64,000 nucleotides of DNA from IMG/VR virus record IMGVR_UViG_3300036406_000522, positions 1 through 64,000 of that record. One strand, 5' to 3'. The notes beneath the pieces are model-generated. The model was not told where the DNA came from and did no database searches. It was given only the letters and a program-made list of their open reading frames with translations. A program made the position numbers and the translations under genes. Position 1 is the stretch's first letter; every line of letters begins with the position of its first letter. Below, piece after piece: positions 1 through 64,000 of the stretch. The DNA is from a virus.

Positions 1-2
1 TG

Positions 3-212
3 TCACCTATCGGTGATTGCCAGTTGGTTAACTCTCGTGAACTCTCGTATGCCTTTAATGTGATCGCTCGCGGTTACGTTAAGGGTATGCGTGATAAGTC
101 ACGCTACGACGAGGTGGTAGGTGCACTCGAAAAGACGAAGCAAATGTTGTATGAGGAGTTCATCAAGCCTTACGAGGCTCAACAGAAGTTTGACAACGGG
201 GAGATTGAATGA
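3..212 (+). CDS. Unknown phage protein, 5' end outside the window
   Basis: The reading frame is open from the left edge (base 3), so the true start is probably upstream; a TTG at 24 is the only internal candidate with a plausible context. About 69 residues are visible, mixed charged, with no domain I recognise. The stop codon overlaps the ATG of the next gene (ATGA at 209-212), which implies translational coupling with the nucleotide-metabolism gene downstream. Confidence 0.6.
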   Translation, partial: SPIGDCQLVNSRELSYAFNVIARGYVKGMRDKSRYDEVVGALEKTKQMLYEEFIKPYEAQQKFDNGEIE

Positions 213-949
213 GGTACAACTATGAAGTCTGGAATTGGGAAACACGTCGTCGTCTCGAGATAACAACCAACTTCGACAGAGCTGTCAACATGGTGAGGCT
301 CGTACCGAACAAGGCAGGTCGCATCGATATCGCCGATAACCTGGAGCCTGCATCGAAGCATGCCCCGTTGTTCACAGAGGATGATTTCCTAGGTTGGCAA
401 ACAAAACTAGAGCGTGATAATTCTTGGGTGTTTCCTAAGAAGACATACAACGCACTAGAGGAGACTGATGGTTTTCATGTCACTGAACATCCTGTCGAGC
501 CTCAGGTTCCTAACGTCGTGCATGACTTTGCAGGTGCAGCTGAGTCGTTCAATGAGGTGCTACGTGAGATCGCTAAAGGTCCACAGCACTTGATTGATAA
601 CAATGCTAAGACGGCAGCTGCAGTCGGCAAACCACAGATGTCTGGTATCCCGCCGATTGCACTGTTAGCACTTGGTACGGCGATGCAAGATGGTGTGAAC
701 AAGTATGGCCTGACCAACTGGCGTGACAGCCAAGTATCTGCCACAGTGTTCTATGATGCAATGATGCGTCACCTACTCGCGTGGTATAGCGGGGAGGACT
801 GCGCAGCAGATAGTCATGTAGTCCATCTGGGTCATCTGATGGCAGGTGCAGCTATCCTGCTTGATGCTGAGCTTCATGGTTGTTTGAACGACAACAGACC
901 TAAAGGTGAGCACATCACCGCTGAAATCCTGTCATTCGTTAAGCGGTAA
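209..949 (+). CDS. dATP/dGTP diphosphohydrolase-like protein (DUF5664 type)
   Basis: The 246-residue product has a variable N-terminal half (residues 1-130) and a C-terminal half that resembles the phage family described as dATP/dGTP diphosphohydrolase N-terminal domain (DUF5664). The recognisable core is KYG..NWRDSQ near residue 170, then RHLLAWYSGED and a following HLGHLMAGAAILLDAE helix; conserved Glu, Asp and His residues there would bind the metal for pyrophosphate release. In that family the role is trimming the purine dNTP pool, which fits its place just before the DNA polymerase and in a genome with its own ribonucleotide reductase. The family name is recalled from memory and the catalytic activity is inferred. 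The start at 209 overlaps the preceding stop. Confidence 0.65.
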   Translation: MRYNYEVWNWETRRRLEITTNFDRAVNMVRLVPNKAGRIDIADNLEPASKHAPLFTEDDFLGWQTKLERDNSWVFPKKTYNALEETDGFHVTEHPVEPQVPNVVHDFAGAAESFNEVLREIAKGPQHLIDNNAKTAAAVGKPQMSGIPPIALLALGTAMQDGVNKYGLTNWRDSQVSATVFYDAMMRHLLAWYSGEDCAADSHVVHLGHLMAGAAILLDAELHGCLNDNRPKGEHITAEILSFVKR

Positions 950-964
950 ATTTCTGGAGTCCAA

Positions 965-2866
965 ATGGCTCGTTACATAAGTGACATTGAAACAAATGGA
1001 CTCCTACAAGAATGCACACGCCTGTGGATTGTTGGAGTCAAGAACATTGACACAGGCGTTGTGCAGTATTGGCTTGAAGGAGACCTTGGTTGGCAGAAGG
1101 TGTTCGACGAAGCCGATCAAATCGTTGGACATAACTTCTTGGGCTTTGATATTCCGGCATTAGAGAAACTGACAGGCTGGAAGCCACCTAAAAAGTTGAT
1201 GATCATAGATACATTGCTGATGTCACAAGTTCAGGACTACAAACGTTTCGGAAACCGAGGACACAGCCTTGAAGTGTGGGGTGAGAACCTAGGTTATCCT
1301 AAAGGAGACACTGGTGATCCTGCCATCTTCTTCTCTAAGTATTCTGAAGAGATGCTGGAGTACTGGAAGCGAGACATGGAGCTTGGTGGTAAGGTCTACA
1401 ATGTACTCGGCAAAGAGTTGAAGGAGAAAGCAGCAAGAGAGCCGATAATTCGTACCTACCTGAAGGCTGAGCATGCGGCAGCTAAGTTCGTCGCACAAGC
1501 ATCATTACGTGGTTGGCCATTCAACATTGCAGCTGCTGAGAGCCTGTTCGGAAAACTGACAATTGAGATGGACGTCGTGCGAGCTAAGATTCTACCGAAG
1601 CTAGGTTTCAAAGCTGTGGCAGTAGACAAGGCGAATGGTGTTGTCCCATGGAAGGAAGCTAAGTGGACAAAGATTGGAGCATACTATCACCATCTAGCTA
1701 CGTGGTTCAATATCGACCCTATGACTGGTCAGGATTGGAATCGTCTAGTTGAAGGACCATACAGTCGCGTCGAGATTGTACCACTCGATATCGACAGCAT
1801 TGATGATGTAAAGATCTTCCTTTACAGGCACGATTGGATTCCGACAGAGTATAACACGAAAGTCGATCCTAATACAGGCCGTAAGGTGAACACCTCTGGT
1901 AAGATTACGGAGGACAGCCTGCAGTGTATGGAAGGGGATGGTAAGTTGTATTGTGACTTCTTAACAACGAAATCACGATATAGCATCCTGAAGGGCTGGC
2001 TTGAGAAGGTGGATAGAAACAATCCGTTGTGTCCTCCTGGGCTTGGCATTTTACACGGCGACTGTATGACAATCGGTACGCCTAGTATGCGTGCACGGCA
2101 TAGTATCATCGTCAATGTTCCAGCTGCTGAGTCGGTGCTTGGTCCAGAGATGCGCGCACTGTTCACTACGCTACCTGGATGGAAGTTGATTGGCTGTGAC
2201 TCTGCAGGTAATCAGGCACGTGGATTGGCGCACTACTTAGAGAGCGAGGAGTTCACTCAGACGCTATTGAATGGCGACATTCACCAGTACAACGCCGATG
2301 TGTTGACACAATGTTTGGCAGAGATGGGTATCAAGCACACTGTACCACGACCAAGAGCTAAACGTATTCTATATGCGTTCTTGTTCGGTGCTTCCGGAGG
2401 CAAACTCTGGAGTTACATCTTTGATAAGCCAGATGAGAAACGCGGTAAGAAGCTAAAGTCACTGTTCACCAAGGCTGTTCCTGGATTCAAGAAGCTGCTG
2501 GAGAAGCTTGAAAACATCTTCGGCAAGACGCAGCAATGGGGTGACGGCTATATCCCAGGTATTGGTGGCAACCGCATCTATTGTGATAGCTTCCATAAGT
2601 TGTTGGTCTATCTTCTGCAAGCTTGCGAGAAGGCAACATGTGCGGCTGCAGTGATGCTAACAATGGAGCGGCTAGAAGAGAAGGGTATCGAGTATTGGCC
2701 CGTAATGTTTATGCACGATGAGGAAGACTTCCTTGTGCCGGACGAACACGCGGTAGAGGCTGCAGCTATCGGGAAGCAGGCTTTTAAAGATGGCCCGAAG
2801 CTGTTTGGTGTCCAGATAATGAACGGTGACGCTAAGATAGGAGAGAACTGGTATGAGGTGCACTGA
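965..2866 (+). CDS. Family A DNA polymerase with 3'-5' exonuclease domain (T7 gp5-like)
   Basis: Phage replicative DNA polymerase, 633 residues, slightly shorter than T7 gp5 (704). The exonuclease domain has DIETNGL (Asp7, Glu9), the ExoII stretch GHNFLGFDIP near residue 54, and an ExoIII YxxxD (YWKRD), so proofreading should work. The polymerase domain has motif A starting at Asp412 (D-S-A-G-N-Q), motif B with Lys466, Tyr470 and Phe474, and motif C His584-Asp585-Glu586. Tyr470 occupies the position of T7 Tyr526. Two positions are unusual: the motif A Glu (T7 Glu480) is Gln417 and the motif B Tyr (T7 Tyr530) is Phe474; these two side chains contact each other in T7. It heads the replication module and overlaps the next gene by one base (TGATG). 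Confidence 0.95.
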   Translation: MARYISDIETNGLLQECTRLWIVGVKNIDTGVVQYWLEGDLGWQKVFDEADQIVGHNFLGFDIPALEKLTGWKPPKKLMIIDTLLMSQVQDYKRFGNRGHSLEVWGENLGYPKGDTGDPAIFFSKYSEEMLEYWKRDMELGGKVYNVLGKELKEKAAREPIIRTYLKAEHAAAKFVAQASLRGWPFNIAAAESLFGKLTIEMDVVRAKILPKLGFKAVAVDKANGVVPWKEAKWTKIGAYYHHLATWFNIDPMTGQDWNRLVEGPYSRVEIVPLDIDSIDDVKIFLYRHDWIPTEYNTKVDPNTGRKVNTSGKITEDSLQCMEGDGKLYCDFLTTKSRYSILKGWLEKVDRNNPLCPPGLGILHGDCMTIGTPSMRARHSIIVNVPAAESVLGPEMRALFTTLPGWKLIGCDSAGNQARGLAHYLESEEFTQTLLNGDIHQYNADVLTQCLAEMGIKHTVPRPRAKRILYAFLFGASGGKLWSYIFDKPDEKRGKKLKSLFTKAVPGFKKLLEKLENIFGKTQQWGDGYIPGIGGNRIYCDSFHKLLVYLLQACEKATCAAAVMLTMERLEEKGIEYWPVMFMHDEEDFLVPDEHAVEAAAIGKQAFKDGPKLFGVQIMNGDAKIGENWYEVH

Positions 2867-3231
2867 TGAGTACTTGTCCTGTATGTAATGGTCTTGGCTA
2901 CACAAGCAAGACTAGCTACGGACGGATTAGGTGCTGGAACTGTGCCGGCAACGGTTGGGATCCTTTGGAAAATTTCAGATGGAGTAAAAAGAAGGTGATA
3001 ACAACGTACTGTCTACACTGGTTGTCCTATGAGGATAACCTGCAACACGTCAGGGTGCTCGATCTGGAGCATGAAATCGAAGCATGGCAGCTTGCTTGTG
3101 AGGCTTTGACAGGGGTAGCTCAAGGCACACTTCTCGGATTAACAATCGAGGAACTTAAAGAGTTAACTACTGATATCGGTGTGATCGATGTGACGGAGGC
3201 TAAGAGTGGCGACACAGAAGCTGAAGACTAA
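2866..3231 (+). CDS. Small zinc-finger protein with DnaJ-like Cys repeats
   Basis: 121 residues. The N-terminus has two CxxCxGxG-type repeats (Cys4/Cys7 and Cys23/Cys26), the pattern of the DnaJ central zinc domain, so a single zinc site is likely. The rest is an acidic helical tail with no J-domain. The gene starts at the last base of the polymerase stop codon, so it is probably translated together with the polymerase; a role in replication or as a nucleic-acid adaptor is only an inference from position. Confidence 0.75.
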   Translation: MSTCPVCNGLGYTSKTSYGRIRCWNCAGNGWDPLENFRWSKKKVITTYCLHWLSYEDNLQHVRVLDLEHEIEAWQLACEALTGVAQGTLLGLTIEELKELTTDIGVIDVTEAKSGDTEAED

Positions 3232-3523
3232 GTACTACGAGGCACACGTCGCAATTGATCCTGTAATTGATGCTTACAAGAGGCAACTGATTGAGCTAGC
3301 TGAGGCTTTCAAGTTCAAGGTAGCTGATCTTTTAATGAGCAAAGACGGGTATTTCGTAGTCTCTGACCATGATATGTTCATGACAGGGCATTCACATGAC
3401 TACGAGCTGTTGAACAGAAACATGATCGCATTGGTGCTGGCACTGGCAGAGCAGGGTTACAAAGTAAGGCGTTACAAAATGGAGGCTGTCATCTTCGATT
3501 CAAGAGTGAGGGGTGCGCTATGA
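3206..3523 (+). CDS. Unknown phage protein
   Basis: 105 residues, starting with GTG behind a good GGAGG ribosome site at 3195-3199, inside the end of the previous gene. The composition is that of a small soluble alpha/beta protein; no motif is recognised. The ATGA overlap with the next gene shows it is one of a coupled string of small genes between polymerase and exonuclease. Confidence 0.75.
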   Translation: MATQKLKTKYYEAHVAIDPVIDAYKRQLIELAEAFKFKVADLLMSKDGYFVVSDHDMFMTGHSHDYELLNRNMIALVLALAEQGYKVRRYKMEAVIFDSRVRGAL

Positions 3524-3810
3524 GTGAAATTTCAGAGACGTTCGAGGCTGTAGTGCAACGTATTGCAACTGTCACAGATACGCAATTCGGTGATCCCTCG
3601 CTCAGTCCTTCTGATGTCTGGCTGGAGGCTTATACGCGTAGCCTTTTAGAAGAGCTGTACCCGCTAGATCCTGTATGCTGGGTATTGACAGACGATATCG
3701 AATATGATGGTACTACACACGGGCTGACCACAATCAATGTTTGCCCTGCGAATGTTGAGAACTGGACGGCACTATTCGTAATACCACAGTTGATAAAGGA
3801 GCTGCGCTAG
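3520..3810 (+). CDS. Unknown phage protein
   Basis: 96 residues, acidic, no recognised domain. Start ATG overlaps the preceding stop (ATGA) and its own stop overlaps the next GTG (TAGTG), so it lies in a translationally coupled cluster within the replication module. Confidence 0.75.
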   Translation: MSEISETFEAVVQRIATVTDTQFGDPSLSPSDVWLEAYTRSLLEELYPLDPVCWVLTDDIEYDGTTHGLTTINVCPANVENWTALFVIPQLIKELR

Positions 3811-4031
3811 TGAGTAAGTACACACGTTGGTATCCGCCAAGTGTAAACCCGCATAGAGTAGGTTGGTATCCAACAGAGTGTATCTGTGGTAAGCGACACT
3901 ATTGGGATGGTCTTGCTTGGTACTACAAGAATCCCCAGGGAAAGATGATTCCTTGGGTTGCCATTCGCTGGCGCGGCTTGAGTGAGAAGTACAACGGAGA
4001 GGATACTGATGCTGGCAATAATAGACGGTGA
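3810..4031 (+). CDS. Unknown Trp/Tyr-rich small protein
   Basis: 73 residues from a GTG start overlapping the previous stop. It is unusually rich in Trp and Tyr and has a CxC pair near residue 24 and a PWVAIRW segment; the composition suggests a small compact fold, possibly a beta-sheet or nucleic-acid-binding protein. The 3' end overlaps the start of the flap exonuclease gene by 23 bases. Confidence 0.7.
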   Translation: MSKYTRWYPPSVNPHRVGWYPTECICGKRHYWDGLAWYYKNPQGKMIPWVAIRWRGLSEKYNGEDTDAGNNRR

Positions 4032-5013
4032 TGTGCTCGCTTATCACGCGTGCAAGACAAGGTTCAAGCCAGATGAGGCTGTTAACTTAATCCTCAACGA
4101 CAAGGGCAATCTTGTAAAGGCAAACAAAGAATACACTATGGCAGAGGATGCAGAGTACTTGGGTCAGTCGTGGGATAATTTCCAGCGTCAGGCTAAAGAC
4201 TTGCTCGATTGTGTATTTGCAACAGACCACCTGATGGCTGTAAAGAGTCAGCATAACTTTAGGAATCTGTTGTATCCAGAATACAAGATGAACCGGCACA
4301 AGGATCCTCGGCAGTCCAACTTCTTCGTACCAGTACTAAGAGGAATGGCTGTGGACGAAGGTCTGGCAGTAGAGGCTGTCAATATGGAGGCCGACGATTT
4401 GATGCGGATATGGGCGGAGCAAGCTCGTCTTGCAGAGATGCCTTATGTTATCTGCACTATTGACAAGGATCTGAAGTGTATCCCTGGGCTGTACTACAAT
4501 ATGAAAACCAATGTGATAGAAGAGATCACAGAGGAATTCGCATTACGGTTCTTCTATGAGCAGCTGCTCAAGGGCGACGGCGTTGACAACATACCTGGAA
4601 TTCCAGGTGTTGGCCCTGTTAAGGCTGAGAAGCTGCTAGTGGATTGTAGTACGGAGTTCGACATGCAGGAAGTTGTTGTCGAGCAATACATGAGCTTCTA
4701 CCCGACAGACTGGTATAACTATCTCCAGAGTAACGGGGCGATGCTCTATCTCAAGAAGCACGAGGATGACTTCTTCAGCTGTAGGTCTTGGGAGATTGTT
4801 CAGACAGTCCTGAGCATGGATTCGTCTATTTCGGAGTCCCTTGCGGCACAAGGAGAGGCGGAAAAATTGGCAGCACCGGCCAAAACTGCCACGCTGCCGG
4901 ACGCGGGTGCACCCCATGGGGCGAGTATCGCCGCGCCCCCAATCGCCGCGCCTGCAGCCACTCCGCAAGCCACAGCGGTCAAGGCGACCGGCATGTCACT
5001 CAAGATAGGGTGA
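4009..5013 (+). CDS. Flap endonuclease / 5'-3' exonuclease (T7 gp6, T5 D15 family)
   Basis: 334 residues from ATG 4009, chosen over an upstream in-frame GTG (3982) because GGAGAGG at 3996-4002 sits at the right distance and the N-terminus then begins at the catalytic IIDGD (Asp6). Further metal ligands are in MEADDLM and TIDKDLK, and a helix-three-turn-helix DNA clamp follows (GDGVDNIPGIPGVGPVKAEK). It would remove RNA primers and degrade host DNA at forks. The last about 50 residues form an Ala/Pro-rich tail encoded by DNA much richer in GC than the surroundings (about 4850-4990), ending in SLKIG, which suggests a disordered protein-interaction tail, perhaps acquired separately. Confidence 0.93.
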   Translation: MLAIIDGDVLAYHACKTRFKPDEAVNLILNDKGNLVKANKEYTMAEDAEYLGQSWDNFQRQAKDLLDCVFATDHLMAVKSQHNFRNLLYPEYKMNRHKDPRQSNFFVPVLRGMAVDEGLAVEAVNMEADDLMRIWAEQARLAEMPYVICTIDKDLKCIPGLYYNMKTNVIEEITEEFALRFFYEQLLKGDGVDNIPGIPGVGPVKAEKLLVDCSTEFDMQEVVVEQYMSFYPTDWYNYLQSNGAMLYLKKHEDDFFSCRSWEIVQTVLSMDSSISESLAAQGEAEKLAAPAKTATLPDAGAPHGASIAAPPIAAPAATPQATAVKATGMSLKIG

Positions 5014-5056
5014 CAGAAACGCAGACACGAAAACGAGCATAGAGAGGAGTAACGTA

Positions 5057-5275
5057 ATGTCCATGTATATGGAAGAAGACGGTTGGCGCAACGAAGATGA
5101 CGAAGGGCCGTATTGCCCTGTGTTACGTACAAAAGGGCCGTGGACTATTATCAAATACATCAACGAAGCCCCTATCTATTTAAGAAAAAAGGGTGAGCCC
5201 GAAGAGCGTTCGTTTGCCTCGGTAACCGCTGCAAAGCTGTTTGTTTCGGAGGCCGAATGTCAATCGGTAGCTTGA
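5057..5275 (+). CDS. Unknown acidic phage protein
   Basis: 72 residues, strongly acidic N-terminus, behind a good GAGAGGAG ribosome site. No recognised domain. Its 3' end overlaps the GIY-YIG gene by 19 bases. Confidence 0.7.
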   Translation: MSMYMEEDGWRNEDDEGPYCPVLRTKGPWTIIKYINEAPIYLRKKGEPEERSFASVTAAKLFVSEAECQSVA

Positions 5276-5832
5276 GAATAACTCCAGTTCTCATGGACAC
5301 TGACACTGGCATAATCACGCCAGTACAGGCGTCTAGCAAAGAGAACATCATCACGCGACCGCGTAAGTCCCGTTACACTGAAGAACCCAATGGACACTGG
5401 GACTTTCCAGAGCTTATGAATCAGAAGAATTGCTTTGGCTTTATCTATCTGATTCGCAACAAGGTGAATGGGCGAGCGTACATTGGTAGCAAGCAATACG
5501 TATCGACGAAAGGAAAAGTCAAAGGGCAGGAAACAACCTGGCGTTCATACACAAGTTCTAGCAAGGAGCTCGTGATTGACGTCAAGCAGTACGGTCTGAA
5601 CAACTTCGACTTTGTCTGCCTGGAAGAGTATCACAAGCGTGGCACTCTTGGTTACGCGGAAGCATGGACGATGATGCATGTCGAGTGCTTCGTTAATCAG
5701 GATCGTTGGTACAATGGCTACATGGAGGCTGTAACCTGGAAGGTATCTGAGAGGATTACAGAAAGGCACAAACAACGGCTAGACGACTGGAGCAATCGTG
5801 TATCAGCACAAGCTTTACAACAAACACCTTGA
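5257..5832 (+). CDS. GIY-YIG nuclease, putative homing endonuclease
   Basis: 191 residues. The GIY-YIG core is visible as GFIYLI (residues about 60-65), then AYIGSKQY, with a later Arg-Glu region (YAEAWTMMHVE) expected to hold the catalytic Glu, and a Tyr/Asn-rich end (NQDRWYNGY). It resembles T4 Seg-type free-standing homing endonucleases, which cut DNA lacking the element and so drive their own spread. The first 55 residues are an extra, unclassified extension. It is inserted between unknown small genes, so no interrupted host gene is evident. Confidence 0.85.
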   Translation: MSIGSLRITPVLMDTDTGIITPVQASSKENIITRPRKSRYTEEPNGHWDFPELMNQKNCFGFIYLIRNKVNGRAYIGSKQYVSTKGKVKGQETTWRSYTSSSKELVIDVKQYGLNNFDFVCLEEYHKRGTLGYAEAWTMMHVECFVNQDRWYNGYMEAVTWKVSERITERHKQRLDDWSNRVSAQALQQTP

Positions 5833-6025
5833 ACTCTGGGCAGCTCCAGTGTACAGTAAGGTAAATCAGCACTTTGTAGGTAAGGCTGAACAACACCTAG
5901 CTATCTATGACAAGCGCGCCTTAGACGTTGTAGCTGTCTATAAGTTGGCGATTGCGTACGGACACACGTGGCTGCTGAATGTCAACTTCAGTAATTTGAA
6001 AGTAGAAAGGAAGAAACTTGCTTAA
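5798..6025 (+). CDS. Unknown phage protein
   Basis: 75 residues from a GTG start with GGAG five bases upstream, overlapping the end of the GIY-YIG gene. Basic, helical composition, no recognised motif. Confidence 0.65.
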   Translation: MYQHKLYNKHLELWAAPVYSKVNQHFVGKAEQHLAIYDKRALDVVAVYKLAIAYGHTWLLNVNFSNLKVERKKLA

Positions 6026-6230
6026 ATTCATTGGGCAACTTTGCGTGATGTTGGCAGTGATCTTTACAATGTTGGGCGCAGTATTATCTGCGCAACAAGC
6101 AGCATGGACAGCTGCCGACTATATGGTAATGGCGATGGCACTGCTGTTGTTCGGCGGTGCTCTCATGGGTGTTGACAAACACGCATTACCCACTAACGGA
6201 GCGACAGATGGGGAAAATCGTCAAGGCTAA
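6018..6230 (+). CDS. Small two-span membrane protein
   Basis: 70 residues from TTG 6018, preceded by AAGGAAG. Two hydrophobic stretches (about residues 3-25 and 34-52) separated by a short polar turn predict a hairpin in the inner membrane. Holin-like size and layout are compatible, but it sits in the replication module rather than beside lysis genes, so I leave the function open. Its 3' end overlaps the helicase start. Confidence 0.7.
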   Translation: MLKFIGQLCVMLAVIFTMLGAVLSAQQAAWTAADYMVMAMALLLFGGALMGVDKHALPTNGATDGENRQG

Positions 6231-7848
6231 TCAGCCTTGTATCAATGATGATTGCAGTAGCAGTGACGGACGCCAGGTGTACGAGGATGGAAGTTCATTC
6301 TGTTTTGTATGCCAGAAGTACTTCAAGAAAGGCACTACGGTTGTGGAAAAGGAGACACCAGAACCTGTCAAGAATAATTACGTCAAGGGGCCAACTACTG
6401 CCGAGGAGGTGAAACAGTTTCCTGTGCAGGCAATTGGTCGAGGTATTGATAAGGCTGTCTGTGAGTTCTACGATGTCCGCGTGGGCTTCGGATCAGATGG
6501 CAAGATCAATGAACACTACTACCCTTACGAGGGCGATGCCTACAAGGTTAGAAAGATACCGAAGGCATTCTATTCGATCGGTAAGTGCAAGACACTGTTC
6601 GGTAAGGAGCGTTTCCAGGGTGGTGGCAAGCGTGTCGTAATCACTGAGGGTGAAGTTGATACACTTAGTGTGGCACAGGCATACATGAAGAAGTACGGCA
6701 AGATTTATCCTGTTGTATCGTTACCCTCAGCTAAGGCATTCGCTGATGTTGCAATCCTAGCAAATAGAGAGTGGCTTCGCAGTTTCGGCGAGGTTGTTCT
6801 GTGTCTGGACAATGATGAGGCAGGTAATGAGATACTCGCTAAGGCCATCAAGATCATTGGTGTCGACAAGGTAAAAGTCTGTAAGTTGCCTGTCAAAGAC
6901 GCCAACAAGATGCTAACGGTGCATGGCCCTGATGAGTTGCTCACTAAGATATGGGATGCCGAACGATTCATTCCATCTGGAGTGATCGACAAGGATAAGC
7001 TGTGGGCTGCACTTGAAGAGTACAACTCATTGCCATCTGTACCGTATCCAGATTGTCTGGGCGGCCTCAATGAGAAACTGAAGGGTATGAGAGAGGGTGA
7101 AATCTCTCTGTTCATATCAGGCACAGGTGCAGGCAAGAGCACCATGCAGCGAGAGATCATGCTGCACATACTGCAGACCACCGATGCTAAGATCGGGATT
7201 GTATCCCTTGAAGAAGCACCTGCTGAGACAGCTAGGAAGTTATCTGGCATGCAATTGCTACGTAACCCTGCAGATGAGGAGATACCGTTACCTGAGCTGA
7301 AGGTTGGTTTCGATGCAGTGTTCGGTAGTGATCGTGTACTGCTGCTAGACCACCAGGGCAGTATGAATGATGACAGCATCACCGAGAAGCTAGAGTATAT
7401 GTGTCTGATGGGCTGTAAGTACCTGTTCATCGACCATATAACAATCCTTGTGTCTGAGGGAACTGAGGGCCTGTCTGGAAACGAGGCGATAGACAAGATC
7501 ATGAATACCATGCAACGGATAGTCAAGCGACATCCAACATGGATCGGACTGATATCGCACTTACGTAAAGCACCAGTAGGCGGAAAGTCGTTTGAGGAAG
7601 GCAAATTGCCAAGTGTTGATGACATCAAGGGCAGTGGTAGTATCAAGCAGATATCCTTCGATATTGTTAGCTTTGCCAGAGACATGACGGCTGACGATGA
7701 CATGACGCGTAACACGATCAAGATGCGTGTTCTCAAATGTAGGCATACGGGTTTGACTGGTACCGTAAGAGGCGCTTACTATAACTATAAAACCGGTAGA
7801 CTGGTTGCGGCAAGTTCTTCACCTGAAGAAGACTTCCAACCAATGTAA
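6208..7848 (+). CDS. DNA primase-helicase (T7 gp4-like)
   Basis: 546 residues from ATG 6208 (GGAG at about 6198). The N-terminal zinc module has Cys11, Cys16, Cys32 and Cys35. The TOPRIM primase domain shows EGEVDTLS and the DNDEAGNE acidic motif. The RecA-type helicase has Walker A SGTGAGKST with Lys310, a Walker B LFIDHITIL, and the GSGSIKQ motif typical of T7 gp4 ring helicases. It primes and unwinds at the fork together with the polymerase upstream. Length matches T7 gp4A (566). Confidence 0.95.
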   Translation: MGKIVKANQPCINDDCSSSDGRQVYEDGSSFCFVCQKYFKKGTTVVEKETPEPVKNNYVKGPTTAEEVKQFPVQAIGRGIDKAVCEFYDVRVGFGSDGKINEHYYPYEGDAYKVRKIPKAFYSIGKCKTLFGKERFQGGGKRVVITEGEVDTLSVAQAYMKKYGKIYPVVSLPSAKAFADVAILANREWLRSFGEVVLCLDNDEAGNEILAKAIKIIGVDKVKVCKLPVKDANKMLTVHGPDELLTKIWDAERFIPSGVIDKDKLWAALEEYNSLPSVPYPDCLGGLNEKLKGMREGEISLFISGTGAGKSTMQREIMLHILQTTDAKIGIVSLEEAPAETARKLSGMQLLRNPADEEIPLPELKVGFDAVFGSDRVLLLDHQGSMNDDSITEKLEYMCLMGCKYLFIDHITILVSEGTEGLSGNEAIDKIMNTMQRIVKRHPTWIGLISHLRKAPVGGKSFEEGKLPSVDDIKGSGSIKQISFDIVSFARDMTADDDMTRNTIKMRVLKCRHTGLTGTVRGAYYNYKTGRLVAASSSPEEDFQPM

Positions 7849-7858
7849 AAGGAGCAAC

Positions 7859-9775
7859 ATGTCTAAAACTCCCTGGAGTAGCGTAGGCTATCTCACATAT
7901 AAGAGGACGTACAGTCGGCATCTGGAAGGTAACAGCGGTCCAACAGAGGAGTTCGAAGACACAATCAATCGTGTCGTCGATGCTTGTAACAATCAGTTGA
8001 CCTGTGACTTCTCGGAAGCAGAATCATTGCGCCTTAGACAGTATCTGTTGGAATTGAAGGGTAGCGTTGCAGGACGGTTCCTATGGCAATTAGGAACGCA
8101 TACAGTTGAACGTTTTGGGTTGGCCAGTCTGCAGAACTGTGCATTCGTGGTCGTGGATCACCCGATCGTTCCTTTCACGTGGACGATGGACATGCTCGCA
8201 CTTGGCTCAGGTGTGGGCTACAATATACAGGCCAAACATGTTGACAAACTACCGGCAGTCCGAGAGTGGTTTCGAGCGCCTACACGCATTGATCACGGGG
8301 GAGCAGACTTCATTATACCTGATAGTAGGGAAGGCTGGGTTAGGTTCCTTGCTAAAACTCTCAAAGCCGCCTTCCTTTCGGAAAGGAAAGAGAAAGGGAC
8401 GTTCACGTATTCCACACAAGTTGTGCGTGGTAAGGGAACGCCGATTAAGGGCTTTGGAGGTGTTGCTTCAGGTCCAGAAGATCTCGTTTGGGGAGTTGGA
8501 AAAATATCGGAAGTACTACTCCGACGCTCTGGGAAGAAAGTAAGGCCGATCGACTGCCTCGATATCATGAACATCATCGGACATGTAATTGTGGCAGGGA
8601 ATGTCCGACGCAGTGCACAGATAGCAATTGGCGATCCTGACGATATCGAGTTCCTGCTTGCTAAGAGGTTCGATATCGGTAACGTTCCAGCATGGCGTGC
8701 TATGAGTAACAACTCGGTTGCATGCGATGATATTCGTGATCTGCACGAGTACTTCTGGGATACCTACTCGCCTGATAATAAGGGCAATCCGCGTGAGCCA
8801 TACGGACTTGTCAATCTGCGTTTGTCTCGCAAGGTTGGACGTCTAGGTGAGGATGAGTACCCTGATCCTGAGGTTCAAGGATACAATCCCTGTGCGGAGC
8901 AGTCTCTTGCTCCATACGAGACGTGTTGTCTGGCGGAGATATTCCTGCCGAACATCACATCGCGTGAAGAGTTCTTCGATCTGATCGAGTTGTTGTATCG
9001 TGTGAACAAGCATTCATTGCTGATCCCGTGTCACCACCCGGAGACAGATCAGATTGTTCACCAGAACATGCGCATGGGTATCGGCCTCACAGGTATCCTT
9101 CAGGCAAGCAAGGAGCAACTTAGCTGGATGAGCGATGGCTACATTCACTTGCGTAACTACGATGAGCGCTACTCAGAGTTGAAAGACTTGAACACCTCGA
9201 TCAAGCTTACTACGGTGAAGCCTAGCGGCACATTGTCGTTGCTTCCTGGTGTTACTCCAGGTGTTCATCCCGGCTACTCACAGTACATGGTACGCCGTAT
9301 TCGGATTGCAGCTGGTCATGAGTTGGTGGAAGTCTGTCGTAAGCATGGCTATCCTGTGGAGTACCAGAAGGACTATGACGGCAAGGACGACTACAACACT
9401 GTCGTTGTGACGTTCCCGTTCGCGTACCCAGAGGGCACTATCCTTGCAGATCAGATGACAGCAATGGAGCAGTTGAAGTGGATCAAGCGTTTACAGACTG
9501 AGTGGTCAGATAATAGTGTCAGTTGCACGATCTACTACAAGAAGGAAGAGCTGCCTGAGATCAAGGACTATCTGCTGAAGCACTATCGTAACAATCATAA
9601 GTCGTTATCGTTCTTGCTACATAACGAGCATGGCTTCACACAAGCGCCATACGAGGCTATCACAAAGGAGCAGTACGACGAACTCGTTGCAAGTACCACA
9701 ATCATCACTTCCATTTCGAGTGCTCAATTCGAAGGTGGCGATGAGTGTGCAACGGGTGCTTGTCCTGTAAGGTAA
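7859..9775 (+). CDS. nrdJ: B12-dependent class II ribonucleoside-triphosphate reductase
   Basis: 638 residues from ATG 7859 behind AAAGGAG. It converts NTPs to dNTPs with adenosylcobalamin as radical source. Visible landmarks are the redox Cys94 in LQNCAF, the active-site Cys345 and Glu347 in NPCAEQSL, and the C-terminal shuttle pair Cys630/Cys635 (ECATGACPVR), the arrangement of monomeric RTPRs such as the Lactobacillus leichmannii enzyme. There is no nrdD-type glycyl radical motif. A phage carrying this form depends on cobalamin in the host. A hairpin with a UUCG loop follows the stop codon. Confidence 0.93.
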   Translation: MSKTPWSSVGYLTYKRTYSRHLEGNSGPTEEFEDTINRVVDACNNQLTCDFSEAESLRLRQYLLELKGSVAGRFLWQLGTHTVERFGLASLQNCAFVVVDHPIVPFTWTMDMLALGSGVGYNIQAKHVDKLPAVREWFRAPTRIDHGGADFIIPDSREGWVRFLAKTLKAAFLSERKEKGTFTYSTQVVRGKGTPIKGFGGVASGPEDLVWGVGKISEVLLRRSGKKVRPIDCLDIMNIIGHVIVAGNVRRSAQIAIGDPDDIEFLLAKRFDIGNVPAWRAMSNNSVACDDIRDLHEYFWDTYSPDNKGNPREPYGLVNLRLSRKVGRLGEDEYPDPEVQGYNPCAEQSLAPYETCCLAEIFLPNITSREEFFDLIELLYRVNKHSLLIPCHHPETDQIVHQNMRMGIGLTGILQASKEQLSWMSDGYIHLRNYDERYSELKDLNTSIKLTTVKPSGTLSLLPGVTPGVHPGYSQYMVRRIRIAAGHELVEVCRKHGYPVEYQKDYDGKDDYNTVVVTFPFAYPEGTILADQMTAMEQLKWIKRLQTEWSDNSVSCTIYYKKEELPEIKDYLLKHYRNNHKSLSFLLHNEHGFTQAPYEAITKEQYDELVASTTIITSISSAQFEGGDECATGACPVR

Positions 9776-9783
9776 ACAACTAG

Positions 9784-9806
9784 GGTGTCCTTCGGGGCAC
9801 CTTAAA
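9784..9806 (+). terminator. Hairpin terminator after the ribonucleotide reductase
   Basis: GGTGTCC and GGGCACC pair (one G-U) around a TTCG tetraloop at about 9784-9801, followed by TTAAAAATT. This is a stable RNA hairpin with only a weak T tract, so termination may be partial; it separates the reductase from the next small gene. Confidence 0.6.
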
Positions 9807-9819
9807 AATTGGAGAACGT

Positions 9820-9990
9820 ATGAAGGCAGAGATAGTGGCATTGATCATCGTAGGAGCACTCTGTATTACCCTCTTACTGATCACAGGTGTGTCCAGACAG
9901 AATTACCTAGACTGTCTGGCGAATCAGATGGAAGTGGCAAAGGCGTTGGAGACGGCGAAGTATACACATATTCTGCCAAGTTGTCGCTAA
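9820..9990 (+). CDS. Small single-span membrane protein
   Basis: 56 residues from ATG 9820, with GGAG eight bases upstream. Residues about 5-24 form one very hydrophobic span (IVALIIVGALCITLLLITG), followed by a short helical polar tail with two cysteines. The topology resembles small inner-membrane accessory proteins; an Rz-type spanin is conceivable but the tail is short. No function is assigned. Confidence 0.65.
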   Translation: MKAEIVALIIVGALCITLLLITGVSRQNYLDCLANQMEVAKALETAKYTHILPSCR

Positions 9991-10019
9991 GTACGTAGTA
10001 ACCTACGAGGAGTTGCACA

Positions 10020-10226
10020 ATGGCAATAGATTTGGCAGTTAAAGAGTTAATTGAAGTAATCGTAAGAGCAAGGGCAGTCATGACCGCGAATCTAAGTGTA
10101 TTAGAACTGTCAAGTAATGTCTCCACAACTGAATTGATGCGTGTAGAGATATTCCGAAATGTTCTGCACGAATATGTCGATGAGCTGACGAGCATGGAAG
10201 CAGAGTTGAAAGAGCTGTTCGAATGA
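10020..10226 (+). CDS. Unknown helical phage protein
   Basis: 68 residues, ATG behind GAGGAG. The sequence is almost entirely helix-forming with an acidic end, consistent with a small coiled-coil dimer. ATGA overlap with the next gene. Confidence 0.65.
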   Translation: MAIDLAVKELIEVIVRARAVMTANLSVLELSSNVSTTELMRVEIFRNVLHEYVDELTSMEAELKELFE

Positions 10227-10435
10227 GCTACTTCCGTGGCAAGTTCGATGATGGCTATCGTGATGTGTTCTTCGACGACATCGGAGCCGCGATAGCTGCA
10301 CTGCACCCTGACCTTGTTGGCGCTCACATCTTCAGGCAGCTGGATGCACTAGGTCTGTATCAATCATTCATAGACGGAGAGACGCCTTACGGTCTCCCCT
10401 ATTCGTTTTCAAAGGAGAAGAAAGATGGCGGATGA
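10223..10435 (+). CDS. Unknown phage protein
   Basis: 70 residues, starting within the previous stop (ATGA). Acidic first half, Phe/Tyr-rich; no recognised domain. Its stop region contains the ribosome site (AAAGGAG) of the next gene. Confidence 0.65.
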   Translation: MSYFRGKFDDGYRDVFFDDIGAAIAALHPDLVGAHIFRQLDALGLYQSFIDGETPYGLPYSFSKEKKDGG

Positions 10436-10763
10436 TATCTATATGCACCCCGCACCTGTAGCGATGGTCAACCTGGATGCACCACCAGAACAGATGACGA
10501 AAGAGCTGGCAGTGTCGGAGGCATACGGTGTGCTACAAGACATACATGGCAACCTGTCACCCGATGGATGGCTACTGAACGGGACAATTGATCCTGGGCG
10601 GATTGAGACTGCACTGACGCAGATAGAAGATGCATTTCCCGAGCTGTTCACACCAGCCGAATTTGATGACAGCATGGACGGTGATCATGCAAGTGCTCTC
10701 GCATCTGCAGGATGGGGTACAGACGAGGACTACGGCGGTGGCGATGGCAACGAACACTTCTAA
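10425..10763 (+). CDS. Unknown acidic phage protein
   Basis: 112 residues, ATG 10425 after AAAGGAG. Acidic throughout with a Gly/Asp-rich end (GGGDGNEHF). No domain recognised; composition suggests a soluble regulatory or inhibitor protein. Confidence 0.7.
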   Translation: MADDIYMHPAPVAMVNLDAPPEQMTKELAVSEAYGVLQDIHGNLSPDGWLLNGTIDPGRIETALTQIEDAFPELFTPAEFDDSMDGDHASALASAGWGTDEDYGGGDGNEHF

Positions 10764-10950
10764 CAGCAGAATACAGAACCTGTCGTTCGTTCGCCGCTGG
10801 TACGGTACGGGTAACATTGAAACACGATTCATAAGGTGTAGCTACGATCAGCAGAAGGAGTTCTTTGCGGGTGTCCCTCCTGAGCAGTCAATGCCGCACG
10901 CTACCAGAGATGACATCGACTTCTTACTTAACACGACGTCAGACATATGA
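10744..10950 (+). CDS. Unknown phage protein
   Basis: 68 residues from ATG 10744, overlapping the previous gene by 20 bases. An earlier in-frame start exists but would overlap much more. Contains FVRRWYGTGNIETRF and a helical acidic end; no family recognised. ATGA overlap with the next gene supports it being real. Confidence 0.6.
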   Translation: MATNTSNSRIQNLSFVRRWYGTGNIETRFIRCSYDQQKEFFAGVPPEQSMPHATRDDIDFLLNTTSDI

Positions 10951-11150
10951 GCGAACCATTCGACTACGAGAAGGCTGTTGAGACAGCTGAAGCTAGACGT
11001 GACTTCTTGCGAGAGGAATGTGCTAGCTGTAACAACTGCTCGGAGCTAGGGCAGCAGCCACACTATGAGCACTGCTACATGTTTCAAGTGCGACCGGAGC
11101 TTAATGTATGTTATCATTGGAGACGCAAAGTTGAACAAGAGAAAGCTTAA
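10947..11150 (+). CDS. Small Cys-rich, probable zinc-binding protein
   Basis: 67 residues. The segment CASCNNC followed by a further Cys about 14 residues later, with nearby His residues, makes a zinc-binding knuckle likely. Coupled by ATGA to the previous gene. The partner is unknown. Confidence 0.65.
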   Translation: MSEPFDYEKAVETAEARRDFLREECASCNNCSELGQQPHYEHCYMFQVRPELNVCYHWRRKVEQEKA

Positions 11151-11565
11151 GAAGTTGGCATCTGTGGACGTCGAACTTGAACGCTACGTGAAGAACCACC
11201 TGTCCGCCAGAAAGATCATGGACAGGTTATTGCCCAAGCTGCAAAAGCTCGGTGAGGAGTGGTGGAGTGTCACAACAACCGGTAGGGGTTACAGCACAGG
11301 TATCTCCATGCGTGATCTGGACGGCTTCAAAGATAATCGCTTGGTGGAAATGCTTGAGCGTATTGTCGCATTGGATCCTGCTAAGATGCGTTCTAGTGAG
11401 TATGCCAATTACAACGAAATCGATTATCACTTCGAGTTCGACAATGTTTCAATCAGCGTGTTCGCCTACATTAAGGAAGACTCTCCGACATGCCGTAAGG
11501 TTGTTACAGGAGAGCGCTACGTGGCTGGACATACCGAATATGACTTCAAAATGGAGTGTGATTAA
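11131..11565 (+). CDS. Unknown phage protein
   Basis: 144 residues from TTG 11131, selected because GGAG lies eight bases upstream and the start overlaps the previous stop only slightly; an ATG at about 11107 is the alternative. Lys-rich N-terminus, then an alpha/beta-looking body with GYSTGISMRDLDGF. No family recognised. TAATG overlap with the following gene. Confidence 0.65.
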   Translation: MNKRKLKKLASVDVELERYVKNHLSARKIMDRLLPKLQKLGEEWWSVTTTGRGYSTGISMRDLDGFKDNRLVEMLERIVALDPAKMRSSEYANYNEIDYHFEFDNVSISVFAYIKEDSPTCRKVVTGERYVAGHTEYDFKMECD

Positions 11566-11786
11566 TGCTTAAGTATATCGTAACAATCGAGGAGCATATC
11601 GAAGGGCCTGATACACAGCGGGTATGGCAAAGACTGCGTGATCAACCTGATGAGCCTGGTGGTGATACTCACGGTTATGCGCCAGCTAGCGGCAATACGC
11701 GTGTCACCAAGACGGAGGTCTATAAGCAAAGCTTCGATGAGATAGACCTCAAGAAGGTGGTTACAGCTTTGAATTCGAAGTACTGA
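11565..11786 (+). CDS. Unknown phage protein
   Basis: 73 residues, beginning at the last base of the preceding stop. Central Gly/Pro-rich loop (DEPGGDTHGYAP) between two short strands or helices. No recognised motif. Confidence 0.65.
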   Translation: MLKYIVTIEEHIEGPDTQRVWQRLRDQPDEPGGDTHGYAPASGNTRVTKTEVYKQSFDEIDLKKVVTALNSKY

Positions 11787-11788
11787 AC

Positions 11789-12295
11789 ATGCATACTATT
11801 GAGGAATTCAAAGAGGTAAGCCTCAGCAGTAAGTATCTTGTAAGTAATTTCGGCAGGATACTTAGTCTTCATACAGGATTGGAGCTAACACAAACAAGAG
11901 GACCTTCTGGTTATCTGACCGTGGTCCTTTGTGATGATGGATGTAGGAGTACACAACGCGTACACCGTCTGGTTGCGGAGGCTTTTGTTTTAAACCCAGA
12001 TAAGAAGCCTCATGTGAACCACAAAGATTGTATAAAGACGAACAATCTATATACTAATCTAGAATGGACAACACCCGCCGAGAATATAGCACATGCGTAC
12101 GCAAATGATAGAATAACCAACCTTGGTGAAAAATCGCATTTAGCTAAGATAGACAGAGCGATGGCCTTACGGATACTGGAGTTGCATCGCGCAGGGGTTA
12201 GCAATAGTGTTATCGTAGAGGAGCTGCAGCTAACTAAGAGTATCGTCTCAAAGATAGTATGTGGTACGACCTGGAAGGAGCTACACAATGTCTAA
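11789..12295 (+). CDS. HNH homing endonuclease with NUMOD4-like N-terminus and HTH end
   Basis: 168 residues. The N-terminus (EFKEVSLSSKYLVSNFGRILS) resembles the NUMOD4 DNA-binding module, followed by an HNH core with paired His (RVHRLVAEAF and HVNHKDCIKTNN) and the NLEWTTPAENIAHAY segment common to phage HNH enzymes; the C-terminus looks like a helix-turn-helix. It sits between small genes directly before DNA ligase, and its last bases overlap the ligase start, which remains intact. Expected to be a free-standing mobile nuclease. Confidence 0.88.
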   Translation: MHTIEEFKEVSLSSKYLVSNFGRILSLHTGLELTQTRGPSGYLTVVLCDDGCRSTQRVHRLVAEAFVLNPDKKPHVNHKDCIKTNNLYTNLEWTTPAENIAHAYANDRITNLGEKSHLAKIDRAMALRILELHRAGVSNSVIVEELQLTKSIVSKIVCGTTWKELHNV

Positions 12296-13262
12296 TTTCC
12301 GGCCCATGTTTGCTCCCCGAGAGAGTCCTCTCAAGTATCCAAATTACTTCAAGAAGCTGCGTTACCCATTGCTGGTAAGTGCTAAGCTTGATGGGATTCG
12401 CTGTCTGGTGAAAGGTGCAGAAAAACATGAGTACGACTCGGCGTTCAGAATCATTGATACGCAGATGTACTCGGTAGCAAAGAGCCGTACACTAATAGAC
12501 CTGCCAAGTAAACAAGTGCAGGAAGAATTTTCTGGCTTTCTGGAGTTAGACGGCGAACTCGCGGAAGGTGATGAGACTGACAAGGCACTGTGCAGGCGTA
12601 CAATGTCGTACGTAACCTCTGATGACAAGTACTCCGACGACCTAAAGTTCAGGGTATTTGACTGTTGCGACGTTGACCTTGCAGATGAGCCTTTTGAAGT
12701 CAGGCTTGAGTATGCCAGGGATTTGATCTCACGATACAGTTCATTGTTCCCCAACTCGAAGGTGAGTTTGGTGGAGCATGAGCGTGTCAAGAACCTGGAT
12801 GAGCTGCTTGAAGTCGAGGCTAAGTTCCTTGGTATGGGGTACGAGGGCGTCATGGCGCGTGATCCCCTTGGGCGCTATAAGCATGGTAGAGGCACTTTCA
12901 AGGAAGGTCTGATCTACAAGCTGAAGCGCTTTCAAGATGATGAGGCAATTCTGGTCGATGTACTGCCAGGGTTTGACAATCATAACGTCGACATCCGAAG
13001 TAACCTAGGTACGGCAAAACGGCAGACACTCAAAGAGAACATGGTGGAGTCGACTCGTGCTGGAACGCTTATTGTCGAGTTCAATGGTGCTTTGATTGAC
13101 ATAGCGCCTGGCACACTGACACACCCTGAGCGTGAGCATCTGTTGGCGCACAAGGAAGAGTATATCGGAAGGATACTCACATTTCATCACATGACACATG
13201 GCGCGAAGGATGCGCCACGATTCGCTGGCTTCTTTACTTGGAGAGATAAGAGAGACATATGA
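12288..13262 (+). CDS. ATP-dependent DNA ligase (T7-like)
   Basis: 324 residues from ATG 12288 (GGAAGGAG upstream). Nucleotidyltransferase motif I is AKLDGIR with the adenylated Lys33; motif III region LELDGEL, motif IV GYEGVMAR, and motif V YKLKR are all present, and a C-terminal OB-like domain follows. It seals Okazaki fragments and repairs nicks together with the flap nuclease. Length is close to T7 ligase (359). Confidence 0.93.
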   Translation: MSNFRPMFAPRESPLKYPNYFKKLRYPLLVSAKLDGIRCLVKGAEKHEYDSAFRIIDTQMYSVAKSRTLIDLPSKQVQEEFSGFLELDGELAEGDETDKALCRRTMSYVTSDDKYSDDLKFRVFDCCDVDLADEPFEVRLEYARDLISRYSSLFPNSKVSLVEHERVKNLDELLEVEAKFLGMGYEGVMARDPLGRYKHGRGTFKEGLIYKLKRFQDDEAILVDVLPGFDNHNVDIRSNLGTAKRQTLKENMVESTRAGTLIVEFNGALIDIAPGTLTHPEREHLLAHKEEYIGRILTFHHMTHGAKDAPRFAGFFTWRDKRDI

Positions 13263-13675
13263 GCAGACACATATTTGCAAAGATCGAAGAGCGTCGTATG
13301 CCGATAGTAGGTGATCTGATACGCGCCACAAGGAACTCGCCAGACTTCATCAACATCGTGCTGGCTGTAAGTCCCATACAACGTTCAGCACGTGGTAACT
13401 TTGTGTGGATACGTAGTGTCAGGTACGGCACTACTAATAACTGCGATTTCAGGTTGTTGAACGGACAACGATCACGTGCGTTCAGATACATACTAGGTGA
13501 TCGTGGTTATAACGATTGGGATATCGTAGAGGAGTACGTCCTTGCTGGTAATGAGCTTGCAAGGATGACAATCGTGAACAGGCTCAAAGATGTGGACACA
13601 GCGTGGCGCGATCCTAATGAAGACGTGGAAGGCCTCGATCAGGAGCATGACGATGGTGATATTGAAGGAACCTAA
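13259..13675 (+). CDS. Unknown phage protein, paralogue of the gene at 19,800
   Basis: 138 residues, coupled to ligase by ATGA. It shares a recognisable pattern with the protein at 19,800-20,168: VGxLIRxT, then FINxV, a basic middle, an LLxGxRxRxF segment and a conserved Trp before a hydrophobic strand. This is an internal duplication of a family I do not recognise; a small beta-barrel is plausible. Confidence 0.7.
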   Translation: MSRHIFAKIEERRMPIVGDLIRATRNSPDFINIVLAVSPIQRSARGNFVWIRSVRYGTTNNCDFRLLNGQRSRAFRYILGDRGYNDWDIVEEYVLAGNELARMTIVNRLKDVDTAWRDPNEDVEGLDQEHDDGDIEGT

Positions 13676-13880
13676 CCAGATCGCAATGTATCGTCTGCTA
13701 GCACTTAAGGGAGCACTGAAGCTTGAAATCAAAGGTCTCAAGCATAGCCAAGGCTCAGTATATGCGCTGGTGAAGAAAGAGTTCGGCTTCAAGGGTAACA
13801 AACAACGTGTGCTTGCGCAGCTAGAAGAACACATCTTTGACAAACAACAAATGGAGCTTCCGCTTAATGGAACAAATTAA
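13653..13880 (+). CDS. Unknown small basic protein
   Basis: 75 residues from ATG 13653, with AGGAG seven bases upstream inside the end of the previous gene. Basic and helical, containing SQGSVYALVKKEFGFKGNKQRV, which resembles short phage proteins that may bind nucleic acid (a helix-turn-helix-like pattern). Function unknown. Confidence 0.65.
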   Translation: MVILKEPNQIAMYRLLALKGALKLEIKGLKHSQGSVYALVKKEFGFKGNKQRVLAQLEEHIFDKQQMELPLNGTN

Positions 13881-14823
13881 CTACGGTTTTAAGAAGAGCA
13901 GCATCCGTCGTGCGTTGCATAACAAGATTTCTGATTGGTTAAAGTCGATCACGGACGAGACGTTGGCAGAGGAGATGGCGAAGGGCATCATTGTAACAGG
14001 TGGCGCTATCCCATCCATGTTGCTCGGCGAGAAGGTTCGTGACTACGACATCTACTTCAAGACAATCGAGTTGGCTGAGAAGGTTGCCAATTACTATGTC
14101 AACGAGTTTAACTTGACGACGAAGCAGGCTATTGCTGATGGTGCGAAACCTGATGCCATACCTGTAACGCCAGAGATTCGGCGTACGAAGGTTGTCAACT
14201 GCAAGGGCGAGGAAGAAGAGCGTATTATGATCTTCATCAAGTCCGCAGGTGTAGCTGCTGAGAGCACCAGTCCGTACCGCTACTTCGAACAGCTTCACCC
14301 AGACAAGGCTGAGGAGTTCATCGATACACTCGCCAAGTCCAAGAAGGATAAGCGTCCGTATCGTCCTGTCTTCATGAGTCAGAATGCCATCACGCTGTCA
14401 GATGGTGTTCAGGTGATCATTCGCTTCTTTGGCGATGCAGCTGGTATCCATCGTAATTTCGATTACGTACACGCATTGTCTTGGTACGACTACTACAACA
14501 ATCACTTGGAGCTCAATCAGAAGTCGCTTGAGTGTCTGTTGTCCCGTACACTCATGTACAGCGGTAGCCTGTATCCTGTCGCATCTATCTTCCGTGCAAA
14601 GAAGTTTATCGAGCGCGGTTGGCGTATTAGCGCAGGTCAGTTGTTGAAGATCATGTGGCAGCTTAGCGAACTCAAGTTGAGCGACCCTCAGACACTCCAT
14701 GAGCAACTCACTGGCGTCGACGCGCACTACATGATGCAGCTGGTCAATGCACTGAAGGACACTGATCCTGACAAGATCACTGGCGCATACGTAGCTGAGC
14801 TTATCGATCGGATCTTCGATTGA
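13867..14823 (+). CDS. Nucleotidyltransferase-fold protein (Pol-beta superfamily), target unknown
   Basis: 318 residues from ATG 13867. Near the N-terminus it has Gly45-Gly46, then Asp59-x-Asp61 twelve residues later followed by IYF, the GG-x(n)-Dh[D/E]h signature of polymerase-beta-like nucleotidyltransferases such as CCA-adding enzymes and antitoxin-type NTases. The rest (VFMSQNAITLSDGVQVIIRFFG, NFDYVHALSWYD and helical C-terminus) is not a known CCA-enzyme body. It could modify tRNA or other nucleic acids, or small molecules; the phage tRNAs at 21.5-22.4 kb are possible but unproven partners. The residue pattern is seen; the activity is inferred. Confidence 0.65.
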   Translation: MEQINYGFKKSSIRRALHNKISDWLKSITDETLAEEMAKGIIVTGGAIPSMLLGEKVRDYDIYFKTIELAEKVANYYVNEFNLTTKQAIADGAKPDAIPVTPEIRRTKVVNCKGEEEERIMIFIKSAGVAAESTSPYRYFEQLHPDKAEEFIDTLAKSKKDKRPYRPVFMSQNAITLSDGVQVIIRFFGDAAGIHRNFDYVHALSWYDYYNNHLELNQKSLECLLSRTLMYSGSLYPVASIFRAKKFIERGWRISAGQLLKIMWQLSELKLSDPQTLHEQLTGVDAHYMMQLVNALKDTDPDKITGAYVAELIDRIFD

Positions 14824-15068
14824 GACAGCTTTTTCTGGAGGAATACAGGGGGTCAGGACGCAGTACCGTATTAGCGCTAGAGATCATCGCCAAGGCAATG
14901 CGGTATCCCGGTACACCTATCAAGGTTTCAGACCATTACAAAGCGGATCGAGCTGATTATCATCTAACAACGATGATAGACACATACATTCAGCGGTTAC
15001 AGTTCGATGGATTTACATTCAAGATGCTGCAGGACGGTTGTCATCTAACTTTCAAAGGGCTACGATGA
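14820..15068 (+). CDS. Unknown small protein with P-loop-like GSGRST
   Basis: 82 residues from a TTG overlapping the previous stop. The N-terminal GSGRSTVLALEII looks like a Walker A remnant lacking the usual Lys, as in some short phage proteins of truncated P-loop type; no Walker B is present. Coupled to the next gene by ATGA. Start codon choice is uncertain. Confidence 0.55.
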   Translation: MRQLFLEEYRGSGRSTVLALEIIAKAMRYPGTPIKVSDHYKADRADYHLTTMIDTYIQRLQFDGFTFKMLQDGCHLTFKGLR

Positions 15069-15322
15069 GTATAACAAATGAAGAACTAGTGCTGCGCCTG
15101 ATGAATCATTCGCAACACGGTGTATTGGCACAGGCATTCGTTATAGAGGCGCTTGCAGCTTACGCACAGCGTGTCCTCGACCTTGGGGAGCCAGAAGATG
15201 ACGGCACAGGTCTGATCTCTAAGAAGGCCTGGTTTGCTATTGCAGGAGATGTGTTGCATACCATCGAGAATCGGAATGATCTGGAAGGTAATCGTATTCA
15301 ACTTATAGACGGGAGACACTAA
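15065..15322 (+). CDS. Unknown phage protein
   Basis: 85 residues from ATG 15065 inside the preceding stop. Helical with an acidic middle; FVIEALAAYAQRV suggests an amphipathic helix. TAATG overlap with the DHH phosphoesterase gene. Confidence 0.7.
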   Translation: MSITNEELVLRLMNHSQHGVLAQAFVIEALAAYAQRVLDLGEPEDDGTGLISKKAWFAIAGDVLHTIENRNDLEGNRIQLIDGRH

Positions 15323-16245
15323 TGAAGAGACCACTTGTATTGTATCACGCGTTCTGCACGGATGGCTTCTGCGCAGCCTTCGAATTGTGGCGTCGTTATG
15401 GTGATGCTGCTGACTACAAACCTGTTGACTATGTGAAGTCGCCCGAATACCGTGATGGTATCGTGACCAGTTGCGTTGGCAGGGAGCTTGTGTACATGGT
15501 GGACTTCAGTCTTCCGCTGCAGAACATGCGCAGCATTCGGAGTGTAGCAGGTAAGTTCATACATCTCGACCATCACAAGTCTGCATTCGAAGAGCTCGGC
15601 TTCGAGGATTATTACGCCGCTGGCTCAGCTGTTGTCAAGCTCGAGGAGGGCACTGGTAGTACGATGATCCTCGACAGTAACCGTTCGGGTGCTATGCTGA
15701 CCTGGCAGTACATCAATGATACTCCCAACGTTCCGTACTATGTCCGTCTTGTTGATGACAGGGATCGTTGGAAGTTCGAGTACCTCGAGTCACGTGCCTT
15801 TCATGCATTCATGCAGTCGAAACAGCCTTGGACATTCGAAGGTTGGAAAGCGATTGTTGACGACGCAGTGGCATTTGAAGATGCAATACTGGTGGGCAAA
15901 GCTCTCGTGGAGTATATGGATGCATCTGTCAGACGTATCGCCAGGAAGCCGATCTCTTGTAACATAGTGATGCCACATGGTCCTGCTAAAGGCTTAGCTG
16001 TCAACTCCTCGATACTGCAAAGCGAGGTAGGTGATACGCTGAACAGGACGACTAACTACGGTCTCGTGTGGTACATGCAAGATCGTGGTATGGTACGTTG
16101 CAGCATCCGAAGCAGAGGTACATACGATGTGTCAGCTATCGCAAGGCATTATGGCGGTGGTGGTCACCTCAATGCGGCTGGTTTTGAAGTAACTCTCGAG
16201 ATGCTTAATACTTTTCTGAAGGAGACATATGAAAATCCTAGCTGA
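15322..16245 (+). CDS. DHH/DHHA1 phosphoesterase (RecJ/NrnA-like)
   Basis: 307 residues. Motif I is YHAFCTDGFCAA (Asp14), motif III is LDHHKS (Asp83-His84-His85), and the DHHA1 substrate-binding end is YGGGGHLNAAGF (Gly278 onwards, His282). This family hydrolyses phosphodiesters in short RNA/DNA oligonucleotides or acts as a 5' ssDNA exonuclease (RecJ). The size, without RecJ's OB domain, better fits a nano-RNase or oligonucleotide phosphoesterase that could recycle degraded host nucleic acid, or degrade cyclic-dinucleotide signalling products; the substrate cannot be read from sequence. Confidence 0.88.
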   Translation: MKRPLVLYHAFCTDGFCAAFELWRRYGDAADYKPVDYVKSPEYRDGIVTSCVGRELVYMVDFSLPLQNMRSIRSVAGKFIHLDHHKSAFEELGFEDYYAAGSAVVKLEEGTGSTMILDSNRSGAMLTWQYINDTPNVPYYVRLVDDRDRWKFEYLESRAFHAFMQSKQPWTFEGWKAIVDDAVAFEDAILVGKALVEYMDASVRRIARKPISCNIVMPHGPAKGLAVNSSILQSEVGDTLNRTTNYGLVWYMQDRGMVRCSIRSRGTYDVSAIARHYGGGGHLNAAGFEVTLEMLNTFLKETYENPS

Positions 16246-16570
16246 GAATCTGGTGCTCGACACTGAGTACGGCGAGAACGCGTTGGTCGTGTTACAGTTC
16301 GACAGATACGTCAGCACAAATCATATTGCACTGACGGTTGCAGCACAACGGACTGGCGAGAATTATCTGACACTCACATGCAATCTTGATACTGAGCTGG
16401 GAGAGTTCGAATTCGCTGTCAAGGACTGGAGTGAGAATGAGGGCGTATCAGATTGGCTCGTTAAGAACGAAATTGGGCGACCTGCTAACTGGAAGATTCG
16501 TACAGGTCACGTGTTCGCTGAAGTCTTCGAGCTGTTGCCGAAATACCAGGCAATGATAAAGGAGGCCTGA
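16229..16570 (+). CDS. Unknown phage protein
   Basis: 113 residues, starting 17 bases before the end of the DHH gene behind AAGGAGAC. Acidic alpha/beta composition; no family recognised. Followed by a one-base overlap with the next gene (TGATG). Confidence 0.7.
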   Translation: MKILAENLVLDTEYGENALVVLQFDRYVSTNHIALTVAAQRTGENYLTLTCNLDTELGEFEFAVKDWSENEGVSDWLVKNEIGRPANWKIRTGHVFAEVFELLPKYQAMIKEA

Positions 16571-16758
16571 TGAAGATCTTTATCTGGAAGGATGTGTCGT
16601 ATATGCATATCATTCCGAGCAAGACTCTCTTCAGATCTACGACGATACATGAAGTAGTTACTCGTGGCGATATCTTCGCTGTGAACCTACACACAGGTAT
16701 CTTCACAGTACTACCAAGGGAGGCTCGATGGCCGAAGAAAGAAACGTCACAGAGTTGA
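16570..16758 (+). CDS. Unknown small protein
   Basis: 62 residues, strand-rich (DIFAVNLHTGIFTVLP). Coupled to its neighbour by a one-base overlap. No motif recognised. Confidence 0.6.
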   Translation: MKIFIWKDVSYMHIIPSKTLFRSTTIHEVVTRGDIFAVNLHTGIFTVLPREARWPKKETSQS

Positions 16759-16985
16759 ACGTCAGTGATGTTCTGAAAGTAGCACCTCCTACGATGCTAG
16801 TGTATATCGTGCGTGTAAGGCTGAAGGGTGGCAAGCGCGAGACATATCACGTGAATCATACAGAGGCGCTTACCTATGGTGAGATTGCAAGAGTAGTTCG
16901 CTCTGAAAAGAAAGGCGTTGAATCGTTACTCGTAGGCTTTCCGATACGCGGACAGCCGCCTACAATTGAATTGGAGACTGCATGA
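16728..16985 (+). CDS. Unknown phage protein
   Basis: 85 residues from ATG 16728, with AAGGGAGG upstream. Contains a basic middle (VRVRLKGGKRETYHVNHTEA). No family recognised; ATGA overlap with the next gene. Confidence 0.65.
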   Translation: MAEERNVTELNVSDVLKVAPPTMLVYIVRVRLKGGKRETYHVNHTEALTYGEIARVVRSEKKGVESLLVGFPIRGQPPTIELETA

Positions 16986-17194
16986 AGAAGAAAGAAGTGA
17001 TGTCGCTTGGTGATGTGCAAAAGGAAGTACAGCTGGCGACTGCCGAACTGAAAGCAGCACAAACAGTGTTCTTGAATGCCCAGAAGCGGTTGCGTCTGGC
17101 TGACGAACGCAGGATCAAGTCAATCGTCGTGCTGAACAAGGAAGTGGCCACATTGAAGGCTGCGGCTCACGTAAGCTCACTCGACGAACTTTAA
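16982..17194 (+). CDS. Small coiled-coil protein
   Basis: 70 residues, Ala/Glu/Lys-rich heptad-like pattern over most of the length, so a dimeric coiled coil is likely. It is the last gene before a long intergenic region. Function unknown. Confidence 0.65.
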   Translation: MKKKEVMSLGDVQKEVQLATAELKAAQTVFLNAQKRLRLADERRIKSIVVLNKEVATLKAAAHVSSLDEL

Positions 17195-17520
17195 GAAGTA
17201 GGACAACTCGTGGCTATCAAAAGTGGGCCGCTATGCCTCCAAAAATGGCGCGGTATAGGTGCGTGTAGGGGCGAACGTGGTTGCCTCGCGTGTGCCAAAC
17301 CTGTGCCACTTCTGGGCATTTCTGCACCGGAGTCTTGATTGACGGCGAAAGCCACGAGTTGCCGCAGGTAGATGGAAATGCGCATGGGCGGGTGACACTG
17401 TTAACTTAACCCAGAGACGTATGGAGTTGGTGGAACGCAATACCGTTGCTACTGCGGAGTCAGTGGTATCTTATATGGTACAACATCGTACTGTATTTAC
17501 ACAATGAAAAGGAAATAGAA
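17195..17520 (+). other. 326-bp intergenic region with GC-rich tract
   Basis: No gene supported. Bases about 17,215-17,395 are clearly richer in GC than the flanks and contain no plausible ribosome site; the rest is AT-richer and leads into the highly coded gene at 17,521. It holds a copy of the ACTGTTAACTTA sequence that recurs at two other intergenic positions. A promoter region is the most likely role. Confidence 0.6.
17397..17411 (+). promoter_or_regulatory. Repeated element, short copy (ACTGTTAACTTA)
   Basis: ACTGTTAACTTA followed by ACC, 110 bases upstream of the gene at 17,521. The same 12 bases open the long elements at 25,192 and 54,954, all in the same orientation and all in intergenic DNA upstream of a gene block. 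The second half of the long element is missing here. Promoter or protein-binding site is inferred. Confidence 0.5.
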
Positions 17521-18108
17521 ATGAGCGTACAATCCGGTTTTATGGTCGATGGCAAGTTCTTTGCAACCAAGGCTGAGGCAAACGATTTCGTTGCCCGCCC
17601 GAAGAAGGTGGCTGCACTGAACAAGATCAAGGGAAGCAATACCGAACTGGTTGGCTTTCTCATCGATCATCAAGATGACCTGGAAGGTGCTTTCGAGTCT
17701 GGCAAGAGCCGTCGTGTTCTCAAGACCGAACGTAACAAGCTGTCGCGCGCCCTGAAGTATATCGCCGACACGCTGAAGGATGATCATCGTGCCGCAATGG
17801 TCCTGGACAACGTCGAGCAGATCGCTGCTTCGTTCAAGTGGCCTGCAGTGAAGAAGATGGAAGAGGCGGAGCAAGCTGCTACTGTCAATACCAGTATCCT
17901 GGCTATTGTCGATGGTAATCAAGAAGTGGCCACCTGGGTCATTGCTAACAAGGATGCTATCCTTGAAGGCTTCGAAGCTGGTGTTGAGAAGCGCGTTGTG
18001 TCTGAGAAGACTATGAATGCGCTGGCCGCTGCCCGTGAAAAGCTGGCTGCTGCCAAGGCTGAGCGTCTTGCCAAGGAAGCTGCTGCTGGCGAGAAGAAAG
18101 CTGCCTAA
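17521..18108 (+). CDS. Unknown abundant protein with internal duplication
   Basis: 195 residues from ATG 17,521 behind AAAGGAAAT; an upstream in-frame start is poorer. Residues about 40-80 and 133-175 repeat the pattern LEGxFExG..RRV followed by a basic helix and ALxxA, so it is an ancient internal duplication; the C-terminus is an Ala/Lys-rich helix. Codons are GC-ending and look like those of the capsid and tail-tube genes rather than its neighbours, pointing to high expression. Basic repeats and abundance suggest a nucleic-acid-coating or host-takeover protein, but no family is recognised. It has its own leader with the repeated element. Confidence 0.8.
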   Translation: MSVQSGFMVDGKFFATKAEANDFVARPKKVAALNKIKGSNTELVGFLIDHQDDLEGAFESGKSRRVLKTERNKLSRALKYIADTLKDDHRAAMVLDNVEQIAASFKWPAVKKMEEAEQAATVNTSILAIVDGNQEVATWVIANKDAILEGFEAGVEKRVVSEKTMNALAAAREKLAAAKAERLAKEAAAGEKKAA

Positions 18109-18417
18109 GAATCAGACCCATATGAGCGTACGCGCCGTGCCAGTCTGACTGAGGGGTTATCTCCTTCTCCTCTCCTTCAGAGGCATGTATGGTTCTTGAG
18201 TTCTTTTTCGGTGTGAACTCTTCAAAATTAAACCGTTCAAATTCTAGGGTTATCATGCGACCTGCGGATGTAAACAAGGATGGCCTTCCTGTTTTCCTCC
18301 TTCAAAGAGTATGGATTTTCAGCCCTAAGACTACACGTCTTGGGGCTTTAAATTGAACTGAGACTTGCGCGATCTCGGTGTTTCTGCTAGCGCTAACTTG
18401 TAAGGCAAGGGGATGTT
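18109..18417 (+). other. 309-bp non-coding region with hairpins
   Basis: No convincing gene: the longest ATG frame (about 33 codons from 18,255) lacks a ribosome site and runs through a terminator. Hairpins are visible: CTGAGGGG with TCCTTCAG near 18,150-18,181, GAGTTC with GAACTC at 18,198-18,220, and a terminator at 18,321-18,347. Confidence 0.55.
18321..18352 (+). terminator. Rho-independent-like terminator
   Basis: AGCCCTAAGAC pairs with GTCTTGGGGCT (one G-U) around TACAC at 18,321-18,347, followed by TTAAATT. It would end transcription from the abundant gene at 17,521. Confidence 0.65.
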
Positions 18418-18633
18418 ATGGATGTAGGATTGGCAGTGCCACATTTCGGTAGACACGTTCAACATTTTCGGCCGGCAGCAGATAACGTCCGATTGAGCGA
18501 TCTCAAATCCAAACACCAAAGTTGCAAGACTTGTATCTTCAGCATAAGCTCTAAATGTGGTGGACCAGTACGATCGTGCACCTGCAAGGGAAAATTAGTC
18601 AAGGATTACAACATCTGCGACAAACATAAATAA
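18418..18633 (+). CDS. Small Cys-rich, probable zinc-binding protein
   Basis: 71 residues from ATG 18,418 behind AAGGGGA. The C-terminal half has six cysteines (CKTC, KCGG, CTC, ICDKHK), a spacing consistent with one or two zinc knuckles. Function unknown. It is followed at once by a small ACACT-AAA-AGTGT hairpin (18,636-18,648) and a terminator. Confidence 0.6.
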   Translation: MDVGLAVPHFGRHVQHFRPAADNVRLSDLKSKHQSCKTCIFSISSKCGGPVRSCTCKGKLVKDYNICDKHK

Positions 18634-18654
18634 GAACACTAAAAGTGTCTTAGT

Positions 18655-18682
18655 AAGAGGCATCTCACGAGGATGCCTTTTT
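18655..18682 (+). terminator. Rho-independent terminator
   Basis: AGGCATC (18,658-18,664) pairs with GATGCCT (18,672-18,678); pairing extends outward by A-T and G-U pairs and the T tract is 18,678-18,682. The T tract is shared with the left arm of the large inverted repeat that follows, so the two structures cannot form fully at the same time. Confidence 0.75.
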
Positions 18683-18818
18683 AGTCAGCACTCTGGCGTA
18701 AACAACTGCTAATAGCAGTTCTGCCGGAACACAGTGGTACTATCCCCTGGTATCCACTTACACTTGAGAACCCGAGAAGATTATTACGCGGGTTGAGGCT
18801 AGAGTGCTGACTAAAAAG
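18677..18818 (+). ncRNA. Structured element: 18-bp perfect inverted repeat enclosing three hairpins
   Basis: CTTTTTAGTCAGCACTCT at 18,677-18,694 is exactly complementary to 18,801-18,818; pairing extends three more base pairs inward (GGC with GCT, one G-U), giving a 21-bp stem. The 106-nt interior has three hairpins in a row: AACTGCT-AAT-AGCAGTT (18,704-18,720), AGTGGTAC with GTATCCACT (18,733-18,758, one bulge), and AACCCG with CGGGTT (18,769-18,794). It has no coding frame. It ends seven bases before the ribosome site of the next gene. Possible roles are a stable small RNA, a 5' leader element cut by RNase III, or a DNA cruciform site; none can be chosen from sequence alone. Confidence 0.6.
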
Positions 18819-18835
18819 TTCAACAAGGAGAAGCA

Positions 18836-19033
18836 ATGCTATACTACAGAAATAACAAGACAGGTGACGTTTACCGAGTCGAGGGTATTGTAACAAACGC
18901 AACGAACAGTGCAATGAGCATGAGAATGGTGCTCTACAAGAATGAATACAATGGTGCACAATTCGTTCGTGAGTACTTTGAATTCAAGGAGAAGTTTACC
19001 CGTTTACCAACCAGTCTAGGAGAGGACATATGA
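18836..19033 (+). CDS. DUF1653-like small protein
   Basis: 65 residues behind AAGGAG. The pattern YYRNNKTGDVYRVEGIV, then an ME/VLYKN strand and FVREYFEFKEKF resembles the DUF1653 family (YrHyKGxxYxV...VvY...VRpxxmFxekv). The family has no settled function. Its leader contains the large stem-loop at 18,677-18,818. ATGA overlap with the next gene. Confidence 0.65.
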   Translation: MLYYRNNKTGDVYRVEGIVTNATNSAMSMRMVLYKNEYNGAQFVREYFEFKEKFTRLPTSLGEDI

Positions 19034-19254
19034 AGCATTTGGCTGACCGTAATCCGATTACAGGTGCTGCCCTGATAACGCCACCTTCGAATCAGAATTA
19101 TCGCGACAACTATGATCGTATCTTTCGTCGTACCTATCAACAAGGTAACGAAACATTCGAGGATGTAGTTACACGTATTACTAACACGATAGAGGCGCAG
19201 CTTGGGAGCCGAGAGGATGACATTCAAGAATCCGATTCAGAAGGCAAGGGCTGA
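19030..19254 (+). CDS. Unknown phage protein
   Basis: 74 residues, coupled by ATGA to the preceding gene. Polar with an acidic tail (SREDDIQESDSEG). No recognised motif. Confidence 0.6.
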   Translation: MKHLADRNPITGAALITPPSNQNYRDNYDRIFRRTYQQGNETFEDVVTRITNTIEAQLGSREDDIQESDSEGKG

Positions 19255-19345
19255 ACTGCTTCGACTGGCATTTCCAAAACTGTGGCACTGGCACTATAAT
19301 CGTTTCATCCGACGACTAAGGGAGATAATATGGTGGAGATTTTGA
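19217..19345 (+). CDS. Possible small basic/Trp-rich peptide
   Basis: 42-codon frame from ATG 19,217 preceded by GGGAG, overlapping both neighbours. It encodes a basic amphipathic peptide with KLWHWHYNRF and ending in IIWWRF. Overlap on both sides is common in this genome, but its small size and lack of relatives leave it uncertain. Confidence 0.4.
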   Translation: MTFKNPIQKARAELLRLAFPKLWHWHYNRFIRRLREIIWWRF

Positions 19346-19626
19346 AGACGAATCGTTTCACGACACAGCGCAAAGAACAGATTGGCAAGGAGTCACTTAT
19401 TCTAGGTCGTACAAAAGAAGGTGACTACGTCATCATCTGGGAGAAGGATGTCTTTCGCCACGTAAAAGGGTTTACTCATCTGATGAACATTCTACATGCC
19501 AGCGAGAACAGAGACAAAATGGTCGAGCGATTTGAAGAAACGGTATTTGATCAGGCGAGGAAAACGATACGTCACTTCAAATGGAGGTATCAGCCGTCAG
19601 GAGGTTACCATGCCGAAGCTCATTGA
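19330..19626 (+). CDS. Unknown phage protein
   Basis: 98 residues from ATG 19,330 behind AAGGGAG. Basic, alpha/beta mix with EGDYVIIWEKDVFRHVKGF. No family recognised. Confidence 0.65.
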   Translation: MVEILKTNRFTTQRKEQIGKESLILGRTKEGDYVIIWEKDVFRHVKGFTHLMNILHASENRDKMVERFEETVFDQARKTIRHFKWRYQPSGGYHAEAH

Positions 19627-19816
19627 TTGTGTTACTGTAACAAAATACACTCCAGAGCGTCCTATCTTCATCGTCGGTGGATTGTCATTGGAAGCTTACA
19701 AAGCTGGGTTCGTTGTATTGAACCCACAGTTCAGAGCAACACAGGCTGCAATATATCAGGGCGTAGCACATCTCAACGAATACCTTGAAAGGCATAGGAA
19801 TGACAATGAACAGTAA
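19610..19816 (+). CDS. Unknown small protein
   Basis: 68 residues from ATG 19,610 directly after a strong AGGAGG; an upstream frame extension is rejected because the ribosome site fixes the start. No recognised domain. Confidence 0.65.
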   Translation: MPKLIDCVTVTKYTPERPIFIVGGLSLEAYKAGFVVLNPQFRATQAAIYQGVAHLNEYLERHRNDNEQ

Positions 19817-20168
19817 CCGTTTTGTTCACGTGGATAAGGAGATCAATGTTGGATGCCTTATCCGACATACTGATGCCACACCTAACTTCATCAATGTTGT
19901 CCACAAGATAACACGTGGTGTAGCTCCAGGTGAATTGCGTATCTATAGCACGCGTATCTTCAGGATAGTAAATGGTGAGGTTACTTTACTAAAGGGCACA
20001 CGAGCGCGACCCTTTAGCCATTTCCCGCAAGGACGCTGGCACTCATGGCATGTTGTCAAGCGCGTAATAGAGACTGATGTCGACACGGAGAACGACGTAC
20101 TGGTAGCACTCGCAAGAGGTTTCGATTTGTATCAACCGCATGGTGGCGACACCGATCATAGGCCTTAA
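19800..20168 (+). CDS. Unknown protein, paralogue of the gene at 13,259
   Basis: 122 residues from ATG 19,800 (19,806 equally possible). It shares with the product of 13,259-13,675 the order VGxLIRxT, PxFINxV, LLxGxRxRxF and a conserved W.VVxxV, so the two are diverged copies. Family unknown. Confidence 0.7.
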   Translation: MTMNSNRFVHVDKEINVGCLIRHTDATPNFINVVHKITRGVAPGELRIYSTRIFRIVNGEVTLLKGTRARPFSHFPQGRWHSWHVVKRVIETDVDTENDVLVALARGFDLYQPHGGDTDHRP

Positions 20169-20180
20169 AAGGGGAGACGC

Positions 20181-20264
20181 ATGAGTTATCGTAATCGTAA
20201 GTTGCGTGAGAAAGAGCGGCAGTCTCGCGCAGCTATATGCGCACTACAAGGTAAACAGCGATGA
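20181..20264 (+). CDS. 27-residue basic microprotein
   Basis: ATG 20,181 with an excellent AAAAGGGGAG site and an ATGA junction to the next gene. The product is Arg/Lys-rich (NRKLREKERQSR), a nucleic-acid-binding-like helix. Its position in a coupled chain is the main support. Confidence 0.5.
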   Translation: MSYRNRKLREKERQSRAAICALQGKQR

Positions 20265-20467
20265 AAATCAAGATAACAGATGTCCACGCTGACGATGCTT
20301 TCGTCAATCTGAAACCTACCTTGAAGGATGTTATCTTTGAGGTGGAAAAGGAGAATATCAAGCCGTCTGTATCATATGACGGTTGGCATGAGATTGGAGA
20401 GGCTTTCTGTAGCTTGAGTGCATTCCCTTATTTCTTCGCAGGTGCGCGGTACAAGGTTGTGAAGTAA
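20261..20467 (+). CDS. Unknown small protein
   Basis: 68 residues, coupled by ATGA to the microprotein upstream. Acidic beta-rich start and aromatic end (FPYFFAGARYKVV). No domain recognised. Confidence 0.6.
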   Translation: MKIKITDVHADDAFVNLKPTLKDVIFEVEKENIKPSVSYDGWHEIGEAFCSLSAFPYFFAGARYKVVK

Positions 20468-20584
20468 TCTCAGCGGAAGCTGAGGAGCAGCAACGTTACT
20501 TGTGACATACGTTGTCAAGTGTAAGGCACACGCGGTTTGCCGATGCGTTATTCGGCTATTTTTAAACGTATAGGAGTGACACCA
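20468..20584 (+). other. Non-coding spacer with stacked hairpins and a terminator
   Basis: Right after the stop, CTCAGC-GGAA-GCTGAG (20,469-20,484) forms a tetraloop hairpin. ACTT and GACA then pair with TGTC and AAGT around TACGT. Finally GCCGA and TCGGC (20,539-20,556) are followed by TATTTTTA, a terminator. No coding frame. Confidence 0.6.
20539..20563 (+). terminator. Short-stem terminator
   Basis: Five-base-pair stem GCCGA/TCGGC with an eight-base loop followed by TATTTTTA. Weak but correctly placed between a stop codon and the next ribosome site. Confidence 0.5.
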
Positions 20585-20740
20585 ATGAGTACAAACAATA
20601 TGTCGACGCAAACTTCTAAGGGGGATACGTGTAATACGAAACAAATAGATTGTTGTCTGCAATGCGCGGGTGCGGATACCAATCTATTTGCTTTAAGGGG
20701 GTATTTTTGCTTTTTCACCAGAGGGGACATGAATGAGTAA
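20585..20740 (+). CDS. Possible Cys-containing small protein over an RNA hairpin
   Basis: 51 residues from ATG 20,585 after AGGAGTGACACC, stop overlapping the next ATG. Its DNA contains a 10-bp perfect inverted repeat, AAATAGATTG (20,643-20,652) against CAATCTATTT (20,680-20,689), with further internal pairing (GTCTGC with GCGGAT). The region may therefore be primarily a structured RNA and the frame incidental. The Cys pairs (DCCLQCAG) are compatible with a small metal site. Confidence 0.4.
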   Translation: MSTNNMSTQTSKGDTCNTKQIDCCLQCAGADTNLFALRGYFCFFTRGDMNE

Positions 20741-20921
20741 GAAATGTAGTAAGGATGAACTTGATTACCTTGCATTTGTACGCGAGGAAGAGGACTACAC
20801 AAATGAGCTAGGCGCTATCACACTCTGTGATTTGCTCACGAGCATCGATCAAAAGGCAGTTAATCCACGCAGAGAGTTATGCCATGCTATGGCCGCTCTC
20901 AGTTCAGACTACTTAGGGTAA
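20733..20921 (+). CDS. Unknown acidic small protein
   Basis: 62 residues from ATG 20,733 (GAGGGGA upstream). Acidic and helical, ELDYLAFVREEEDYTNELG. No recognised motif. Confidence 0.6.
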   Translation: MSKKCSKDELDYLAFVREEEDYTNELGAITLCDLLTSIDQKAVNPRRELCHAMAALSSDYLG

Positions 20922-20926
20922 ATCAA

Positions 20927-21259
20927 ATGATCATTGCATTAGATTACGACGGAACATTTACAGAAGACCCCGCCTTGTGGACCACATTTGTGGACAATTG
21001 CATCAGTAAAGGCCATCGTGTAATAATGGTTACGATGCGTTTTGCTTCTGAGGGTATCGGCAGCAACGAGCACATTGTAGGGCACGAGCATGTGTTCTAT
21101 ACGGGTCGTACAGCTAAGAAGCAATTCATGACGGCGTTAGGTATTCATCCGCATGTCTGGATTGATGATCATCCGCAGTCAGTATTTATGGACGCGGAAC
21201 AGATCTGGGGTGTGTCTCTTCCAGAGGGTCATACCGATTCACGAAACGCTGTAAGGTAA
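20927..21259 (+). CDS. HAD-like hydrolase, short form
   Basis: 110 residues from ATG 20,927. Motif I DYDGTFT (Asp6, Asp8) is at the N-terminus, motif II is MVTMR, and the C-terminal acidic motif is WIDDHP. The cap is minimal, as in small phage and bacterial HAD phosphatases annotated as putative hydrolases. A nucleotide or sugar phosphate substrate is plausible; T4-type polynucleotide 3' phosphatase function cannot be excluded. Confidence 0.75.
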   Translation: MIIALDYDGTFTEDPALWTTFVDNCISKGHRVIMVTMRFASEGIGSNEHIVGHEHVFYTGRTAKKQFMTALGIHPHVWIDDHPQSVFMDAEQIWGVSLPEGHTDSRNAVR

Positions 21260-21538
21260 GGTTTTACGGCTCAGCCCCATACGAGGGTCTGAGAGGTGGC
21301 GATGGGAGATCAAACCATCAATTCGTACGGTACTACTTACCTGATGATAAGGGTATGATAGTGCAAGCTGTTGATTTTTAGCAGGGTGCTGGATACGGTG
21401 CCACTGTGAAAGTCAGCAACCTGTATTACATTCGGGAGGCCTATTGCTGAGCATACAGAGTCCTGCTAACTTAGTGAAACAGGAGGATTGGAGCATGAGC
21501 TATGGCTGTGCACCCCTGAGTGTAATATGGGTTGTAAA
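21260..21538 (+). other. 279-bp non-coding region upstream of the tRNA cluster
   Basis: No gene of normal size. A hairpin CTCAG-CCC with GGG-T-CTGAG lies at about 21,270-21,293, a three-way-junction element at 21,378-21,469, and a 17-codon frame at 21,495-21,548 begins after AGGAGG but ends inside the tRNA, so it is probably a leader peptide or chance. Confidence 0.5.
21378..21469 (+). ncRNA. Candidate three-way-junction RNA element
   Basis: TTAGCAGG (21,378-21,385) pairs perfectly with CCTGCTAA (21,462-21,469). Inside, TGCTG (21,387-21,391) pairs with CAGCA (21,414-21,418), within which ACGGT-GCC-ACTGT forms a small hairpin, and CTGTAT (21,421-21,426) pairs with ATACAG (21,453-21,458). The junction strands are 0-2 nt, a compact three-way junction. 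It lies 70 bases before tRNA-Ile. Identity unknown. Confidence 0.4.
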
Positions 21539-21614
21539 GGCCCTTTAGCTCAATGGTTAGAGCAGAGGACTCATAATCCTTTGGTTGTCGGTTCGAGTCC
21601 AACAGGGGCCACCA
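21539..21614 (+). tRNA. tRNA-Ile2 (anticodon CAU, AUA-decoding)
   Basis: 76 nt including encoded CCA. The anticodon loop CTCATAA gives CAU. The acceptor arm (GGCCCTT with AGGGGCC, one G-U), D-arm and T-arm (GGTTCGAGTCC) closely match my memory of bacterial tRNA-Ile2 (E. coli ileX) rather than Met tRNAs, so C34 should be changed to lysidine by host TilS and read AUA. The elbow pair is the normal G19-C56. The phage uses AUA codons freely. Confidence 0.9.
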
Positions 21615-21631
21615 TTTAACTAGGAGTAGAA

Positions 21632-22195
21632 ATGAAAGCCAATCTTGAGAATGATAGTTTCTTCCTGGATCTAGTCATCGACGGAATAATAGCAGTCGAT
21701 GAGGATGGAAACGTAGTTAATAATCGTACAGGCAAGGCGATAGGTTTTATAACAGGCGGTTACAAGCGCATTAGTATGTTTGGGAGAACATGTGCAGTTA
21801 ACCGGTTGGTTTACATGGTCTATGTTAATGAAAGTATCCCTGCCGGCTACTTAGTGAATCATAAGGATGGTAACAAGCTGCACAACCACCCTAATAATCT
21901 CAACCTTAAGACAGAGAGCGAAAACAACTCCCATGCGTATAGCGCAGACCTGCGCGAAATAAATCTGGAGCACCTTAGTACTATTTCTGGAGGTCATAGA
22001 AATGGTATGGCAGCGCTCAATACTGCGCAGGTCAGGGCTTACAGAGTACATTTCGACAACTCTGAGGTGACTATCGCAGATATAATAGCGGACTCTGGCC
22101 TGTCAAGGAAGGCAGTTGTGCAAATGCTCAACGCCAAAACATACACGGAGATACCGTATCGTATTTCGAGATCAACCAGAAAACACGGTTCTTAA
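21632..22195 (+). CDS. HNH homing endonuclease
   Basis: 187 residues behind AGGAG. The HNH core is NRLVYMVYVNE, LVNHKDGNKLHNHPNNL and the NNSHAY segment, with a C-terminal helix-turn-helix-like region (TIADIIADSGLSRKAVVQML). It lies between phage tRNA genes, a frequent site for such selfish nucleases, and shares its layout with the enzyme at 11,789. Confidence 0.88.
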   Translation: MKANLENDSFFLDLVIDGIIAVDEDGNVVNNRTGKAIGFITGGYKRISMFGRTCAVNRLVYMVYVNESIPAGYLVNHKDGNKLHNHPNNLNLKTESENNSHAYSADLREINLEHLSTISGGHRNGMAALNTAQVRAYRVHFDNSEVTIADIIADSGLSRKAVVQMLNAKTYTEIPYRISRSTRKHGS

Positions 22196-22202
22196 CATGT
22201 GA

Positions 22203-22287
22203 TCGAGGGTGGAGAAATTGCTAGACTCAGCGTTCTTAAACAGCGCCGCCGCAAGGCATGCGGGTTGGAACCCCGTCCCTCGAACCA
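22203..22287 (+). tRNA. tRNA-Leu (anticodon UAA) with inverted 19-56 pair
   Basis: 85 nt with encoded CCA. Acceptor TCGAGGG pairs with CCCTCGA (U1-A72), discriminator A73; D-stem GAG/CTC; anticodon loop CTTAAAC (UAA); class II variable arm GCC-GCAA-GGC; T-stem GCGGG with CCCGT. The D-loop reads G18-C19 and the T-loop TTGGAAC, so the normally near-universal G19-C56 tertiary pair is replaced by C19-G56 (22,221 and 22,267). Decodes UUA. Confidence 0.85.
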
Positions 22288-22295
22288 GGCACCAT

Positions 22296-22370
22296 TCCCC
22301 GTTAGCTCAGTGATAGAGCAATCGCCTTGTAAGCGATAGGTCGTCTGTTTGATCCAGACACGGGGAACCA
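22296..22370 (+). tRNA. tRNA-Thr (anticodon UGU) with A19-U56 pair
   Basis: 75 nt with encoded CCA, eight bases after tRNA-Leu. Acceptor TCCCCGT pairs with ACGGGGA (U1-A72); anticodon stem ATCGC/GCGAT with loop CTTGTAA (UGU); T-stem GTCTG/CAGAC. The D-loop has G18-A19 and the T-loop is TTTGATC, so position 56 is U: the elbow pair is A19-U56 (22,313 and 22,350). Decodes ACA. Confidence 0.88.
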
Positions 22371-22399
22371 TTTGATGTTCTTAATGAAGGGAGACAACG

Positions 22400-23026
22400 A
22401 TGCCAACCAAGCGCTGCAAACTGTGTAAGAAGGACAAGAGTTTTAGTGAATTCAGAAGAGCAGGAGAGACTGGCACCAGCAAAGACGAGGCGCGCTACTA
22501 TACCGTCTTCTGCAATAAGTGCACTATCAGACTATCACAATGGAAACGACCAATAGATGGGTTGTGGCTATGTAAAGGCTGCAATCGCATATTACCAATT
22601 GATAAGTTTGTTAGTCAGTCGCACTGTTATGATTGCAGGAAAAGTAGCGGTGCTCTTGCCAGAAAGGTAGCGTACACTAAGATGCGAAGAGTGAAAAAGC
22701 CAGTAGCATCTCGTGATGAACAACGTAGATTAATGAAGAGGTATAACGAAACCCTTCATGACACCTATATCAAGATATTTCTATCGAACAAGTTTAAAAT
22801 ACCATTCAGAGACATGTCGCCAGAATTAATAGCCGCACAACGTGAGATCTTGAGACTGCAAAGAGCTATCGCAGTAAAGATGTGTGTCAAGCCTGCAACC
22901 ATTGGTGTGTGGTCCTCTCTGCTCAGACGAGGTAGAACACCAAAATATGATATCAAGCATAAGGTATCATTTAATTCCCTCAAAAATCTTGAGGATAACC
23001 TGTTCAAAATGATAGGAGTCGAATGA
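22400..23026 (+). CDS. Two-zinc-finger protein, possible mobile endonuclease
   Basis: 208 residues behind GGGAGAC. Two treble-clef-like zinc fingers are visible: CKLCKKDKSFSEF with a later CNKC, and CKGCNRILPIDKF with CYDC. This CxxC...F...CxxC type occurs in phage endonuclease VII-like and HNH-family homing proteins. The C-terminal half is basic and helical (ELIAAQREILRLQRAI). The position beside the tRNA genes fits a homing-type element, but no catalytic motif is certain. Confidence 0.65.
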   Translation: MPTKRCKLCKKDKSFSEFRRAGETGTSKDEARYYTVFCNKCTIRLSQWKRPIDGLWLCKGCNRILPIDKFVSQSHCYDCRKSSGALARKVAYTKMRRVKKPVASRDEQRRLMKRYNETLHDTYIKIFLSNKFKIPFRDMSPELIAAQREILRLQRAIAVKMCVKPATIGVWSSLLRRGRTPKYDIKHKVSFNSLKNLEDNLFKMIGVE

Positions 23027-23406
23027 TGGCTAAGCAAGTGACGTTGGTAGTAGACGGTCTGTTCGCCCATACAATGGGTGTTCTTAAAGGTCGTATTAAT
23101 CCGGTGCACGCTCTCGCAGCTGCTGCTATGGTAGACACGATGGTTCGCGCATCTGCAGAGGAGTCGAAGCACCAACGTTATCAGAAGAAGGTACCGAGAG
23201 TTAAGTTCTTCGATACAAACATCACAGAGCAGACAGCCGCACAAGCTGTGCAAGAGGTCGTCGAACAAGAGGTTGAGACCCGAAAGGCGAAGGCATTGGC
23301 ACGTAAGCTACTGAAAGTCGAATTGGAGACTAAGATGACAAAACCTGTCACGAATGCCTCAAGAAAAGTTATCACTAAGCGTAAGACCAATACAAAGGAG
23401 AAGTAA
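23023..23406 (+). CDS. Unknown basic phage protein
   Basis: 127 residues, ATGA overlap with the previous gene (ATG 23,026 also possible). Hydrophobic/Ala-rich N-terminal half, Glu/Ala coiled-coil middle and a very basic tail (KKVITKRKTNTKEK type). Probably nucleic-acid-binding; no family recognised. Confidence 0.65.
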   Translation: MMAKQVTLVVDGLFAHTMGVLKGRINPVHALAAAAMVDTMVRASAEESKHQRYQKKVPRVKFFDTNITEQTAAQAVQEVVEQEVETRKAKALARKLLKVELETKMTKPVTNASRKVITKRKTNTKEK

Positions 23407-23408
23407 GC

Positions 23409-23738
23409 ATGGCTGAATGTAAAGCAGCAGGTCGTCACAAGCGTTCGCCCGCAATGGCGACCTACCGTAATGGCAATCGTGCCGACGTCAATAAGACGAA
23501 GAAGATGAAGCGTCACAAGCTCAAGATGGAGCGCCGCGCCAGTCATCTGACGAAGCGTTTCAATGAGCAGAAGCCGCAACGTGGTGATGCACGCCATTAT
23601 CGTCGTGTTGGCATAAAGCCGCAAATCCCGATTGACCAGCAGGTTGTTGCATACCAACCGTCCAGGCCGCGTGAACATACCAGGATCCAGCGTAACAACA
23701 TCAATCTGCATCAGGTTGGATTGGGTCGCGTAGCGTGA
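23409..23738 (+). CDS. Strongly basic protein, probable nucleic-acid binder
   Basis: 109 residues, two bases after the previous stop. About one third Lys, Arg or His, evenly spread (NKTKKMKRHKLKMERR), few acidic residues. DNA condensation or RNA binding is likely by composition only. Confidence 0.65.
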   Translation: MAECKAAGRHKRSPAMATYRNGNRADVNKTKKMKRHKLKMERRASHLTKRFNEQKPQRGDARHYRRVGIKPQIPIDQQVVAYQPSRPREHTRIQRNNINLHQVGLGRVA

Positions 23739-23941
23739 GTAGTCCTCGAAAGAGAGCCTCAAGGTTAAAAGCAGAACAAGCGCTGGAGACCTTGAGGCAG
23801 AAACTCATTCTTGCTGAAACGCAGTGTAACCTCTGGAGGACAGGCGCTGAGCTAATAGATGCACAGCTTAAGCAGCTCACCATCGAGGCTACAGCATTGC
23901 GTGATGAAGTAAAACAACTGAAGGGGAGGATAATTGGATGA
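23735..23941 (+). CDS. Small coiled-coil protein
   Basis: 68 residues from GTG overlapping the previous stop. Basic N-terminus (SSPRKRASRLK) then a heptad-like helix to the end. ATGA overlap with the next gene. Function unknown. Confidence 0.6.
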   Translation: MSSPRKRASRLKAEQALETLRQKLILAETQCNLWRTGAELIDAQLKQLTIEATALRDEVKQLKGRIIG

Positions 23942-24174
23942 CAAGCGCAAAGACAATCAGGCCTGACGATTGGATAACCCCACGGCCACTATGGAACGCT
24001 ACTACAGGTAACAAGGGGCAGCACTTCGCAGAGAAGGTTCGTGTGTGGGATGTAGATCGACACGCTGTATGCGACACGGGAGTGCTACTCGAGGTTATGA
24101 CACTCGATGGTTCCATGCGAAGGATGTCAGCTGCATGGTTCATGGACAAAGACGGTAAGGTATTTCATTATTAA
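23938..24174 (+). CDS. Unknown phage protein
   Basis: 78 residues, coupled on both sides by ATGA/TAATG overlaps. Beta-rich with VWDVDRHAVCDTGVLLEVM. No recognised domain. Confidence 0.6.
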   Translation: MTSAKTIRPDDWITPRPLWNATTGNKGQHFAEKVRVWDVDRHAVCDTGVLLEVMTLDGSMRRMSAAWFMDKDGKVFHY

Positions 24175-24371
24175 TGAATCTCACTCCAGAACTAAAAGCT
24201 AAGATCGACGAATTGGACTACGAGTCGTTACTCCGAAAGTGGCGATTCGCTGTCTGTGGAGCTGAACTCTTCCAGGGAGCATCGGGAGAGTACTTCAAGC
24301 AACGCATGATTGAACTCAGGGATAAACATCCTGAGCCACATGTTGTATCAAAACGAGTAGGCTGGAATTAA
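24174..24371 (+). CDS. Unknown small protein
   Basis: 65 residues starting on the last base of the preceding stop. Helical, charged; no recognised motif. Confidence 0.6.
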   Translation: MNLTPELKAKIDELDYESLLRKWRFAVCGAELFQGASGEYFKQRMIELRDKHPEPHVVSKRVGWN

Positions 24372-24388
24372 CCCTTAGGAGTAAGTGT

Positions 24389-24520
24389 ATGAAGAAGTAC
24401 TTCATCATCCTTGCAGTGCTATTATCAGGCTGCGCAACAATCGATTCAATCTTCGGGCCACCTGTTGAAGGCCGTGAAGCTTACTGCAAGAAGTGGCCAG
24501 ATGATCGGACATGTAAGTGA
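24389..24520 (+). CDS. Mini-lipoprotein 1
   Basis: 43 residues from ATG 24,389 behind TTAGGAG. A signal peptide KKYFIILAVLL ends in lipobox LSGC (Cys15), so the mature protein is a 29-residue lipid-anchored peptide ending in CKKWPDDRTCK. The Cys-x-x-x-P...Cys-Lys ending is shared with the next gene. Candidates are a small superinfection-exclusion lipoprotein (like T5 Llp) or an Rz1-type spanin; the lack of a proline-rich body argues against Rz1. Confidence 0.7.
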   Translation: MKKYFIILAVLLSGCATIDSIFGPPVEGREAYCKKWPDDRTCK

Positions 24521-24678
24521 AATACTTGCTGGTGGTAGTGTTTCTACTATCAGGATGTGCATCACAACCGTCAATTCTTACAGGCTCAGGTGTAGAAATG
24601 CCTGCACCAGCTCAATGGCAGAAGCTTTGCAACGACCGGCCTGAACTCGAGATATGTAAACCTGAGGTCGCCAAATGA
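24517..24678 (+). CDS. Mini-lipoprotein 2, tandem paralogue
   Basis: 53 residues from GTG 24,517, overlapping the previous stop (GTGA). Signal peptide KYLLVVVFLL with lipobox LSGC (Cys14), mature part of about 40 residues ending LCNDRPELEICK. Signal, lipobox and the C...P....CK motif match the previous gene, so this is a tandem duplication. ATGA overlap with the protease gene downstream. Confidence 0.7.
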   Translation: MKYLLVVVFLLSGCASQPSILTGSGVEMPAPAQWQKLCNDRPELEICKPEVAK

Positions 24679-25034
24679 AGTTCAGCGAACTAAAGGCAGT
24701 CAACAGTGAATTCAATCAATACACTTATGAAACAGAAATAGGTGATGACTGGACGCCAATTGACCTGACTCTCGACAAGGAAGATGATTGTGATAGTTAT
24801 GCAACAGCCAAGGCTGAACGTCTCATCAAGATGGGTTGGTCTAAGTCTGCTCTCCGTATCGGCTTCTGTCGTACCGAAACAGGTGGTGGCCATCTAGTAC
24901 TCCTGGTTGACTTCGAAGGTCAGACATACGTACTGGACAACCGCTTCGCACTACCAATGGAGTATCAGTTGTTATCTTACACCTGGATTGGCTTTGGCCA
25001 TATCGATACAGGTAAGTGGGAAATGGCAAAGTGA
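24675..25034 (+). CDS. Transglutaminase-like cysteine proteinase (BTLCP-like)
   Basis: 119 residues. A Cys-His-Asp triad is visible: Cys39 in DDCDSYATAKAERL, His73 in GGGHLVLLV, Asp88 in YVLDNR, in the order and spacing of bacterial transglutaminase-like cysteine proteinases. No signal peptide, so cytoplasmic. It follows the two lipoproteins and ends the early/accessory block just before a strong terminator. Substrate unknown; host-protein processing is possible. Confidence 0.8.
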   Translation: MKFSELKAVNSEFNQYTYETEIGDDWTPIDLTLDKEDDCDSYATAKAERLIKMGWSKSALRIGFCRTETGGGHLVLLVDFEGQTYVLDNRFALPMEYQLLSYTWIGFGHIDTGKWEMAK

Positions 25035-25041
25035 TCTCTAT

Positions 25042-25109
25042 GAGACCCTATTCGGTGCCTTCGGGTGCTGGATAGGGTCTCTCCCCTTTTTTTTTTTTTT
25101 TTTTTTTTT
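25042..25109 (+). terminator. Strong terminator with a 23-T tract
   Basis: GAGACCCTAT (25,042-25,051) pairs perfectly with ATAGGGTCTC (25,072-25,081); after TCCCC comes an uninterrupted run of 23 T (25,087-25,109). It closes the accessory gene block ahead of the packaging and head genes. The run is far longer than any terminator needs. Confidence 0.9.
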
Positions 25110-25191
25110 GTGCTCAGGTTACAAGACACTTGCATCGAACAAAGTCTATGAACCTTTTTCTGTAACGAGGGTACCGCAAATCAAGCGGGGA

Positions 25192-25230
25192 ACTGTTAAC
25201 TTATCCCCCATTCGCCTCCCCCCTTTATTA
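25192..25230 (+). promoter_or_regulatory. Long repeated element, copy 1
   Basis: ACTGTTAACTTATCC followed after a short spacer by TTCGCCTCCCCCCTTTATTA. The copy at 54,954-54,991 matches 35 of 39 positions. Both lie in intergenic DNA in the same orientation, about 100-390 bases before gene blocks. A promoter for a phage RNA polymerase is the leading idea; a binding or nicking site is the alternative. Confidence 0.6.
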
Positions 25231-25263
25231 CCTTACAGCTGCTAAGGGAGATGTCCCTAGCCT

Positions 25264-25345
25264 GTACATAGGGGTGAACATAGAGATGTACACAGAGGTG
25301 AACATAAGGGTGTACAATAGGATGTCGCTAAGGTGACATAGGGGT
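25264..25345 (+). repeat. 12-bp tandem iteron array
   Basis: Seven consecutive units of consensus G(T/A)ACATAGGGGT: GTACATAGGGGT, GAACATAGAGAT, GTACACAGAGGT, GAACATAAGGGT, GTACAATAGGAT, GTCGCTAAGGT, GACATAGGGGT (the last two 11 bp). Two extra half-separate units are at about 25,392-25,414. Regular spacing near one helical turn, directly upstream of the terminase small subunit, fits binding sites for the packaging protein or a replication initiator. Confidence 0.75.
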
Positions 25346-25579
25346 GAGACTAATTATGATTGTATCATTATAGATAGAGATATAAGGAAGTAACATAGAG
25401 AGGTACATTAAGGTGGCGAATGATCTGAAACAATTGAAATGCTCAAAGGATGTGGCATTGAGCGTGGGCATCTCAATTCTCTCAGGGGAAGTTGTAGGTA
25501 GAACGAGGGAGTGCAGTTATAGGAAGCACATGAAAGTGCCTGATACAGATGGGCTAACAAAACGCGAAAGGTATGCAGC

Positions 25580-26089
25580 ATGTCCGATATTCCGGAGAAA
25601 GTACCAGCTGGTCTGGCTCTGTCTGTGTCAATGGAAGAGCCACAACAACCAGCTTGGAAGGGTGGCAGCAAGAGTGGCAGTAGACACACAAAGCTTGCCT
25701 ATAGTAAGGAGAGTATTCGTAAGCTGGAGAAGATCGGGTTTGATCCCCTTCTAGAGATGGTGTCACTGTACAGGCGAGTGCGTAGCCAGATTGACAGGCA
25801 GGAGTTACTGCAAGAAGCACAAGACATCGCACGTGAGAATAAATTAGAGGGCCAGGTGAAGAACGGTTATTCTTCTATGGCGCTTGAAGGCTTTATGAAT
25901 ACCGCAAGCAAAGTGCTCTCCGACATGATACCTTACCGTTACGCTAAAGTGCCAGTGGAAGAGGCCGAGAAAGATGGAGCACCGCCACCGCTCATCATTG
26001 AGACAACTAAAGAAGGTGAGATGTTCATCATAGACCCATTGAACGAGTCTACGTATGCACAGGAGGAGGACTTCCGAAATGGCGATTAA
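25580..26089 (+). CDS. Terminase small subunit (probable)
   Basis: 169 residues from ATG 25,580. Position immediately before the large subunit (10-base overlap) and an N-terminal basic/polar region followed by a helical central part (LEKIGFDPLLEMVSLYRRVRSQ) are typical of phage small terminase proteins that bind the packaging site and stimulate the motor. No classical HTH is certain. The iteron array 235 bases upstream is a natural binding target. Confidence 0.7.
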   Translation: MSDIPEKVPAGLALSVSMEEPQQPAWKGGSKSGSRHTKLAYSKESIRKLEKIGFDPLLEMVSLYRRVRSQIDRQELLQEAQDIARENKLEGQVKNGYSSMALEGFMNTASKVLSDMIPYRYAKVPVEEAEKDGAPPPLIIETTKEGEMFIIDPLNESTYAQEEDFRNGD

Positions 26090-27413
26090 GCTGCATGCCA
26101 CACAATCATTAGTGTACGAGGACTTATTCGTCAGGAAGGTGTGCAGGCATGCTGTAGCAGTCGCTTGTCGAGGATGGGGTAAATCCCATAAGGCAGCTGT
26201 GGCATCTATCTCTGCTGTATGGGAGTTGATGTCATTGCCTAAGTGGGTGCCCAATAAGAATGTTGCAATCATTGCGCCTACATATTCACAGGTAACTGAC
26301 ATTTACTTCCCATTGCTGATGTATCAACTCGGTATGGAGAAGTATGTTGTTAAGCACAGCAAGCCTGATGGCCGATTGTGGTTTCCAGGTAATGTCGAAT
26401 TGAAGCTCATATCCTTTGAAGCAGTAGAACGCTTACGGGGTACTGGGCTTTACTTTGCTGTGAATGATGAGCCTTCTTCATGGACAAAAGGTATTGGCTT
26501 TAAAGATGCATGGGAGAGTGTTATCGAGCCTTGTATCTCTACACGCTGGTCACCTAAACGTGCTGCTATTTATAATGCCCCTAGCCCAGGACGATCACTG
26601 ACGATTGGTACACCTAAGGGATATAACTATCTCTATGACATGTACAATTTCCAAGAGGGTGACAAGCTATGGAAGTCCTATCACTTTGACTACACACAGT
26701 CACCACTACTAGACCCAGAGGAGGTCGAGCGTATTAGACATCGCGTCGATCCATTGTTCTTTAATCGCGAATACCTTGCATCATTCGAGGATTCAGGTAA
26801 TAGGATATTCTATTGCTTCAAGCGCAAAGAGCACGTGACTGACCAGATGGAGCCTTTGAAGGAGAACGAAGATGTACATGTCGCGTTGGACTTTAACGTT
26901 GGCATTATGGCTGCTAGCATATGGGTTGTACGAGGCAACAAGGCGTTTTGTTTGCGTGAGTTTAAGGGACATCCTGATACGCAAACGTTCTGCGACGTAC
27001 TACTAGAACTCTACAAAAAGAAAGGGCATCGTGTCATCATATATCCCGACCCTTCAGGTAACAGTCGCAAGACTTCTGCCCCTGTCGGAGTTACTGATTT
27101 CTCTATTCTGCGTAGCTGCGGTTTCACTGTACTAGCACATCAAGCTGCACCTAAGATTGTTGATAGTGTCAATGCTGTTAATAAGCACTTCAAGACTGCC
27201 GCTGGCGAGATCAATGCATATGTACATCCTTCGTGTAAGGGTGTTATTGACTCTCTAGAGAAGACAGTCTGGGTAGATAACAATCCTGATACTGCAACAA
27301 TTGATAAGTCAGAAGGTGTTGAACATTTCTCGGACGGTATACGTTACTTCTTTGAGTTCCGATTCCCTGTCCGCCCTGGTAATATTGTATCTGCGAGAGG
27401 ATTTGCATTTTGA
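26079..27413 (+). CDS. Terminase large subunit
   Basis: 444 residues from ATG 26,079. The ATPase has a variant Walker A RGWGKS (residues 31-36) and Walker B FAVNDEPSS with the catalytic Glu; the nuclease domain has VALDFNVG and a later YPDPSG acidic motif followed by a C-terminal Asp in HFSDGIRYF. It packages DNA into the prohead through the portal. Length is normal for the family. Confidence 0.93.
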   Translation: MAIKLHATQSLVYEDLFVRKVCRHAVAVACRGWGKSHKAAVASISAVWELMSLPKWVPNKNVAIIAPTYSQVTDIYFPLLMYQLGMEKYVVKHSKPDGRLWFPGNVELKLISFEAVERLRGTGLYFAVNDEPSSWTKGIGFKDAWESVIEPCISTRWSPKRAAIYNAPSPGRSLTIGTPKGYNYLYDMYNFQEGDKLWKSYHFDYTQSPLLDPEEVERIRHRVDPLFFNREYLASFEDSGNRIFYCFKRKEHVTDQMEPLKENEDVHVALDFNVGIMAASIWVVRGNKAFCLREFKGHPDTQTFCDVLLELYKKKGHRVIIYPDPSGNSRKTSAPVGVTDFSILRSCGFTVLAHQAAPKIVDSVNAVNKHFKTAAGEINAYVHPSCKGVIDSLEKTVWVDNNPDTATIDKSEGVEHFSDGIRYFFEFRFPVRPGNIVSARGFAF

Positions 27414-27685
27414 TTAACAAACCTATGGAAGTGCTATTGGCACATCCGGAATACAAGACAGTGGAATACATTGTCTCGCCTGATTATGTCATTCGTTGTA
27501 CACGTCGTTTCAAGCGTGTGAAGCTGCGTGGCAAGGAGCTTTATCATGAGGACATCCTTGTGTCAATGGGACAGCCTAACTACTTAGCCCGTCCTTTTAT
27601 CAAGGCGTGTCAGAAGGCAGGTGAACCCTTCCCGATCAAGAGGCTGCGTACTAAGTTGTTCCCGAAAAAGAAGGCAAAGAAATGA
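27410..27685 (+). CDS. Unknown basic protein
   Basis: 91 residues from TTG overlapping the terminase stop (ATG 27,425 is an alternative). Strongly basic C-terminus (KRLRTKLFPKKKAKK) suggests nucleic-acid binding. Lies between terminase and portal; no family recognised. Confidence 0.65.
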   Translation: MINKPMEVLLAHPEYKTVEYIVSPDYVIRCTRRFKRVKLRGKELYHEDILVSMGQPNYLARPFIKACQKAGEPFPIKRLRTKLFPKKKAKK

Positions 27686-27909
27686 ACGAGAGCCTTCGCG
27701 ACAAGATATGGCGTACTTGGTATTACTTCAAGCGTGACCTCGCTGAGTTTCCTAACTCGTTCTATTCGTGGTTAGCATGGAAGTTGCCACGAGGTCTTGT
27801 ATACTTCTGTGCAGTGCGTGTGTTCGCTCATGGCACAACAGGTGATTACAGCAAGACGCCTGCTGACAAGCTTACTGTAACAGGTGCATTACGCAGGTGG
27901 GCTGAATGA
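27682..27909 (+). CDS. Unknown phage protein
   Basis: 75 residues, ATGA-coupled both sides. Trp/Tyr-rich amphipathic N-terminus (RDKIWRTWYYFKRDL) and a hydrophobic segment GLVYFCAVRVFA, compatible with weak membrane association. No function assigned. Confidence 0.65.
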   Translation: MNESLRDKIWRTWYYFKRDLAEFPNSFYSWLAWKLPRGLVYFCAVRVFAHGTTGDYSKTPADKLTVTGALRRWAE

Positions 27910-28154
27910 TTCTCTCTGCAGACCCTAGTAATCCGTACTATACACCTGACTATTTCGAGTACATCGTACGTTTCAATGGCGTGCCAATATCACACTGCAT
28001 AACAGCAGACACAGATAAGGGCATTGCTATTGTCTATGATACGAACGAAGATGGTAATGTGATTGTAGCATTCGGCAGACCCCGTACTAAACAACTCAAT
28101 GGTCATATCATGATCATTCGTAAAGATGGTAAACCTTCCCGTTACTCACACTGA
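27906..28154 (+). CDS. Unknown phage protein
   Basis: 82 residues, coupled by ATGA. Beta-rich sequence (FEYIVRFNGVPISHCI and later strands), like small beta-sandwich proteins. Function unknown. Confidence 0.65.
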   Translation: MILSADPSNPYYTPDYFEYIVRFNGVPISHCITADTDKGIAIVYDTNEDGNVIVAFGRPRTKQLNGHIMIIRKDGKPSRYSH

Positions 28155-28163
28155 AAGAAACAA

Positions 28164-28562
28164 ATGAAAATTCAAGTAGACAAGCACGATGTAGCAGCTG
28201 TAGCTGATGATGTCAAGATTACTATGACACTGCAAACCACTGAGGGCGAAGTTACTGTCACCTCTCCTGATGCTGCAGCAGGCACACCTGAGATCGCTAC
28301 CGAAGAGATCAAGGCTGCCCAACAAGCTGAAGTACAGCGACAGGCCGAAGAAGCTGCTCATACCATGGCTCTACTCGCTGGTGCACCGCAACGTGTGATC
28401 GTTCCTCTTGTTGGTGTCAGCATGAACAGCCTCGAGATGATTCCAAGCAATTGGACAATCCTTCCAGCTGATGGCGACAACATCGAGGCATACAACAATG
28501 CCACAGGACGTCGTTTCGTTGGCACGCACGTGGACTTCAAACAGATTCTTCGAGGTAAATAA
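28164..28562 (+). CDS. Unknown protein upstream of the portal
   Basis: 132 residues, beginning ten bases after the previous stop. N-terminal strands, an Ala/Glu/Gln-rich helical middle (EEIKAAQQAEVQRQAEEAAH) and a compact C-terminal end. TAATG overlap with the portal gene suggests a virion-assembly role, not identified. Confidence 0.65.
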   Translation: MKIQVDKHDVAAVADDVKITMTLQTTEGEVTVTSPDAAAGTPEIATEEIKAAQQAEVQRQAEEAAHTMALLAGAPQRVIVPLVGVSMNSLEMIPSNWTILPADGDNIEAYNNATGRRFVGTHVDFKQILRGK

Positions 28563-30136
28563 TGTCGACCGTACCTACCGCCCAACCACTGAAAGGTGTA
28601 GGTGAGCCTTGCGCTGCATATGAGAGTGTTGAAGAGTTATGGGAACGTAGCAGGGCTGTTTGTGGCGGCGAGAGGTACGTTAAAGCTGCTGATAATTACC
28701 TGGACGTTTTGACTTACTCGAACATGCTCATCCCGTTCTCACCGAACATGACACCTGAGCAGTATGCCTTCTATAAGGCAGAAGCAGAGTTACCTGGTAT
28801 TGTTTCTCAGTTCTCGAAGTTCGTTGTAGGTGGATTGCTACGTAAGCAGCCACACCTGGAGATGCCTAAGGGTGCTCCAGAAGAGGCTAAGCAATGGATA
28901 CTCGATGACTTCGGTCAAGACTCTTCGCCACTCTCTGCGTTCCTTGATGTGGCACTTTGGGAAGAGATTCAGACGAGTCGTGCTTGGGTATATGTCGATT
29001 ACCCTAATGTTCCTAACGCTGATAACCTCACGAAGGAAGAACAACTCGCATACAAGCCTTACCCTATCTTGTGGAAGGCTGAGTCTGTCATCAATTGGAA
29101 GGTATCAACTGACGTCGTCAAAGGCACACAATCGCTCTCTATGGTGATTGTGAAGGGCTACGAAGAGGACTTCTCGAAGAACGAATTCCATGCTGAAATA
29201 CTTGACACTCTGTGGGTACATGAGATCGTAGAAGGAAAGTACCAGATACGTAAGTTCCAGCATCGTGTTCCGACACAGACTGAGACTACACAAGGACAGA
29301 CGAAGGTAGGCACAGGTCAGGGCAAGAAGTATGAGCTTGTCGAGACTATCGCTAATTTCCTTGTGGCAGGTAAGCCTCTGGACTTCATTCCAGCATGGCC
29401 TTTGAATGGCTCTATCGATGTCACCGAGCCTGTCATCATGGCGCTGGTTGATAAGGAAGTCAATCTGTACAACAAGCTTAGTCGTCGTAACCATCTGCTG
29501 TATGGTGCTGCTACGTATACACCTGTGTTGTCTACTAACGTTAGCGACGAGACGTTCCAAGCAATTGTTGACGGTGGACTAGGCTCCTGGATTCGCCTTA
29601 TGCAAGGTGATACAGCCTCGATCCTTGACACACCTACTGATGCTCTTAAGGACATGGAAGCCGCCATCGCATCCGGAATCGAAGAGATGGCACGTATGGG
29701 AATACGTATGTTGTCACCTGAGAATGTTCAATCAGGTGTAGCATTAGAGATTCGCAATGCTGCTCAGGCTGCTCAATTAGGGACGCTCAACACGAAGGTC
29801 TCTAATGTGATGGCTGATGTTATTTGCTTTATGGTGAACTGGCGTTATGGTACAGCGTTTAAGTCCAATGAATTCGACTTCTCGCTTAGCGCTGACTTCA
29901 ATCCTGCACCGCTTGGTGATGCATGGCTACGCCTCATTACTGAATGGTATAAGGAAGGCCTCATTCCGCGTACAACGTGGTTGGAAATCCTTAAGCACAA
30001 TGACATTATTCCGCCTGACTACAACGATGAAGACGCTAAGGTTGAGATTACAGCTGATGACTTCCTGATGCCAAAGGAGCCGAAACAAGGCACGACTAAA
30101 CCCTTGGAAGACGGCGTAATCGGTAAAGCAGAGTAA
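28562..30136 (+). CDS. Portal protein (DUF4055 type)
   Basis: 524 residues. The stretch TYSNMLIPFSPNMTPEQYAFYKAEAELPG, followed by SKFVVGGLLRKQP and later IRMLSPENVQSGVALEIRNAA, matches the phage portal family carrying DUF4055, a ring through which DNA enters and leaves the capsid. Size and location between terminase and MuF protein fit. Confidence 0.88.
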   Translation: MSTVPTAQPLKGVGEPCAAYESVEELWERSRAVCGGERYVKAADNYLDVLTYSNMLIPFSPNMTPEQYAFYKAEAELPGIVSQFSKFVVGGLLRKQPHLEMPKGAPEEAKQWILDDFGQDSSPLSAFLDVALWEEIQTSRAWVYVDYPNVPNADNLTKEEQLAYKPYPILWKAESVINWKVSTDVVKGTQSLSMVIVKGYEEDFSKNEFHAEILDTLWVHEIVEGKYQIRKFQHRVPTQTETTQGQTKVGTGQGKKYELVETIANFLVAGKPLDFIPAWPLNGSIDVTEPVIMALVDKEVNLYNKLSRRNHLLYGAATYTPVLSTNVSDETFQAIVDGGLGSWIRLMQGDTASILDTPTDALKDMEAAIASGIEEMARMGIRMLSPENVQSGVALEIRNAAQAAQLGTLNTKVSNVMADVICFMVNWRYGTAFKSNEFDFSLSADFNPAPLGDAWLRLITEWYKEGLIPRTTWLEILKHNDIIPPDYNDEDAKVEITADDFLMPKEPKQGTTKPLEDGVIGKAE

Positions 30137-30202
30137 CATTTCAGGGTGTCTACTACAGTGGGCACTCTGGAGTTCTTATTCAATAACAACAAGAGGAGTT
30201 TC

Positions 30203-33200
30203 ATGAGCACTAATGCCAACACAGCCATCTACGATAAGCTTGTAGATCGCGCTGCTATGTTACGTCTATATGAGGAGCGTGTTGCCGGTAAGGTTACCAC
30301 GATAATAGACGGGCACAAGGTTCGCATTATTGACATCATACTCGCTAACAAGGCGAAGATGACGCCTAAGATGCGGGAAGAGATAGACATACAGTTGCGC
30401 AAGACGTATGGTAACGCTTTCAATACAAGCTCTAAGTCGCTAATGGATTTGGTTAACGATCAGTTATCCTACACATACCAGAAGATGGATAATGTGGTGG
30501 GTAAGATCTGGCGTACAGCCAAGCCTAATTATCGCATCTCAGAAGACATTGTGCTTAAACGCCCATTGTATAATGATGTGACACTGATGGGTGGCTGGAC
30601 GAGTGTTAGCATTGCAGAGCGCAAACGTCTCGAATCACTTATACGACGTGGTATCGCAGAGGGGCTAGATGAAAAAGCAATCGCATTGTCTGTTAGGGAT
30701 GGTAATGTGTTCACCATATCTAAGCAGCAATCTATTGGCCTCGTCCGTACTGCTATTACGTCTGTTCGTTCACAAACAGATCATGAGGTGTACAAGGCAA
30801 ATGAAAAGATTCTCACTGGCTGGCAGTATGTCGCTGTTCTGGACTCTCGTACGACGCCACTCTGTCAGCATCGTGACGGTACTGTGTATCCTATCAGTGA
30901 TACTGCACATCTTCCTCCTGCTCACTGGTACTGCCGAAGTACTACCATCCCAATAACCAAGTCGTATGACCAGCTTGGTGAACTCGAGGGTGTAGCACAG
31001 ATACGTAAACGTAACTTGGAAGGGTTGACGCAGAAACAGATCGCCTTCTATGATGGACAAACTCCGTTAAAGGAGAGTTACAGCGAATGGTTACAGAGGC
31101 AGCCTACTGATGTTCAGCTAAGGCATCTTGGTGATAATACTCGACTAGAGTTATTTCGTAGTGGTCAACTAACCGTAGACAAGTTTACAACACCTGCTGG
31201 TAATTCTGTCGGCATCAATGAGCTACGTAGAATGACAGATGATGGCTACGGTATTGGTAATACGAAGAAATTCGCCATTGCTAAAGAGCAGCTAGACCGT
31301 CTTAAGCTAGGCGCAGCTAGGCCTGAAGAGCTAATAGACTCTCCTGATATGGTGGCTGCATTACGCAACTACTATATGCTGCAAGCCAAAGACCTTGATG
31401 GTAATCTGTCATTGACAAACTACCGAGGCAATCTGCTGCACACAAAGAAGGCTACTAAGGCGCGTGTATTGAACAGCCCTCCTACAGAGGAACAGTTATT
31501 GTTCAATCCATTAACAGGACGTTATGATGACAGCAGGATATTTCAACCGAATCAGGCTGTCTTAAAGAATAACCTCAGGTTAGTCGAAGACTCTGTTAGC
31601 TTAAAGAGAGCTGACAAGGATTTTATCAAGAAGTTTGTGGATGATCTAGATGGACATCTAGGTGCTAACGAACGAGCTGTTATAACTGACAACCTACGTA
31701 TCGTGTTCACACGCTTCCGTGATAATAAGGAGCCATGGACGAATCTTAAGGCCGTTCTCAATGGTCAGATCAAGTTCGACATAATGAACGTTTCTGATTA
31801 CATCGAGACACAGCTACGTCGTGACCAGAATTTCCTTCTCAAGCTGAAACAAGACATGTACATCGATCCTGTCCTAGGGCCGGTGCAGCTACAAGACCTG
31901 CATGATAACTTCATAGCTAACATCAGGGCAAAGAACAAGTGGGAGGATAGTGTAGCACCGAAGATCGCAAGAGAACTGCGCAACATCTTCGACTACAAGA
32001 TTCCTTACAAGATCAGAACACGATTGAAAGAAGATGGAGACCATCAGTTAGACCAGTTCTACCTACGATTTGCCAATAGATTAGCAATGGCAGATAGCCC
32101 TGATAGAGACCAACTCGCTGTTGCGCTAGGTCGTGATTTATACAATGCAGCAAACTATCGAGGCAATAGGAAAGAATGGTGGCTCCTTGGTAACAAATTA
32201 CTGGACAACGCTAAGGCTAAGGGTTTCTACGAGCTTGAAACGCGTGGTGTCCAAAAGAGACGAATGCGAAGCCGCAATTTTGGGAAGTATTTCGGTCCTG
32301 CTTACGATACTAATTCTGTTGTGGTCGTCGTTCATGATCCTCGTATTCTTGAATACGCAAAGCTAACTCGTAAGGTTGATGTAGGTCTGCGTGTGAGCGC
32401 AACTACAGAGCACAACAGGTTGCGAATCAGAGAGGGTTACAAGACGTACTTCACAGATGAAGGACTATTCGGGTACTACGATACTCGCATCCCTATAATC
32501 TCTGAGTCGTCATTCAAGGACTTCCCTGAGAAGCTAATCGACAAGGACATGACGTCTGCACTAAATTGGGCAGCTCAAACGAAATACAAGGTTGATCCTG
32601 ACTTTCACGACTTCATTGACAAGTTACTTCACTTTACTGACGACAAGGGACGGGCTAAGTACTACAGCGAGGTGAATCACTATCGCGAGTATATGAGTGG
32701 CCGTGGAGACGCGTATGAGAGATTCAAAGCAATGTCATGGCTTAGGGCTAAGGATAGTTCTTTTAGCAATCATCCTTTTCTCGACCATCGTGCACGTATC
32801 TATGAGAGAGGCTTCATCGGCCCACAGGCGGGTGAAAGCTTTAGGCCGTTCCTTAATAGTGCTGTATCGAAAAAGTTTAATGAGCAAGGATACCTGAACC
32901 TTCAGGACCAGATTGGTGGCTTTATTGGTGGCCTCTCTGATAATCTAGAAGGAAAGTACAACGCACTGTCTGTACTAGGTAGGCAAGAGATAGCTAAGAA
33001 ACATAGACCAGAAATGGTCAAGATAGGTTATCACATGCTACGTGGTAAGCCTGCTGACATCCGCGCTGTCCTGGATTCGAAGTTCGTCCAAGAGATAGAT
33101 GGCGAGGATTTAGGTAAGGCACTGCGTCTGTCGCTCGAAATGGCTAAGATAGATCGCTTCCTAGATGGTGACTACTCTGATCTGTCAAAGCTCAAGGGTT

Positions 33201-34837
33201 ACGATATTGCAGTCGCATTAGAGCAAGATGCCAGTTCTTCTGGTGCGCAGATCATCGCGTTAACTACGAAGAATAAGCAGCTTGCTGAATTGTCTAATGT
33301 ACTCGCAACGAATCAGAAGAAGCGGTTGTATGACGAAATCGCTGCACTTACTTTCAACGATCCTCGATTCATTAAGTTGAACCAGAAGCTTGGTTTGACT
33401 GAGAAGGATCTTCGGAAGGCAAGTAAGGCACAAAACATGGTCACATTCTATGGTGCAGGTCAACGCACTGGTGCTATGAATGTGGAAACAAAGCTGGCCA
33501 AGGCATTGGGAAAGAATGAAGGTCTGCTCGTTGTGAAAGCATCTGAGCGTGACAAAGTACTCGATGAGATCGCTGCTAGAGCGGCGCGCTTTGAGAGATT
33601 CGATCCTGACACTGCATCTGAGCTAAAGGCTTTGAGACAAGATGTCAAGGATATCTTCAACCGAGGTGTAGATCCTGGTGATGACCTCTTAGAGGACTTA
33701 TGGTTCCTAGAACCGAAGACCTACGAGTTCGTCGAGAAGCTATCTCGATCATACGATAAAGTTGTAACACCTAATGATTTCAAGCTTATTGCTGAGATCA
33801 TGAGCGAAAATCTTGCTGTACAGGTTCCTATTCTTAAGGACTTCACACGTTACTTTGGTAGACTAGCTGAGGACTTCCTCACTAGTGCCAAGCCGAATGA
33901 AGCGTCCTTCGACGAAGCTAAGATCCTGCGGCAGATGCTTTTCGGTGCTTACAAGGCTGGCGACAAACTACCACCGCGTGTGGCAGAGTTGTTGGGTACA
34001 AAAGCCAGTGAATCAATCAGCGAGAAATTCCTTAAGCGTGTCCCTTGGTATAAACCAGGAGACTTACTATCTGAAGTCATTTACGGTGTTAAAGCTCCAT
34101 TGGACAGACGTACTGGCACTACACTTGGAAAGGTAAAGTTCAAGTTAGGTGCGATCGAAGAGACACTCTACGGAGGCTTCGATGTACTGTATCCGAACAA
34201 GATGCCGAAACAATGGACGAACATCCCTTGGGTTAATTTTGATGGCAAGGTTATTGAACAGAATTTCACACAGGCGTTCGAAGAGCGATTAGTGTATCGT
34301 GATGCAAATGGTGATTGGGTGACCAACATCCTCATGATCAAACAGAAGACTGACCCTACGTGGTGGGAAGAGTTCAGAAACAAAACAGACACCATGAGGG
34401 ACATTGCTGATGTAAACAAAGCTAGAACAGCCTTTGCCGTTAACGGAAACCATGCTAATGACGCCACACTTGTGAAGCAGTATCATCTATGGGGACGTAA
34501 GAACAACATACCTACTGCTACGGTGCATGACGCGTTCATGGCCAACGCTGCCGATCTATTGAAGTCAAGGGATGCACTTAGGGAAATCTATGCGAATGTT
34601 CTGGATAAGAACGTTATCCTAGACACACTTAACGAAATGCGTGATAGAGGCTTGTCTAAGGAACTCTATGACAAGTATCTGAACGAAGCTATTGACATTG
34701 GATTGATACCTATCGCTGGTCGATCTGTTGTCGGTGGTAAGAAGTTACAAGAGAGTGATATTCTGAAGAAGAGCGATGTCTTAGTAAAGATAACGCACGA
34801 CTTCAAGGGTAATCATTACTGGTACGGAATTGGATAA
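30203..34837 (+). CDS. MuF-type head protein fused to a single-subunit RNA polymerase (candidate virion RNAP)
   Basis: 1544 residues from ATG 30,203, chosen because AGAGGAG lies directly upstream. Residues about 160-252 are MuF-like: DSRTTPLCQHRDG (Cys221) and PPAHWYCR (Cys244), normally a minor capsid protein. The C-terminal part has every active-site motif of T7/N4-type RNA polymerases: DHRARIY (Asp861, Arg865), motif A QDASSSGAQ (Asp1009), motif B with Arg1071, Lys1075, Met1079, Tyr1083, Gly1084 at exact T7 spacing (R627, K631, M635, Y639, G640), NGNHANDA (cf. T7 NFVHSQDGSH), and motif C VHDAF (His1442, Asp1443). The longer B-C interval recalls N4 virion RNAP. Expected to be packaged in the head and ejected with DNA to start early transcription; the reading of motifs is direct, the virion role inferred. 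Confidence 0.9.
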   Translation: MSTNANTAIYDKLVDRAAMLRLYEERVAGKVTTIIDGHKVRIIDIILANKAKMTPKMREEIDIQLRKTYGNAFNTSSKSLMDLVNDQLSYTYQKMDNVVGKIWRTAKPNYRISEDIVLKRPLYNDVTLMGGWTSVSIAERKRLESLIRRGIAEGLDEKAIALSVRDGNVFTISKQQSIGLVRTAITSVRSQTDHEVYKANEKILTGWQYVAVLDSRTTPLCQHRDGTVYPISDTAHLPPAHWYCRSTTIPITKSYDQLGELEGVAQIRKRNLEGLTQKQIAFYDGQTPLKESYSEWLQRQPTDVQLRHLGDNTRLELFRSGQLTVDKFTTPAGNSVGINELRRMTDDGYGIGNTKKFAIAKEQLDRLKLGAARPEELIDSPDMVAALRNYYMLQAKDLDGNLSLTNYRGNLLHTKKATKARVLNSPPTEEQLLFNPLTGRYDDSRIFQPNQAVLKNNLRLVEDSVSLKRADKDFIKKFVDDLDGHLGANERAVITDNLRIVFTRFRDNKEPWTNLKAVLNGQIKFDIMNVSDYIETQLRRDQNFLLKLKQDMYIDPVLGPVQLQDLHDNFIANIRAKNKWEDSVAPKIARELRNIFDYKIPYKIRTRLKEDGDHQLDQFYLRFANRLAMADSPDRDQLAVALGRDLYNAANYRGNRKEWWLLGNKLLDNAKAKGFYELETRGVQKRRMRSRNFGKYFGPAYDTNSVVVVVHDPRILEYAKLTRKVDVGLRVSATTEHNRLRIREGYKTYFTDEGLFGYYDTRIPIISESSFKDFPEKLIDKDMTSALNWAAQTKYKVDPDFHDFIDKLLHFTDDKGRAKYYSEVNHYREYMSGRGDAYERFKAMSWLRAKDSSFSNHPFLDHRARIYERGFIGPQAGESFRPFLNSAVSKKFNEQGYLNLQDQIGGFIGGLSDNLEGKYNALSVLGRQEIAKKHRPEMVKIGYHMLRGKPADIRAVLDSKFVQEIDGEDLGKALRLSLEMAKIDRFLDGDYSDLSKLKGYDIAVALEQDASSSGAQIIALTTKNKQLAELSNVLATNQKKRLYDEIAALTFNDPRFIKLNQKLGLTEKDLRKASKAQNMVTFYGAGQRTGAMNVETKLAKALGKNEGLLVVKASERDKVLDEIAARAARFERFDPDTASELKALRQDVKDIFNRGVDPGDDLLEDLWFLEPKTYEFVEKLSRSYDKVVTPNDFKLIAEIMSENLAVQVPILKDFTRYFGRLAEDFLTSAKPNEASFDEAKILRQMLFGAYKAGDKLPPRVAELLGTKASESISEKFLKRVPWYKPGDLLSEVIYGVKAPLDRRTGTTLGKVKFKLGAIEETLYGGFDVLYPNKMPKQWTNIPWVNFDGKVIEQNFTQAFEERLVYRDANGDWVTNILMIKQKTDPTWWEEFRNKTDTMRDIADVNKARTAFAVNGNHANDATLVKQYHLWGRKNNIPTATVHDAFMANAADLLKSRDALREIYANVLDKNVILDTLNEMRDRGLSKELYDKYLNEAIDIGLIPIAGRSVVGGKKLQESDILKKSDVLVKITHDFKGNHYWYGIG

Positions 34838-34876
34838 TGAGTTGTACTCATTAACATTTTAAATGGGCTGTGCCCA
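34835..34876 (+). terminator. Twin 3-nt-loop hairpins after the RNA polymerase gene
   Basis: TAATGAGT-TGT-ACTCATTA (34,835-34,853), whose first bases are the stop codon, is followed by ACATTTT; then TGGGC-TGT-GCCCA at 34,864-34,876 just before the ribosome site of the scaffold gene. The first could be an inefficient terminator. The same loop TGT in both is curious; see findings. Confidence 0.5.
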
Positions 34877-34890
34877 GGAGCTTTGAAATC

Positions 34891-35610
34891 ATGGCAATAA
34901 ATCCGAATAAAGAAGATGGCACTCCTAAGACTACCGAAGAGATTGCGCTGGAACAAGCGGAATTGGATCGGCTGGAAGCTCTTAAGGGTGAGACAGAAGA
35001 ACAGAAGATCGCTCGTCTAGTTCAAGAGGGAATCGAAGCTCAGATCAAGGGCCTCAAAGATAACCTCAACAAGGCTTACGAAATCCGAGACGCTGCTGAG
35101 AAGAAGCTCAAGGAGAAAGAAGCCGCTGAACGTGAAGCTGAAATCAAGCGACTTGAGGCCGAAGGTAAACACCGTGAGGTCTACGAGGCTCGTCTTGCCG
35201 ATGCTGAAGTGAAGCGCAAGGAACTGGATGCAAAGAATGCAGAATTGGAACGTCGCAATACTGAGCTTACTCGGGATGCGAATGTGCGTGCAGCACTACA
35301 AGGACTGGATTTCAAGAACGATCGCGCAGCTGAGATGGCTTTTAAGGAAATCGCTGAAGGTCTTGTTCGCAACGATAAGGGCGAATGGGTACACAAGAGC
35401 GGTGTCACTATCAAAGACTTCATTGCTGCATATGTTGCTGATGACAATCAATCTTTCTTGTTCAAAACAAAAGCTAGCTCTGGCGGAGGTTCCGGTTCGG
35501 GACAAGGCAAGGGTGGGAATGATGGTGGCTCTGGCGACACATCGCTATTCGCCAAATCACAAGACGAAGTGATCCGAATGGCTGCTGAAGGCAGACTGCC
35601 GCAACGATAA
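34891..35610 (+). CDS. Capsid scaffold protein (probable)
   Basis: 239 residues from ATG 34,891 after CCAGGAG. Highly charged Glu/Lys/Ala coiled coil over residues about 15-135, then a Gly/Ser-rich linker (SSGGGSGSGQGKGGNDGG) and a short helical end. This composition and its place just before the major capsid gene are typical of tailed-phage scaffold proteins that guide prohead assembly and leave or are degraded. Confidence 0.85.
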   Translation: MAINPNKEDGTPKTTEEIALEQAELDRLEALKGETEEQKIARLVQEGIEAQIKGLKDNLNKAYEIRDAAEKKLKEKEAAEREAEIKRLEAEGKHREVYEARLADAEVKRKELDAKNAELERRNTELTRDANVRAALQGLDFKNDRAAEMAFKEIAEGLVRNDKGEWVHKSGVTIKDFIAAYVADDNQSFLFKTKASSGGGSGSGQGKGGNDGGSGDTSLFAKSQDEVIRMAAEGRLPQR

Positions 35611-35628
35611 TACAACAAGGAAATATTT

Positions 35629-36828
35629 ATGAGTGCAACTAAGAGTGTAACTGGCGCAACTGATACCGTTCTGCAATCGGCTATTGGTGCGTACTACGAT
35701 GAAGCTTATACGAACGCGAAGAAGCTGGTCAACACCGGCATCACCGTGGCGAATTCGCAAATCGATACTGAAACTGAGACCTTCATCGGTCAACTGCGTT
35801 GGGAAAAGCCGCTTACCCCGACCATTAACCTGGCCTCGCTTACTGACAGTACTGCTGGTACAGCGACGACCTCCGACACTGAATTCCTGACATACATCAA
35901 GTCTGTCCGGACTGCAGGTGCTGAGAAGGTCAACATGAAGCAAGTTGTTACTCAGAAAGATGGTCTGGCCAAGTTCGGTCGTGACTTCGCTGAGACGCGT
36001 GCTCAAGACGAGCATAACGCCATTCTTGCAGTCTGCAAGGGTGTCGCTATTGCTGAGTTGCTGAACGGTGCTGGCAAGGCCCAAGGCTCTAACGGTCTGG
36101 GTGGACAGACGTTTGACAACGACCCGACCGACAAGAAGTATGGTTTCTACGTCGATCTGGGCAACGTGCTGCCGGTCATTGCTGCTTCGGCTACTGCTCA
36201 AGGTGCTGCCCGCGCTGAGGGCTTCCTGACTGCCATGGGTATGGCTTGGAAGGATTACGAGCCGTCGTATGCTTATCTGGTCGTCAGCCCCGCTGTCATG
36301 GCCTCGCTCCGTTCTGCCAATCTGGTGGATCAGGATAAGGTCAGCGAAGCTGGCATCGAGTTCAACACGATCTTCCAGGGTAAGTTCCGTCTTATCTTGA
36401 CTCGTGCTACTCAGAGCATGGCATCTGCCGAGTTCACCAAGATGAACACTGGTCCTGGCGTTGATGTGGTCGGTACCAAGACGAGCTTCATCGTTCTTCC
36501 TGGCGCGATCAACTTCAATGCACTGAACGTGCCTGATCCCGTCGAAATCCAGCGCAATGCTGCTGCCTATAAGGGTGGTGGTTCTACTGCGATTTGGCAT
36601 CGTTGGGGTTACATCGCTCATCCGGTCGGTTACAAGTGGGCTGGTAGCGAGAACGTGTTTGCTGACGACGCTGCTTACAAGGCTGTTATCGAGAACGCTG
36701 TTCAAGTGGCGCTTACTGCCGCTACTGATGGCCTGGTCACTGGCACCCCTGCCTATGTTCAGTCCGTGTGGCAGCGCAAGTACAGTTCCGCGCTGAGCCT
36801 GGGCATTCTCCCGGTATTCCACGCCTAA
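35629..36828 (+). CDS. Major capsid protein
   Basis: 399 residues, right after the scaffold. HK97-fold major capsid is inferred from position, size and composition. Codons are strongly biased to GC-ending forms, the mark of the most abundant virion protein in this genome. Ribosome site AAGGAA. A long antisense open frame across this gene is a by-product of that codon bias. Confidence 0.88.
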   Translation: MSATKSVTGATDTVLQSAIGAYYDEAYTNAKKLVNTGITVANSQIDTETETFIGQLRWEKPLTPTINLASLTDSTAGTATTSDTEFLTYIKSVRTAGAEKVNMKQVVTQKDGLAKFGRDFAETRAQDEHNAILAVCKGVAIAELLNGAGKAQGSNGLGGQTFDNDPTDKKYGFYVDLGNVLPVIAASATAQGAARAEGFLTAMGMAWKDYEPSYAYLVVSPAVMASLRSANLVDQDKVSEAGIEFNTIFQGKFRLILTRATQSMASAEFTKMNTGPGVDVVGTKTSFIVLPGAINFNALNVPDPVEIQRNAAAYKGGGSTAIWHRWGYIAHPVGYKWAGSENVFADDAAYKAVIENAVQVALTAATDGLVTGTPAYVQSVWQRKYSSALSLGILPVFHA

Positions 36829-36843
36829 TAGGACTTGTCACTT

Positions 36844-37323
36844 ATGGCGCTGATCAAAGGAACAAACTCGTATGTTGAGGTGGCAGAGGCTGAGTTGTAC
36901 TTTGCTAACAAGCCGGATGTTGCTGCATGGACTGAAGCTAGCGACACTCTAAAAGCTCAATCTCTGGTCACTGCTACCAGCATATTAGATGAGTTAAACT
37001 GGATTGGAACCGCTGTAAGTGAGGATCAACCACTGGCCTTTCCTAGGGTTGGCTCTTATTGGGATCCACGTTTGGGCATAACAAAGTCGTTTGATGATGT
37101 TGATTCGCCCACCCGAGTGTTGAATGCTACGTACGAACTAGCTTACCACGTTCTGAACAACGATGGTCTGATGGATAGTACGGGCGGTGTAATCGACATA
37201 GAGGTGGGTTCGATCAAACTGAAGAACATCATTCCTGTAAGCTTGATCCCTGCAAGTGTGCGTCGGATTATCAATCCTATGCTGCGGACAGGAGGACGCA
37301 ATGCTGTATGGAGGGCTAACTAA
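36844..37323 (+). CDS. Head-tail connector / neck adaptor protein
   Basis: 159 residues from ATG 36,844. The sequence YVEVAEAELYFANKP followed by W, SLVTATSILDELNWIG and LAFPR is the pattern of phage adaptor proteins (often annotated DnaT-like) that dock under the portal. Four-gene string of connector and terminator genes follows with TAATG overlaps. Confidence 0.82.
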   Translation: MALIKGTNSYVEVAEAELYFANKPDVAAWTEASDTLKAQSLVTATSILDELNWIGTAVSEDQPLAFPRVGSYWDPRLGITKSFDDVDSPTRVLNATYELAYHVLNNDGLMDSTGGVIDIEVGSIKLKNIIPVSLIPASVRRIINPMLRTGGRNAVWRAN

Positions 37324-37694
37324 TGTCCTACCTTGCGACAGTCCGAAAGGCTGTAAGGAAGGCTTTCAAAGCCGTAGGCGATCTAGCTATTGACGTTACG
37401 TTGACGCAAAAGGATTCATCCAGCTTTAACTTCGCGACTGGTACTGTGGCTACCACCACTCCTGTCACGACCGTTGTTAGAGCTGTGTTGAACACCAAGC
37501 GTAGGGATAAGAAGCAGCAAGGCGAAAGTCCAGAGAATAACACTCTGACTGCCGAGCTGATGATGATCTCTGAGGACTTGTCCGACCTTTCGGTCTACGA
37601 CACAGCTACCTTTAATGGCAACACATGGCGAATATCGCATCCGGTAGAGGATAATGGATACACTACAACAGTTACAGTCACGAGGGCCACATAA
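37323..37694 (+). CDS. Head closure / head-tail joining protein
   Basis: 123 residues, beginning on the previous stop. Basic N-terminal helix (VRKAVRKAFKAVGDLAIDVTL) then beta strands ending in YTTTVTVTRAT, the layout of head-closure (gpFII/gp16-like) proteins. Assigned mainly by gene order. Confidence 0.72.
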   Translation: MSYLATVRKAVRKAFKAVGDLAIDVTLTQKDSSSFNFATGTVATTTPVTTVVRAVLNTKRRDKKQQGESPENNTLTAELMMISEDLSDLSVYDTATFNGNTWRISHPVEDNGYTTTVTVTRAT

Positions 37695-38098
37695 TGGGTA
37701 AATACTCTGCTGTGGAACAGGACGTGTTTTCTGTATTCAAAAGGCCACGATGGACCAACGAGGGTGTCTTAACGTTTCCGACAAACTACGTTGGTAGTGC
37801 ACCAAACAATGAGTACATAAGAGTTTCGATCATCTCGGGAGGTAGTGGTGTCAATCTGAAATCCACTTCTGGAATCCTGAATATAGACATATTCGTCCAA
37901 GCTGGACAAGGCCCAAAGCGTGTTGTTGAGATAGCTGACAAGCTTGATAAACATCTCGTTGGAAAGTCTTTGGAAACAGGAAGTGGACACACACAGGTTG
38001 GTTCTAGCAATTTAGTACTTAGTGGATACGATAAGGACAACTCAGCGTTGTACAAAGCCGTCTATTCAGTACCGTTCAACTACTTTCTTAAGGATTAA
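37694..38098 (+). CDS. Tail terminator (tail completion) protein
   Basis: 134 residues, one-base overlap with the previous gene. FSVFKRPRW and the strand VRVSIISG..GVNLKSTSGILNIDIFV resemble tail-terminator-like proteins (DUF4128-like) that cap the tail tube and bind the neck. Assigned by order and pattern. Confidence 0.75.
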   Translation: MGKYSAVEQDVFSVFKRPRWTNEGVLTFPTNYVGSAPNNEYIRVSIISGGSGVNLKSTSGILNIDIFVQAGQGPKRVVEIADKLDKHLVGKSLETGSGHTQVGSSNLVLSGYDKDNSALYKAVYSVPFNYFLKD

Positions 38099-38101
38099 CA
38101 A

Positions 38102-38713
38102 ATGGCACACATCTCTTCTATCGGCGCTGGTATGTACTCGGACCTGTCCGTTCACTTCGGCGCTAGCGCTGATACGGACGTGGCTCTTCCGGCTACTCCC
38201 AGTCTTATCACCAATTGGGCGGCGATGTTCACCTCGGTTGACCAAGCCGCTGCTGGCGCTACCAAGTTCGCTCGTATTGCGAACGTTCGTGAGTTTCCCG
38301 CTATCGGTACTCCTCCGAACATTGTGAACGTGCCTGTCTTCGGACAGTCGCAGTCGCAACAGGTACAAGGTCAGTCTGACGCTCCGAATCTGGAAGTCAC
38401 TGTCAACTACGTGCCGTCCGATTGGGCGAGCACTACGCTTCTGGGTCAAGCTGTTGCTGACGGCGTTACCCACGCCTTCCGCTTCACGCTTCTGAATGCT
38501 GAGCCTCCTGGCTACAGTTCGGTTGCTGCTTCGACCGCCCTGGGTGGTGACACCTCTGACGGCACTGCTACGAAGAACACTCAGTTCTTCTGGCTGGGCA
38601 AGATCGAGGCGTTGCTGGTGAATCCGCAGCTGACGGACGCGAATACCGCGACCCTGACGCTGTCGATCCAGTCCGACTTCTATGGTGCTTACACCACTGA
38701 GCCGGTTGCCTAA
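38102..38713 (+). CDS. Major tail tube protein
   Basis: 203 residues, three bases after the tail terminator. Beta-rich, GC-ending codon bias like the capsid gene, consistent with a highly expressed tail tube subunit. A terminator follows, as usual after the tail-tube gene. Confidence 0.82.
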   Translation: MAHISSIGAGMYSDLSVHFGASADTDVALPATPSLITNWAAMFTSVDQAAAGATKFARIANVREFPAIGTPPNIVNVPVFGQSQSQQVQGQSDAPNLEVTVNYVPSDWASTTLLGQAVADGVTHAFRFTLLNAEPPGYSSVAASTALGGDTSDGTATKNTQFFWLGKIEALLVNPQLTDANTATLTLSIQSDFYGAYTTEPVA

Positions 38714-38728
38714 TAGCTGACGTTTGAG

Positions 38729-38756
38729 GAGATAGGGATTGGTTGCCCTATCTTAA
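38729..38756 (+). terminator. Terminator after the tail tube gene
   Basis: GATAGGG (38,731-38,737) pairs with CCCTATC (38,746-38,752); A-T and G-U pairs extend it to nine base pairs. Short T stretch. It probably reduces expression of the downstream tail assembly genes relative to the tube. Confidence 0.65.
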
Positions 38757-38803
38757 ACGACCGAAGACCACCGCGTTCGGCGTCCTCAATGTTAAGGATA
38801 ATA

Positions 38804-39031
38804 ATGGAAAATCAGAAAGAGAAACCCTTCAGTCAGGGTTATGTACTGCGCACCACTGCGAAACACATGCGGCGTTGCGTAGATATCAGTATCAGAAAGA
38901 CTTACGAACGTCTGCCAGAATTTGTGGAAGGCCCGAAGTCTGTTGAATTATTCAAGACTCTCGGTGTATTGCATGGAATGCTCAAGGCTTTAGATGAGTT
39001 CCAGGCGAAGCATCAAGAGGATTTCAAATAA
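38804..39031 (+). CDS. Unknown tail-region protein
   Basis: 75 residues from ATG 38,804 (AAGGA upstream), TAATG overlap with a possible start of the next gene. Lys/Arg-rich, helical; function unknown, expected in tail assembly by position. Confidence 0.65.
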   Translation: MENQKEKPFSQGYVLRTTAKHMRRCVDISIRKTYERLPEFVEGPKSVELFKTLGVLHGMLKALDEFQAKHQEDFK

Positions 39032-39057
39032 TGCTATCCATCGAAAGAGATAACAAA

Positions 39058-39342
39058 ATGAGCATGCGATTTACCGCCAACAAGACTCCGAAGAAAATCA
39101 AGTTTCTGGGAGAAGAAGTAGAGATCTTCAAGCTGTCCGTGAACCAGGTCATCGAAATTCAAAAGCTCGTCAAGAGCAATGAGAACGATGAAGGGGACAA
39201 CCTCAAGGTTCTGCTGTTCGTTATTCGCACAGGTTGCCCGGAATTCGCTGAATACAGTGACTCCGACATCTCTGATCTTCCGATGGATGAGTTGACGAAA
39301 CTGTCTGCTGAAATCATGAAGAACTCGGGCCTGGGTAAGTAA
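39058..39342 (+). CDS. Tail assembly chaperone, first part (lambda G analogue)
   Basis: 94 residues from ATG 39,058, or 103 if the ATG at 39,031 (coupled to the previous stop) is used. Acidic with FKLSVNQVIEIQKLV and FVIRTGCPEFAEYS. The gene ends with TAA immediately followed, in the same reading frame, by the ATG of the T-like gene. Confidence 0.78.
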   Translation: MSMRFTANKTPKKIKFLGEEVEIFKLSVNQVIEIQKLVKSNENDEGDNLKVLLFVIRTGCPEFAEYSDSDISDLPMDELTKLSAEIMKNSGLGK

Positions 39343-39723
39343 ATGGATCTATCAGACGAAGAGCTTGTGTTCTTTCAATTAGCAGAAACTCTTCGTCTGC
39401 CCTTGTATCGGTTATTAGACGAAATGCCCTATGACGAGTTTACGGGGTGGATAGAGTACTATAAACGACGGCCTGCAGGTTGGCAAGAAGATTATAGGAC
39501 ATTTCTTCTACTGAAAGCACAAGGTCTGAAACAAAAGCCTGAAGAGCTGTTTCCTTCATTAGCGCCTATCTTTAAGAAGCGTGATGAGGACAAGAAGCTT
39601 GGTAAGATCTCAGGTGCAAACTTCAAAGCCAGCGCATTGTTCAAGAAATTGCTCGGTGCGAAGGGTAATATTAATCCGCTACTAGGAGACTCAAATGCTG
39701 ACAGTAAAAGCCAAGGGAATTGA
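39343..39723 (+). CDS. Tail assembly chaperone, second part (lambda T analogue)
   Basis: 126 residues. LDEMPYDEFTGWIEYYKRRPAGWQED is the recognisable T domain of phage tail chaperones that bind the tape measure. In lambda it is made as a G-T fusion by -1 frameshifting; here the two reading frames are identical and separated by a single TAA, so a fusion would need stop-codon readthrough rather than slippage. Confidence 0.85.
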   Translation: MDLSDEELVFFQLAETLRLPLYRLLDEMPYDEFTGWIEYYKRRPAGWQEDYRTFLLLKAQGLKQKPEELFPSLAPIFKKRDEDKKLGKISGANFKASALFKKLLGAKGNINPLLGDSNADSKSQGN

Positions 39724-40012
39724 CAAGGCTCTCGCGGGCATGAGAGATGAACTCTTAAAGGAGCGCGTTAAGCAATCCAAGACCGTAGCCGAGGTGATGG
39801 CAATAGACATGGCGATAAATACGCCAGTCGACACAGGCTACGCAAGATCACGTTGGAAGAGTTCTGTTAACGGTAATAGTGTCGTGGTCAGTAACGATGC
39901 ACCGTATATTGAGGACTTGAATAGTGGTTCCTCGAAGCAAGCACCACAATTCTTCGTAGAACGAACTGCACTAAAATACGGTAGACTAACTGGTCCCGTG
40001 AGTGTCAAATGA
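39695..40012 (+). CDS. HK97 gp10-like tail/neck protein
   Basis: 105 residues, overlapping the chaperone by 29 bases. TPVDTGYARSRWKSSV, then NDAPYIEDLNSGSSKQAP is the signature of HK97-gp10-like minor tail proteins. Such genes usually sit before the tail tube; here it lies between chaperone and tape measure, an unusual order. Confidence 0.8.
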   Translation: MLTVKAKGIDKALAGMRDELLKERVKQSKTVAEVMAIDMAINTPVDTGYARSRWKSSVNGNSVVVSNDAPYIEDLNSGSSKQAPQFFVERTALKYGRLTGPVSVK

Positions 40013-40016
40013 CACG

Positions 40017-40053
40017 CCCCCTGATAAGGAGAACTTATCTAGGGGATTTTTTT
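40017..40053 (+). terminator. Rho-independent terminator before the tape measure
   Basis: CCCC-TGATAAG pairs with CTTAT-CTA-GGGG (one internal mismatch) at 40,017-40,045, followed by seven T. A textbook terminator that would limit transcription into the tape-measure gene. Confidence 0.88.
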
Positions 40054-40063
40054 CGGAGGTAGT

Positions 40064-43000
40064 ATGGCAATTGAACTAGAAGTAAAAACTAATGCCGCCA
40101 AAGCCGAAAGTGACATACAGAGATTAGTCACGGCTGTTACAGGAATCGGTACTGCCTCTGACAAGACAACTGAGAAACTTGAGGCTATCACCAAGGCCAC
40201 TGATAAGGTAGGCTCAGGGGCTAATACGGCCAAGCTTGGCAGGTTGTCTGATTCGGTAAAGGATATCGGTAAGTCAGCCAACAGCATGTCAGATAGCTTG
40301 ATGCGAGCTACACGCTCTATTGGCGAATTCGCGGCTATCGCAGTAGCAACTGTTGGTGTAGCAGCATTGTCCGACAAGGTAGCCACACTGAATGCTAAGC
40401 TCCGTCTCGTGGAGAAAAGCACAGGCGCGCAGGCTGAACGATTCAAAGAGATAACCGCTGTGGCTATGGATGCAAGCATAGCGATCACTGATGTGGCTGA
40501 TTTGTATGTCAAACTGCGGCGTGCCTCTGAGAACTTCGGCGCATCTAGCAAGGACGCACTGCAAGTGACAGCTAACGTTGCTCGCATCATAAAGTCCTCC
40601 GGCGTAGAAGCTGCGCAAGCCTCTGCTGGTATTCTGCAGCTTGGTCAAGCGTTAAGCTCTGGCAGACTGCAGGGTGACGAACTTCGGTCTATCCTCGAGA
40701 ACATACCTGAATTGGCTACAGTGATTGCCAAGAGTATGAACGTATCAATCGGCCAACTACGGCTGATGGGTGAGGAAGGTACACTATCAGCGAATCGTGT
40801 GTTCGCAGGTATTCTGTCACAAACGGACGAGATCAACAAGAACATGAGTCGATTCGTTACCATAGGTGGCTCTCTGAAGAACCTTGGTAATGCATTCACA
40901 GTGATTATGCAGGCTGTCTTGCAGCTGTTCGGTGGATCGAATCCTATCGCCATATTCATTGATAAGCTAGCGGTGTCCATCACAGGATTCGCTACTCGCT
41001 TCATCACAGACATGGCCTACCTGAAGGTTAAGGCTATCGTAGCGCTGATGCCATTATTGGTGTTCTTTTCTGATCTACCTGATACGGCAGGTGCCGCATT
41101 CCAGAAGATTGCTAAGATGTTGGGGGACATGCTGAGCTTCGACATGAAGTTCACATTCGGTGGTTTCGAGGCGTCTGCTAAACAGGTCATCAGCACAGTA
41201 CAACGAATTGAAGCTGCCTTCGCCTGGCTGTATGACAGAGTCATTGGCAACTCGTGGATCCCTGATTTGGTAGAGGGTGTCATCAGCTGGATAGGTAAGA
41301 TGACCACTGCAGTGAAACCCTTGCTGGTCACATTCACATCGATGTTCGAGACGGTGTTCACTGATGCAGCTAAGTACTGGAAGCAGGTCTTAGGTATTGC
41401 TGATAAGCCTGCCGCATCTACGACATCTAAGGCTCGTACCCAAACTGCAGACGAGGCGTGGGCAGCTGAGTGGTTGAAACCAACACCGAAAGCTCTACCT
41501 GAGCCGACTGATGCCAACTACAAAGCACCTTCCACGAACCCCTGGAGTGACTTCTCCAAGCAGGAGGTCAAAGACTGGCAGGATCAATGGCTGAAACCAC
41601 TTATCTATCCAGATGAGAAAACTACAGCTCCTAATAAGAGTGATACAGGTTTCACAGAGGCAGAAATAGAAGCTTGGCGTAAGGAATGGCTGGCCCCTAT
41701 TATCTATCCAGAAACTAATGTCGAGATACTCGACGAAAGTGTCAAGCAGGTTAAGATTTTGAAGGATATAAAGGAGGCTGTAAAGGAGCCGCCTAAAGTT
41801 GAAATGCCTGGTTTCGACACCGTAGAATATCTCAACAACCTCCAGAAGAACTCTAAAGGTACATTCCCCGAGTTCAGGAAGAATCACCTAGGTGACGGTG
41901 CTAAGGCTAAGCCATTTGATTTGCTCGGTTCTATGAACAAGAGTGCTAGCACTGAAATCGGCAAGGCGCTGTCTACAGGGATAGCATCTAAGGGTCTGGT
42001 AGCCAGTAATATAGAAGCCGCCGAAGAAAGTTATGTGGAGAGGCTTCTCAGCTTTGTTAATGGACTCGGTCGCTCTGTTGCGTCTCACACTAGCGACGCC
42101 CTCTCTACTATCGGTGACATGTACAACGATTTCATCTCGTTTGTGCCTAGATTCTTCAAGTCATTAGGCCGTATCATCGCTAAACAGTCGGATGTAGCTA
42201 GTGGCCTAAACTGGTTACAAAGCACTGATCGTGGCAAGTTAGTACGGCAGATCGTAGGTATCCCTGACGATAAAGGCGGCGCGCAAGTCCCATTCGGTCC
42301 TCACAAACAAGAAGTCGATAGACCGTTCATGCATGACATCATAAATGCGTTCGACAACAAAGATCAGGTGGTTGCCACTTTAGCTATTGGTGCAACGCTG
42401 ACTGCTATCTTAGGCGCGATGCTTTTGATACCTACTGTTATCTTCTCATCGATGGCCCCCATGCGTGGCTTCCTACTTAAAGCTGCTGCTGTGAGTGGTG
42501 TAGGGCTGACCGGCACGATGTTGGCGAAGAACGTCGATGAAGGGACGCTCGTCAACGCACTCGTTAAAGGCATTCGCACTACGTTGGATATTGGCAGGTC
42601 GATCAAAGAAGCAATCTTTGGTAGTGGCGCTTTCGGTCCAATATCAACGTACCTAGAGACTGCTGACAGCATGGGTGACAAGCTTATAGCCGTCGTGAAG
42701 GGTATCGCTGAGTTTACACTTAAGCTGGCAGCTCTGGCGTTCTTGTTTTCCTCGGACAATAGAAAGGCCGCTGGCGGTGCTCTTGTCGATGTCATTACTT
42801 CGCCAACTGCGATGGGAAAATCGGTCGGTAAACAACTTGAGCTGAGCTATCTTAACAAGCAAGTTAAGGACGCTACCAAGACATTCGACAGATCGACGGC
42901 AGTGGTGGCACTGAATACGAAGCGGTTAAGTGAACAGGCACAGGTACAGAAGCTAGTCAATGACTTGCCCATCTCTAGGCTATCCACTGCTAATGACGCG

Positions 43001-46000
43001 CAACGCGCTGTAGCTCCTATCCAGAAGGAATTGTTGTCGCTTAACAAGACCATCAAAGAGGGCGCTGCATTCTCGCAACGCCAAGTTACAAACGCTACGT
43101 CGCAAGTGGCAATGCTTGGCCCACAGATACAACAGCTTTCAGCTACACGTGACACACTGCGTAAGAGCATTAGTGATGCTTCCACTCAGTTCAAGGATGG
43201 TCTGAAGAACTCGTTAGCAAGCGCAGGTGGCTTCTTAGGTGGCTACGCAGGCTTCACAGCTGGTTCTGAGTTTGCACGACAGTCTGACTTACCTGAGCAT
43301 CAGAAGATAGCTGTCACAATCGGTGCTGGCATTTTAGGTCAGCTCACTGGTGCTACAGCGGTATCTGCCTTCACCTTGTTGTTCGGTGCGGTTCTCGGTG
43401 CTGTGTTCACGCCTATAGGCGCAATCATCACTGCAGCTTTGATCGCGGGTTGGTTGTTCTTCAAAGAGCCTGAGACCTGGAACACACTTAAGTTCATTGT
43501 TACTGATGAGATCCCTAAGGCAATAAAAGAAGGCCTCGATCTTGGTGCTAAGGCGCTGACAGATTATCTGAAGAAAGAGTTCCCGTGGCTAATGGGTGAC
43601 AGTCCTGATGTTGAACCGACGACACCTGGACAGCATGCTGCCTCAGCCGCAATGGGTATCGGTGCAACTGCCGTATCGATAGCGCAAGGTGACTTCGAGC
43701 AAGCTGAACGTATGGGCAAGCAAGTAGGTGTCCATGTGGAGAAGGCCATCCTAGGCACAATGGGTTTGGAGAAACCGCTGCTGGTAGAGATGCTGCCTGA
43801 TGGTGGACGCGACTTTAAGCTGCTACCTGATGCTACTGCTGCTAGAATGGAAAAAGGATTCCTAGATTGGAGTATGTCTGTCGGAAAGAGTATAACAAAT
43901 TTCTTCGACACAACCAAGAACATTCTCCTGCAGCGTGGTGAGCAACAAGATGGTGAAGCTGAACCGTATCCTTATACAGCCTTCTCAGGTGGTGGTAAGG
44001 TTCGTGGTCCAGGAACGGGGACATCTGACAGTATCAACGCTAAGGTGTCCAACGGTGAATTCGTCGTTAAGGCCGCAGCTGCTAAGGACAACATGCAGTT
44101 GCTCGAGGCTATCAACAATGGTGTCTCACCTGCAATAGTTGCTGCCATGCAACAAGATGTCGCCACTAAAGCAGGACTGGTCGGCTATCAACTTAAGTAT
44201 GTAGATGCTGTTGCAGCGCGTACTGATCCAGCAAGTAAAACACTTAATGTCCCCGCTATCACTCCAGAGAACGGATACGGCGAGTACTACGTGTCATTGC
44301 ATGAGATTGGACATATCCATTCTGATAATGCTTTCTTGGAAACGGTACGTAGCGACATATTGCCGTTACGTATGCAACTTGAAGAGCACTCTGCGAGGGC
44401 CTTGAAGCGTTACAGAGAAGTCGGCGAGCCTTACTTGCGCAGTAACGAGTATAAGGAAGCGAACGCAATAGGTTCTGCATTGAACCAGCAGTATATGGCT
44501 CGTTTCGCCAATTACCAGGACATGTTTGATTCACGTTTTCTGTTTGAGGCACAAGCATCTAAGTGGGCTTTCGAGAATGCGGCTATTAAGAGTCCGGCGG
44601 GTGAAGCGACCTTAGCCATAGCAGCGCGCTCATACCTTGCAAGGAGCATGCTAAACGATCACGATGCGTTGACCAGAGCGAGAGGCCTCATAGATATAGC
44701 TGATGATGCTAAGATCAATAACTCCTCTGGTGCATTGACGTTTCAAGACCTAACTGGTAAGTTCAGTACGACGAACTTTGATCTACTGAAAGGCTTCGCT
44801 AAGTTCGACAAGAGCAAGATGATTGCCCCTGCCGTTGATATCGCAGAAAGCCAGACAGGTAGACGTGACGATCTAGAGACGACCTTGAATTACTTCATGA
44901 CGAACAAGGCAAGAGGTATTCCAGGTTTCTCTACAGGAGGATCTGTATTCGGACTTGGCTCCGCGACGTCTGATAGTATCCCTGCGATGCTGTCAAACGG
45001 TGAGTTTGTCGTAAACGCCAAGGCTGCTGCACAATTCAGACCGTTCTTAGAGGCGCTTAACGGTGGTGTGCCTGGATTCAATCTAGGAGGCTTCATAAAG
45101 AAGTACAAGCCACAAGCAGAACGTATATCTACTTCGTTGGGCATCGATTCTGACCTTTTGTTGAAGCAGTTGTACTATGAGAGCCAGGGCGGTACATCTA
45201 ATGTTGCGAAGCTGAATAACAACTTCGGTGGGATTACATATACTGAGGGCAATCCGAACGGCTCTAAAGGCTCTCCACGCCCTGCCAGTGAAGGCGGCAA
45301 CTACGTTAAGTATGCAACCATTGACGATTTCTTTAAGGACTTCGAACGTGTAATGTCCAGCAAGAGATACGATGGTGCGCGTGGTAGGAAGGACTTAGGC
45401 GAGTACGCCACGGCTGTACAAAAAGGTGGTTACGCCACAGATGCAAACTACTCTAAGAATATGGTGAGTGTTATATCGAAGGCGGAGGGCGCTATCGTCG
45501 GTCAATCTGTTGCCACTGCAGATCAAACTGTTGAGACAGAAAAATCCACATCAGTACTTGCGGATTTCAAGGCTGCGATGATGAAAGGCGTTGAAGGCAT
45601 CAATGCATGGATCAAGGCTAACACAGGTGTCGATATTAGCAAAATGATCCGTGACATGGTAGCTGGAAACCCTACAGGTATCGAGAAGATAGGCGACTTT
45701 GAAGGTGTTGCGAAGTACATCAATGCATCTGGTGCACTGGCCAATCCAGTAACAATTGCTGATGTCACCAAGCTGGTACAAGCTGGTCAACTGACGACTG
45801 TCGGAAAGGCCCTTGATGAGATAGCACTTAATACGAAGTCACTAGGTGCCACTAATCTGTCTGAAATATCCAGAGCCAAGCTTGTGAACAACATAAGCGG
45901 GCAACAAGGTGCTGTAGCTGAGATTTTCAAGAACCTTACGCCTGAAGTTAAGAAAGAGATGGACTACAAAGGCGCTCTGGGTGACTTCTTTCCTGGCAAG

Positions 46001-47329
46001 CAATTGGCCGATATAAGTGCAGCCGTTCCTAAAACTGCGTATGCCAAGATACTTGATATGATGGAGACATACGAACGTTACGCTGAACTGGAGAAGACAG
46101 GTTCAACACAAGGTGTTCGTGTGAATGCATCTCTCGCTAAAGATGCTGCTGGTGAGTTCCTAAAGCAGTATACTGAAGTGTTCAGCAATGAAGTTACTCT
46201 GCTGTCGATGATGAGTTCGTCCTTTGAGGGCCGAAATATGGCCAAGCCCTTCTCGCAGGCATTCTTCAAGGAAGTGGAGACGTCGATGTCTGCCTTTGCC
46301 AAGCGTAAGATCACCTTCAAGGGAATGATCGAGCAATGGGCCGACTCGTTATCCAGCAAGATCATCGACTCTTTCTTCTCCTCGATGGCGACTAAGTTTG
46401 CCGGTGGTATTGTCGACAAGATAGTGAATGATGTCATCATCGGCGGTGTATCTGACCTAGGTAGCAAGACTGGCAATTTCCTCTCTGGCAAGGGTTTTAG
46501 TCTGGATGGAAAATCAGCTGCCAAGTCTGGTGATGCAGCTAAGGATGCTAATCAAGAGCAGAAGGGTATATTCGGCTGGTTCAATGAGAAACTTTCCAAT
46601 ATTTTCTCGACGGATAATACAGCGAAGGCTAATCTAGCTGCAGCGGGTAACACAGCCACAGCTACTGTTCTTGCTGATGCAGGTGTTAACACCAAGACGC
46701 TACTTGAGACCGCAAACAGTGAAACGGCTGCAACATTAGCAACGAGTGATTCTTCACTGTCGACCACACTGACGAATGCATGGGATGGTCTGTCCTCGGT
46801 GTTAGAGCAGGGTTGGGACTTCCTGAAGACGACGCTGACTTCGGCATTTAATGGGATAAGCGGTTTGTTCAGTGGCAAAGAGGGTGGTGCCGGTGGCTTG
46901 TTTAGTGGCATCTCTGACATGTTCTCTGACTTCGATGTCTCAAGTGTGTTCGACTTCATCCCTAGTCTATTTGCATCAGGGGGTCGTGTCGTAGGCCCAG
47001 GTAATGGAACCTCGGATAGTATCCCTGCGATGTTATCGAACGGTGAGTTCGTTGTTAATGCCGCATCCACTAAGCGTTTCAGAAACATGCTGATGGCAAT
47101 CAACGACGGTAATTTCCACGGCTTTGCTGAAGGTGGTATGGTGTCAGATGGGGTTGTAGTACCCGGACCTGCCGCTTTCAGTGATACTGCTCGCGGGAAT
47201 CAGCAAATCGTCAATATCAAAATCACAGGTGATATCTCTCGCCAGACGCGTAAAGAGATAATCTCGATGTTACCACAGATCACGACAGGTGTCAACATGA
47301 ACAATCGTGAGAATGGACATCGCAACTAA
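40064..47329 (+). CDS. Tape measure protein with metalloprotease-like and glucosaminidase-like domains
   Basis: 2421 residues; as the tape measure sets tail length, about 350 nm is implied by the usual 1.5 Angstrom per residue. The N-terminal 300 residues match tape-measure families (LQLGQALSSGRLQGDELRSI). Hydrophobic segments occur near residues 330, 770-800 and 1105-1135. Two embedded enzymes stand out: HEIGH at residues 1413-1417, the zinc-protease HExxH motif, and ESQGGTSNVAK..NNNFGGI with Glu1706, a GH73-type peptidoglycan hydrolase pattern. Three copies of a GxGTSDSI..LSNGEFVV module lie near residues 1309, 1624 and 2305. Probably opens the cell envelope during entry. Confidence 0.93.
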   Translation: MAIELEVKTNAAKAESDIQRLVTAVTGIGTASDKTTEKLEAITKATDKVGSGANTAKLGRLSDSVKDIGKSANSMSDSLMRATRSIGEFAAIAVATVGVAALSDKVATLNAKLRLVEKSTGAQAERFKEITAVAMDASIAITDVADLYVKLRRASENFGASSKDALQVTANVARIIKSSGVEAAQASAGILQLGQALSSGRLQGDELRSILENIPELATVIAKSMNVSIGQLRLMGEEGTLSANRVFAGILSQTDEINKNMSRFVTIGGSLKNLGNAFTVIMQAVLQLFGGSNPIAIFIDKLAVSITGFATRFITDMAYLKVKAIVALMPLLVFFSDLPDTAGAAFQKIAKMLGDMLSFDMKFTFGGFEASAKQVISTVQRIEAAFAWLYDRVIGNSWIPDLVEGVISWIGKMTTAVKPLLVTFTSMFETVFTDAAKYWKQVLGIADKPAASTTSKARTQTADEAWAAEWLKPTPKALPEPTDANYKAPSTNPWSDFSKQEVKDWQDQWLKPLIYPDEKTTAPNKSDTGFTEAEIEAWRKEWLAPIIYPETNVEILDESVKQVKILKDIKEAVKEPPKVEMPGFDTVEYLNNLQKNSKGTFPEFRKNHLGDGAKAKPFDLLGSMNKSASTEIGKALSTGIASKGLVASNIEAAEESYVERLLSFVNGLGRSVASHTSDALSTIGDMYNDFISFVPRFFKSLGRIIAKQSDVASGLNWLQSTDRGKLVRQIVGIPDDKGGAQVPFGPHKQEVDRPFMHDIINAFDNKDQVVATLAIGATLTAILGAMLLIPTVIFSSMAPMRGFLLKAAAVSGVGLTGTMLAKNVDEGTLVNALVKGIRTTLDIGRSIKEAIFGSGAFGPISTYLETADSMGDKLIAVVKGIAEFTLKLAALAFLFSSDNRKAAGGALVDVITSPTAMGKSVGKQLELSYLNKQVKDATKTFDRSTAVVALNTKRLSEQAQVQKLVNDLPISRLSTANDAQRAVAPIQKELLSLNKTIKEGAAFSQRQVTNATSQVAMLGPQIQQLSATRDTLRKSISDASTQFKDGLKNSLASAGGFLGGYAGFTAGSEFARQSDLPEHQKIAVTIGAGILGQLTGATAVSAFTLLFGAVLGAVFTPIGAIITAALIAGWLFFKEPETWNTLKFIVTDEIPKAIKEGLDLGAKALTDYLKKEFPWLMGDSPDVEPTTPGQHAASAAMGIGATAVSIAQGDFEQAERMGKQVGVHVEKAILGTMGLEKPLLVEMLPDGGRDFKLLPDATAARMEKGFLDWSMSVGKSITNFFDTTKNILLQRGEQQDGEAEPYPYTAFSGGGKVRGPGTGTSDSINAKVSNGEFVVKAAAAKDNMQLLEAINNGVSPAIVAAMQQDVATKAGLVGYQLKYVDAVAARTDPASKTLNVPAITPENGYGEYYVSLHEIGHIHSDNAFLETVRSDILPLRMQLEEHSARALKRYREVGEPYLRSNEYKEANAIGSALNQQYMARFANYQDMFDSRFLFEAQASKWAFENAAIKSPAGEATLAIAARSYLARSMLNDHDALTRARGLIDIADDAKINNSSGALTFQDLTGKFSTTNFDLLKGFAKFDKSKMIAPAVDIAESQTGRRDDLETTLNYFMTNKARGIPGFSTGGSVFGLGSATSDSIPAMLSNGEFVVNAKAAAQFRPFLEALNGGVPGFNLGGFIKKYKPQAERISTSLGIDSDLLLKQLYYESQGGTSNVAKLNNNFGGITYTEGNPNGSKGSPRPASEGGNYVKYATIDDFFKDFERVMSSKRYDGARGRKDLGEYATAVQKGGYATDANYSKNMVSVISKAEGAIVGQSVATADQTVETEKSTSVLADFKAAMMKGVEGINAWIKANTGVDISKMIRDMVAGNPTGIEKIGDFEGVAKYINASGALANPVTIADVTKLVQAGQLTTVGKALDEIALNTKSLGATNLSEISRAKLVNNISGQQGAVAEIFKNLTPEVKKEMDYKGALGDFFPGKQLADISAAVPKTAYAKILDMMETYERYAELEKTGSTQGVRVNASLAKDAAGEFLKQYTEVFSNEVTLLSMMSSSFEGRNMAKPFSQAFFKEVETSMSAFAKRKITFKGMIEQWADSLSSKIIDSFFSSMATKFAGGIVDKIVNDVIIGGVSDLGSKTGNFLSGKGFSLDGKSAAKSGDAAKDANQEQKGIFGWFNEKLSNIFSTDNTAKANLAAAGNTATATVLADAGVNTKTLLETANSETAATLATSDSSLSTTLTNAWDGLSSVLEQGWDFLKTTLTSAFNGISGLFSGKEGGAGGLFSGISDMFSDFDVSSVFDFIPSLFASGGRVVGPGNGTSDSIPAMLSNGEFVVNAASTKRFRNMLMAINDGNFHGFAEGGMVSDGVVVPGPAAFSDTARGNQQIVNIKITGDISRQTRKEIISMLPQITTGVNMNNRENGHRN

Positions 47330-47335
47330 ACAGGT

Positions 47336-47376
47336 AGCCCGTATACGCTGTAGTATACAGACAGGGCTTATTTTTT
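47336..47376 (+). terminator. Rho-independent terminator after the tape measure
   Basis: AGCCC (47,336-47,340) pairs with GGGCT (47,364-47,368), with GTATAC pairing to GTATAC inside, followed by TTATTTTTT. Confidence 0.88.
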
Positions 47377-47389
47377 AAACGGAGAGCGT

Positions 47390-48004
47390 ATGTTTGGAAT
47401 TTTACGAAGTAGCACGAACACAGGGGTCGGCTCCGAACTTATCGCGATATTTGCCGCGCCTCTGGAGATCATCAACAATCAAGGAGCCAGTGTATCCGAC
47501 ACACTGTCGCTCAAGCGAGTAACACAAGATCGGAAAGCACAACGGTGGGAAATATCTTCGATGATAATGCCCATTCGTACGAATTCAGAGTTGTTCGTAC
47601 ACTCGGTTCTCAAAAATGTAACCGAGTACTTCTATGTACGGATGCCTCAACTGTACTCACGTGATCTGATGCCTGAAGGCTATACACCTGTCGTTTCTTT
47701 GTCGGCGAGCGTTGGTACTGACCTTATCGTCGTGGGTGGCATCACTAAGTCACTGATAAAGGCCGGTGAGTTCATTACATTCGCAGGTGACTCGAAAGTG
47801 TATCTGATCGTCGACAATTCTGACGTGACCTACACGAAGGTCTTCCCAGAGCTACGTTCAACTAAAGCTCCTGGAACTGTAATAACCTACGGTAGTAAGG
47901 TTACAATGCGCGCCTTCTACGACGTAGACAACGCATCGGGCATGAAGTATATCGATGGCGTGTTACAGGATCCTGGCATGCTCAAACTAATAGAGGCCAC
48001 CTAA
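47390..48004 (+). CDS. Tail protein, position of distal/minor tail protein
   Basis: 204 residues, beta-rich, GGAGAG ribosome site. Follows the tape measure and overlaps the next gene by one base, the place of distal or minor tail proteins in siphovirus genomes. No domain recognised with certainty. Confidence 0.7.
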   Translation: MFGILRSSTNTGVGSELIAIFAAPLEIINNQGASVSDTLSLKRVTQDRKAQRWEISSMIMPIRTNSELFVHSVLKNVTEYFYVRMPQLYSRDLMPEGYTPVVSLSASVGTDLIVVGGITKSLIKAGEFITFAGDSKVYLIVDNSDVTYTKVFPELRSTKAPGTVITYGSKVTMRAFYDVDNASGMKYIDGVLQDPGMLKLIEAT

Positions 48005-48600
48005 TGCGTGTCCTTAGTAATAACATTCTCACGTTACTAGCAGAGTCTACTGTCTCTATCTTCACACTAGTTCACATAGAGACTAGCACTCCGATGTATC
48101 ACACCACAGCGCCATTCAATATCACGGTAGACGGTGTGACATATCTTGCTGACGGTAATCTGAAATCCACAGAGCCTCCTAAGTTGTCTCGTGTAGTTGA
48201 CAGAGAGGCCTACAAGCTGATTTACGCTGATCCAGCATTTGTCTTCAGGCCAATGTTCGAGGTGGGCCTTGTAGGTACTAAGTTCAGGGTGTACTATGGA
48301 TTCTTCAATACACTTGCCATCACTATCGGTGGCGCTCTACCTGGACAGCCTCTCCTGCAACCTGCGGATATACCTTTAGTGTACAAAGGTCTAATCGACT
48401 CGCATGGCTATACGGTGTCTGAAGACGACGAGGTAGATGCCATTATCGAGGGTTCATCTCCTGTTGCGAACTTAGATGCTAAGAAGGTAATCACTACCTC
48501 AAAGGATTATCTAAGGCAGATAGGCATGACATCAGATACATCATTCGATCAAGTATACGATGGTTCTAAATCCATCGATCTAATCTGGGGGAAATACTAA
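48004..48600 (+). CDS. Tail assembly protein (DUF2163-like position)
   Basis: 198 residues. Beta-rich, with FNITVDGVTYLADG and FVFRPMFEVGLVG, resembling tail-assembly proteins between the tape measure and tail-tip genes (lambda L/K-like, DUF2163-type). Coupled by TAATG to the tail-tip gene. Confidence 0.65.
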   Translation: MRVLSNNILTLLAESTVSIFTLVHIETSTPMYHTTAPFNITVDGVTYLADGNLKSTEPPKLSRVVDREAYKLIYADPAFVFRPMFEVGLVGTKFRVYYGFFNTLAITIGGALPGQPLLQPADIPLVYKGLIDSHGYTVSEDDEVDAIIEGSSPVANLDAKKVITTSKDYLRQIGMTSDTSFDQVYDGSKSIDLIWGKY

Positions 48601-51600
48601 TGGGTTGGTTTTCGGTATTCTCTTTTATTGTTAGTATGGTTGTACAACATCAACAACAGAAGAAGGCAAAAGAGCGACAGAAAAAGGCTGAGCAAGAGGC
48701 GTTTGAACGTGCAGACCGCGCTAAAGGTATTGAGATCGTTGCTGAAGGTGAAGCCAGTCCAGCTAACATCGTCTATGGCCGCTGTCTAGTAGGTGGTATA
48801 CGTGTGTACCACAATACTCTCAGTAGCTTTACATACACAACTCCCAACTCGCAGAAGCAGCTCGTAAACGCGCTATCAGGAAGTATCGGCGGTAAAAAGC
48901 ACGAATACCTGACGGTTCAGCAAGTCATATCGATGGCTCCGATAAATAGTTGCATATGGGCTGACGTAGATAAGCAAGATTACAATACCAGTCGATTTGC
49001 CACAAAGGGTCCACCTTCAGCTGACTATGTCAATACAGGTGGTGCCGGCGGTCTAAGACTCGACGTGCATTACTCCGGTAATGAGAACGATTCGATTGCT
49101 GCAGCTAATTATCCGAGTGTGCTTGGTACGTCGTTATTTCCTGGATTCGCGTTCGCTTCTGGTGTATTCAGGCTTAATCGAGACGATCCGCAGTTCGGAG
49201 GTGTGCCAACAGCACAGTTCTACATCGAAGGATTGAAGGTAGCAACACTTACTGAGAGCCTTGGTGTTTACACTGTAGGTGCTCGTAGCTATTCGAACAA
49301 CCCAGCGTTGGTCTTACTGGACTACCTGACGAACACAGCGTATGGAAAAGGATTATCATACGACGAAATCGATCTGGAGAGCTTCTACAACGCGAAGGTA
49401 ATCTGCGACAAGATCGTACAGTCCGGTGTCTCTGCTGAAGGTAAAATATGGCGCAAACGAAATACGCCTATTCTCACGCGTGATCTTCCACTTTACGAAG
49501 CTAACATCACAATGTTTTCGGATGCCAAGATAGTAGACAACATCGAGAGAATTCTAGATACGATGGATGCCTCTGAGTTGATATGGACAACAGGTAAGTA
49601 TAAGCTTCTGTTGCAGTATCCATATGTGTACAACGCACTGGTGACATACGCTAAGAATGATGTTGTACAGACGAACTCTGGCACTAGTGACGTTACTGTC
49701 TATCGATCTTTGATCAATGGTAACAATACAGCACTCAACACTGCTAATTGGGTGACAGCTCTGGCCGCTACCATTACTGACGATGACATCATCAAGCGAG
49801 ATGAATTCAAGGTAACATGGCCAAACGCTAGCACACGCTACAACTTTGCTACTGTACGCTTTCGTAATGAGGCGAAGGACTTCTCAGAGGACTCGGCAAG
49901 TTGGCCTCCGAAGACAAATTTTGTTCCTGGTGCTGGTGTCGAAAGAGGAGCCTGGGCTAGTGGAACCGCATACAACCGAAGTGATTATGTAACCTATGGT
50001 GGTAACAGCTATCAGCTTAGGTTTGGTGAGTCGCGAGTCTATGCTGTGGACCCTTCGGTGGACACAACTGCCTGGGCACTCGTAGACGGAGTAAATGACG
50101 TATACCGAACCTATATCGGCTTAGACAACGGAGTGGAATTAGAGTCGTCTATTTTCGGAGATGGTATTGTTGACTATTACCATGCGCTCGCAAAAGCAGA
50201 ATCCATTGTACGGAGCTCGCGTTCTGCAACCTCGTACAACATAACGCTGTCACATAGATATGGTGGATTAGAGCCGACAGACTTCATGAGGCTGGAAAGT
50301 GATTTCCTGGAGATACCTGGTGAGCTGTTGATGGTTAATAGCGTGACTATCAATGCTGAAGGTAATGTCATTGTTGAGGCTTCTAAGTTCGATGCAAGGA
50401 ATCTGGAGTGGAATGCTAAGGACAACGAGGTAATACCGCAACGTAACATCTATGACAGTGCTGTACCAGCAGTGACGTCTCTGACGCTACTCGCAAGTAG
50501 CAACATGGCACTGTCTAGTGGTACGTTATCGTGGGTTGTTTCTAATGACTCCCGAGTGTCTGGCTATTCCATACGATACACCTCTGTGCCAGTAAACGAA
50601 CTGACGATAACATCTGGTATGGATGAGCTGGGTGTTGCCCATGGTGATCACTTTCTGTTGCCGTCAATGGCTGCTGCGACACGTACCTTTGTTGTCATAC
50701 CGATGCTCTTTGGGAAGCTTGGCCCGTTCTCCTCATGGGCTGCAATCTCGGCAGCTGTGACGCCAGCGGATACTGACTATTACGCCTCACTGCCGTTAAA
50801 CGTGTATGCACGATCATTGACAACACCTACTACTCCAGTCGGTGGTACTTACAACTTTGACACGTTTCAGTTTGCTACGTTGCCGACAGGGTTGCCTACT
50901 GTATGGTCAGCAGGGATTCCTGCAGGTACGACAGACTTGTATCGTTCAATTACGATCATCTCTGCGCAAAATAGCACAGGTATCATTGCTGCTGGCACAT
51001 GGGAAACACCTGCGTTGATACAACCGGCTGTACTTGATACGCTATCAACGAAGAACTCACTGACGGTGTTGCAGGATAACCTAGGAGTGAACTATGGCTA
51101 CGCGAATGCCAACGGTTATCTATCTATACGTAGCGGTGACACAAACGTTACAGCAAGCACTTCATTCGTAATACATTCAGAGACGAGTTGTGATGCTTCA
51201 ATAAACAATACCGACAACAAGGGCTACTACAACGTAACCACGCTCACAGGCAATGTAGGTTTCTTCACTGTGAAGGCCACCTATAACGGTCGAGATGTGT
51301 ATCATAATATCGATGTCCTCGCATTGAACGTGGGAGCTGTTCGAGATACCACACCACCACCAGGTGCCGTCGGTGTGACAGTAACGACAGGCTTCAGTAC
51401 GGTGTTCATTGCTGTATCACCTGCACCTTCGTACTCCGAGGGACATGGACATGGCTTCACTGTAGTTTACGGAGCTGAGGGTGCTACGCCAGTGTTCGGT
51501 GATGCAGTTGAGATGTATCGGTTCAATGGTACGCAAGCCTCCATGCCGTCAACATTAGGTAAGGTGCTAAAGCTATGGTTCAAGAACATCTCCAATGATG

Positions 51601-53282
51601 GTTACTTGTCTGTAAACGCTTTTGGTGGCACGAATGGTATTGATGCAACGACAGGGAAGATCAATGGTGTCGACCTTAACCCGCTGATTATTGAGGCAAC
51701 TAACCTTGCAGATGGCGCGGTCGGAGGCGATAAGCTGGCGATTGGTGCTATTGCCGTAGGCTCACTGGCTGTCGCTAACGGTGCGATAACGAATGCAATG
51801 ATCGAGAGTCTAACAGCAGATAAGATTCTTGCAGGAACTCTACAGGCAACAGAGTACATACAGGTAGGTGGCAAGTTGAAGCTGTTTGGCGACGGTTACA
51901 TTGAGAGTTACTCACAAGCTGGTTACAGTACAGCCGGCGATTACTCAAGGCTAGATAGTGGTAATCTAAGGCTGTATCGCTACGTGCCTGCATTAGGTTA
52001 CGCAGTAGAGTATGCTTACCTCCGGAGATATGAGACTGGTACAGCTGCTAGTGGCGATTTGGTGACACTGCCGGGCTACTGGAAGACACAACCGAAAATT
52101 CTTGTTTCACCTTTCGTGTTAAAGTTCTTTGATCCTGCATATGTCGCGCAGGGCCAGTCTATTGTCTGTGAAGCGCAAAATATCGCGGAAACATCGCTTG
52201 GTAGTATGCAATGGCGTTTTACAGCCATAGCATATCTGACACTGTCGGCTAGTACGGTAAATACAGTGTTGAATCAGACATCTGGTTCTATATCGAGCAA
52301 CACTTACTCTTCAACACCGACGCGTACGACGCCTGCTAATACAGCTAGTGTTACCTGCAATGTCGAGCTAGTGTCATACCGTGGAAATGGATTATCGCAA
52401 TACATCTACCGAACTGTAAGCTGGCGTATAGGGTATCGAGTATCAGGTAGCGGTAGTGCATATTCATACTCAACACCGAAGGTTAAATCGATAGGAGCTA
52501 CTACAGGTATCGTAACAGATACGGTGTCGTTCACATTTCCTGCTGGTGCGAACACATATGAGTTCTTCATCGCGTACACAGCGTCCGACGAGAGCGCTAG
52601 TCTATTTGGTTCACTCACATATGAGTACGCAACACAAGCTGTTAGTAGTGGGCCTATATCTGGTTCACCTACAGACATTCCGTACCCCTATAGTGGATTC
52701 AGTTCTAGCACTACATTATCCCCCGCAATGTCCGCATACTCCGCACCATCCGGCTGGAGCATCTATAGTGTAGCCTATTCAGCAACATTCGGATTCGGTA
52801 CGCCTAGTTTGTCAGCTACCCCTTACCAGGAGAATGCCAATAACATCTGTTCTATTCTGCTTAGAAAGGGCGGTGGTGAGGCTGAAACATGGAACGTATC
52901 TAAGATATACTCAGGCGGTAATTACTTCCTAAGGGCATCTAATAATTTCTATGGTGATCTAGCTGACGGTACAGCTATATTTGAGGAATTGCAATCAAAC
53001 ACGCGTGTCTATAATGTTGCTACCGTGGTCACTGGTACATACAATCCGAACTACTGGACGATGGAGTTGACTGAGTACGTGTTCACCTACGGTGCCCTGT
53101 ACAAAGGTGTGGGATACGTGACCGGTACGGTGACTGCGGACGCTCTGATAACTATTAGGCGTCCTGTGCCTAACAGCACGACCCCTGCAAACACGTTCAA
53201 GTTTGTAGACTACACGGTAGCATTGGCGACTGCGCAAGTGCTCGCTACAGGCACGCTTAACTGGATGGCTATTGGAGACTAA
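48600..53282 (+). CDS. Tail tip / central hub protein (lambda J-like) with carbohydrate-binding modules
   Basis: 1560 residues. A hydrophobic N-terminal helix precedes a charged coil, then ANIVYGRCLVGGIRVYHN typical of tail-hub N-termini. CBM5/12-like segments occur near residues 345-385 (YAKNDVVQ..VYRSL) and 450-495 (WASGTAYNRSDYVTYGGNSYQL). A fibronectin-III-like domain lies near 630-720 and a helical linker GDKLAIGAIAVGSLAVANGA near 1040. Forms the tip that touches the receptor and joins fibres. Confidence 0.85.
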   Translation: MGWFSVFSFIVSMVVQHQQQKKAKERQKKAEQEAFERADRAKGIEIVAEGEASPANIVYGRCLVGGIRVYHNTLSSFTYTTPNSQKQLVNALSGSIGGKKHEYLTVQQVISMAPINSCIWADVDKQDYNTSRFATKGPPSADYVNTGGAGGLRLDVHYSGNENDSIAAANYPSVLGTSLFPGFAFASGVFRLNRDDPQFGGVPTAQFYIEGLKVATLTESLGVYTVGARSYSNNPALVLLDYLTNTAYGKGLSYDEIDLESFYNAKVICDKIVQSGVSAEGKIWRKRNTPILTRDLPLYEANITMFSDAKIVDNIERILDTMDASELIWTTGKYKLLLQYPYVYNALVTYAKNDVVQTNSGTSDVTVYRSLINGNNTALNTANWVTALAATITDDDIIKRDEFKVTWPNASTRYNFATVRFRNEAKDFSEDSASWPPKTNFVPGAGVERGAWASGTAYNRSDYVTYGGNSYQLRFGESRVYAVDPSVDTTAWALVDGVNDVYRTYIGLDNGVELESSIFGDGIVDYYHALAKAESIVRSSRSATSYNITLSHRYGGLEPTDFMRLESDFLEIPGELLMVNSVTINAEGNVIVEASKFDARNLEWNAKDNEVIPQRNIYDSAVPAVTSLTLLASSNMALSSGTLSWVVSNDSRVSGYSIRYTSVPVNELTITSGMDELGVAHGDHFLLPSMAAATRTFVVIPMLFGKLGPFSSWAAISAAVTPADTDYYASLPLNVYARSLTTPTTPVGGTYNFDTFQFATLPTGLPTVWSAGIPAGTTDLYRSITIISAQNSTGIIAAGTWETPALIQPAVLDTLSTKNSLTVLQDNLGVNYGYANANGYLSIRSGDTNVTASTSFVIHSETSCDASINNTDNKGYYNVTTLTGNVGFFTVKATYNGRDVYHNIDVLALNVGAVRDTTPPPGAVGVTVTTGFSTVFIAVSPAPSYSEGHGHGFTVVYGAEGATPVFGDAVEMYRFNGTQASMPSTLGKVLKLWFKNISNDGYLSVNAFGGTNGIDATTGKINGVDLNPLIIEATNLADGAVGGDKLAIGAIAVGSLAVANGAITNAMIESLTADKILAGTLQATEYIQVGGKLKLFGDGYIESYSQAGYSTAGDYSRLDSGNLRLYRYVPALGYAVEYAYLRRYETGTAASGDLVTLPGYWKTQPKILVSPFVLKFFDPAYVAQGQSIVCEAQNIAETSLGSMQWRFTAIAYLTLSASTVNTVLNQTSGSISSNTYSSTPTRTTPANTASVTCNVELVSYRGNGLSQYIYRTVSWRIGYRVSGSGSAYSYSTPKVKSIGATTGIVTDTVSFTFPAGANTYEFFIAYTASDESASLFGSLTYEYATQAVSSGPISGSPTDIPYPYSGFSSSTTLSPAMSAYSAPSGWSIYSVAYSATFGFGTPSLSATPYQENANNICSILLRKGGGEAETWNVSKIYSGGNYFLRASNNFYGDLADGTAIFEELQSNTRVYNVATVVTGTYNPNYWTMELTEYVFTYGALYKGVGYVTGTVTADALITIRRPVPNSTTPANTFKFVDYTVALATAQVLATGTLNWMAIGD

Positions 53283-53765
53283 ATGATAACCTTGCAAAAG
53301 ATAAAGTCGATAGATGAATTTTCGACTTGCATAGATATTTATGCAGACTACAATGACGATACCTTCATTCATGTGGATCGTAAGAAATCTCTGCTACAGT
53401 TGCGAGAGCATTCAAAGAGTGGCTTCTTGTATACGATCAAGGACGATGATGTCCTTGTAGGGTGGTTACTGGCCGAACGCCTAAAGCACCCTTTTTCTTC
53501 GCACTCCTTCTTGCAGCAATCGTTCTACGTAACGAACATGCGAGGTATTAAATCAGCTAGAGCTATCATCCTGGCACACGAGGAGTTGATTCGATTAGCT
53601 GAACGTTTCAGAATAGAGATTGTCCTGTCTGTCGGTAGCTTCTACGACGAGCAGAATATCTTTACGAAGATACTTGAGAAGAGGGGTTGGAAACGTAGAG
53701 GACATACTGCTATATGGCACACCTCGCATTACAAAACATGTAACGAGAGGCTTGAAACCCTATAG
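53283..53765 (+). CDS. GNAT-type acetyltransferase-like protein
   Basis: 160 residues, one base after the tail-tip stop. The order of strands (FLYTIKDDDVLVGWLLAE) and the helix LILAHEELIRLAERFRIEIVLSV followed by FTKILEKRGWKRRG fits the GNAT fold, including the final GW..RG loop. The acetyl-CoA Q/RxxGxG/A loop is degenerate. Similar proteins occur among phage tail genes with unknown purpose. Confidence 0.65.
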   Translation: MITLQKIKSIDEFSTCIDIYADYNDDTFIHVDRKKSLLQLREHSKSGFLYTIKDDDVLVGWLLAERLKHPFSSHSFLQQSFYVTNMRGIKSARAIILAHEELIRLAERFRIEIVLSVGSFYDEQNIFTKILEKRGWKRRGHTAIWHTSHYKTCNERLETL

Positions 53766-54029
53766 AGCAAACGGTGTCTGAATCGCAAACGCAACTCTCG
53801 GCGACCGCATTTTCGCCCTTGCCTGGACTGACCTGCAGAGTGGTCACGGGCGAGGCGATTGCGGGGTCGGCGATGCGAGGGTGATGGCATGCGACCGAGC
53901 TGCTCCTGCGGCCACTTTCGGGCAACTCTGGGCATTTTCCCGCCTTTTGATGTGGCAGAAGGACAGACGAGGAATAGACGAGCGCACTTACGACTCAATG
54001 TAATTTTAATGAACAGTTAAGGATAACAA
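53766..54029 (+). other. 264-bp GC-rich intergenic region
   Basis: Bases about 53,775-53,945 are clearly GC-richer than surrounding genes and share CTGGGCATTT with the GC-rich tract at 17,215-17,395. Antisense open frames here have no ribosome sites and look like composition artefacts. No promoter or hairpin is convincing. The next gene has AAGGA just upstream. Confidence 0.5.
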
Positions 54030-54881
54030 ATGAACGTCAGACAAAAGATACTCGACCAGCAACTAGCTAGCAACTGGGAAATGCAGTCGAACGACGGCTC
54101 GAACGTCGTAGCATACAATCGCAAATCAGGTCGAACACTATCGACCACGCTCTCGAAGTTCAATGAGATGATCAGAGCAGCTGTTGCACCGGAGAGGAAG
54201 ACAGAGGTTATCGTCAAGACGGCTGTACCTGTTGTGCTTGGTAGTAATGGTGCAGTTGATGCAGCAGGTATTGTGACACTCAACGTAGCACTACCGGCTG
54301 TATACAGCTCGGCATGGCTTTATCTCCCAGTGAATGCAATCGTAGGTGGCCTTGCAGGTTACTACTATGTCGTGTTCTCTACAACTACAGTCGGTCAGGT
54401 CTTCAACAAGTTCACCAAGGCTGAGGCACAATTCGTGCCCTATACGCCTGCAGGTGAAGAGGCAGCTGGTCTAGTTGCAGCTGTAGGTTCGGCATCGGGA
54501 TATGTTGCAACTATTGCAGCTGTCAATATGCTGGCTTACTCTGTTCCTGGTGGCTTGCTCGGAGTGCATGGGAGTATCAGTGTTGATGCTACATTCTCTG
54601 TTGTAAACAACGCTGATTCGAAGACTACTGTGCTGAAACTCGGCGCTACGACGATGAAGACAGCCGCCAACGCTAGTATGGCACATGCGAAGCACAGTGT
54701 CTCTGCGCAGAATAGAGGACTTGTTGTTCGCCAAGTTATCACTGATAACGAAGGTGTGGCTGCTCCTCTCTACGGCTCGGTGGATACCGGCGTGGACGTA
54801 ACGGTGTCGATAACAGGCCTCACAGGGAGCGCTACTAACTTCCTGGTCATGGAATCGCTGGAGATGTCTGTCAACGTTTAA
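54030..54881 (+). CDS. Virion structural protein, unknown
   Basis: 283 residues after AAGGATAAC. Helical N-terminal 50 residues, Ala/Val-rich beta remainder (NVALPAVYSSAWLYLP), consistent with a tail or decoration protein. Located between tip and fibre genes. Family not recognised. Confidence 0.65.
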   Translation: MNVRQKILDQQLASNWEMQSNDGSNVVAYNRKSGRTLSTTLSKFNEMIRAAVAPERKTEVIVKTAVPVVLGSNGAVDAAGIVTLNVALPAVYSSAWLYLPVNAIVGGLAGYYYVVFSTTTVGQVFNKFTKAEAQFVPYTPAGEEAAGLVAAVGSASGYVATIAAVNMLAYSVPGGLLGVHGSISVDATFSVVNNADSKTTVLKLGATTMKTAANASMAHAKHSVSAQNRGLVVRQVITDNEGVAAPLYGSVDTGVDVTVSITGLTGSATNFLVMESLEMSVNV

Positions 54882-55055
54882 GCGGACAGGCCTATATACG
54901 CAAAATAAGGGTACAAGAATAATGTACCTGCGTCTCTCTGGTCAGTACGTGATACTGTTAACTTATCCTACTTCGCCGCCCCCCTTTATTAACAATAAGG
55001 ATGCGCTAGTGATTAGTGTATCTTTACTAACTGAGAAAGAAAGAAATGAGGGATC
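54882..55055 (+). other. 174-bp intergenic region before the fibre genes
   Basis: Contains a GGTAC/GTACC hairpin (about 54,910-54,930) and the second long copy of the repeated element (54,954-54,991). No gene. Confidence 0.6.
54954..54991 (+). promoter_or_regulatory. Long repeated element, copy 2
   Basis: ACTGTTAACTTATCC, then TTCGCCGCCCCCCTTTATTA. Matches the copy at 25,192-25,230 with three substitutions and one one-base gap; 65 bases before the fibre gene block. Confidence 0.6.
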
Positions 55056-55658
55056 ATGGCTAGATCACGAATCATTGATATAACGACGGATCTTCAGTCG
55101 GACACCGGCTCTGTGCTATGGTCTATTGTCCAGGGTGAGCGACTCGAATTTCCAATCGTGTTGGACTTTTTATCTAATGCTGCATTAGGCTTCACATTTG
55201 AGGCTGTTATCATCGAGGCTGAAAACACAGGTGTTATCGATCCTGAGGATCCTGATGCGAAGCCTTCGACAGTACAGCCCTCCGGTGTAGAATCAGCACT
55301 TAACGTCAGGGTACCAACATATCGTGATGTCTGGGTAGCAGGTAATGCATACACACGCGAGGAGTTTGTCCTACATAATACGCTGTATTATAAGCGTAGA
55401 ACCGGTACTGGCATTATTGATGCCACTCCGCCGAACACCTCAGCAGATTGGATCGAGTTTAACCCAGCAACTGTGTATCTGCAGTTTGAGTCTTCATTGT
55501 CCACTACATGGGCTGTGCAACCTAAGCCTGGTATCCCTACACACGGCTTCTTTGAGCTAAGAGTCACTGAGCCTAATACTGTATTCTTCCAACGGACATG
55601 GAAACCAATGCGAGGCATGATAGAATTTCTATTCAGTCCTACAGAAGTAGTGGTGTAA
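55056..55658 (+). CDS. Tail/baseplate protein with carbohydrate-binding module
   Basis: 200 residues. The N-terminal 75 residues have a baseplate upper-protein-like beta pattern (SIVQGERLEFPIVLDF). Residues about 90-136 (DVWVAGNAYTREEFVLHNTLYYKRR...ADWIEF) form a CBM5/12-like chitin/cellulose-binding-type module. Likely part of the adsorption apparatus. Confidence 0.7.
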   Translation: MARSRIIDITTDLQSDTGSVLWSIVQGERLEFPIVLDFLSNAALGFTFEAVIIEAENTGVIDPEDPDAKPSTVQPSGVESALNVRVPTYRDVWVAGNAYTREEFVLHNTLYYKRRTGTGIIDATPPNTSADWIEFNPATVYLQFESSLSTTWAVQPKPGIPTHGFFELRVTEPNTVFFQRTWKPMRGMIEFLFSPTEVVV

Positions 55659-55659
55659 T

Positions 55660-56454
55660 ATGACCACTAAGCTGATAAGGATCGTCGGTGAAGCGTATAT
55701 TGCCACAATAGACGGTGAAGCGTATATTGCCACAATAGACGGTGAAGCGTATATTGCCACAATAGACGCGAATATCACTAAGACAGTTACAGTCGATACC
55801 ACAGAGTCCGACATATCGATTGAAGGGTATGGCCCGAGAAGCGACATCTATGTTTTACAGAACAATAACCAATCGCGCTTCACCGATATTGCAGACATGG
55901 TCGATATTCCTGTATTTGGAACGACGCGTGTTGCGGATGAGGATCAGCTTAATGTATTGGACTCTGCTATCATACTGGCTGTAAAAGTAGCAGATACGGA
56001 CACATTCACGACCACTGATATTTTCGTTGGTGACGACAGTATAATTCAAATTGATAAACGCTTTAATGAGCAAATACTGTTTGATGAGATATTTAATATT
56101 GAAATCGGTGCTGTATTCCCTTCAGAGAGTGTCTCAATACTTGATAATAGTACAGTATCAGTTATCAAGATTGTGAATGACACCCTCGTAGCTACAGACG
56201 GTCCACCGTTATTCAGCGTTGGTATTTCGGAAGATAGTGTCGACACTACAACGTGTACAGACATCTTTAGCTTCGGCATTACGTCTGTGCTTACTGAAAC
56301 AGCCAGTATCCTCGATTCGTTGGCGATCTCGAATACAAAGTCGCTGGCGGCTGAGCTTATAACAGTCTCAGATACTGGTGGTGTAGTGTCACAGTCGTAC
56401 GGCTCAGAGGATTATTTTTCACAAGCTTACACAGGCTCTTACTCCACATTTTAA
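55660..56454 (+). CDS. Virion protein with triplicated GEAYIATID repeat
   Basis: 264 residues, two bases after the previous stop. Residues 10-36 are three identical copies of GEAYIATID, encoded by an exact 27-bp tandem repeat. The rest is Asp/Thr-rich beta sequence, and the end is aromatic (SQSYGSEDYFSQAYTGSYSTF). Probably a fibre-associated or decoration protein; no family recognised. Confidence 0.65.
   Translation: MTTKLIRIVGEAYIATIDGEAYIATIDGEAYIATIDANITKTVTVDTTESDISIEGYGPRSDIYVLQNNNQSRFTDIADMVDIPVFGTTRVADEDQLNVLDSAIILAVKVADTDTFTTTDIFVGDDSIIQIDKRFNEQILFDEIFNIEIGAVFPSESVSILDNSTVSVIKIVNDTLVATDGPPLFSVGISEDSVDTTTCTDIFSFGITSVLTETASILDSLAISNTKSLAAELITVSDTGGVVSQSYGSEDYFSQAYTGSYSTF
55687..55767 (+). 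repeat. 27-bp perfect tandem repeat, three copies
   Basis: Units 55,687-55,713, 55,714-55,740 and 55,741-55,767 are identical and in frame, encoding GEAYIATID. Such a repeat can gain or lose copies by slippage without breaking the reading frame. Confidence 0.95.
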
Positions 56455-56463
56455 GGAACTGAA

Positions 56464-56922
56464 ATGCAAACAAACGAAGTAATCAAATTCAAGGGCTCTC
56501 TAAATATCACCGTCAAGGACGCAGAGGGCAACATTAAGGATGAGCGTGAAGTTAACAACCTTGTGGTTGACACAGGTCTTGCCTACATCATCTCGCGCAT
56601 GAAGGATGCCAGCGCTACTGCTATGTCGCATATGGCTATTGGCACTAGCGCTACCGCTGCTGCAGACGCACAGACAGCTCTGTTGGCTGAAGTTGGCCGT
56701 GTCGCTCTTGCGAGTTCTACTATCACTACAACCACAGTGGCGAATGATACGCTTACCTATGCTGCAACCTTTCCCGCTGGAACAGGTACAGGCGCTATCG
56801 TCGAGGCCGGTATTCTGAACGCAGCTGGCGCTGGTACGCTACTCGCAAGGACTGTCTTCGCTGTTATCAACAAAGGTGCTCTCGATAGCATGACTGTCAT
56901 CTGGAACGTACGGAGCGCCTAA
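56464..56922 (+). CDS. Conserved phage tail-fibre-associated protein
   Basis: 152 residues. The sequence VVDTGLAYIISRM...HMAIGTSATAAADAQTALLAEVGR is the pattern of small phage tail proteins encoded beside fibre genes. Overlaps the fibre gene by one base (TAATG). Confidence 0.68.
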   Translation: MQTNEVIKFKGSLNITVKDAEGNIKDEREVNNLVVDTGLAYIISRMKDASATAMSHMAIGTSATAAADAQTALLAEVGRVALASSTITTTTVANDTLTYAATFPAGTGTGAIVEAGILNAAGAGTLLARTVFAVINKGALDSMTVIWNVRSA

Positions 56923-59900
56923 TGGCTACGATCCTTTTACGTGAAACTGGAACTAGCACTGGTAGCACTGTAAAAGGTGCTCCATTGACTAACGCTGAGC
57001 TCGACACGACAATTGACAATATCAATAAGATCATCTCGGGTGATACACAAGGCTTGACCGCTAATGGAACGGTCTTGAATGCTGCTAGCAAACTGTATCT
57101 TGATGGCAGTTTCGCAGGTAATACCTATCTGACTGAATCTAGCGACAATGTAATTGATTTTGTAGCAGGTACTGTCAATACACTCAGACTGAATGCAGTG
57201 GGAGCTACAGTAACAGGCAACTTGGTTGTAACTGGGGCGCTCTCAGCAGCTAGAGTCAACGGCAACACCATCAGCACCGGAACCGGAACGCTCACGCTAG
57301 GTGCAGGCAAGGTCCTGACTGCAAGCAATACCCTGACGCTGACTGGCACTGACGGCACGACGATGACGTTCCCGACGACGAGCGCTACCATCGCCCGGAC
57401 TGACGCAGCGAACACCTTCACCGGCACGCAAACGATTGGCGCATTGGTTGCGACGACGGTGAATGGGAACACGATAACAACCGGAACTGGCGTCCTGACA
57501 ATAGCGGCATCTAAAACCTTCACGTCGAGCAACACTCTTACTCTCGCCGGCACTGACGGCAGCACACTCAGCATCGGCACGGGCGGTACGCTCGGCACGT
57601 CGGCGTACATCACGCTTGGCGCAAACGTTGGGACGTGGCTGGCGACTCCTAGCAGCGCAAACCTTGCGGCAGTGGTAACAGACGAAACCGGCACGGGTGC
57701 TTTGGTCTTTGCCAACACCCCAACGCTCGTAGCCCCTGTTCTCGGCGTAGCCACAGCGACCAGTATCAACGGCAATACCATCACCACCGGAACCGGAACG
57801 CTCACGCTAGGCGCAGGATCAACGCTGGCTACCTCGGCAACGAACAGTATCACGCTGACATCCACCGGCGCAACGAACGTCACCCTGCCGACTACAGGAA
57901 CGCTCGCCACTCAAGGATACGTCGATGGATTGGTCGTTGGTCTGCTCGATGATCGCGGTAGCTATGACGCTTCAGTAAATACGTTTCCAGCTTCAGGAGG
58001 TAGTGGTACGGCAGGGGCCATCCTTAAAGGCGACCTTTGGTATATCAGTGTCGCAGGGACACTAGGGGGGACTGCTGTAGGTATTGGGGATTCTGTCAGA
58101 GCGCTAACTGATACACCGAGCCAAACAGCCGGAAATTGGAGTGCGCTGGAAAGCAACATTGGTTACGTGCCGGCGAATCGCGATGCGGCCAATGTCTTTA
58201 CCGGCGTGCAAACGATGACATCCCCGGCAATCACAACGCCAGCATTTACCGGGGCATTCAGCGGGGCGTATTCATTGGGTGGGACACCAACGATTAATGT
58301 CGCCGCTGCTGTTGGAGGTGCTTGGACTGCCGCAGCGACATGGACCCTTCCCGCCTTCACCCTCGGCGGCACAGTCTCCGGTGGCGGCAATCAGATCAAC
58401 AACGTTGTCATAGGAACGATTACTCCGCTGGCGGGGGCATTTACTACGGTGAGTGCTACAGGTGTCATCTCTGCGACCACAGCGTCATCTGGCTTCACTG
58501 CTGGAGTAGCTGCAGGGTTCGGATACTATGGTAATTTTGGTGCTACATCATTCATGCAGATGTATGGTGCGACAGGTGCATCTCCCTATGCTATCCGGTT
58601 TGTTGTGAATGCTTTAGAAAGAGCCTTGATCGACACGACAGGCCTCTCTATACGAGCTGCTGATAAGTTGTACCTCGATGGAGCAGGCAGTGGCCTAAGT
58701 GGTGGTGATACCTACATCACTGAGTCGAGCGCTAATGTGCTGGATCTGTATGCTGGTGGTGTGCGCGGAATTCGTAGCACAAGCGGTGCGCTCACACTAG
58801 GAATAGATGGTTCGTACAGCCATACGCTTAATGGTACGGTTGCCCAGACTACACGCAATAGCATAATTGCATTCAACATTACAGGTGCCACAACTGGCTG
58901 GTCTGGGTATCGCATTGCTAATACAGGCTGCGCTCTCCTCATGGGTGTCGCTTCATCGACTGGAACATTGTTCACAGGATCAACAGCTTACAGTGCTGGT
59001 ATTGGCACAGAAGGTGCGCTACCTCTCGAGTTCGCCACGAACTCGGTAGTCAGAGCTGTACTATCTGCGGCTGGTAATCTGGCAATCGGTTCGACAGCCA
59101 AGCTGTATCTCGATGGGGTAGCCGCTGCTGGTAATACTTACCTTGTAGAGTCAGCCGCCGACGTCCTGGACGCTTACGTTGGTGGTGTTAACACGCTCAA
59201 ACTAACAGCTGTGTTGACCACAATCGCCACCGCTGTATCTGTACCTGACCTGTCCGCAGCAGTCATCGACAAAACGGTCTTCCCAGGTGTAATCGTAGAT
59301 ACCTTTATCTATGACACCGCTAAGGACTCTGACGGTGGCGCTTGGAGAAAGCGCTGTTCACATACGTCTTGGGAGAATGAGACACTGTCAGGTAACTGGC
59401 TAGGAAGTGCTGCTAACGAGGCCGGTGCGAGAGCTATTGCAGGTGCAACGACTAACAGTTACTACTATGATACTACAGCTGCGATGTTCTACAAGCTGAA
59501 TGCAGGTAGTGGCGTTACGCAAGTCTACAGAGGTAGTGCACGACAGTTCCCGGCGCAGGTATTGATTACCGTTGAAGCGGCGCGGGTGGTGCTTTGGGAC
59601 TTGACGCAGGCGGGTACGCCGATGTGGAGGGTGTTCTTTCCATCCACCAGTGCTGGCGCGTATTCGTGGTGGTACACCGGAGCAAGTCGTTACGCAACGT
59701 GCGTTGCTGCCGCGAATGGGATTGTGGTGTTTGGCACGGCTGTTGATTGGGGGCTGCTGAGCATAGATTTTGTTGTTGATGTTGTAGGGGCATACCAGAC
59801 GACAGTAGGTTTATCGGGCCGTTGCATCAGCGGGTGTGTCACTACACACACCTTGGCTACGCTTAGTAGTGGTCGCGGCGCGATAGTCAGCAACACCATC

Positions 59901-61877
59901 AACGACGTCGCCATGACCGTCCTGCCCAACGCTCCTGTAGATATCGCCACGGGCCTGCCGGTGCCGACGATTGCCGTGGCAACGGCTGGGGGTGTGAGTG
60001 TCATCAGGGGTGATGGCACGGTCGTCAACTCAAGCAACACAAGCTCCCATCCAGCCGTCGCGTTTGATAAATATGGGTACGTTTGGCATAACGGCAATAG
60101 TGCCGGTGCTTACTTGCAATATGCGAATCTGCAAACCATTGCAGCGTCATTTGTATGGAGCGTGGTGACGACACCGTACCCTCTGCCGGCACCGGCCACA
60201 TCAGGGGCGATAAACGGTAGATCTATGCCGCTCTCGCTCGGAAGCGTGATTCCTAACGCTTCAGATGCTGGCTTAGCTTTGTTGCTTGCAAACAGGGCAA
60301 CTCCCTCGTCTAGCCTTGTGGCTTATGTTAGCAAGGCCTACAACTCCGGCTGGATGCCCGGCAACATTCGCGGTGCATGGTTGGCGGACATCGTGGCCGA
60401 GACTCTAACTGGTACAGAGTTGGTGACGAACGGGACATTTGCGACGGATACGACGGGGTGGTCTGCATCGACTGCAACCCTCTCAGCCGTTGCTGGGGCC
60501 TTAAATGTCGCCAATATAGGGGGCACCAACGGCTATGCATATCAATCCTTCACAACGGTTGTTGGAAAAACCTACACGCTGTCATTCAGCTACACCAAAG
60601 ATACTTCATCTGGCATGACGTATGGCATCAGTACAAGTCAAGGAGGCGCAACTCTCGGCGGTGCAACCCTATCTTCAACACAGCTTGTTGCGGCTACCTT
60701 CGTGGCAACCTCGACCACGACTTACTTGTACTTTGCTAACAGTCAAGCGGTGGATTTGCGTAACAGTATCCTCGACAACATCTCCTGCCGCCGCGCCGAC
60801 GTCGACCGCAGCGTCAAAGCAAAGGGCTTGCAAGTATTCGGTTCGCTGACCAAAACAGCAGTAGCTAGTGGTTCGCAGTTAGTAGGCTACAGCGGCTTTA
60901 GCGCGGCGAACTACCTTGAGCAGCCGTACAACTCCGATCTGGATTTCGGGACGGGTGACTTCTGCATCATGGGGTGGCTGAAGTCAGGAGGCGCAGACGA
61001 CTACGCGTTTGGTTTGAGGAATTTAGTTGTCATCGGATCTAACCAGACCACAGGCACCCTCTACTACTATGACGCTACTGCTGGAAATTTGAATGACGGG
61101 GTAACAGTAGGAACTAGCTCTGATTGGAAATTCGTAGTTGCCGTCCGTCGATCAGGGGTTGTCAGTTTTTATATAAATGCAGGCACCCCGGTCACAGGCA
61201 ACAGTACGCAGAACTTAGGAACCTCTGGTGTCTTAACTATTGGAAATCTGCAAGGTGGGGACTCGCGTCCCTGGGGTGGCTCGCTCGCCCTCTGGCGCGC
61301 ATCTGCAACCACCCCCAGCGCCGAGCAAATCCGCCATATCTACGAAACCGAACGTCCACTGTTCGAGGCGAATGCCTCTTGCGTCCTCGCCGGTAGCAGC
61401 AACGCCGTCACCGCGATTGCCTATGATGACGAAACCGATTTACTACATGTCGGCACGTCCTACGGTAGGTCCACTTTCAAGGGACTTGTGCGTACTGCAT
61501 CTGAAGCTACAGCTGTAGGTTCCATCACAGCACTATCAGCTTCTGGCGGTATTATTGCACAAAGCGGTACTAGCGGTGCAGACGTCTATATTCCAGCTAT
61601 GAGTCTCCGCGAGGAACTTGCAAGGAAAGCTGAGCAGACAGCTAAATTAGGCGCAGTATTAGAGCCTCGTTGGTTCACCGCGACTTCTAGTCAAGTAGCC
61701 TTCCCGATGCCAATGGGATGGAAACCTAAGTTTGTATATCGCAACAGCCAATTAATTCGCCCTGATGCGAACGATTACAGTGACACCTTCGACGGCTTTA
61801 TCTGGACTTCAACGCTGATAGATGCTTGCACGACTGGTGACTTTATATGCATTATGGGAGTAAGAACTAATGGCTAA
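56922..61877 (+). CDS. Long tail fibre with repeats, carbohydrate-binding and LamG-like domains
   Basis: 1651 residues. The first 350 residues contain repeated NGNTITTGTGTLTLGAG and SNTLTLTGTDGT blocks, a beta-helix-like shaft. KLYLDG..NTYLxES modules recur three times and continue in the next gene. Residues about 1165-1305 resemble a CBM4/9-type jelly roll (ELVTNGTFATDTTGWS), and about 1325-1460 a LamG/concanavalin-like domain (LDFGTGDFCIMGWL...WKFVVAVRRSG). GC content switches between blocks, so it is mosaic. Predicted to bind host surface sugar. Confidence 0.85.
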   Translation: MATILLRETGTSTGSTVKGAPLTNAELDTTIDNINKIISGDTQGLTANGTVLNAASKLYLDGSFAGNTYLTESSDNVIDFVAGTVNTLRLNAVGATVTGNLVVTGALSAARVNGNTISTGTGTLTLGAGKVLTASNTLTLTGTDGTTMTFPTTSATIARTDAANTFTGTQTIGALVATTVNGNTITTGTGVLTIAASKTFTSSNTLTLAGTDGSTLSIGTGGTLGTSAYITLGANVGTWLATPSSANLAAVVTDETGTGALVFANTPTLVAPVLGVATATSINGNTITTGTGTLTLGAGSTLATSATNSITLTSTGATNVTLPTTGTLATQGYVDGLVVGLLDDRGSYDASVNTFPASGGSGTAGAILKGDLWYISVAGTLGGTAVGIGDSVRALTDTPSQTAGNWSALESNIGYVPANRDAANVFTGVQTMTSPAITTPAFTGAFSGAYSLGGTPTINVAAAVGGAWTAAATWTLPAFTLGGTVSGGGNQINNVVIGTITPLAGAFTTVSATGVISATTASSGFTAGVAAGFGYYGNFGATSFMQMYGATGASPYAIRFVVNALERALIDTTGLSIRAADKLYLDGAGSGLSGGDTYITESSANVLDLYAGGVRGIRSTSGALTLGIDGSYSHTLNGTVAQTTRNSIIAFNITGATTGWSGYRIANTGCALLMGVASSTGTLFTGSTAYSAGIGTEGALPLEFATNSVVRAVLSAAGNLAIGSTAKLYLDGVAAAGNTYLVESAADVLDAYVGGVNTLKLTAVLTTIATAVSVPDLSAAVIDKTVFPGVIVDTFIYDTAKDSDGGAWRKRCSHTSWENETLSGNWLGSAANEAGARAIAGATTNSYYYDTTAAMFYKLNAGSGVTQVYRGSARQFPAQVLITVEAARVVLWDLTQAGTPMWRVFFPSTSAGAYSWWYTGASRYATCVAAANGIVVFGTAVDWGLLSIDFVVDVVGAYQTTVGLSGRCISGCVTTHTLATLSSGRGAIVSNTINDVAMTVLPNAPVDIATGLPVPTIAVATAGGVSVIRGDGTVVNSSNTSSHPAVAFDKYGYVWHNGNSAGAYLQYANLQTIAASFVWSVVTTPYPLPAPATSGAINGRSMPLSLGSVIPNASDAGLALLLANRATPSSSLVAYVSKAYNSGWMPGNIRGAWLADIVAETLTGTELVTNGTFATDTTGWSASTATLSAVAGALNVANIGGTNGYAYQSFTTVVGKTYTLSFSYTKDTSSGMTYGISTSQGGATLGGATLSSTQLVAATFVATSTTTYLYFANSQAVDLRNSILDNISCRRADVDRSVKAKGLQVFGSLTKTAVASGSQLVGYSGFSAANYLEQPYNSDLDFGTGDFCIMGWLKSGGADDYAFGLRNLVVIGSNQTTGTLYYYDATAGNLNDGVTVGTSSDWKFVVAVRRSGVVSFYINAGTPVTGNSTQNLGTSGVLTIGNLQGGDSRPWGGSLALWRASATTPSAEQIRHIYETERPLFEANASCVLAGSSNAVTAIAYDDETDLLHVGTSYGRSTFKGLVRTASEATAVGSITALSASGGIIAQSGTSGADVYIPAMSLREELARKAEQTAKLGAVLEPRWFTATSSQVAFPMPMGWKPKFVYRNSQLIRPDANDYSDTFDGFIWTSTLIDACTTGDFICIMGVRTNG

Positions 61878-64000
61878 GACACCTCTTAGAGTTATCCAAA
61901 ATGCCATAGCCGTAGCTGCCCTATCTAAGATCTACTTAGATGGGGTGGCAGGTGGTGGTAATACGTATTTAGTAGAGTCTGCTGATAACGTGATGGACTT
62001 TTATGCTGGTAATGTGAAGACGTTATCGCTAACAGCGACGGGGGCGGCTGTCACTGGGACGCTGAGTGCAACTGGTGTTACTACCGTCCAAGCAGGTACA
62101 GCCCTCCTCCCCGCTATCATCCCCACAGGCGATCCCAACACTGGAGTATGGTTCCCAGCTGCAGATACCGTCGCTGTCAGCACTGGCGGCACGGAGCGGA
62201 TGCGGATTGATACGAGCGGGAATGTAGGGATTGGTACTGCATCAGCATTAACCATTGACGCCGCGAATGGCGTAGCAGATTTAGTAGTAGGGTCTGGCTC
62301 GGGTTCAGCCGGGGTGACAATTTATACCGGAACAACAGGCGTTGGTGGGCTTGCTTTCGCTGATGGAACGACTACGACAGATACTTACATGGGGTATCTG
62401 TCCTACCAGCACACCTCCAACGCAATGCTGTTTTATACAGCCGCAACCGAAAAGATGCGGATTGATACGAGTGGAAATGTAACGCAAAAAGCCGCGAGCA
62501 TAGCCAGTACGACTTTCGGTTCTGCTAACTTGATGGTGCATGTTACTGATGCCGTTGCTGCTGATATAGGCGGATCAATCAGTCTTGGTGGGGCTTACAC
62601 CGGCACCACGATGGGGACTTTTGGCAAGATTTCTGGGCGCAAATCGAACGCCACTGACAATAACGCGAATGGCTATTTGCAGTTCTCAACCGCAACAAAT
62701 GGTGTTGGCCTTACCGAGAAGATGCGGATTGATTCGAGTGGGAATGTAGGGATAGGTAACAATCCAACCGCTTCTGTCGGCGAACTGCAAGTCACTGGAA
62801 CAGTGTTCGCTACCAGTACAGTTCGTGTAGGCGCTACTGGTTCGACAGCATATTCTGGCGGCATTGAAAACCTGAGCAATACTTCCCGGTCAATCGCAAT
62901 AGAGGCCGACCCAACTAACGTGGGGGCGAGTAGTCTTCTCCTGTTCAAGGTGGATGGAACAGAGAAGATGCGGATTGATTCCAGTGGGAATGTGGGGATT
63001 GGAACCACGCCCGGTTTTACAAACCTAGCATTGGGTATGGAGATTCAGACAGCCTCTGCCTCTACTGGTTTGAGGATTGAGCGGACTACCACAAACCCGA
63101 GCAACGCAGAGTTATTTGCTGGCGCTGACGTTGTTTCGCTCAACACAATCGGCGCTTACCCGCTTACCTTTGGAACGACCAATACCGAACGGATGCGGAT
63201 TGATTCAAGTGGGAATGTGGGGATTGGTGTTGCACCGACTTCCGGGTTTAGGGTGGACAACTTTGGTGGTTACTTCAGGCAAAGAAACAATTCAGTAATC
63301 AACGCGGCAGCGAGTGATGGCACTAATTCGCTGATGCTGCAATCAAACGGCTCCACTGGAGAGTGCGCGGTTATTGCTGCGGGCAACTCCTTCTTGACTT
63401 TCTACACATCTGCCTCGGCCACTCCCACGGAGAAAATGCGGATTGATTCAAGTGGGAATGTCTCGATAGCTACAGGTGCGCTCACACTGAGCAATGCTGC
63501 ATCAACCGTGGCACTGGGCACTGCGACAGGCTTCGGGTCATTGGTTAATTCTGGTGGCACCACCGGGATTACTGTCTATGGTGCAACTCACGCCACTGTG
63601 CCTAATGGCATCAGCGTTGTCACAGCTGGTAGCGAAAAGATGCGGATTGATGCGAGTGGGGTTATTACCGCATATGGTTCGTACGCTTCTGCTCAGTCTG
63701 GAGCTAAGTTCTCCTATAGAGCCGGGGGAAATAATTTCGAGTGGGGGCACCCCAATACCGCTGGATATGGGAGCAACTTAGGTTGTTCTGTTGGTACTGG
63801 TCAACCCTTTATCGCGTTGAGCTGCGAGGCGGGAACGACCAACAATACCTTCCGCACTAGAGGTATTGCCGGTTCTATCATAACGACAGATAACGCTGGG
63901 GGCATGTTGTTTGCCAGAGTTCCCACAGCTTCTGCTGATAATCAAGCATACGTAGAGAGTATGCGGATTGATAGCGTTGGTCAGATAACAGGTGGCAACT
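61870..64000 (+). CDS. Second tail fibre, incomplete at the right edge
   Basis: About 710 residues visible from ATG 61,870 (overlapping the previous gene by 8 bases); the frame is open at the window end. It begins with a KIYLDG..NTYLVES module like the previous fibre and then has eight copies of the MRIDxSGNVxIG motif, spaced about 204-323 bp apart, a pattern found in fibres that trimerise and often end in an intramolecular S74 chaperone; that end would be outside the window. Confidence 0.85.
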   Translation, partial: MAKTPLRVIQNAIAVAALSKIYLDGVAGGGNTYLVESADNVMDFYAGNVKTLSLTATGAAVTGTLSATGVTTVQAGTALLPAIIPTGDPNTGVWFPAADTVAVSTGGTERMRIDTSGNVGIGTASALTIDAANGVADLVVGSGSGSAGVTIYTGTTGVGGLAFADGTTTTDTYMGYLSYQHTSNAMLFYTAATEKMRIDTSGNVTQKAASIASTTFGSANLMVHVTDAVAADIGGSISLGGAYTGTTMGTFGKISGRKSNATDNNANGYLQFSTATNGVGLTEKMRIDSSGNVGIGNNPTASVGELQVTGTVFATSTVRVGATGSTAYSGGIENLSNTSRSIAIEADPTNVGASSLLLFKVDGTEKMRIDSSGNVGIGTTPGFTNLALGMEIQTASASTGLRIERTTTNPSNAELFAGADVVSLNTIGAYPLTFGTTNTERMRIDSSGNVGIGVAPTSGFRVDNFGGYFRQRNNSVINAAASDGTNSLMLQSNGSTGECAVIAAGNSFLTFYTSASATPTEKMRIDSSGNVSIATGALTLSNAASTVALGTATGFGSLVNSGGTTGITVYGATHATVPNGISVVTAGSEKMRIDASGVITAYGSYASAQSGAKFSYRAGGNNFEWGHPNTAGYGSNLGCSVGTGQPFIALSCEAGTTNNTFRTRGIAGSIITTDNAGGMLFARVPTASADNQAYVESMRIDSVGQITGGN
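62195..63990 (+). repeat. Eight dispersed MRIDSSGNVGIG-coding repeats
   Basis: Nearly identical segments of about 36 bp (ATGCGGATTGAT core) at about 62,197, 62,450, 62,718, 62,961, 63,187, 63,431, 63,635 and 63,958. DNA as well as protein is conserved, offering sites for recombination between fibre modules. Confidence 0.9.

Follow-up and report, generated by a model that had tools for sequence, protein, structure and literature searches.

In a 64,000-nucleotide stretch (the window) of the IMG/VR virus record IMGVR_UViG_3300036406_000522, one gene of the head cluster appears to encode both a structural protein and an RNA polymerase (RNAP). This raises the question of what an RNAP attached to a phage head protein is for, and whether it is carried in the virion.

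A MuF head domain and a T7-type RNAP in one reading frame

A Pfam search with the 1544-aa product detected MuF and RNA_pol only, the RNAP domain forming the C-terminal end. PF04233 scored 51.2 bits (cut-off, 29.6), and in the same frame PF00940 matched the RNAP half with 37.3 bits (cut-off, 22; E 1.9e-9). PHROG 241 (head morphogenesis) matched aa 1-345 (E 1e-60), and PHROG 414 (RNA polymerase) also matched the protein (E 1.5e-15). All four profiles agree with an earlier note, which had recognized MuF and T7-type RNAP patterns in one frame, and the reading of the gene as a fusion of a MuF head domain with a complete single-subunit RNAP of the T7 type holds. An alternative in-frame GTG start at position 30146 would yield 1563 aa. 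Judged from its length, the chain has a mass of ∼175 kDa.

The gene adjoins the portal gene (portal end, 30136; fusion start, 30203) within a late head gene order of terminase large subunit (TerL), portal, MuF-RNAP, scaffold, and major capsid protein (Table 1). In phage DSS3_VP1, the fusion gene likewise lies between portal and scaffold.

Table 1. Features of the fusion locus and promoter-like sites (window coordinates unless stated)
Feature	Position	Strand	Details
Class A promoter-like site, ACTGTTAACTTAACCC	17397..17412	+	
Class B promoter-like site	17454..17478	+	23.4 bits
Class A-like site upstream of TerL (operon of the fusion)	25192..25207	+	Exact 12-mer repeat; below class A matrix threshold
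Terminase large subunit	26055..27413	+	PF03237 E 7.8e-5; PHROG 2 E 3.9e-29
Portal protein, directly 5' of fusion	28562..30136	+	PHROG 145 E 1.5e-52
MuF-RNAP fusion gene	30203..34837	+	1544 aa from ATG 30203, stop at 34837
MuF (Phage_Mu_F) domain	30629..30949	+	PF04233, aa 143-249, E 2.4e-13
Predicted T7-like RNAP fold	31235..34834 (aa 345-1544, modelled)	+	AlphaFold2; fold ∼aa 561 to 1544
DxRxR, aa 861-865	32783..32797	+	T7 D421-R425 by alignment
Motif A, DASSSGAQ, aa 1009-1016	33227..33250	+	T7 D537 by alignment
Motif B, aa 1071-1084	33413..33454	+	T7 R627-G640 by alignment
Probable promoter-specificity loop, ∼aa 1361-1385	34283..34357	+	T7 alignment only; boundaries inferred
Motif C His-Asp, aa 1442-1443	34526..34531	+	T7 H811-D812 by alignment
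Head scaffolding protein, directly 3' of fusion	34870..35610	+	PHROG 206 E 1.4e-14
Major head protein	35629..36828	+	PHROG 247 E 4.9e-19
Tape measure protein, 2421 aa, glucosaminidase domain	40064..47329	+	PF20155 E 6.6e-45; PF01832 E 8.9e-17
Class A-like site	54954..54969	+	Exact 12-mer repeat; below class A matrix threshold
Other class B site of this phage, outside the window	67421 of the 67,865-bp record (L040:12421)		36.3 bits

Predicted fold and catalytic motifs

The AlphaFold2 model of aa 345-1544 (pLDDT, 84.5; pTM, 0.81) was superposed on known polymerases, a check that the earlier note had proposed, and a right-hand polymerase fold was obtained. Using VIA-align, model residues 217-1200 matched T7 RNAP (8dh5_E) with Z 27.3 and an rmsd of 3.3 over 523 residues, at an identity of only ∼15%; POLRMT superposed with Z 23.4. 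The fit to T7 RNAP (Z 27) exceeded that to N4 vRNAP (Z 17). Foldseek matches had E values between 1e-17 and 1e-18, and their TM-scores normalized to the query length were only 0.36-0.40. A family profile matched T7 RNAP in the PDB weakly (E 0.0017); a PDB sequence search with the single fusion protein gave no RNAP, the top match being an unrelated NUS1 chain (E 0.085). The N-terminal 600 residues were modelled with moderate confidence (pLDDT, 75.5), and a fold search with them gave no PDB match at E <= 0.001.

The motif set of single-subunit RNAPs (DxxGR-type motif, motif A Asp, motif B R/K...Y-G, and motif C His-Asp) is present. All residues named earlier (D861/R863/R865, D1009, R1071, K1075, M1079, Y1083, G1084, and H1442-D1443) were found aligned with T7 RNAP, where we take their counterparts to be D421-R425, D537, R627-G640, and H811-D812. 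The N4-type signature (T-x-x-G-R; motif C His-Asp missing) was not found in the fusion. Motifs and fold thus place the enzyme closer to T7 than to N4. The interval between motifs B and C is indeed long, as noted before, but by the same evidence it represents an insertion in a T7-like scaffold rather than an approach to N4.

Recurrence and conservation of the fusion

The fusion recurs in 53 distinct full-length sequences. Full-length homologues are encoded by DSS3_VP1 (QGH74596.1) and DSS3_PM1 (Naomviridae), phages of Ruegeria pomeroyi DSS-3, and by EBPR siphovirus 1 (gp47/gp49), in which an HNH-bearing insert splits the gene; the DSS3 homologue is 29% identical to the fusion. Annotations of such homologues go no further than head protein, minor head protein, or hypothetical. 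A scan of GTDB genomes yielded two loci only, both from one Gammaproteobacteria metagenome-assembled genome, which gives a weak lead to the host.

Conservation was assessed in 70 full-length, uninterrupted MuF-RNAP sequences (53 distinct at <99% identity). Apart from R1071, the catalytic residues listed above and K1072 were invariant in 70/70, as were C221, H241, and C244 of the MuF domain. Position 1071 was R in 68/70 and Q in 2/70, and is A in DSS3_VP1. The dN/dS ratio of the RNAP part was 0.02-0.08 in the 16 pairs listed, which are mutually nonindependent. Judged from these sequences, purifying selection acts on the fusion; invariant motifs together with low dN/dS argue that it is neither a chance product nor a decaying gene.

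Some relatives carry group I introns, which are positioned at codons of the catalytic motifs; such introns usually occupy conserved functional sites. Others carry in-frame insertions. Inteins were considered as their identity, but the tested parts had no Pfam intein match above the cut-off, nor a match to any other Pfam family above the cut-off, and matched only PHROGs of unknown function.

A second RNAP in related phages

A second, T7-like RNAP is encoded in 17 of 19 related records, the two exceptions being partial (40 kb and 54 kb). The record of the window itself has no such gene. On a contig identical to the window over 13,562 bp, the last 316 aa of a second RNAP are encoded ∼1.3 kb left of the window; positioned just outside it, this gene had escaped the earlier note. 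DSS3_VP1 also encodes a homologous second RNAP (30-35% identity). A control phage with the second RNAP and surely without MuF-RNAP was not found among eight records: three contained the fusion, and the other five were fragments of 4-42 kb. A single-strand binding protein had been suspected beside the second RNAP from an acidic end; it had no Pfam or PHROG match and is not claimed.

In a quick tree, MuF-RNAPs and N4 vRNAPs formed separate groups (SH-aLRT, 99 and 100). Joining of the MuF-RNAPs with N4 was supported at 26, and joining with the second RNAPs was not rejected (p-AU, 0.753).

Two promoter-like motifs

Two motifs recur in the relatives: class B (GCGSAAAAnnnGGTATCTTATATGA), located for the most part ahead of the second RNAP, and class A (CCCGTTAAATTAACCC), which precedes late blocks. 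With a class B matrix built from 69 sites outside an 11-genome set, 31 matches of at least 15 bits were found in 10 of the 11 genomes, each of them on the coding strand; the opposite strand had none. Since 5/55 Markov surrogates also reached 15 bits, the weakest matches (15.8 and 18.0) are unsure. In nine relatives, 19/29 class B sites preceded the second RNAP by at most 7 kb, against 2.8 expected, a cut-off chosen after looking at the data; none lay between TerL and the MuF-RNAP end (9/9). For 84/89 sites, an ATG-initiated frame began no more than 200 nt downstream, in most cases at 17-57 nt. One class B site of the window is followed first by a gene for a cell-wall hydrolase (PF07486; 5/11 records), not a typical early gene.

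Searching with pattern B alone retrieved, among the matches listed, 42 new contigs of at least 30 kb. The RNAP half was present in 29 of these (21/22 at >=60 kb and 8/20 of the shorter ones, among the matches listed); the remaining contig of >=60 kb ends inside the fusion gene, which is thus found in 22/22. Placement and co-occurrence of class B together indicate that an RNAP made late occurs alongside early motifs preceding the only other phage RNAP gene seen. Because motif B is limited to one phage family, its co-occurrence with MuF-RNAP can reflect common descent. Unlike the phage of the window, DSS3_VP1, which has the fusion, gave no class B match with the matrix, and among the matches listed for 18-mers repeated ahead of its second RNAP, no early motif was recognized.

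N4-type hairpin promoters had been expected at early sites. Assuming that class B is the promoter of MuF-RNAP, this idea was abandoned: the commonest 5-bp hairpin position was common to only 9/92 sites, and stems with at least two G/C inside the motif occurred in 0/82. Stems of 6 bp overlapping the motif were in excess (20/92 versus 5.3), at scattered places. An inverted repeat in one record (G007), TAGGAATAATCCTA, was absent from the others. Given a T7-like enzyme and a contiguous candidate early motif without a shared hairpin, the assay on single-stranded DNA suggested earlier, or one on a hairpin template, is not the best guess.

Class A directly precedes the scaffold and major head genes in 7/9 relatives. 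It also occurs upstream of the early block in 7/9, and this block may thus be a further target of the second RNAP. In DSS3_VP1, a repeat ending in a G run has CGTTAAA in common with class A.

A candidate virion RNAP and alternative explanations

From the MuF fusion, the place of the gene, and the early motifs, we infer a virion RNAP. MuF-RNAP would be made late, as a product of the head operon, and its MuF half would bind the portal during head assembly, as does SPP1 gp7, a MuF protein present in few copies per capsid (PMC5576092, sections cited); one or a few copies would be packaged. Upon infection, MuF-RNAP would pass down the long tail together with the DNA and transcribe the early genes from class B, including that of the second T7-like RNAP. 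The latter would then transcribe middle and late operons from class A, next round of MuF-RNAP included. Packaging, ejection, enzymatic activity, and the pairing of RNAPs with motifs are what we infer here; a virion-carried early RNAP is the simplest reading of the two-RNAP, two-promoter arrangement, and we consider the scheme as a whole probable.

Alternatively, host RNAP could transcribe the early genes, as it does in T7-type phages, and MuF-RNAP, packaged or not, could serve another step, such as late transcription in the cell that makes it or help in DNA entry. MuF-RNAP is produced alongside late genes, the A-rich stretches upstream of class B could be UP-like, and host RNAP may be able to read class B. 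However, a sigma-70-type scan gave no site overlapping either class B site of this phage, and we know of no sigma type whose spacings would fit a motif contiguous over ∼25 bp. Moreover, the second RNAP already fits late transcription, and an enzyme whose task ended in the producing cell would have no reason to be fused to a head protein. We therefore regard this explanation as improbable.

The promoters could also be paired the other way round, MuF-RNAP using class A and the second RNAP class B, since the link to a motif is indirect for both enzymes, and in 7/9 relatives the scaffold and major head genes directly follow class A. Against this, the injected enzyme would then begin at head genes, promoters of the second RNAP would precede its own gene, and DSS3_VP1, with a homologous second RNAP, has the class A-like CGTTAAA repeat, which makes the reversed pairing very unlikely. 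The RNAP part could also have lost its catalytic activity and be retained in the head as a structural or DNA-binding relic, which would agree with its modest Pfam score (37 bits), the variable R1071, and the insertions in some relatives. Catalytic residues invariant in 70/70 sequences (53 distinct), dN/dS of 0.02-0.08, and group I introns at catalytic-motif codons argue against a relic, for which we see hardly any chance.

Significance and comparison with known systems

The virion-RNAP strategy itself is known; what is new is the second RNAP in the relatives, the two promoter-like motifs, and, as far as the literature searched shows, the combination of MuF and T7-type parts. We lean toward regarding MuF-RNAP as a third architectural type of virion RNAP, in which a T7-type enzyme on a portal-binding MuF protein, part of a chain of 1544 residues, travels down the long tail of a siphovirus and uses a contiguous early promoter class of its own. 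Its origin would be separate from those of N4 gp50 and P23-45 gp96, and it would occur widely, in marine roseophages as well as in metagenomes of the freshwater and wastewater type. The open-licence literature, covered largely at title and abstract level, gave no description of a MuF or head protein-RNAP fusion, and a prior mention for the DSS3 phages is possible; the main text of the EBPR siphovirus paper (PMC3097231) does not contain the word "polymerase".

If the proposed role is true, there is one more route for an RNAP into the particle, with a MuF head protein as carrier and an ordinary T7-type enzyme as cargo, and the "minor head protein" of the cultured roseophages DSS3_VP1 and DSS3_PM1 becomes a testable virion RNAP candidate. 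The motifs supply candidate promoters for both phage RNAPs of an uncultured group, and orthogonal single-subunit RNAPs with new promoters would be useful tools. It also raises the question of how a chain of ∼175 kDa, estimated from length, passes through a long tail.

MuF-RNAP shares with T7 RNAP (Autographiviridae) the fold, the catalytic motifs, and a contiguous duplex-type promoter motif, here a candidate. T7 RNAP, in contrast, is synthesized in the cell and is not fused to a head protein. With MuF polymorphic toxins and effector fusions, MuF-RNAP has in common the N-terminal MuF, the enzymatic C-terminal part, and the location in a head-gene cluster; however, the partners described in the cited sections are toxins, nucleases, ART, RelA/SpoT, and the like (PMC5576092, PMC5512222), whereas the C-terminal part of the fusion is an RNAP.

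N4 gp50 of the Schitoviridae belongs to the same single-subunit polymerase superfamily, and MuF-RNAP would resemble it in serving early gene expression until another phage RNAP takes its place. As far as the cited sections describe it, the N4 vRNAP is a giant podovirus protein of ∼3,500 aa with a C-terminal encapsidation part and hairpin promoters (PMC4496689, PMC5512222). In contrast, the fusion comprises 1544 aa with an N-terminal MuF and no C-terminal encapsidation/metallopeptidase region, has the T7-type DxRxR, DASSSG, and HD motifs that are missing from the four N4-type sequences compared, and the class B sites, its candidate promoters, have no common hairpin.

The earlier note knew of no characterized siphovirus system of this kind, but the Thermus siphophage P23-45 is a precedent: its gp96 is an experimentally shown virion RNAP fused to the tape measure protein (PMC10770324, sections cited). 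Both are long-tailed phages in which a structural protein includes the RNAP (here a putative virion RNAP) as one of its domains, with a second, nonvirion RNAP (encoded by a pre-early gene in P23-45) and two unlike promoter motifs (candidates here) marking the targets of the enzymes. In the window, the tape measure protein has a gene of its own, and its only matches are to TMP_3 and glucosaminidase. The two systems thus differ in tether, a MuF head protein here and the tape measure protein in P23-45, and in enzyme, a right-hand T7-type RNAP here and a two-barrel (cellular-type) RNAP there.

A conserved gene joins a MuF domain to an RNA polymerase

The earlier note had read a MuF domain and an RNA polymerase (RNAP) in one open frame, and the frame proved to be real. 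In hmmscan searches against Pfam, the 1544-aa protein (MuF-RNAP) matched Phage_Mu_F at residues 143 to 249 (E 2.4e-13) and, in the same protein, RNA_pol (E 1.9e-9), with no other family at E <= 0.1. PHROGs assigned residues 1 to 345 to head morphogenesis (E 1e-60) and the C-terminal part to RNA polymerase (E 1.5e-15 and 7.5e-10). The tape measure and distal tail protein matches are consistent with a long tail.

Features of the window and of the 67,865-bp record
Feature	Position	Strand	Remarks
GIY-YIG (SegE-type) homing endonuclease	5257-5832		free-standing
Class A copies, ACTGTTAACTTA	17397, 25192, 54954		repeated 12-mer; only 17397 passes the matrix threshold
Class B site	17454		23.4 bits; overlapped by a terminator-like stem
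Conserved ~190-aa gene	17521 onwards		follows class B
tRNA genes Met (cat), Leu (taa), Thr (tgt)	21539-22370		adjoined by an HNH endonuclease frame at 21632
T run	25087-25111		>20 T in the gap upstream of TerL
Portal	28562-30136		PHROGs; 5' neighbor of MuF-RNAP
MuF-RNAP	30203-34837	+	1544-aa open frame
Scaffold	34870-35610		PHROGs; 3' neighbor of MuF-RNAP; major head protein next
Tape measure protein			2421 aa; Pfam match
Distal tail protein match	47390-48004		
Repeats	62182-63999		past a long frame ending at 61877
Class B site	67421 of the record		36.3 bits; terminator-like stem ends 18 bases before

Using tblastn, the RNAP half was found in only four of 50,697 phage records (EBPR siphovirus 1, DSS3_PM1, and two DSS3_VP1 entries), where it is annotated as a head, minor head, or hypothetical protein; matches in these phages extended over the full length of MuF-RNAP. 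An IMG/VR alignment query returned 278 relatives at E <= 1e-3, which may include proteins with MuF alone; the best 80 of the 278 were 52-100% identical. Conservation was assessed in 70 full-length uninterrupted copies, among them that of the window and those 100% identical to it (53 distinct at <99% identity). D861, R863, R865, D1009, K1072, K1075, M1079, Y1083, G1084, H1442, and D1443 were invariant in 70/70; thus, the motif residues named in the earlier note held throughout except for R1071, which was kept in 68. dN/dS of the RNAP part was 0.02-0.08 (16 pairs listed, some with sequences in common).

Group I introns split the MuF-RNAP genes of loci L019, L022, L025, L026, L028, L029, L031, L032, L034, L016, and L036, many of them at catalytic codons or adjacent to them; the breaks fall around aa 880, 1010, 1073-1085, 1418, and 1442. 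Rfam identified 24 such introns in 12 loci searched, five of them in the L029 gene, and a 72-nt exon bearing motif B is flanked by two introns in L026, L025, and L032. In-frame inserts of ~105-235 aa near aa 988-997 and 1104-1109 were seen in the RNAP part of L330, L331, and L332 (from G058, G063, and G071); these had no Pfam match above cut-off and matched only PHROGs of unknown function. In EBPR siphovirus 1 (JF412302.1, L037:20046-25419), the fusion is annotated as gp47 head protein and gp49 hypothetical protein, separated by an HNH endonuclease gene; this probably represents one gene with an insert. The window's right-end repeats, with the core ATGCGGATTGATxCxAGTGGxAATGT, are possibly fibre-like; a 38-nt unit occurs seven times in them, at intervals of 204-267 nt. 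Long T runs like that of the window also occur in relative G009, at its start and near 26.6 kb.

A second RNAP accompanies the fusion

In an RNA_pol search, 17/19 related records, DSS3_VP1 among them, encoded a second single-subunit RNAP of ~750 aa beside the fusion; the other two records measure 40 kb and 54 kb. In the window's record, which has no end repeats, the fusion is the sole RNAP gene. Contig G019, which shares 13,562 bp with the window at 100% identity, extends 2,205 bp farther left; in this extension the second RNAP is represented by an open C-terminal portion of 316 aa (PHROG 414, E 1.5e-48), so that the window's phage almost surely has this enzyme too. G019 alone of 13 records compared displayed it, the other 12 being 12-38 kb long. 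Since the second RNAP gene of G005, G009, G010, G013, and G014 falls into separate matches (in G009 with a break between residues 513/514 of the DSS3 query and a gap of ~720 nt), it may contain introns as well.

Two promoter-like motif families

Two motif families emerged from over-represented 12-mers. Class A, whose consensus gAaCCCGTTAAATTAACCCt derives from 35 sites of seven genomes, was scored on nine relatives, seven of which had supplied its matrix: it lies upstream of TerL in 9/9 (in G011 at 11.1 bits only), immediately 3' of MuF-RNAP, ahead of the scaffold gene, in 7/9, and shortly downstream of the second RNAP in 6/9. DSS3_VP1 repeats, ATAGGGTGCGTTAAAGAGGGG, have CGTTAAA in common with class A.

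Class B (consensus (T/C)GCG(G/C)AAA(A/T)Ann GGTATCTTATATGA) is preceded by an A-rich stretch. Scanning 11 genomes with a matrix of 69 sites from contigs outside this set yielded 31 matches of at least 15 bits, a score reached by 5/55 Markov surrogates. All 31 were + strand matches, and the - strand yielded none; they occurred in 10/11 genomes, and 24 fell outside every ATG-started + frame of at least 60 aa. Across nine relatives whose records include the second RNAP, 19/29 sites lay within 7 kb upstream of that gene (2.8 expected; cut-off set after inspecting the data, G009 taken as circular). The stretch from TerL to the end of MuF-RNAP contained no site. The remainder mostly formed a second cluster, in several genomes ahead of a conserved ~190-aa gene. 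This gene follows class B in G009, G001, G002, G006, and G011 as well. Stems of 6 bp overlapping class B were in excess, at scattered positions (20/92 versus 5.3). Because of this excess and the terminator-like stem overlapping the window's site at 17454, local structure may play some role.

The exact class B pattern occurred in 89 IMG/VR stretches. From the 80 listed, all 42 contigs of at least 30 kb beyond G001-G018 were taken; among matches listed, 29 carried the RNAP half of the fusion (21/22 of at least 60 kb, 8/20 shorter). The lone long exception (65,873 bp) ends inside the fusion gene and holds the second RNAP. This shows class B to be a feature of this phage group; because the second RNAP is found in the group too, the result alone is silent on which enzyme reads it. 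A control group clearly devoid of MuF-RNAP was sought, and no clean one was found.

Candidate readers of class B

MuF-RNAP is produced together with the late genes, and the gene of the second RNAP, the only other phage RNAP seen, has class B sites ahead of it. The reader of class B would therefore have to pre-exist the second RNAP, and would be either host RNAP or an RNAP delivered by the virion. Class B corresponds to no sigma type known to us, which counts against host RNAP; moreover, no site predicted in a sigma-70 scan overlapped either class B site of the window's phage. Given these two points and the precedent of P23-45, we consider it likely that MuF-RNAP is packaged, ejected along with the DNA, and active on class B.

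Several observations count against such a virion-delivered RNAP, the scattered 6-bp stems and the outcome of the search for a control group among them. A class A site also precedes the early block in 7/9 relatives; DSS3_VP1 had no class B match of at least 15 bits in the matrix scan, and no early motif was recognized among the 18-mer repeats listed for it; and one class B site lies in front of a cell-wall hydrolase. The latter, a SleB-like frame (PF07486; L040:12468-12865, in the right end of the window's record), lies immediately downstream of the second class B site and was present in 5/11 records searched.

Relationship to known RNAPs

The earlier note had suggested structure prediction and superposition as a check on the polymerase assignment, and the predicted fold agreed with it. 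An AlphaFold2 model of residues 345-1544 (alignment of 44 rows; pLDDT 84.5, pTM 0.81) had human mitochondrial RNAP (E 1.5e-18) and T7 RNAP (E 9.9e-18) as top PDB matches in Foldseek, with modest TM-scores. With VIA-align 2, it superposed on T7 RNAP 8dh5_E with Z 27.3 (rmsd 3.3 over 523 residues), on mitochondrial RNAP with Z up to 24, on N4 mini-vRNAP with Z 16.9, and on full N4 gp50 with Z 11.9. In a joint alignment, D-x-R-x-R, DASSSGAQ, and NGNHxND...HDAF of MuF-RNAP corresponded to DWRGR, DGSCSGIQ, and NFVHSQD...HDSF of T7, whereas four N4-type enzymes showed D-G-x-x-N-G, TRVGR or a sequence close to it, and lacked a His-Asp pair at the aligned position. The residues common to MuF-RNAP and T7 may be ancestral. 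MuF-RNAPs (SH-aLRT 99), second RNAPs (95), and N4 vRNAPs (100) formed separate groups in a quick tree of 28 rows, in which the order among groups was not settled.

A search of the open-licence PMC literature found no description of a MuF domain fused to a T7-type RNAP. According to the relevant portions of PMC5512222, N4-like virion RNAPs are confined to N4-like phages. Virion RNAPs already known are N4 gp50, P23-45 gp96, and, according to the discussion in PMC10770324, fusions in crAss-like phages; for P23-45 the same logic with different parts is reported in that paper as demonstrated experimentally. MuF fusions with toxins and other effectors are likewise described in sections of PMC5512222 and PMC5576092. 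Virion RNAPs and MuF-effector fusions are thus known, and the new part would be the joining of MuF to a T7-type RNAP.
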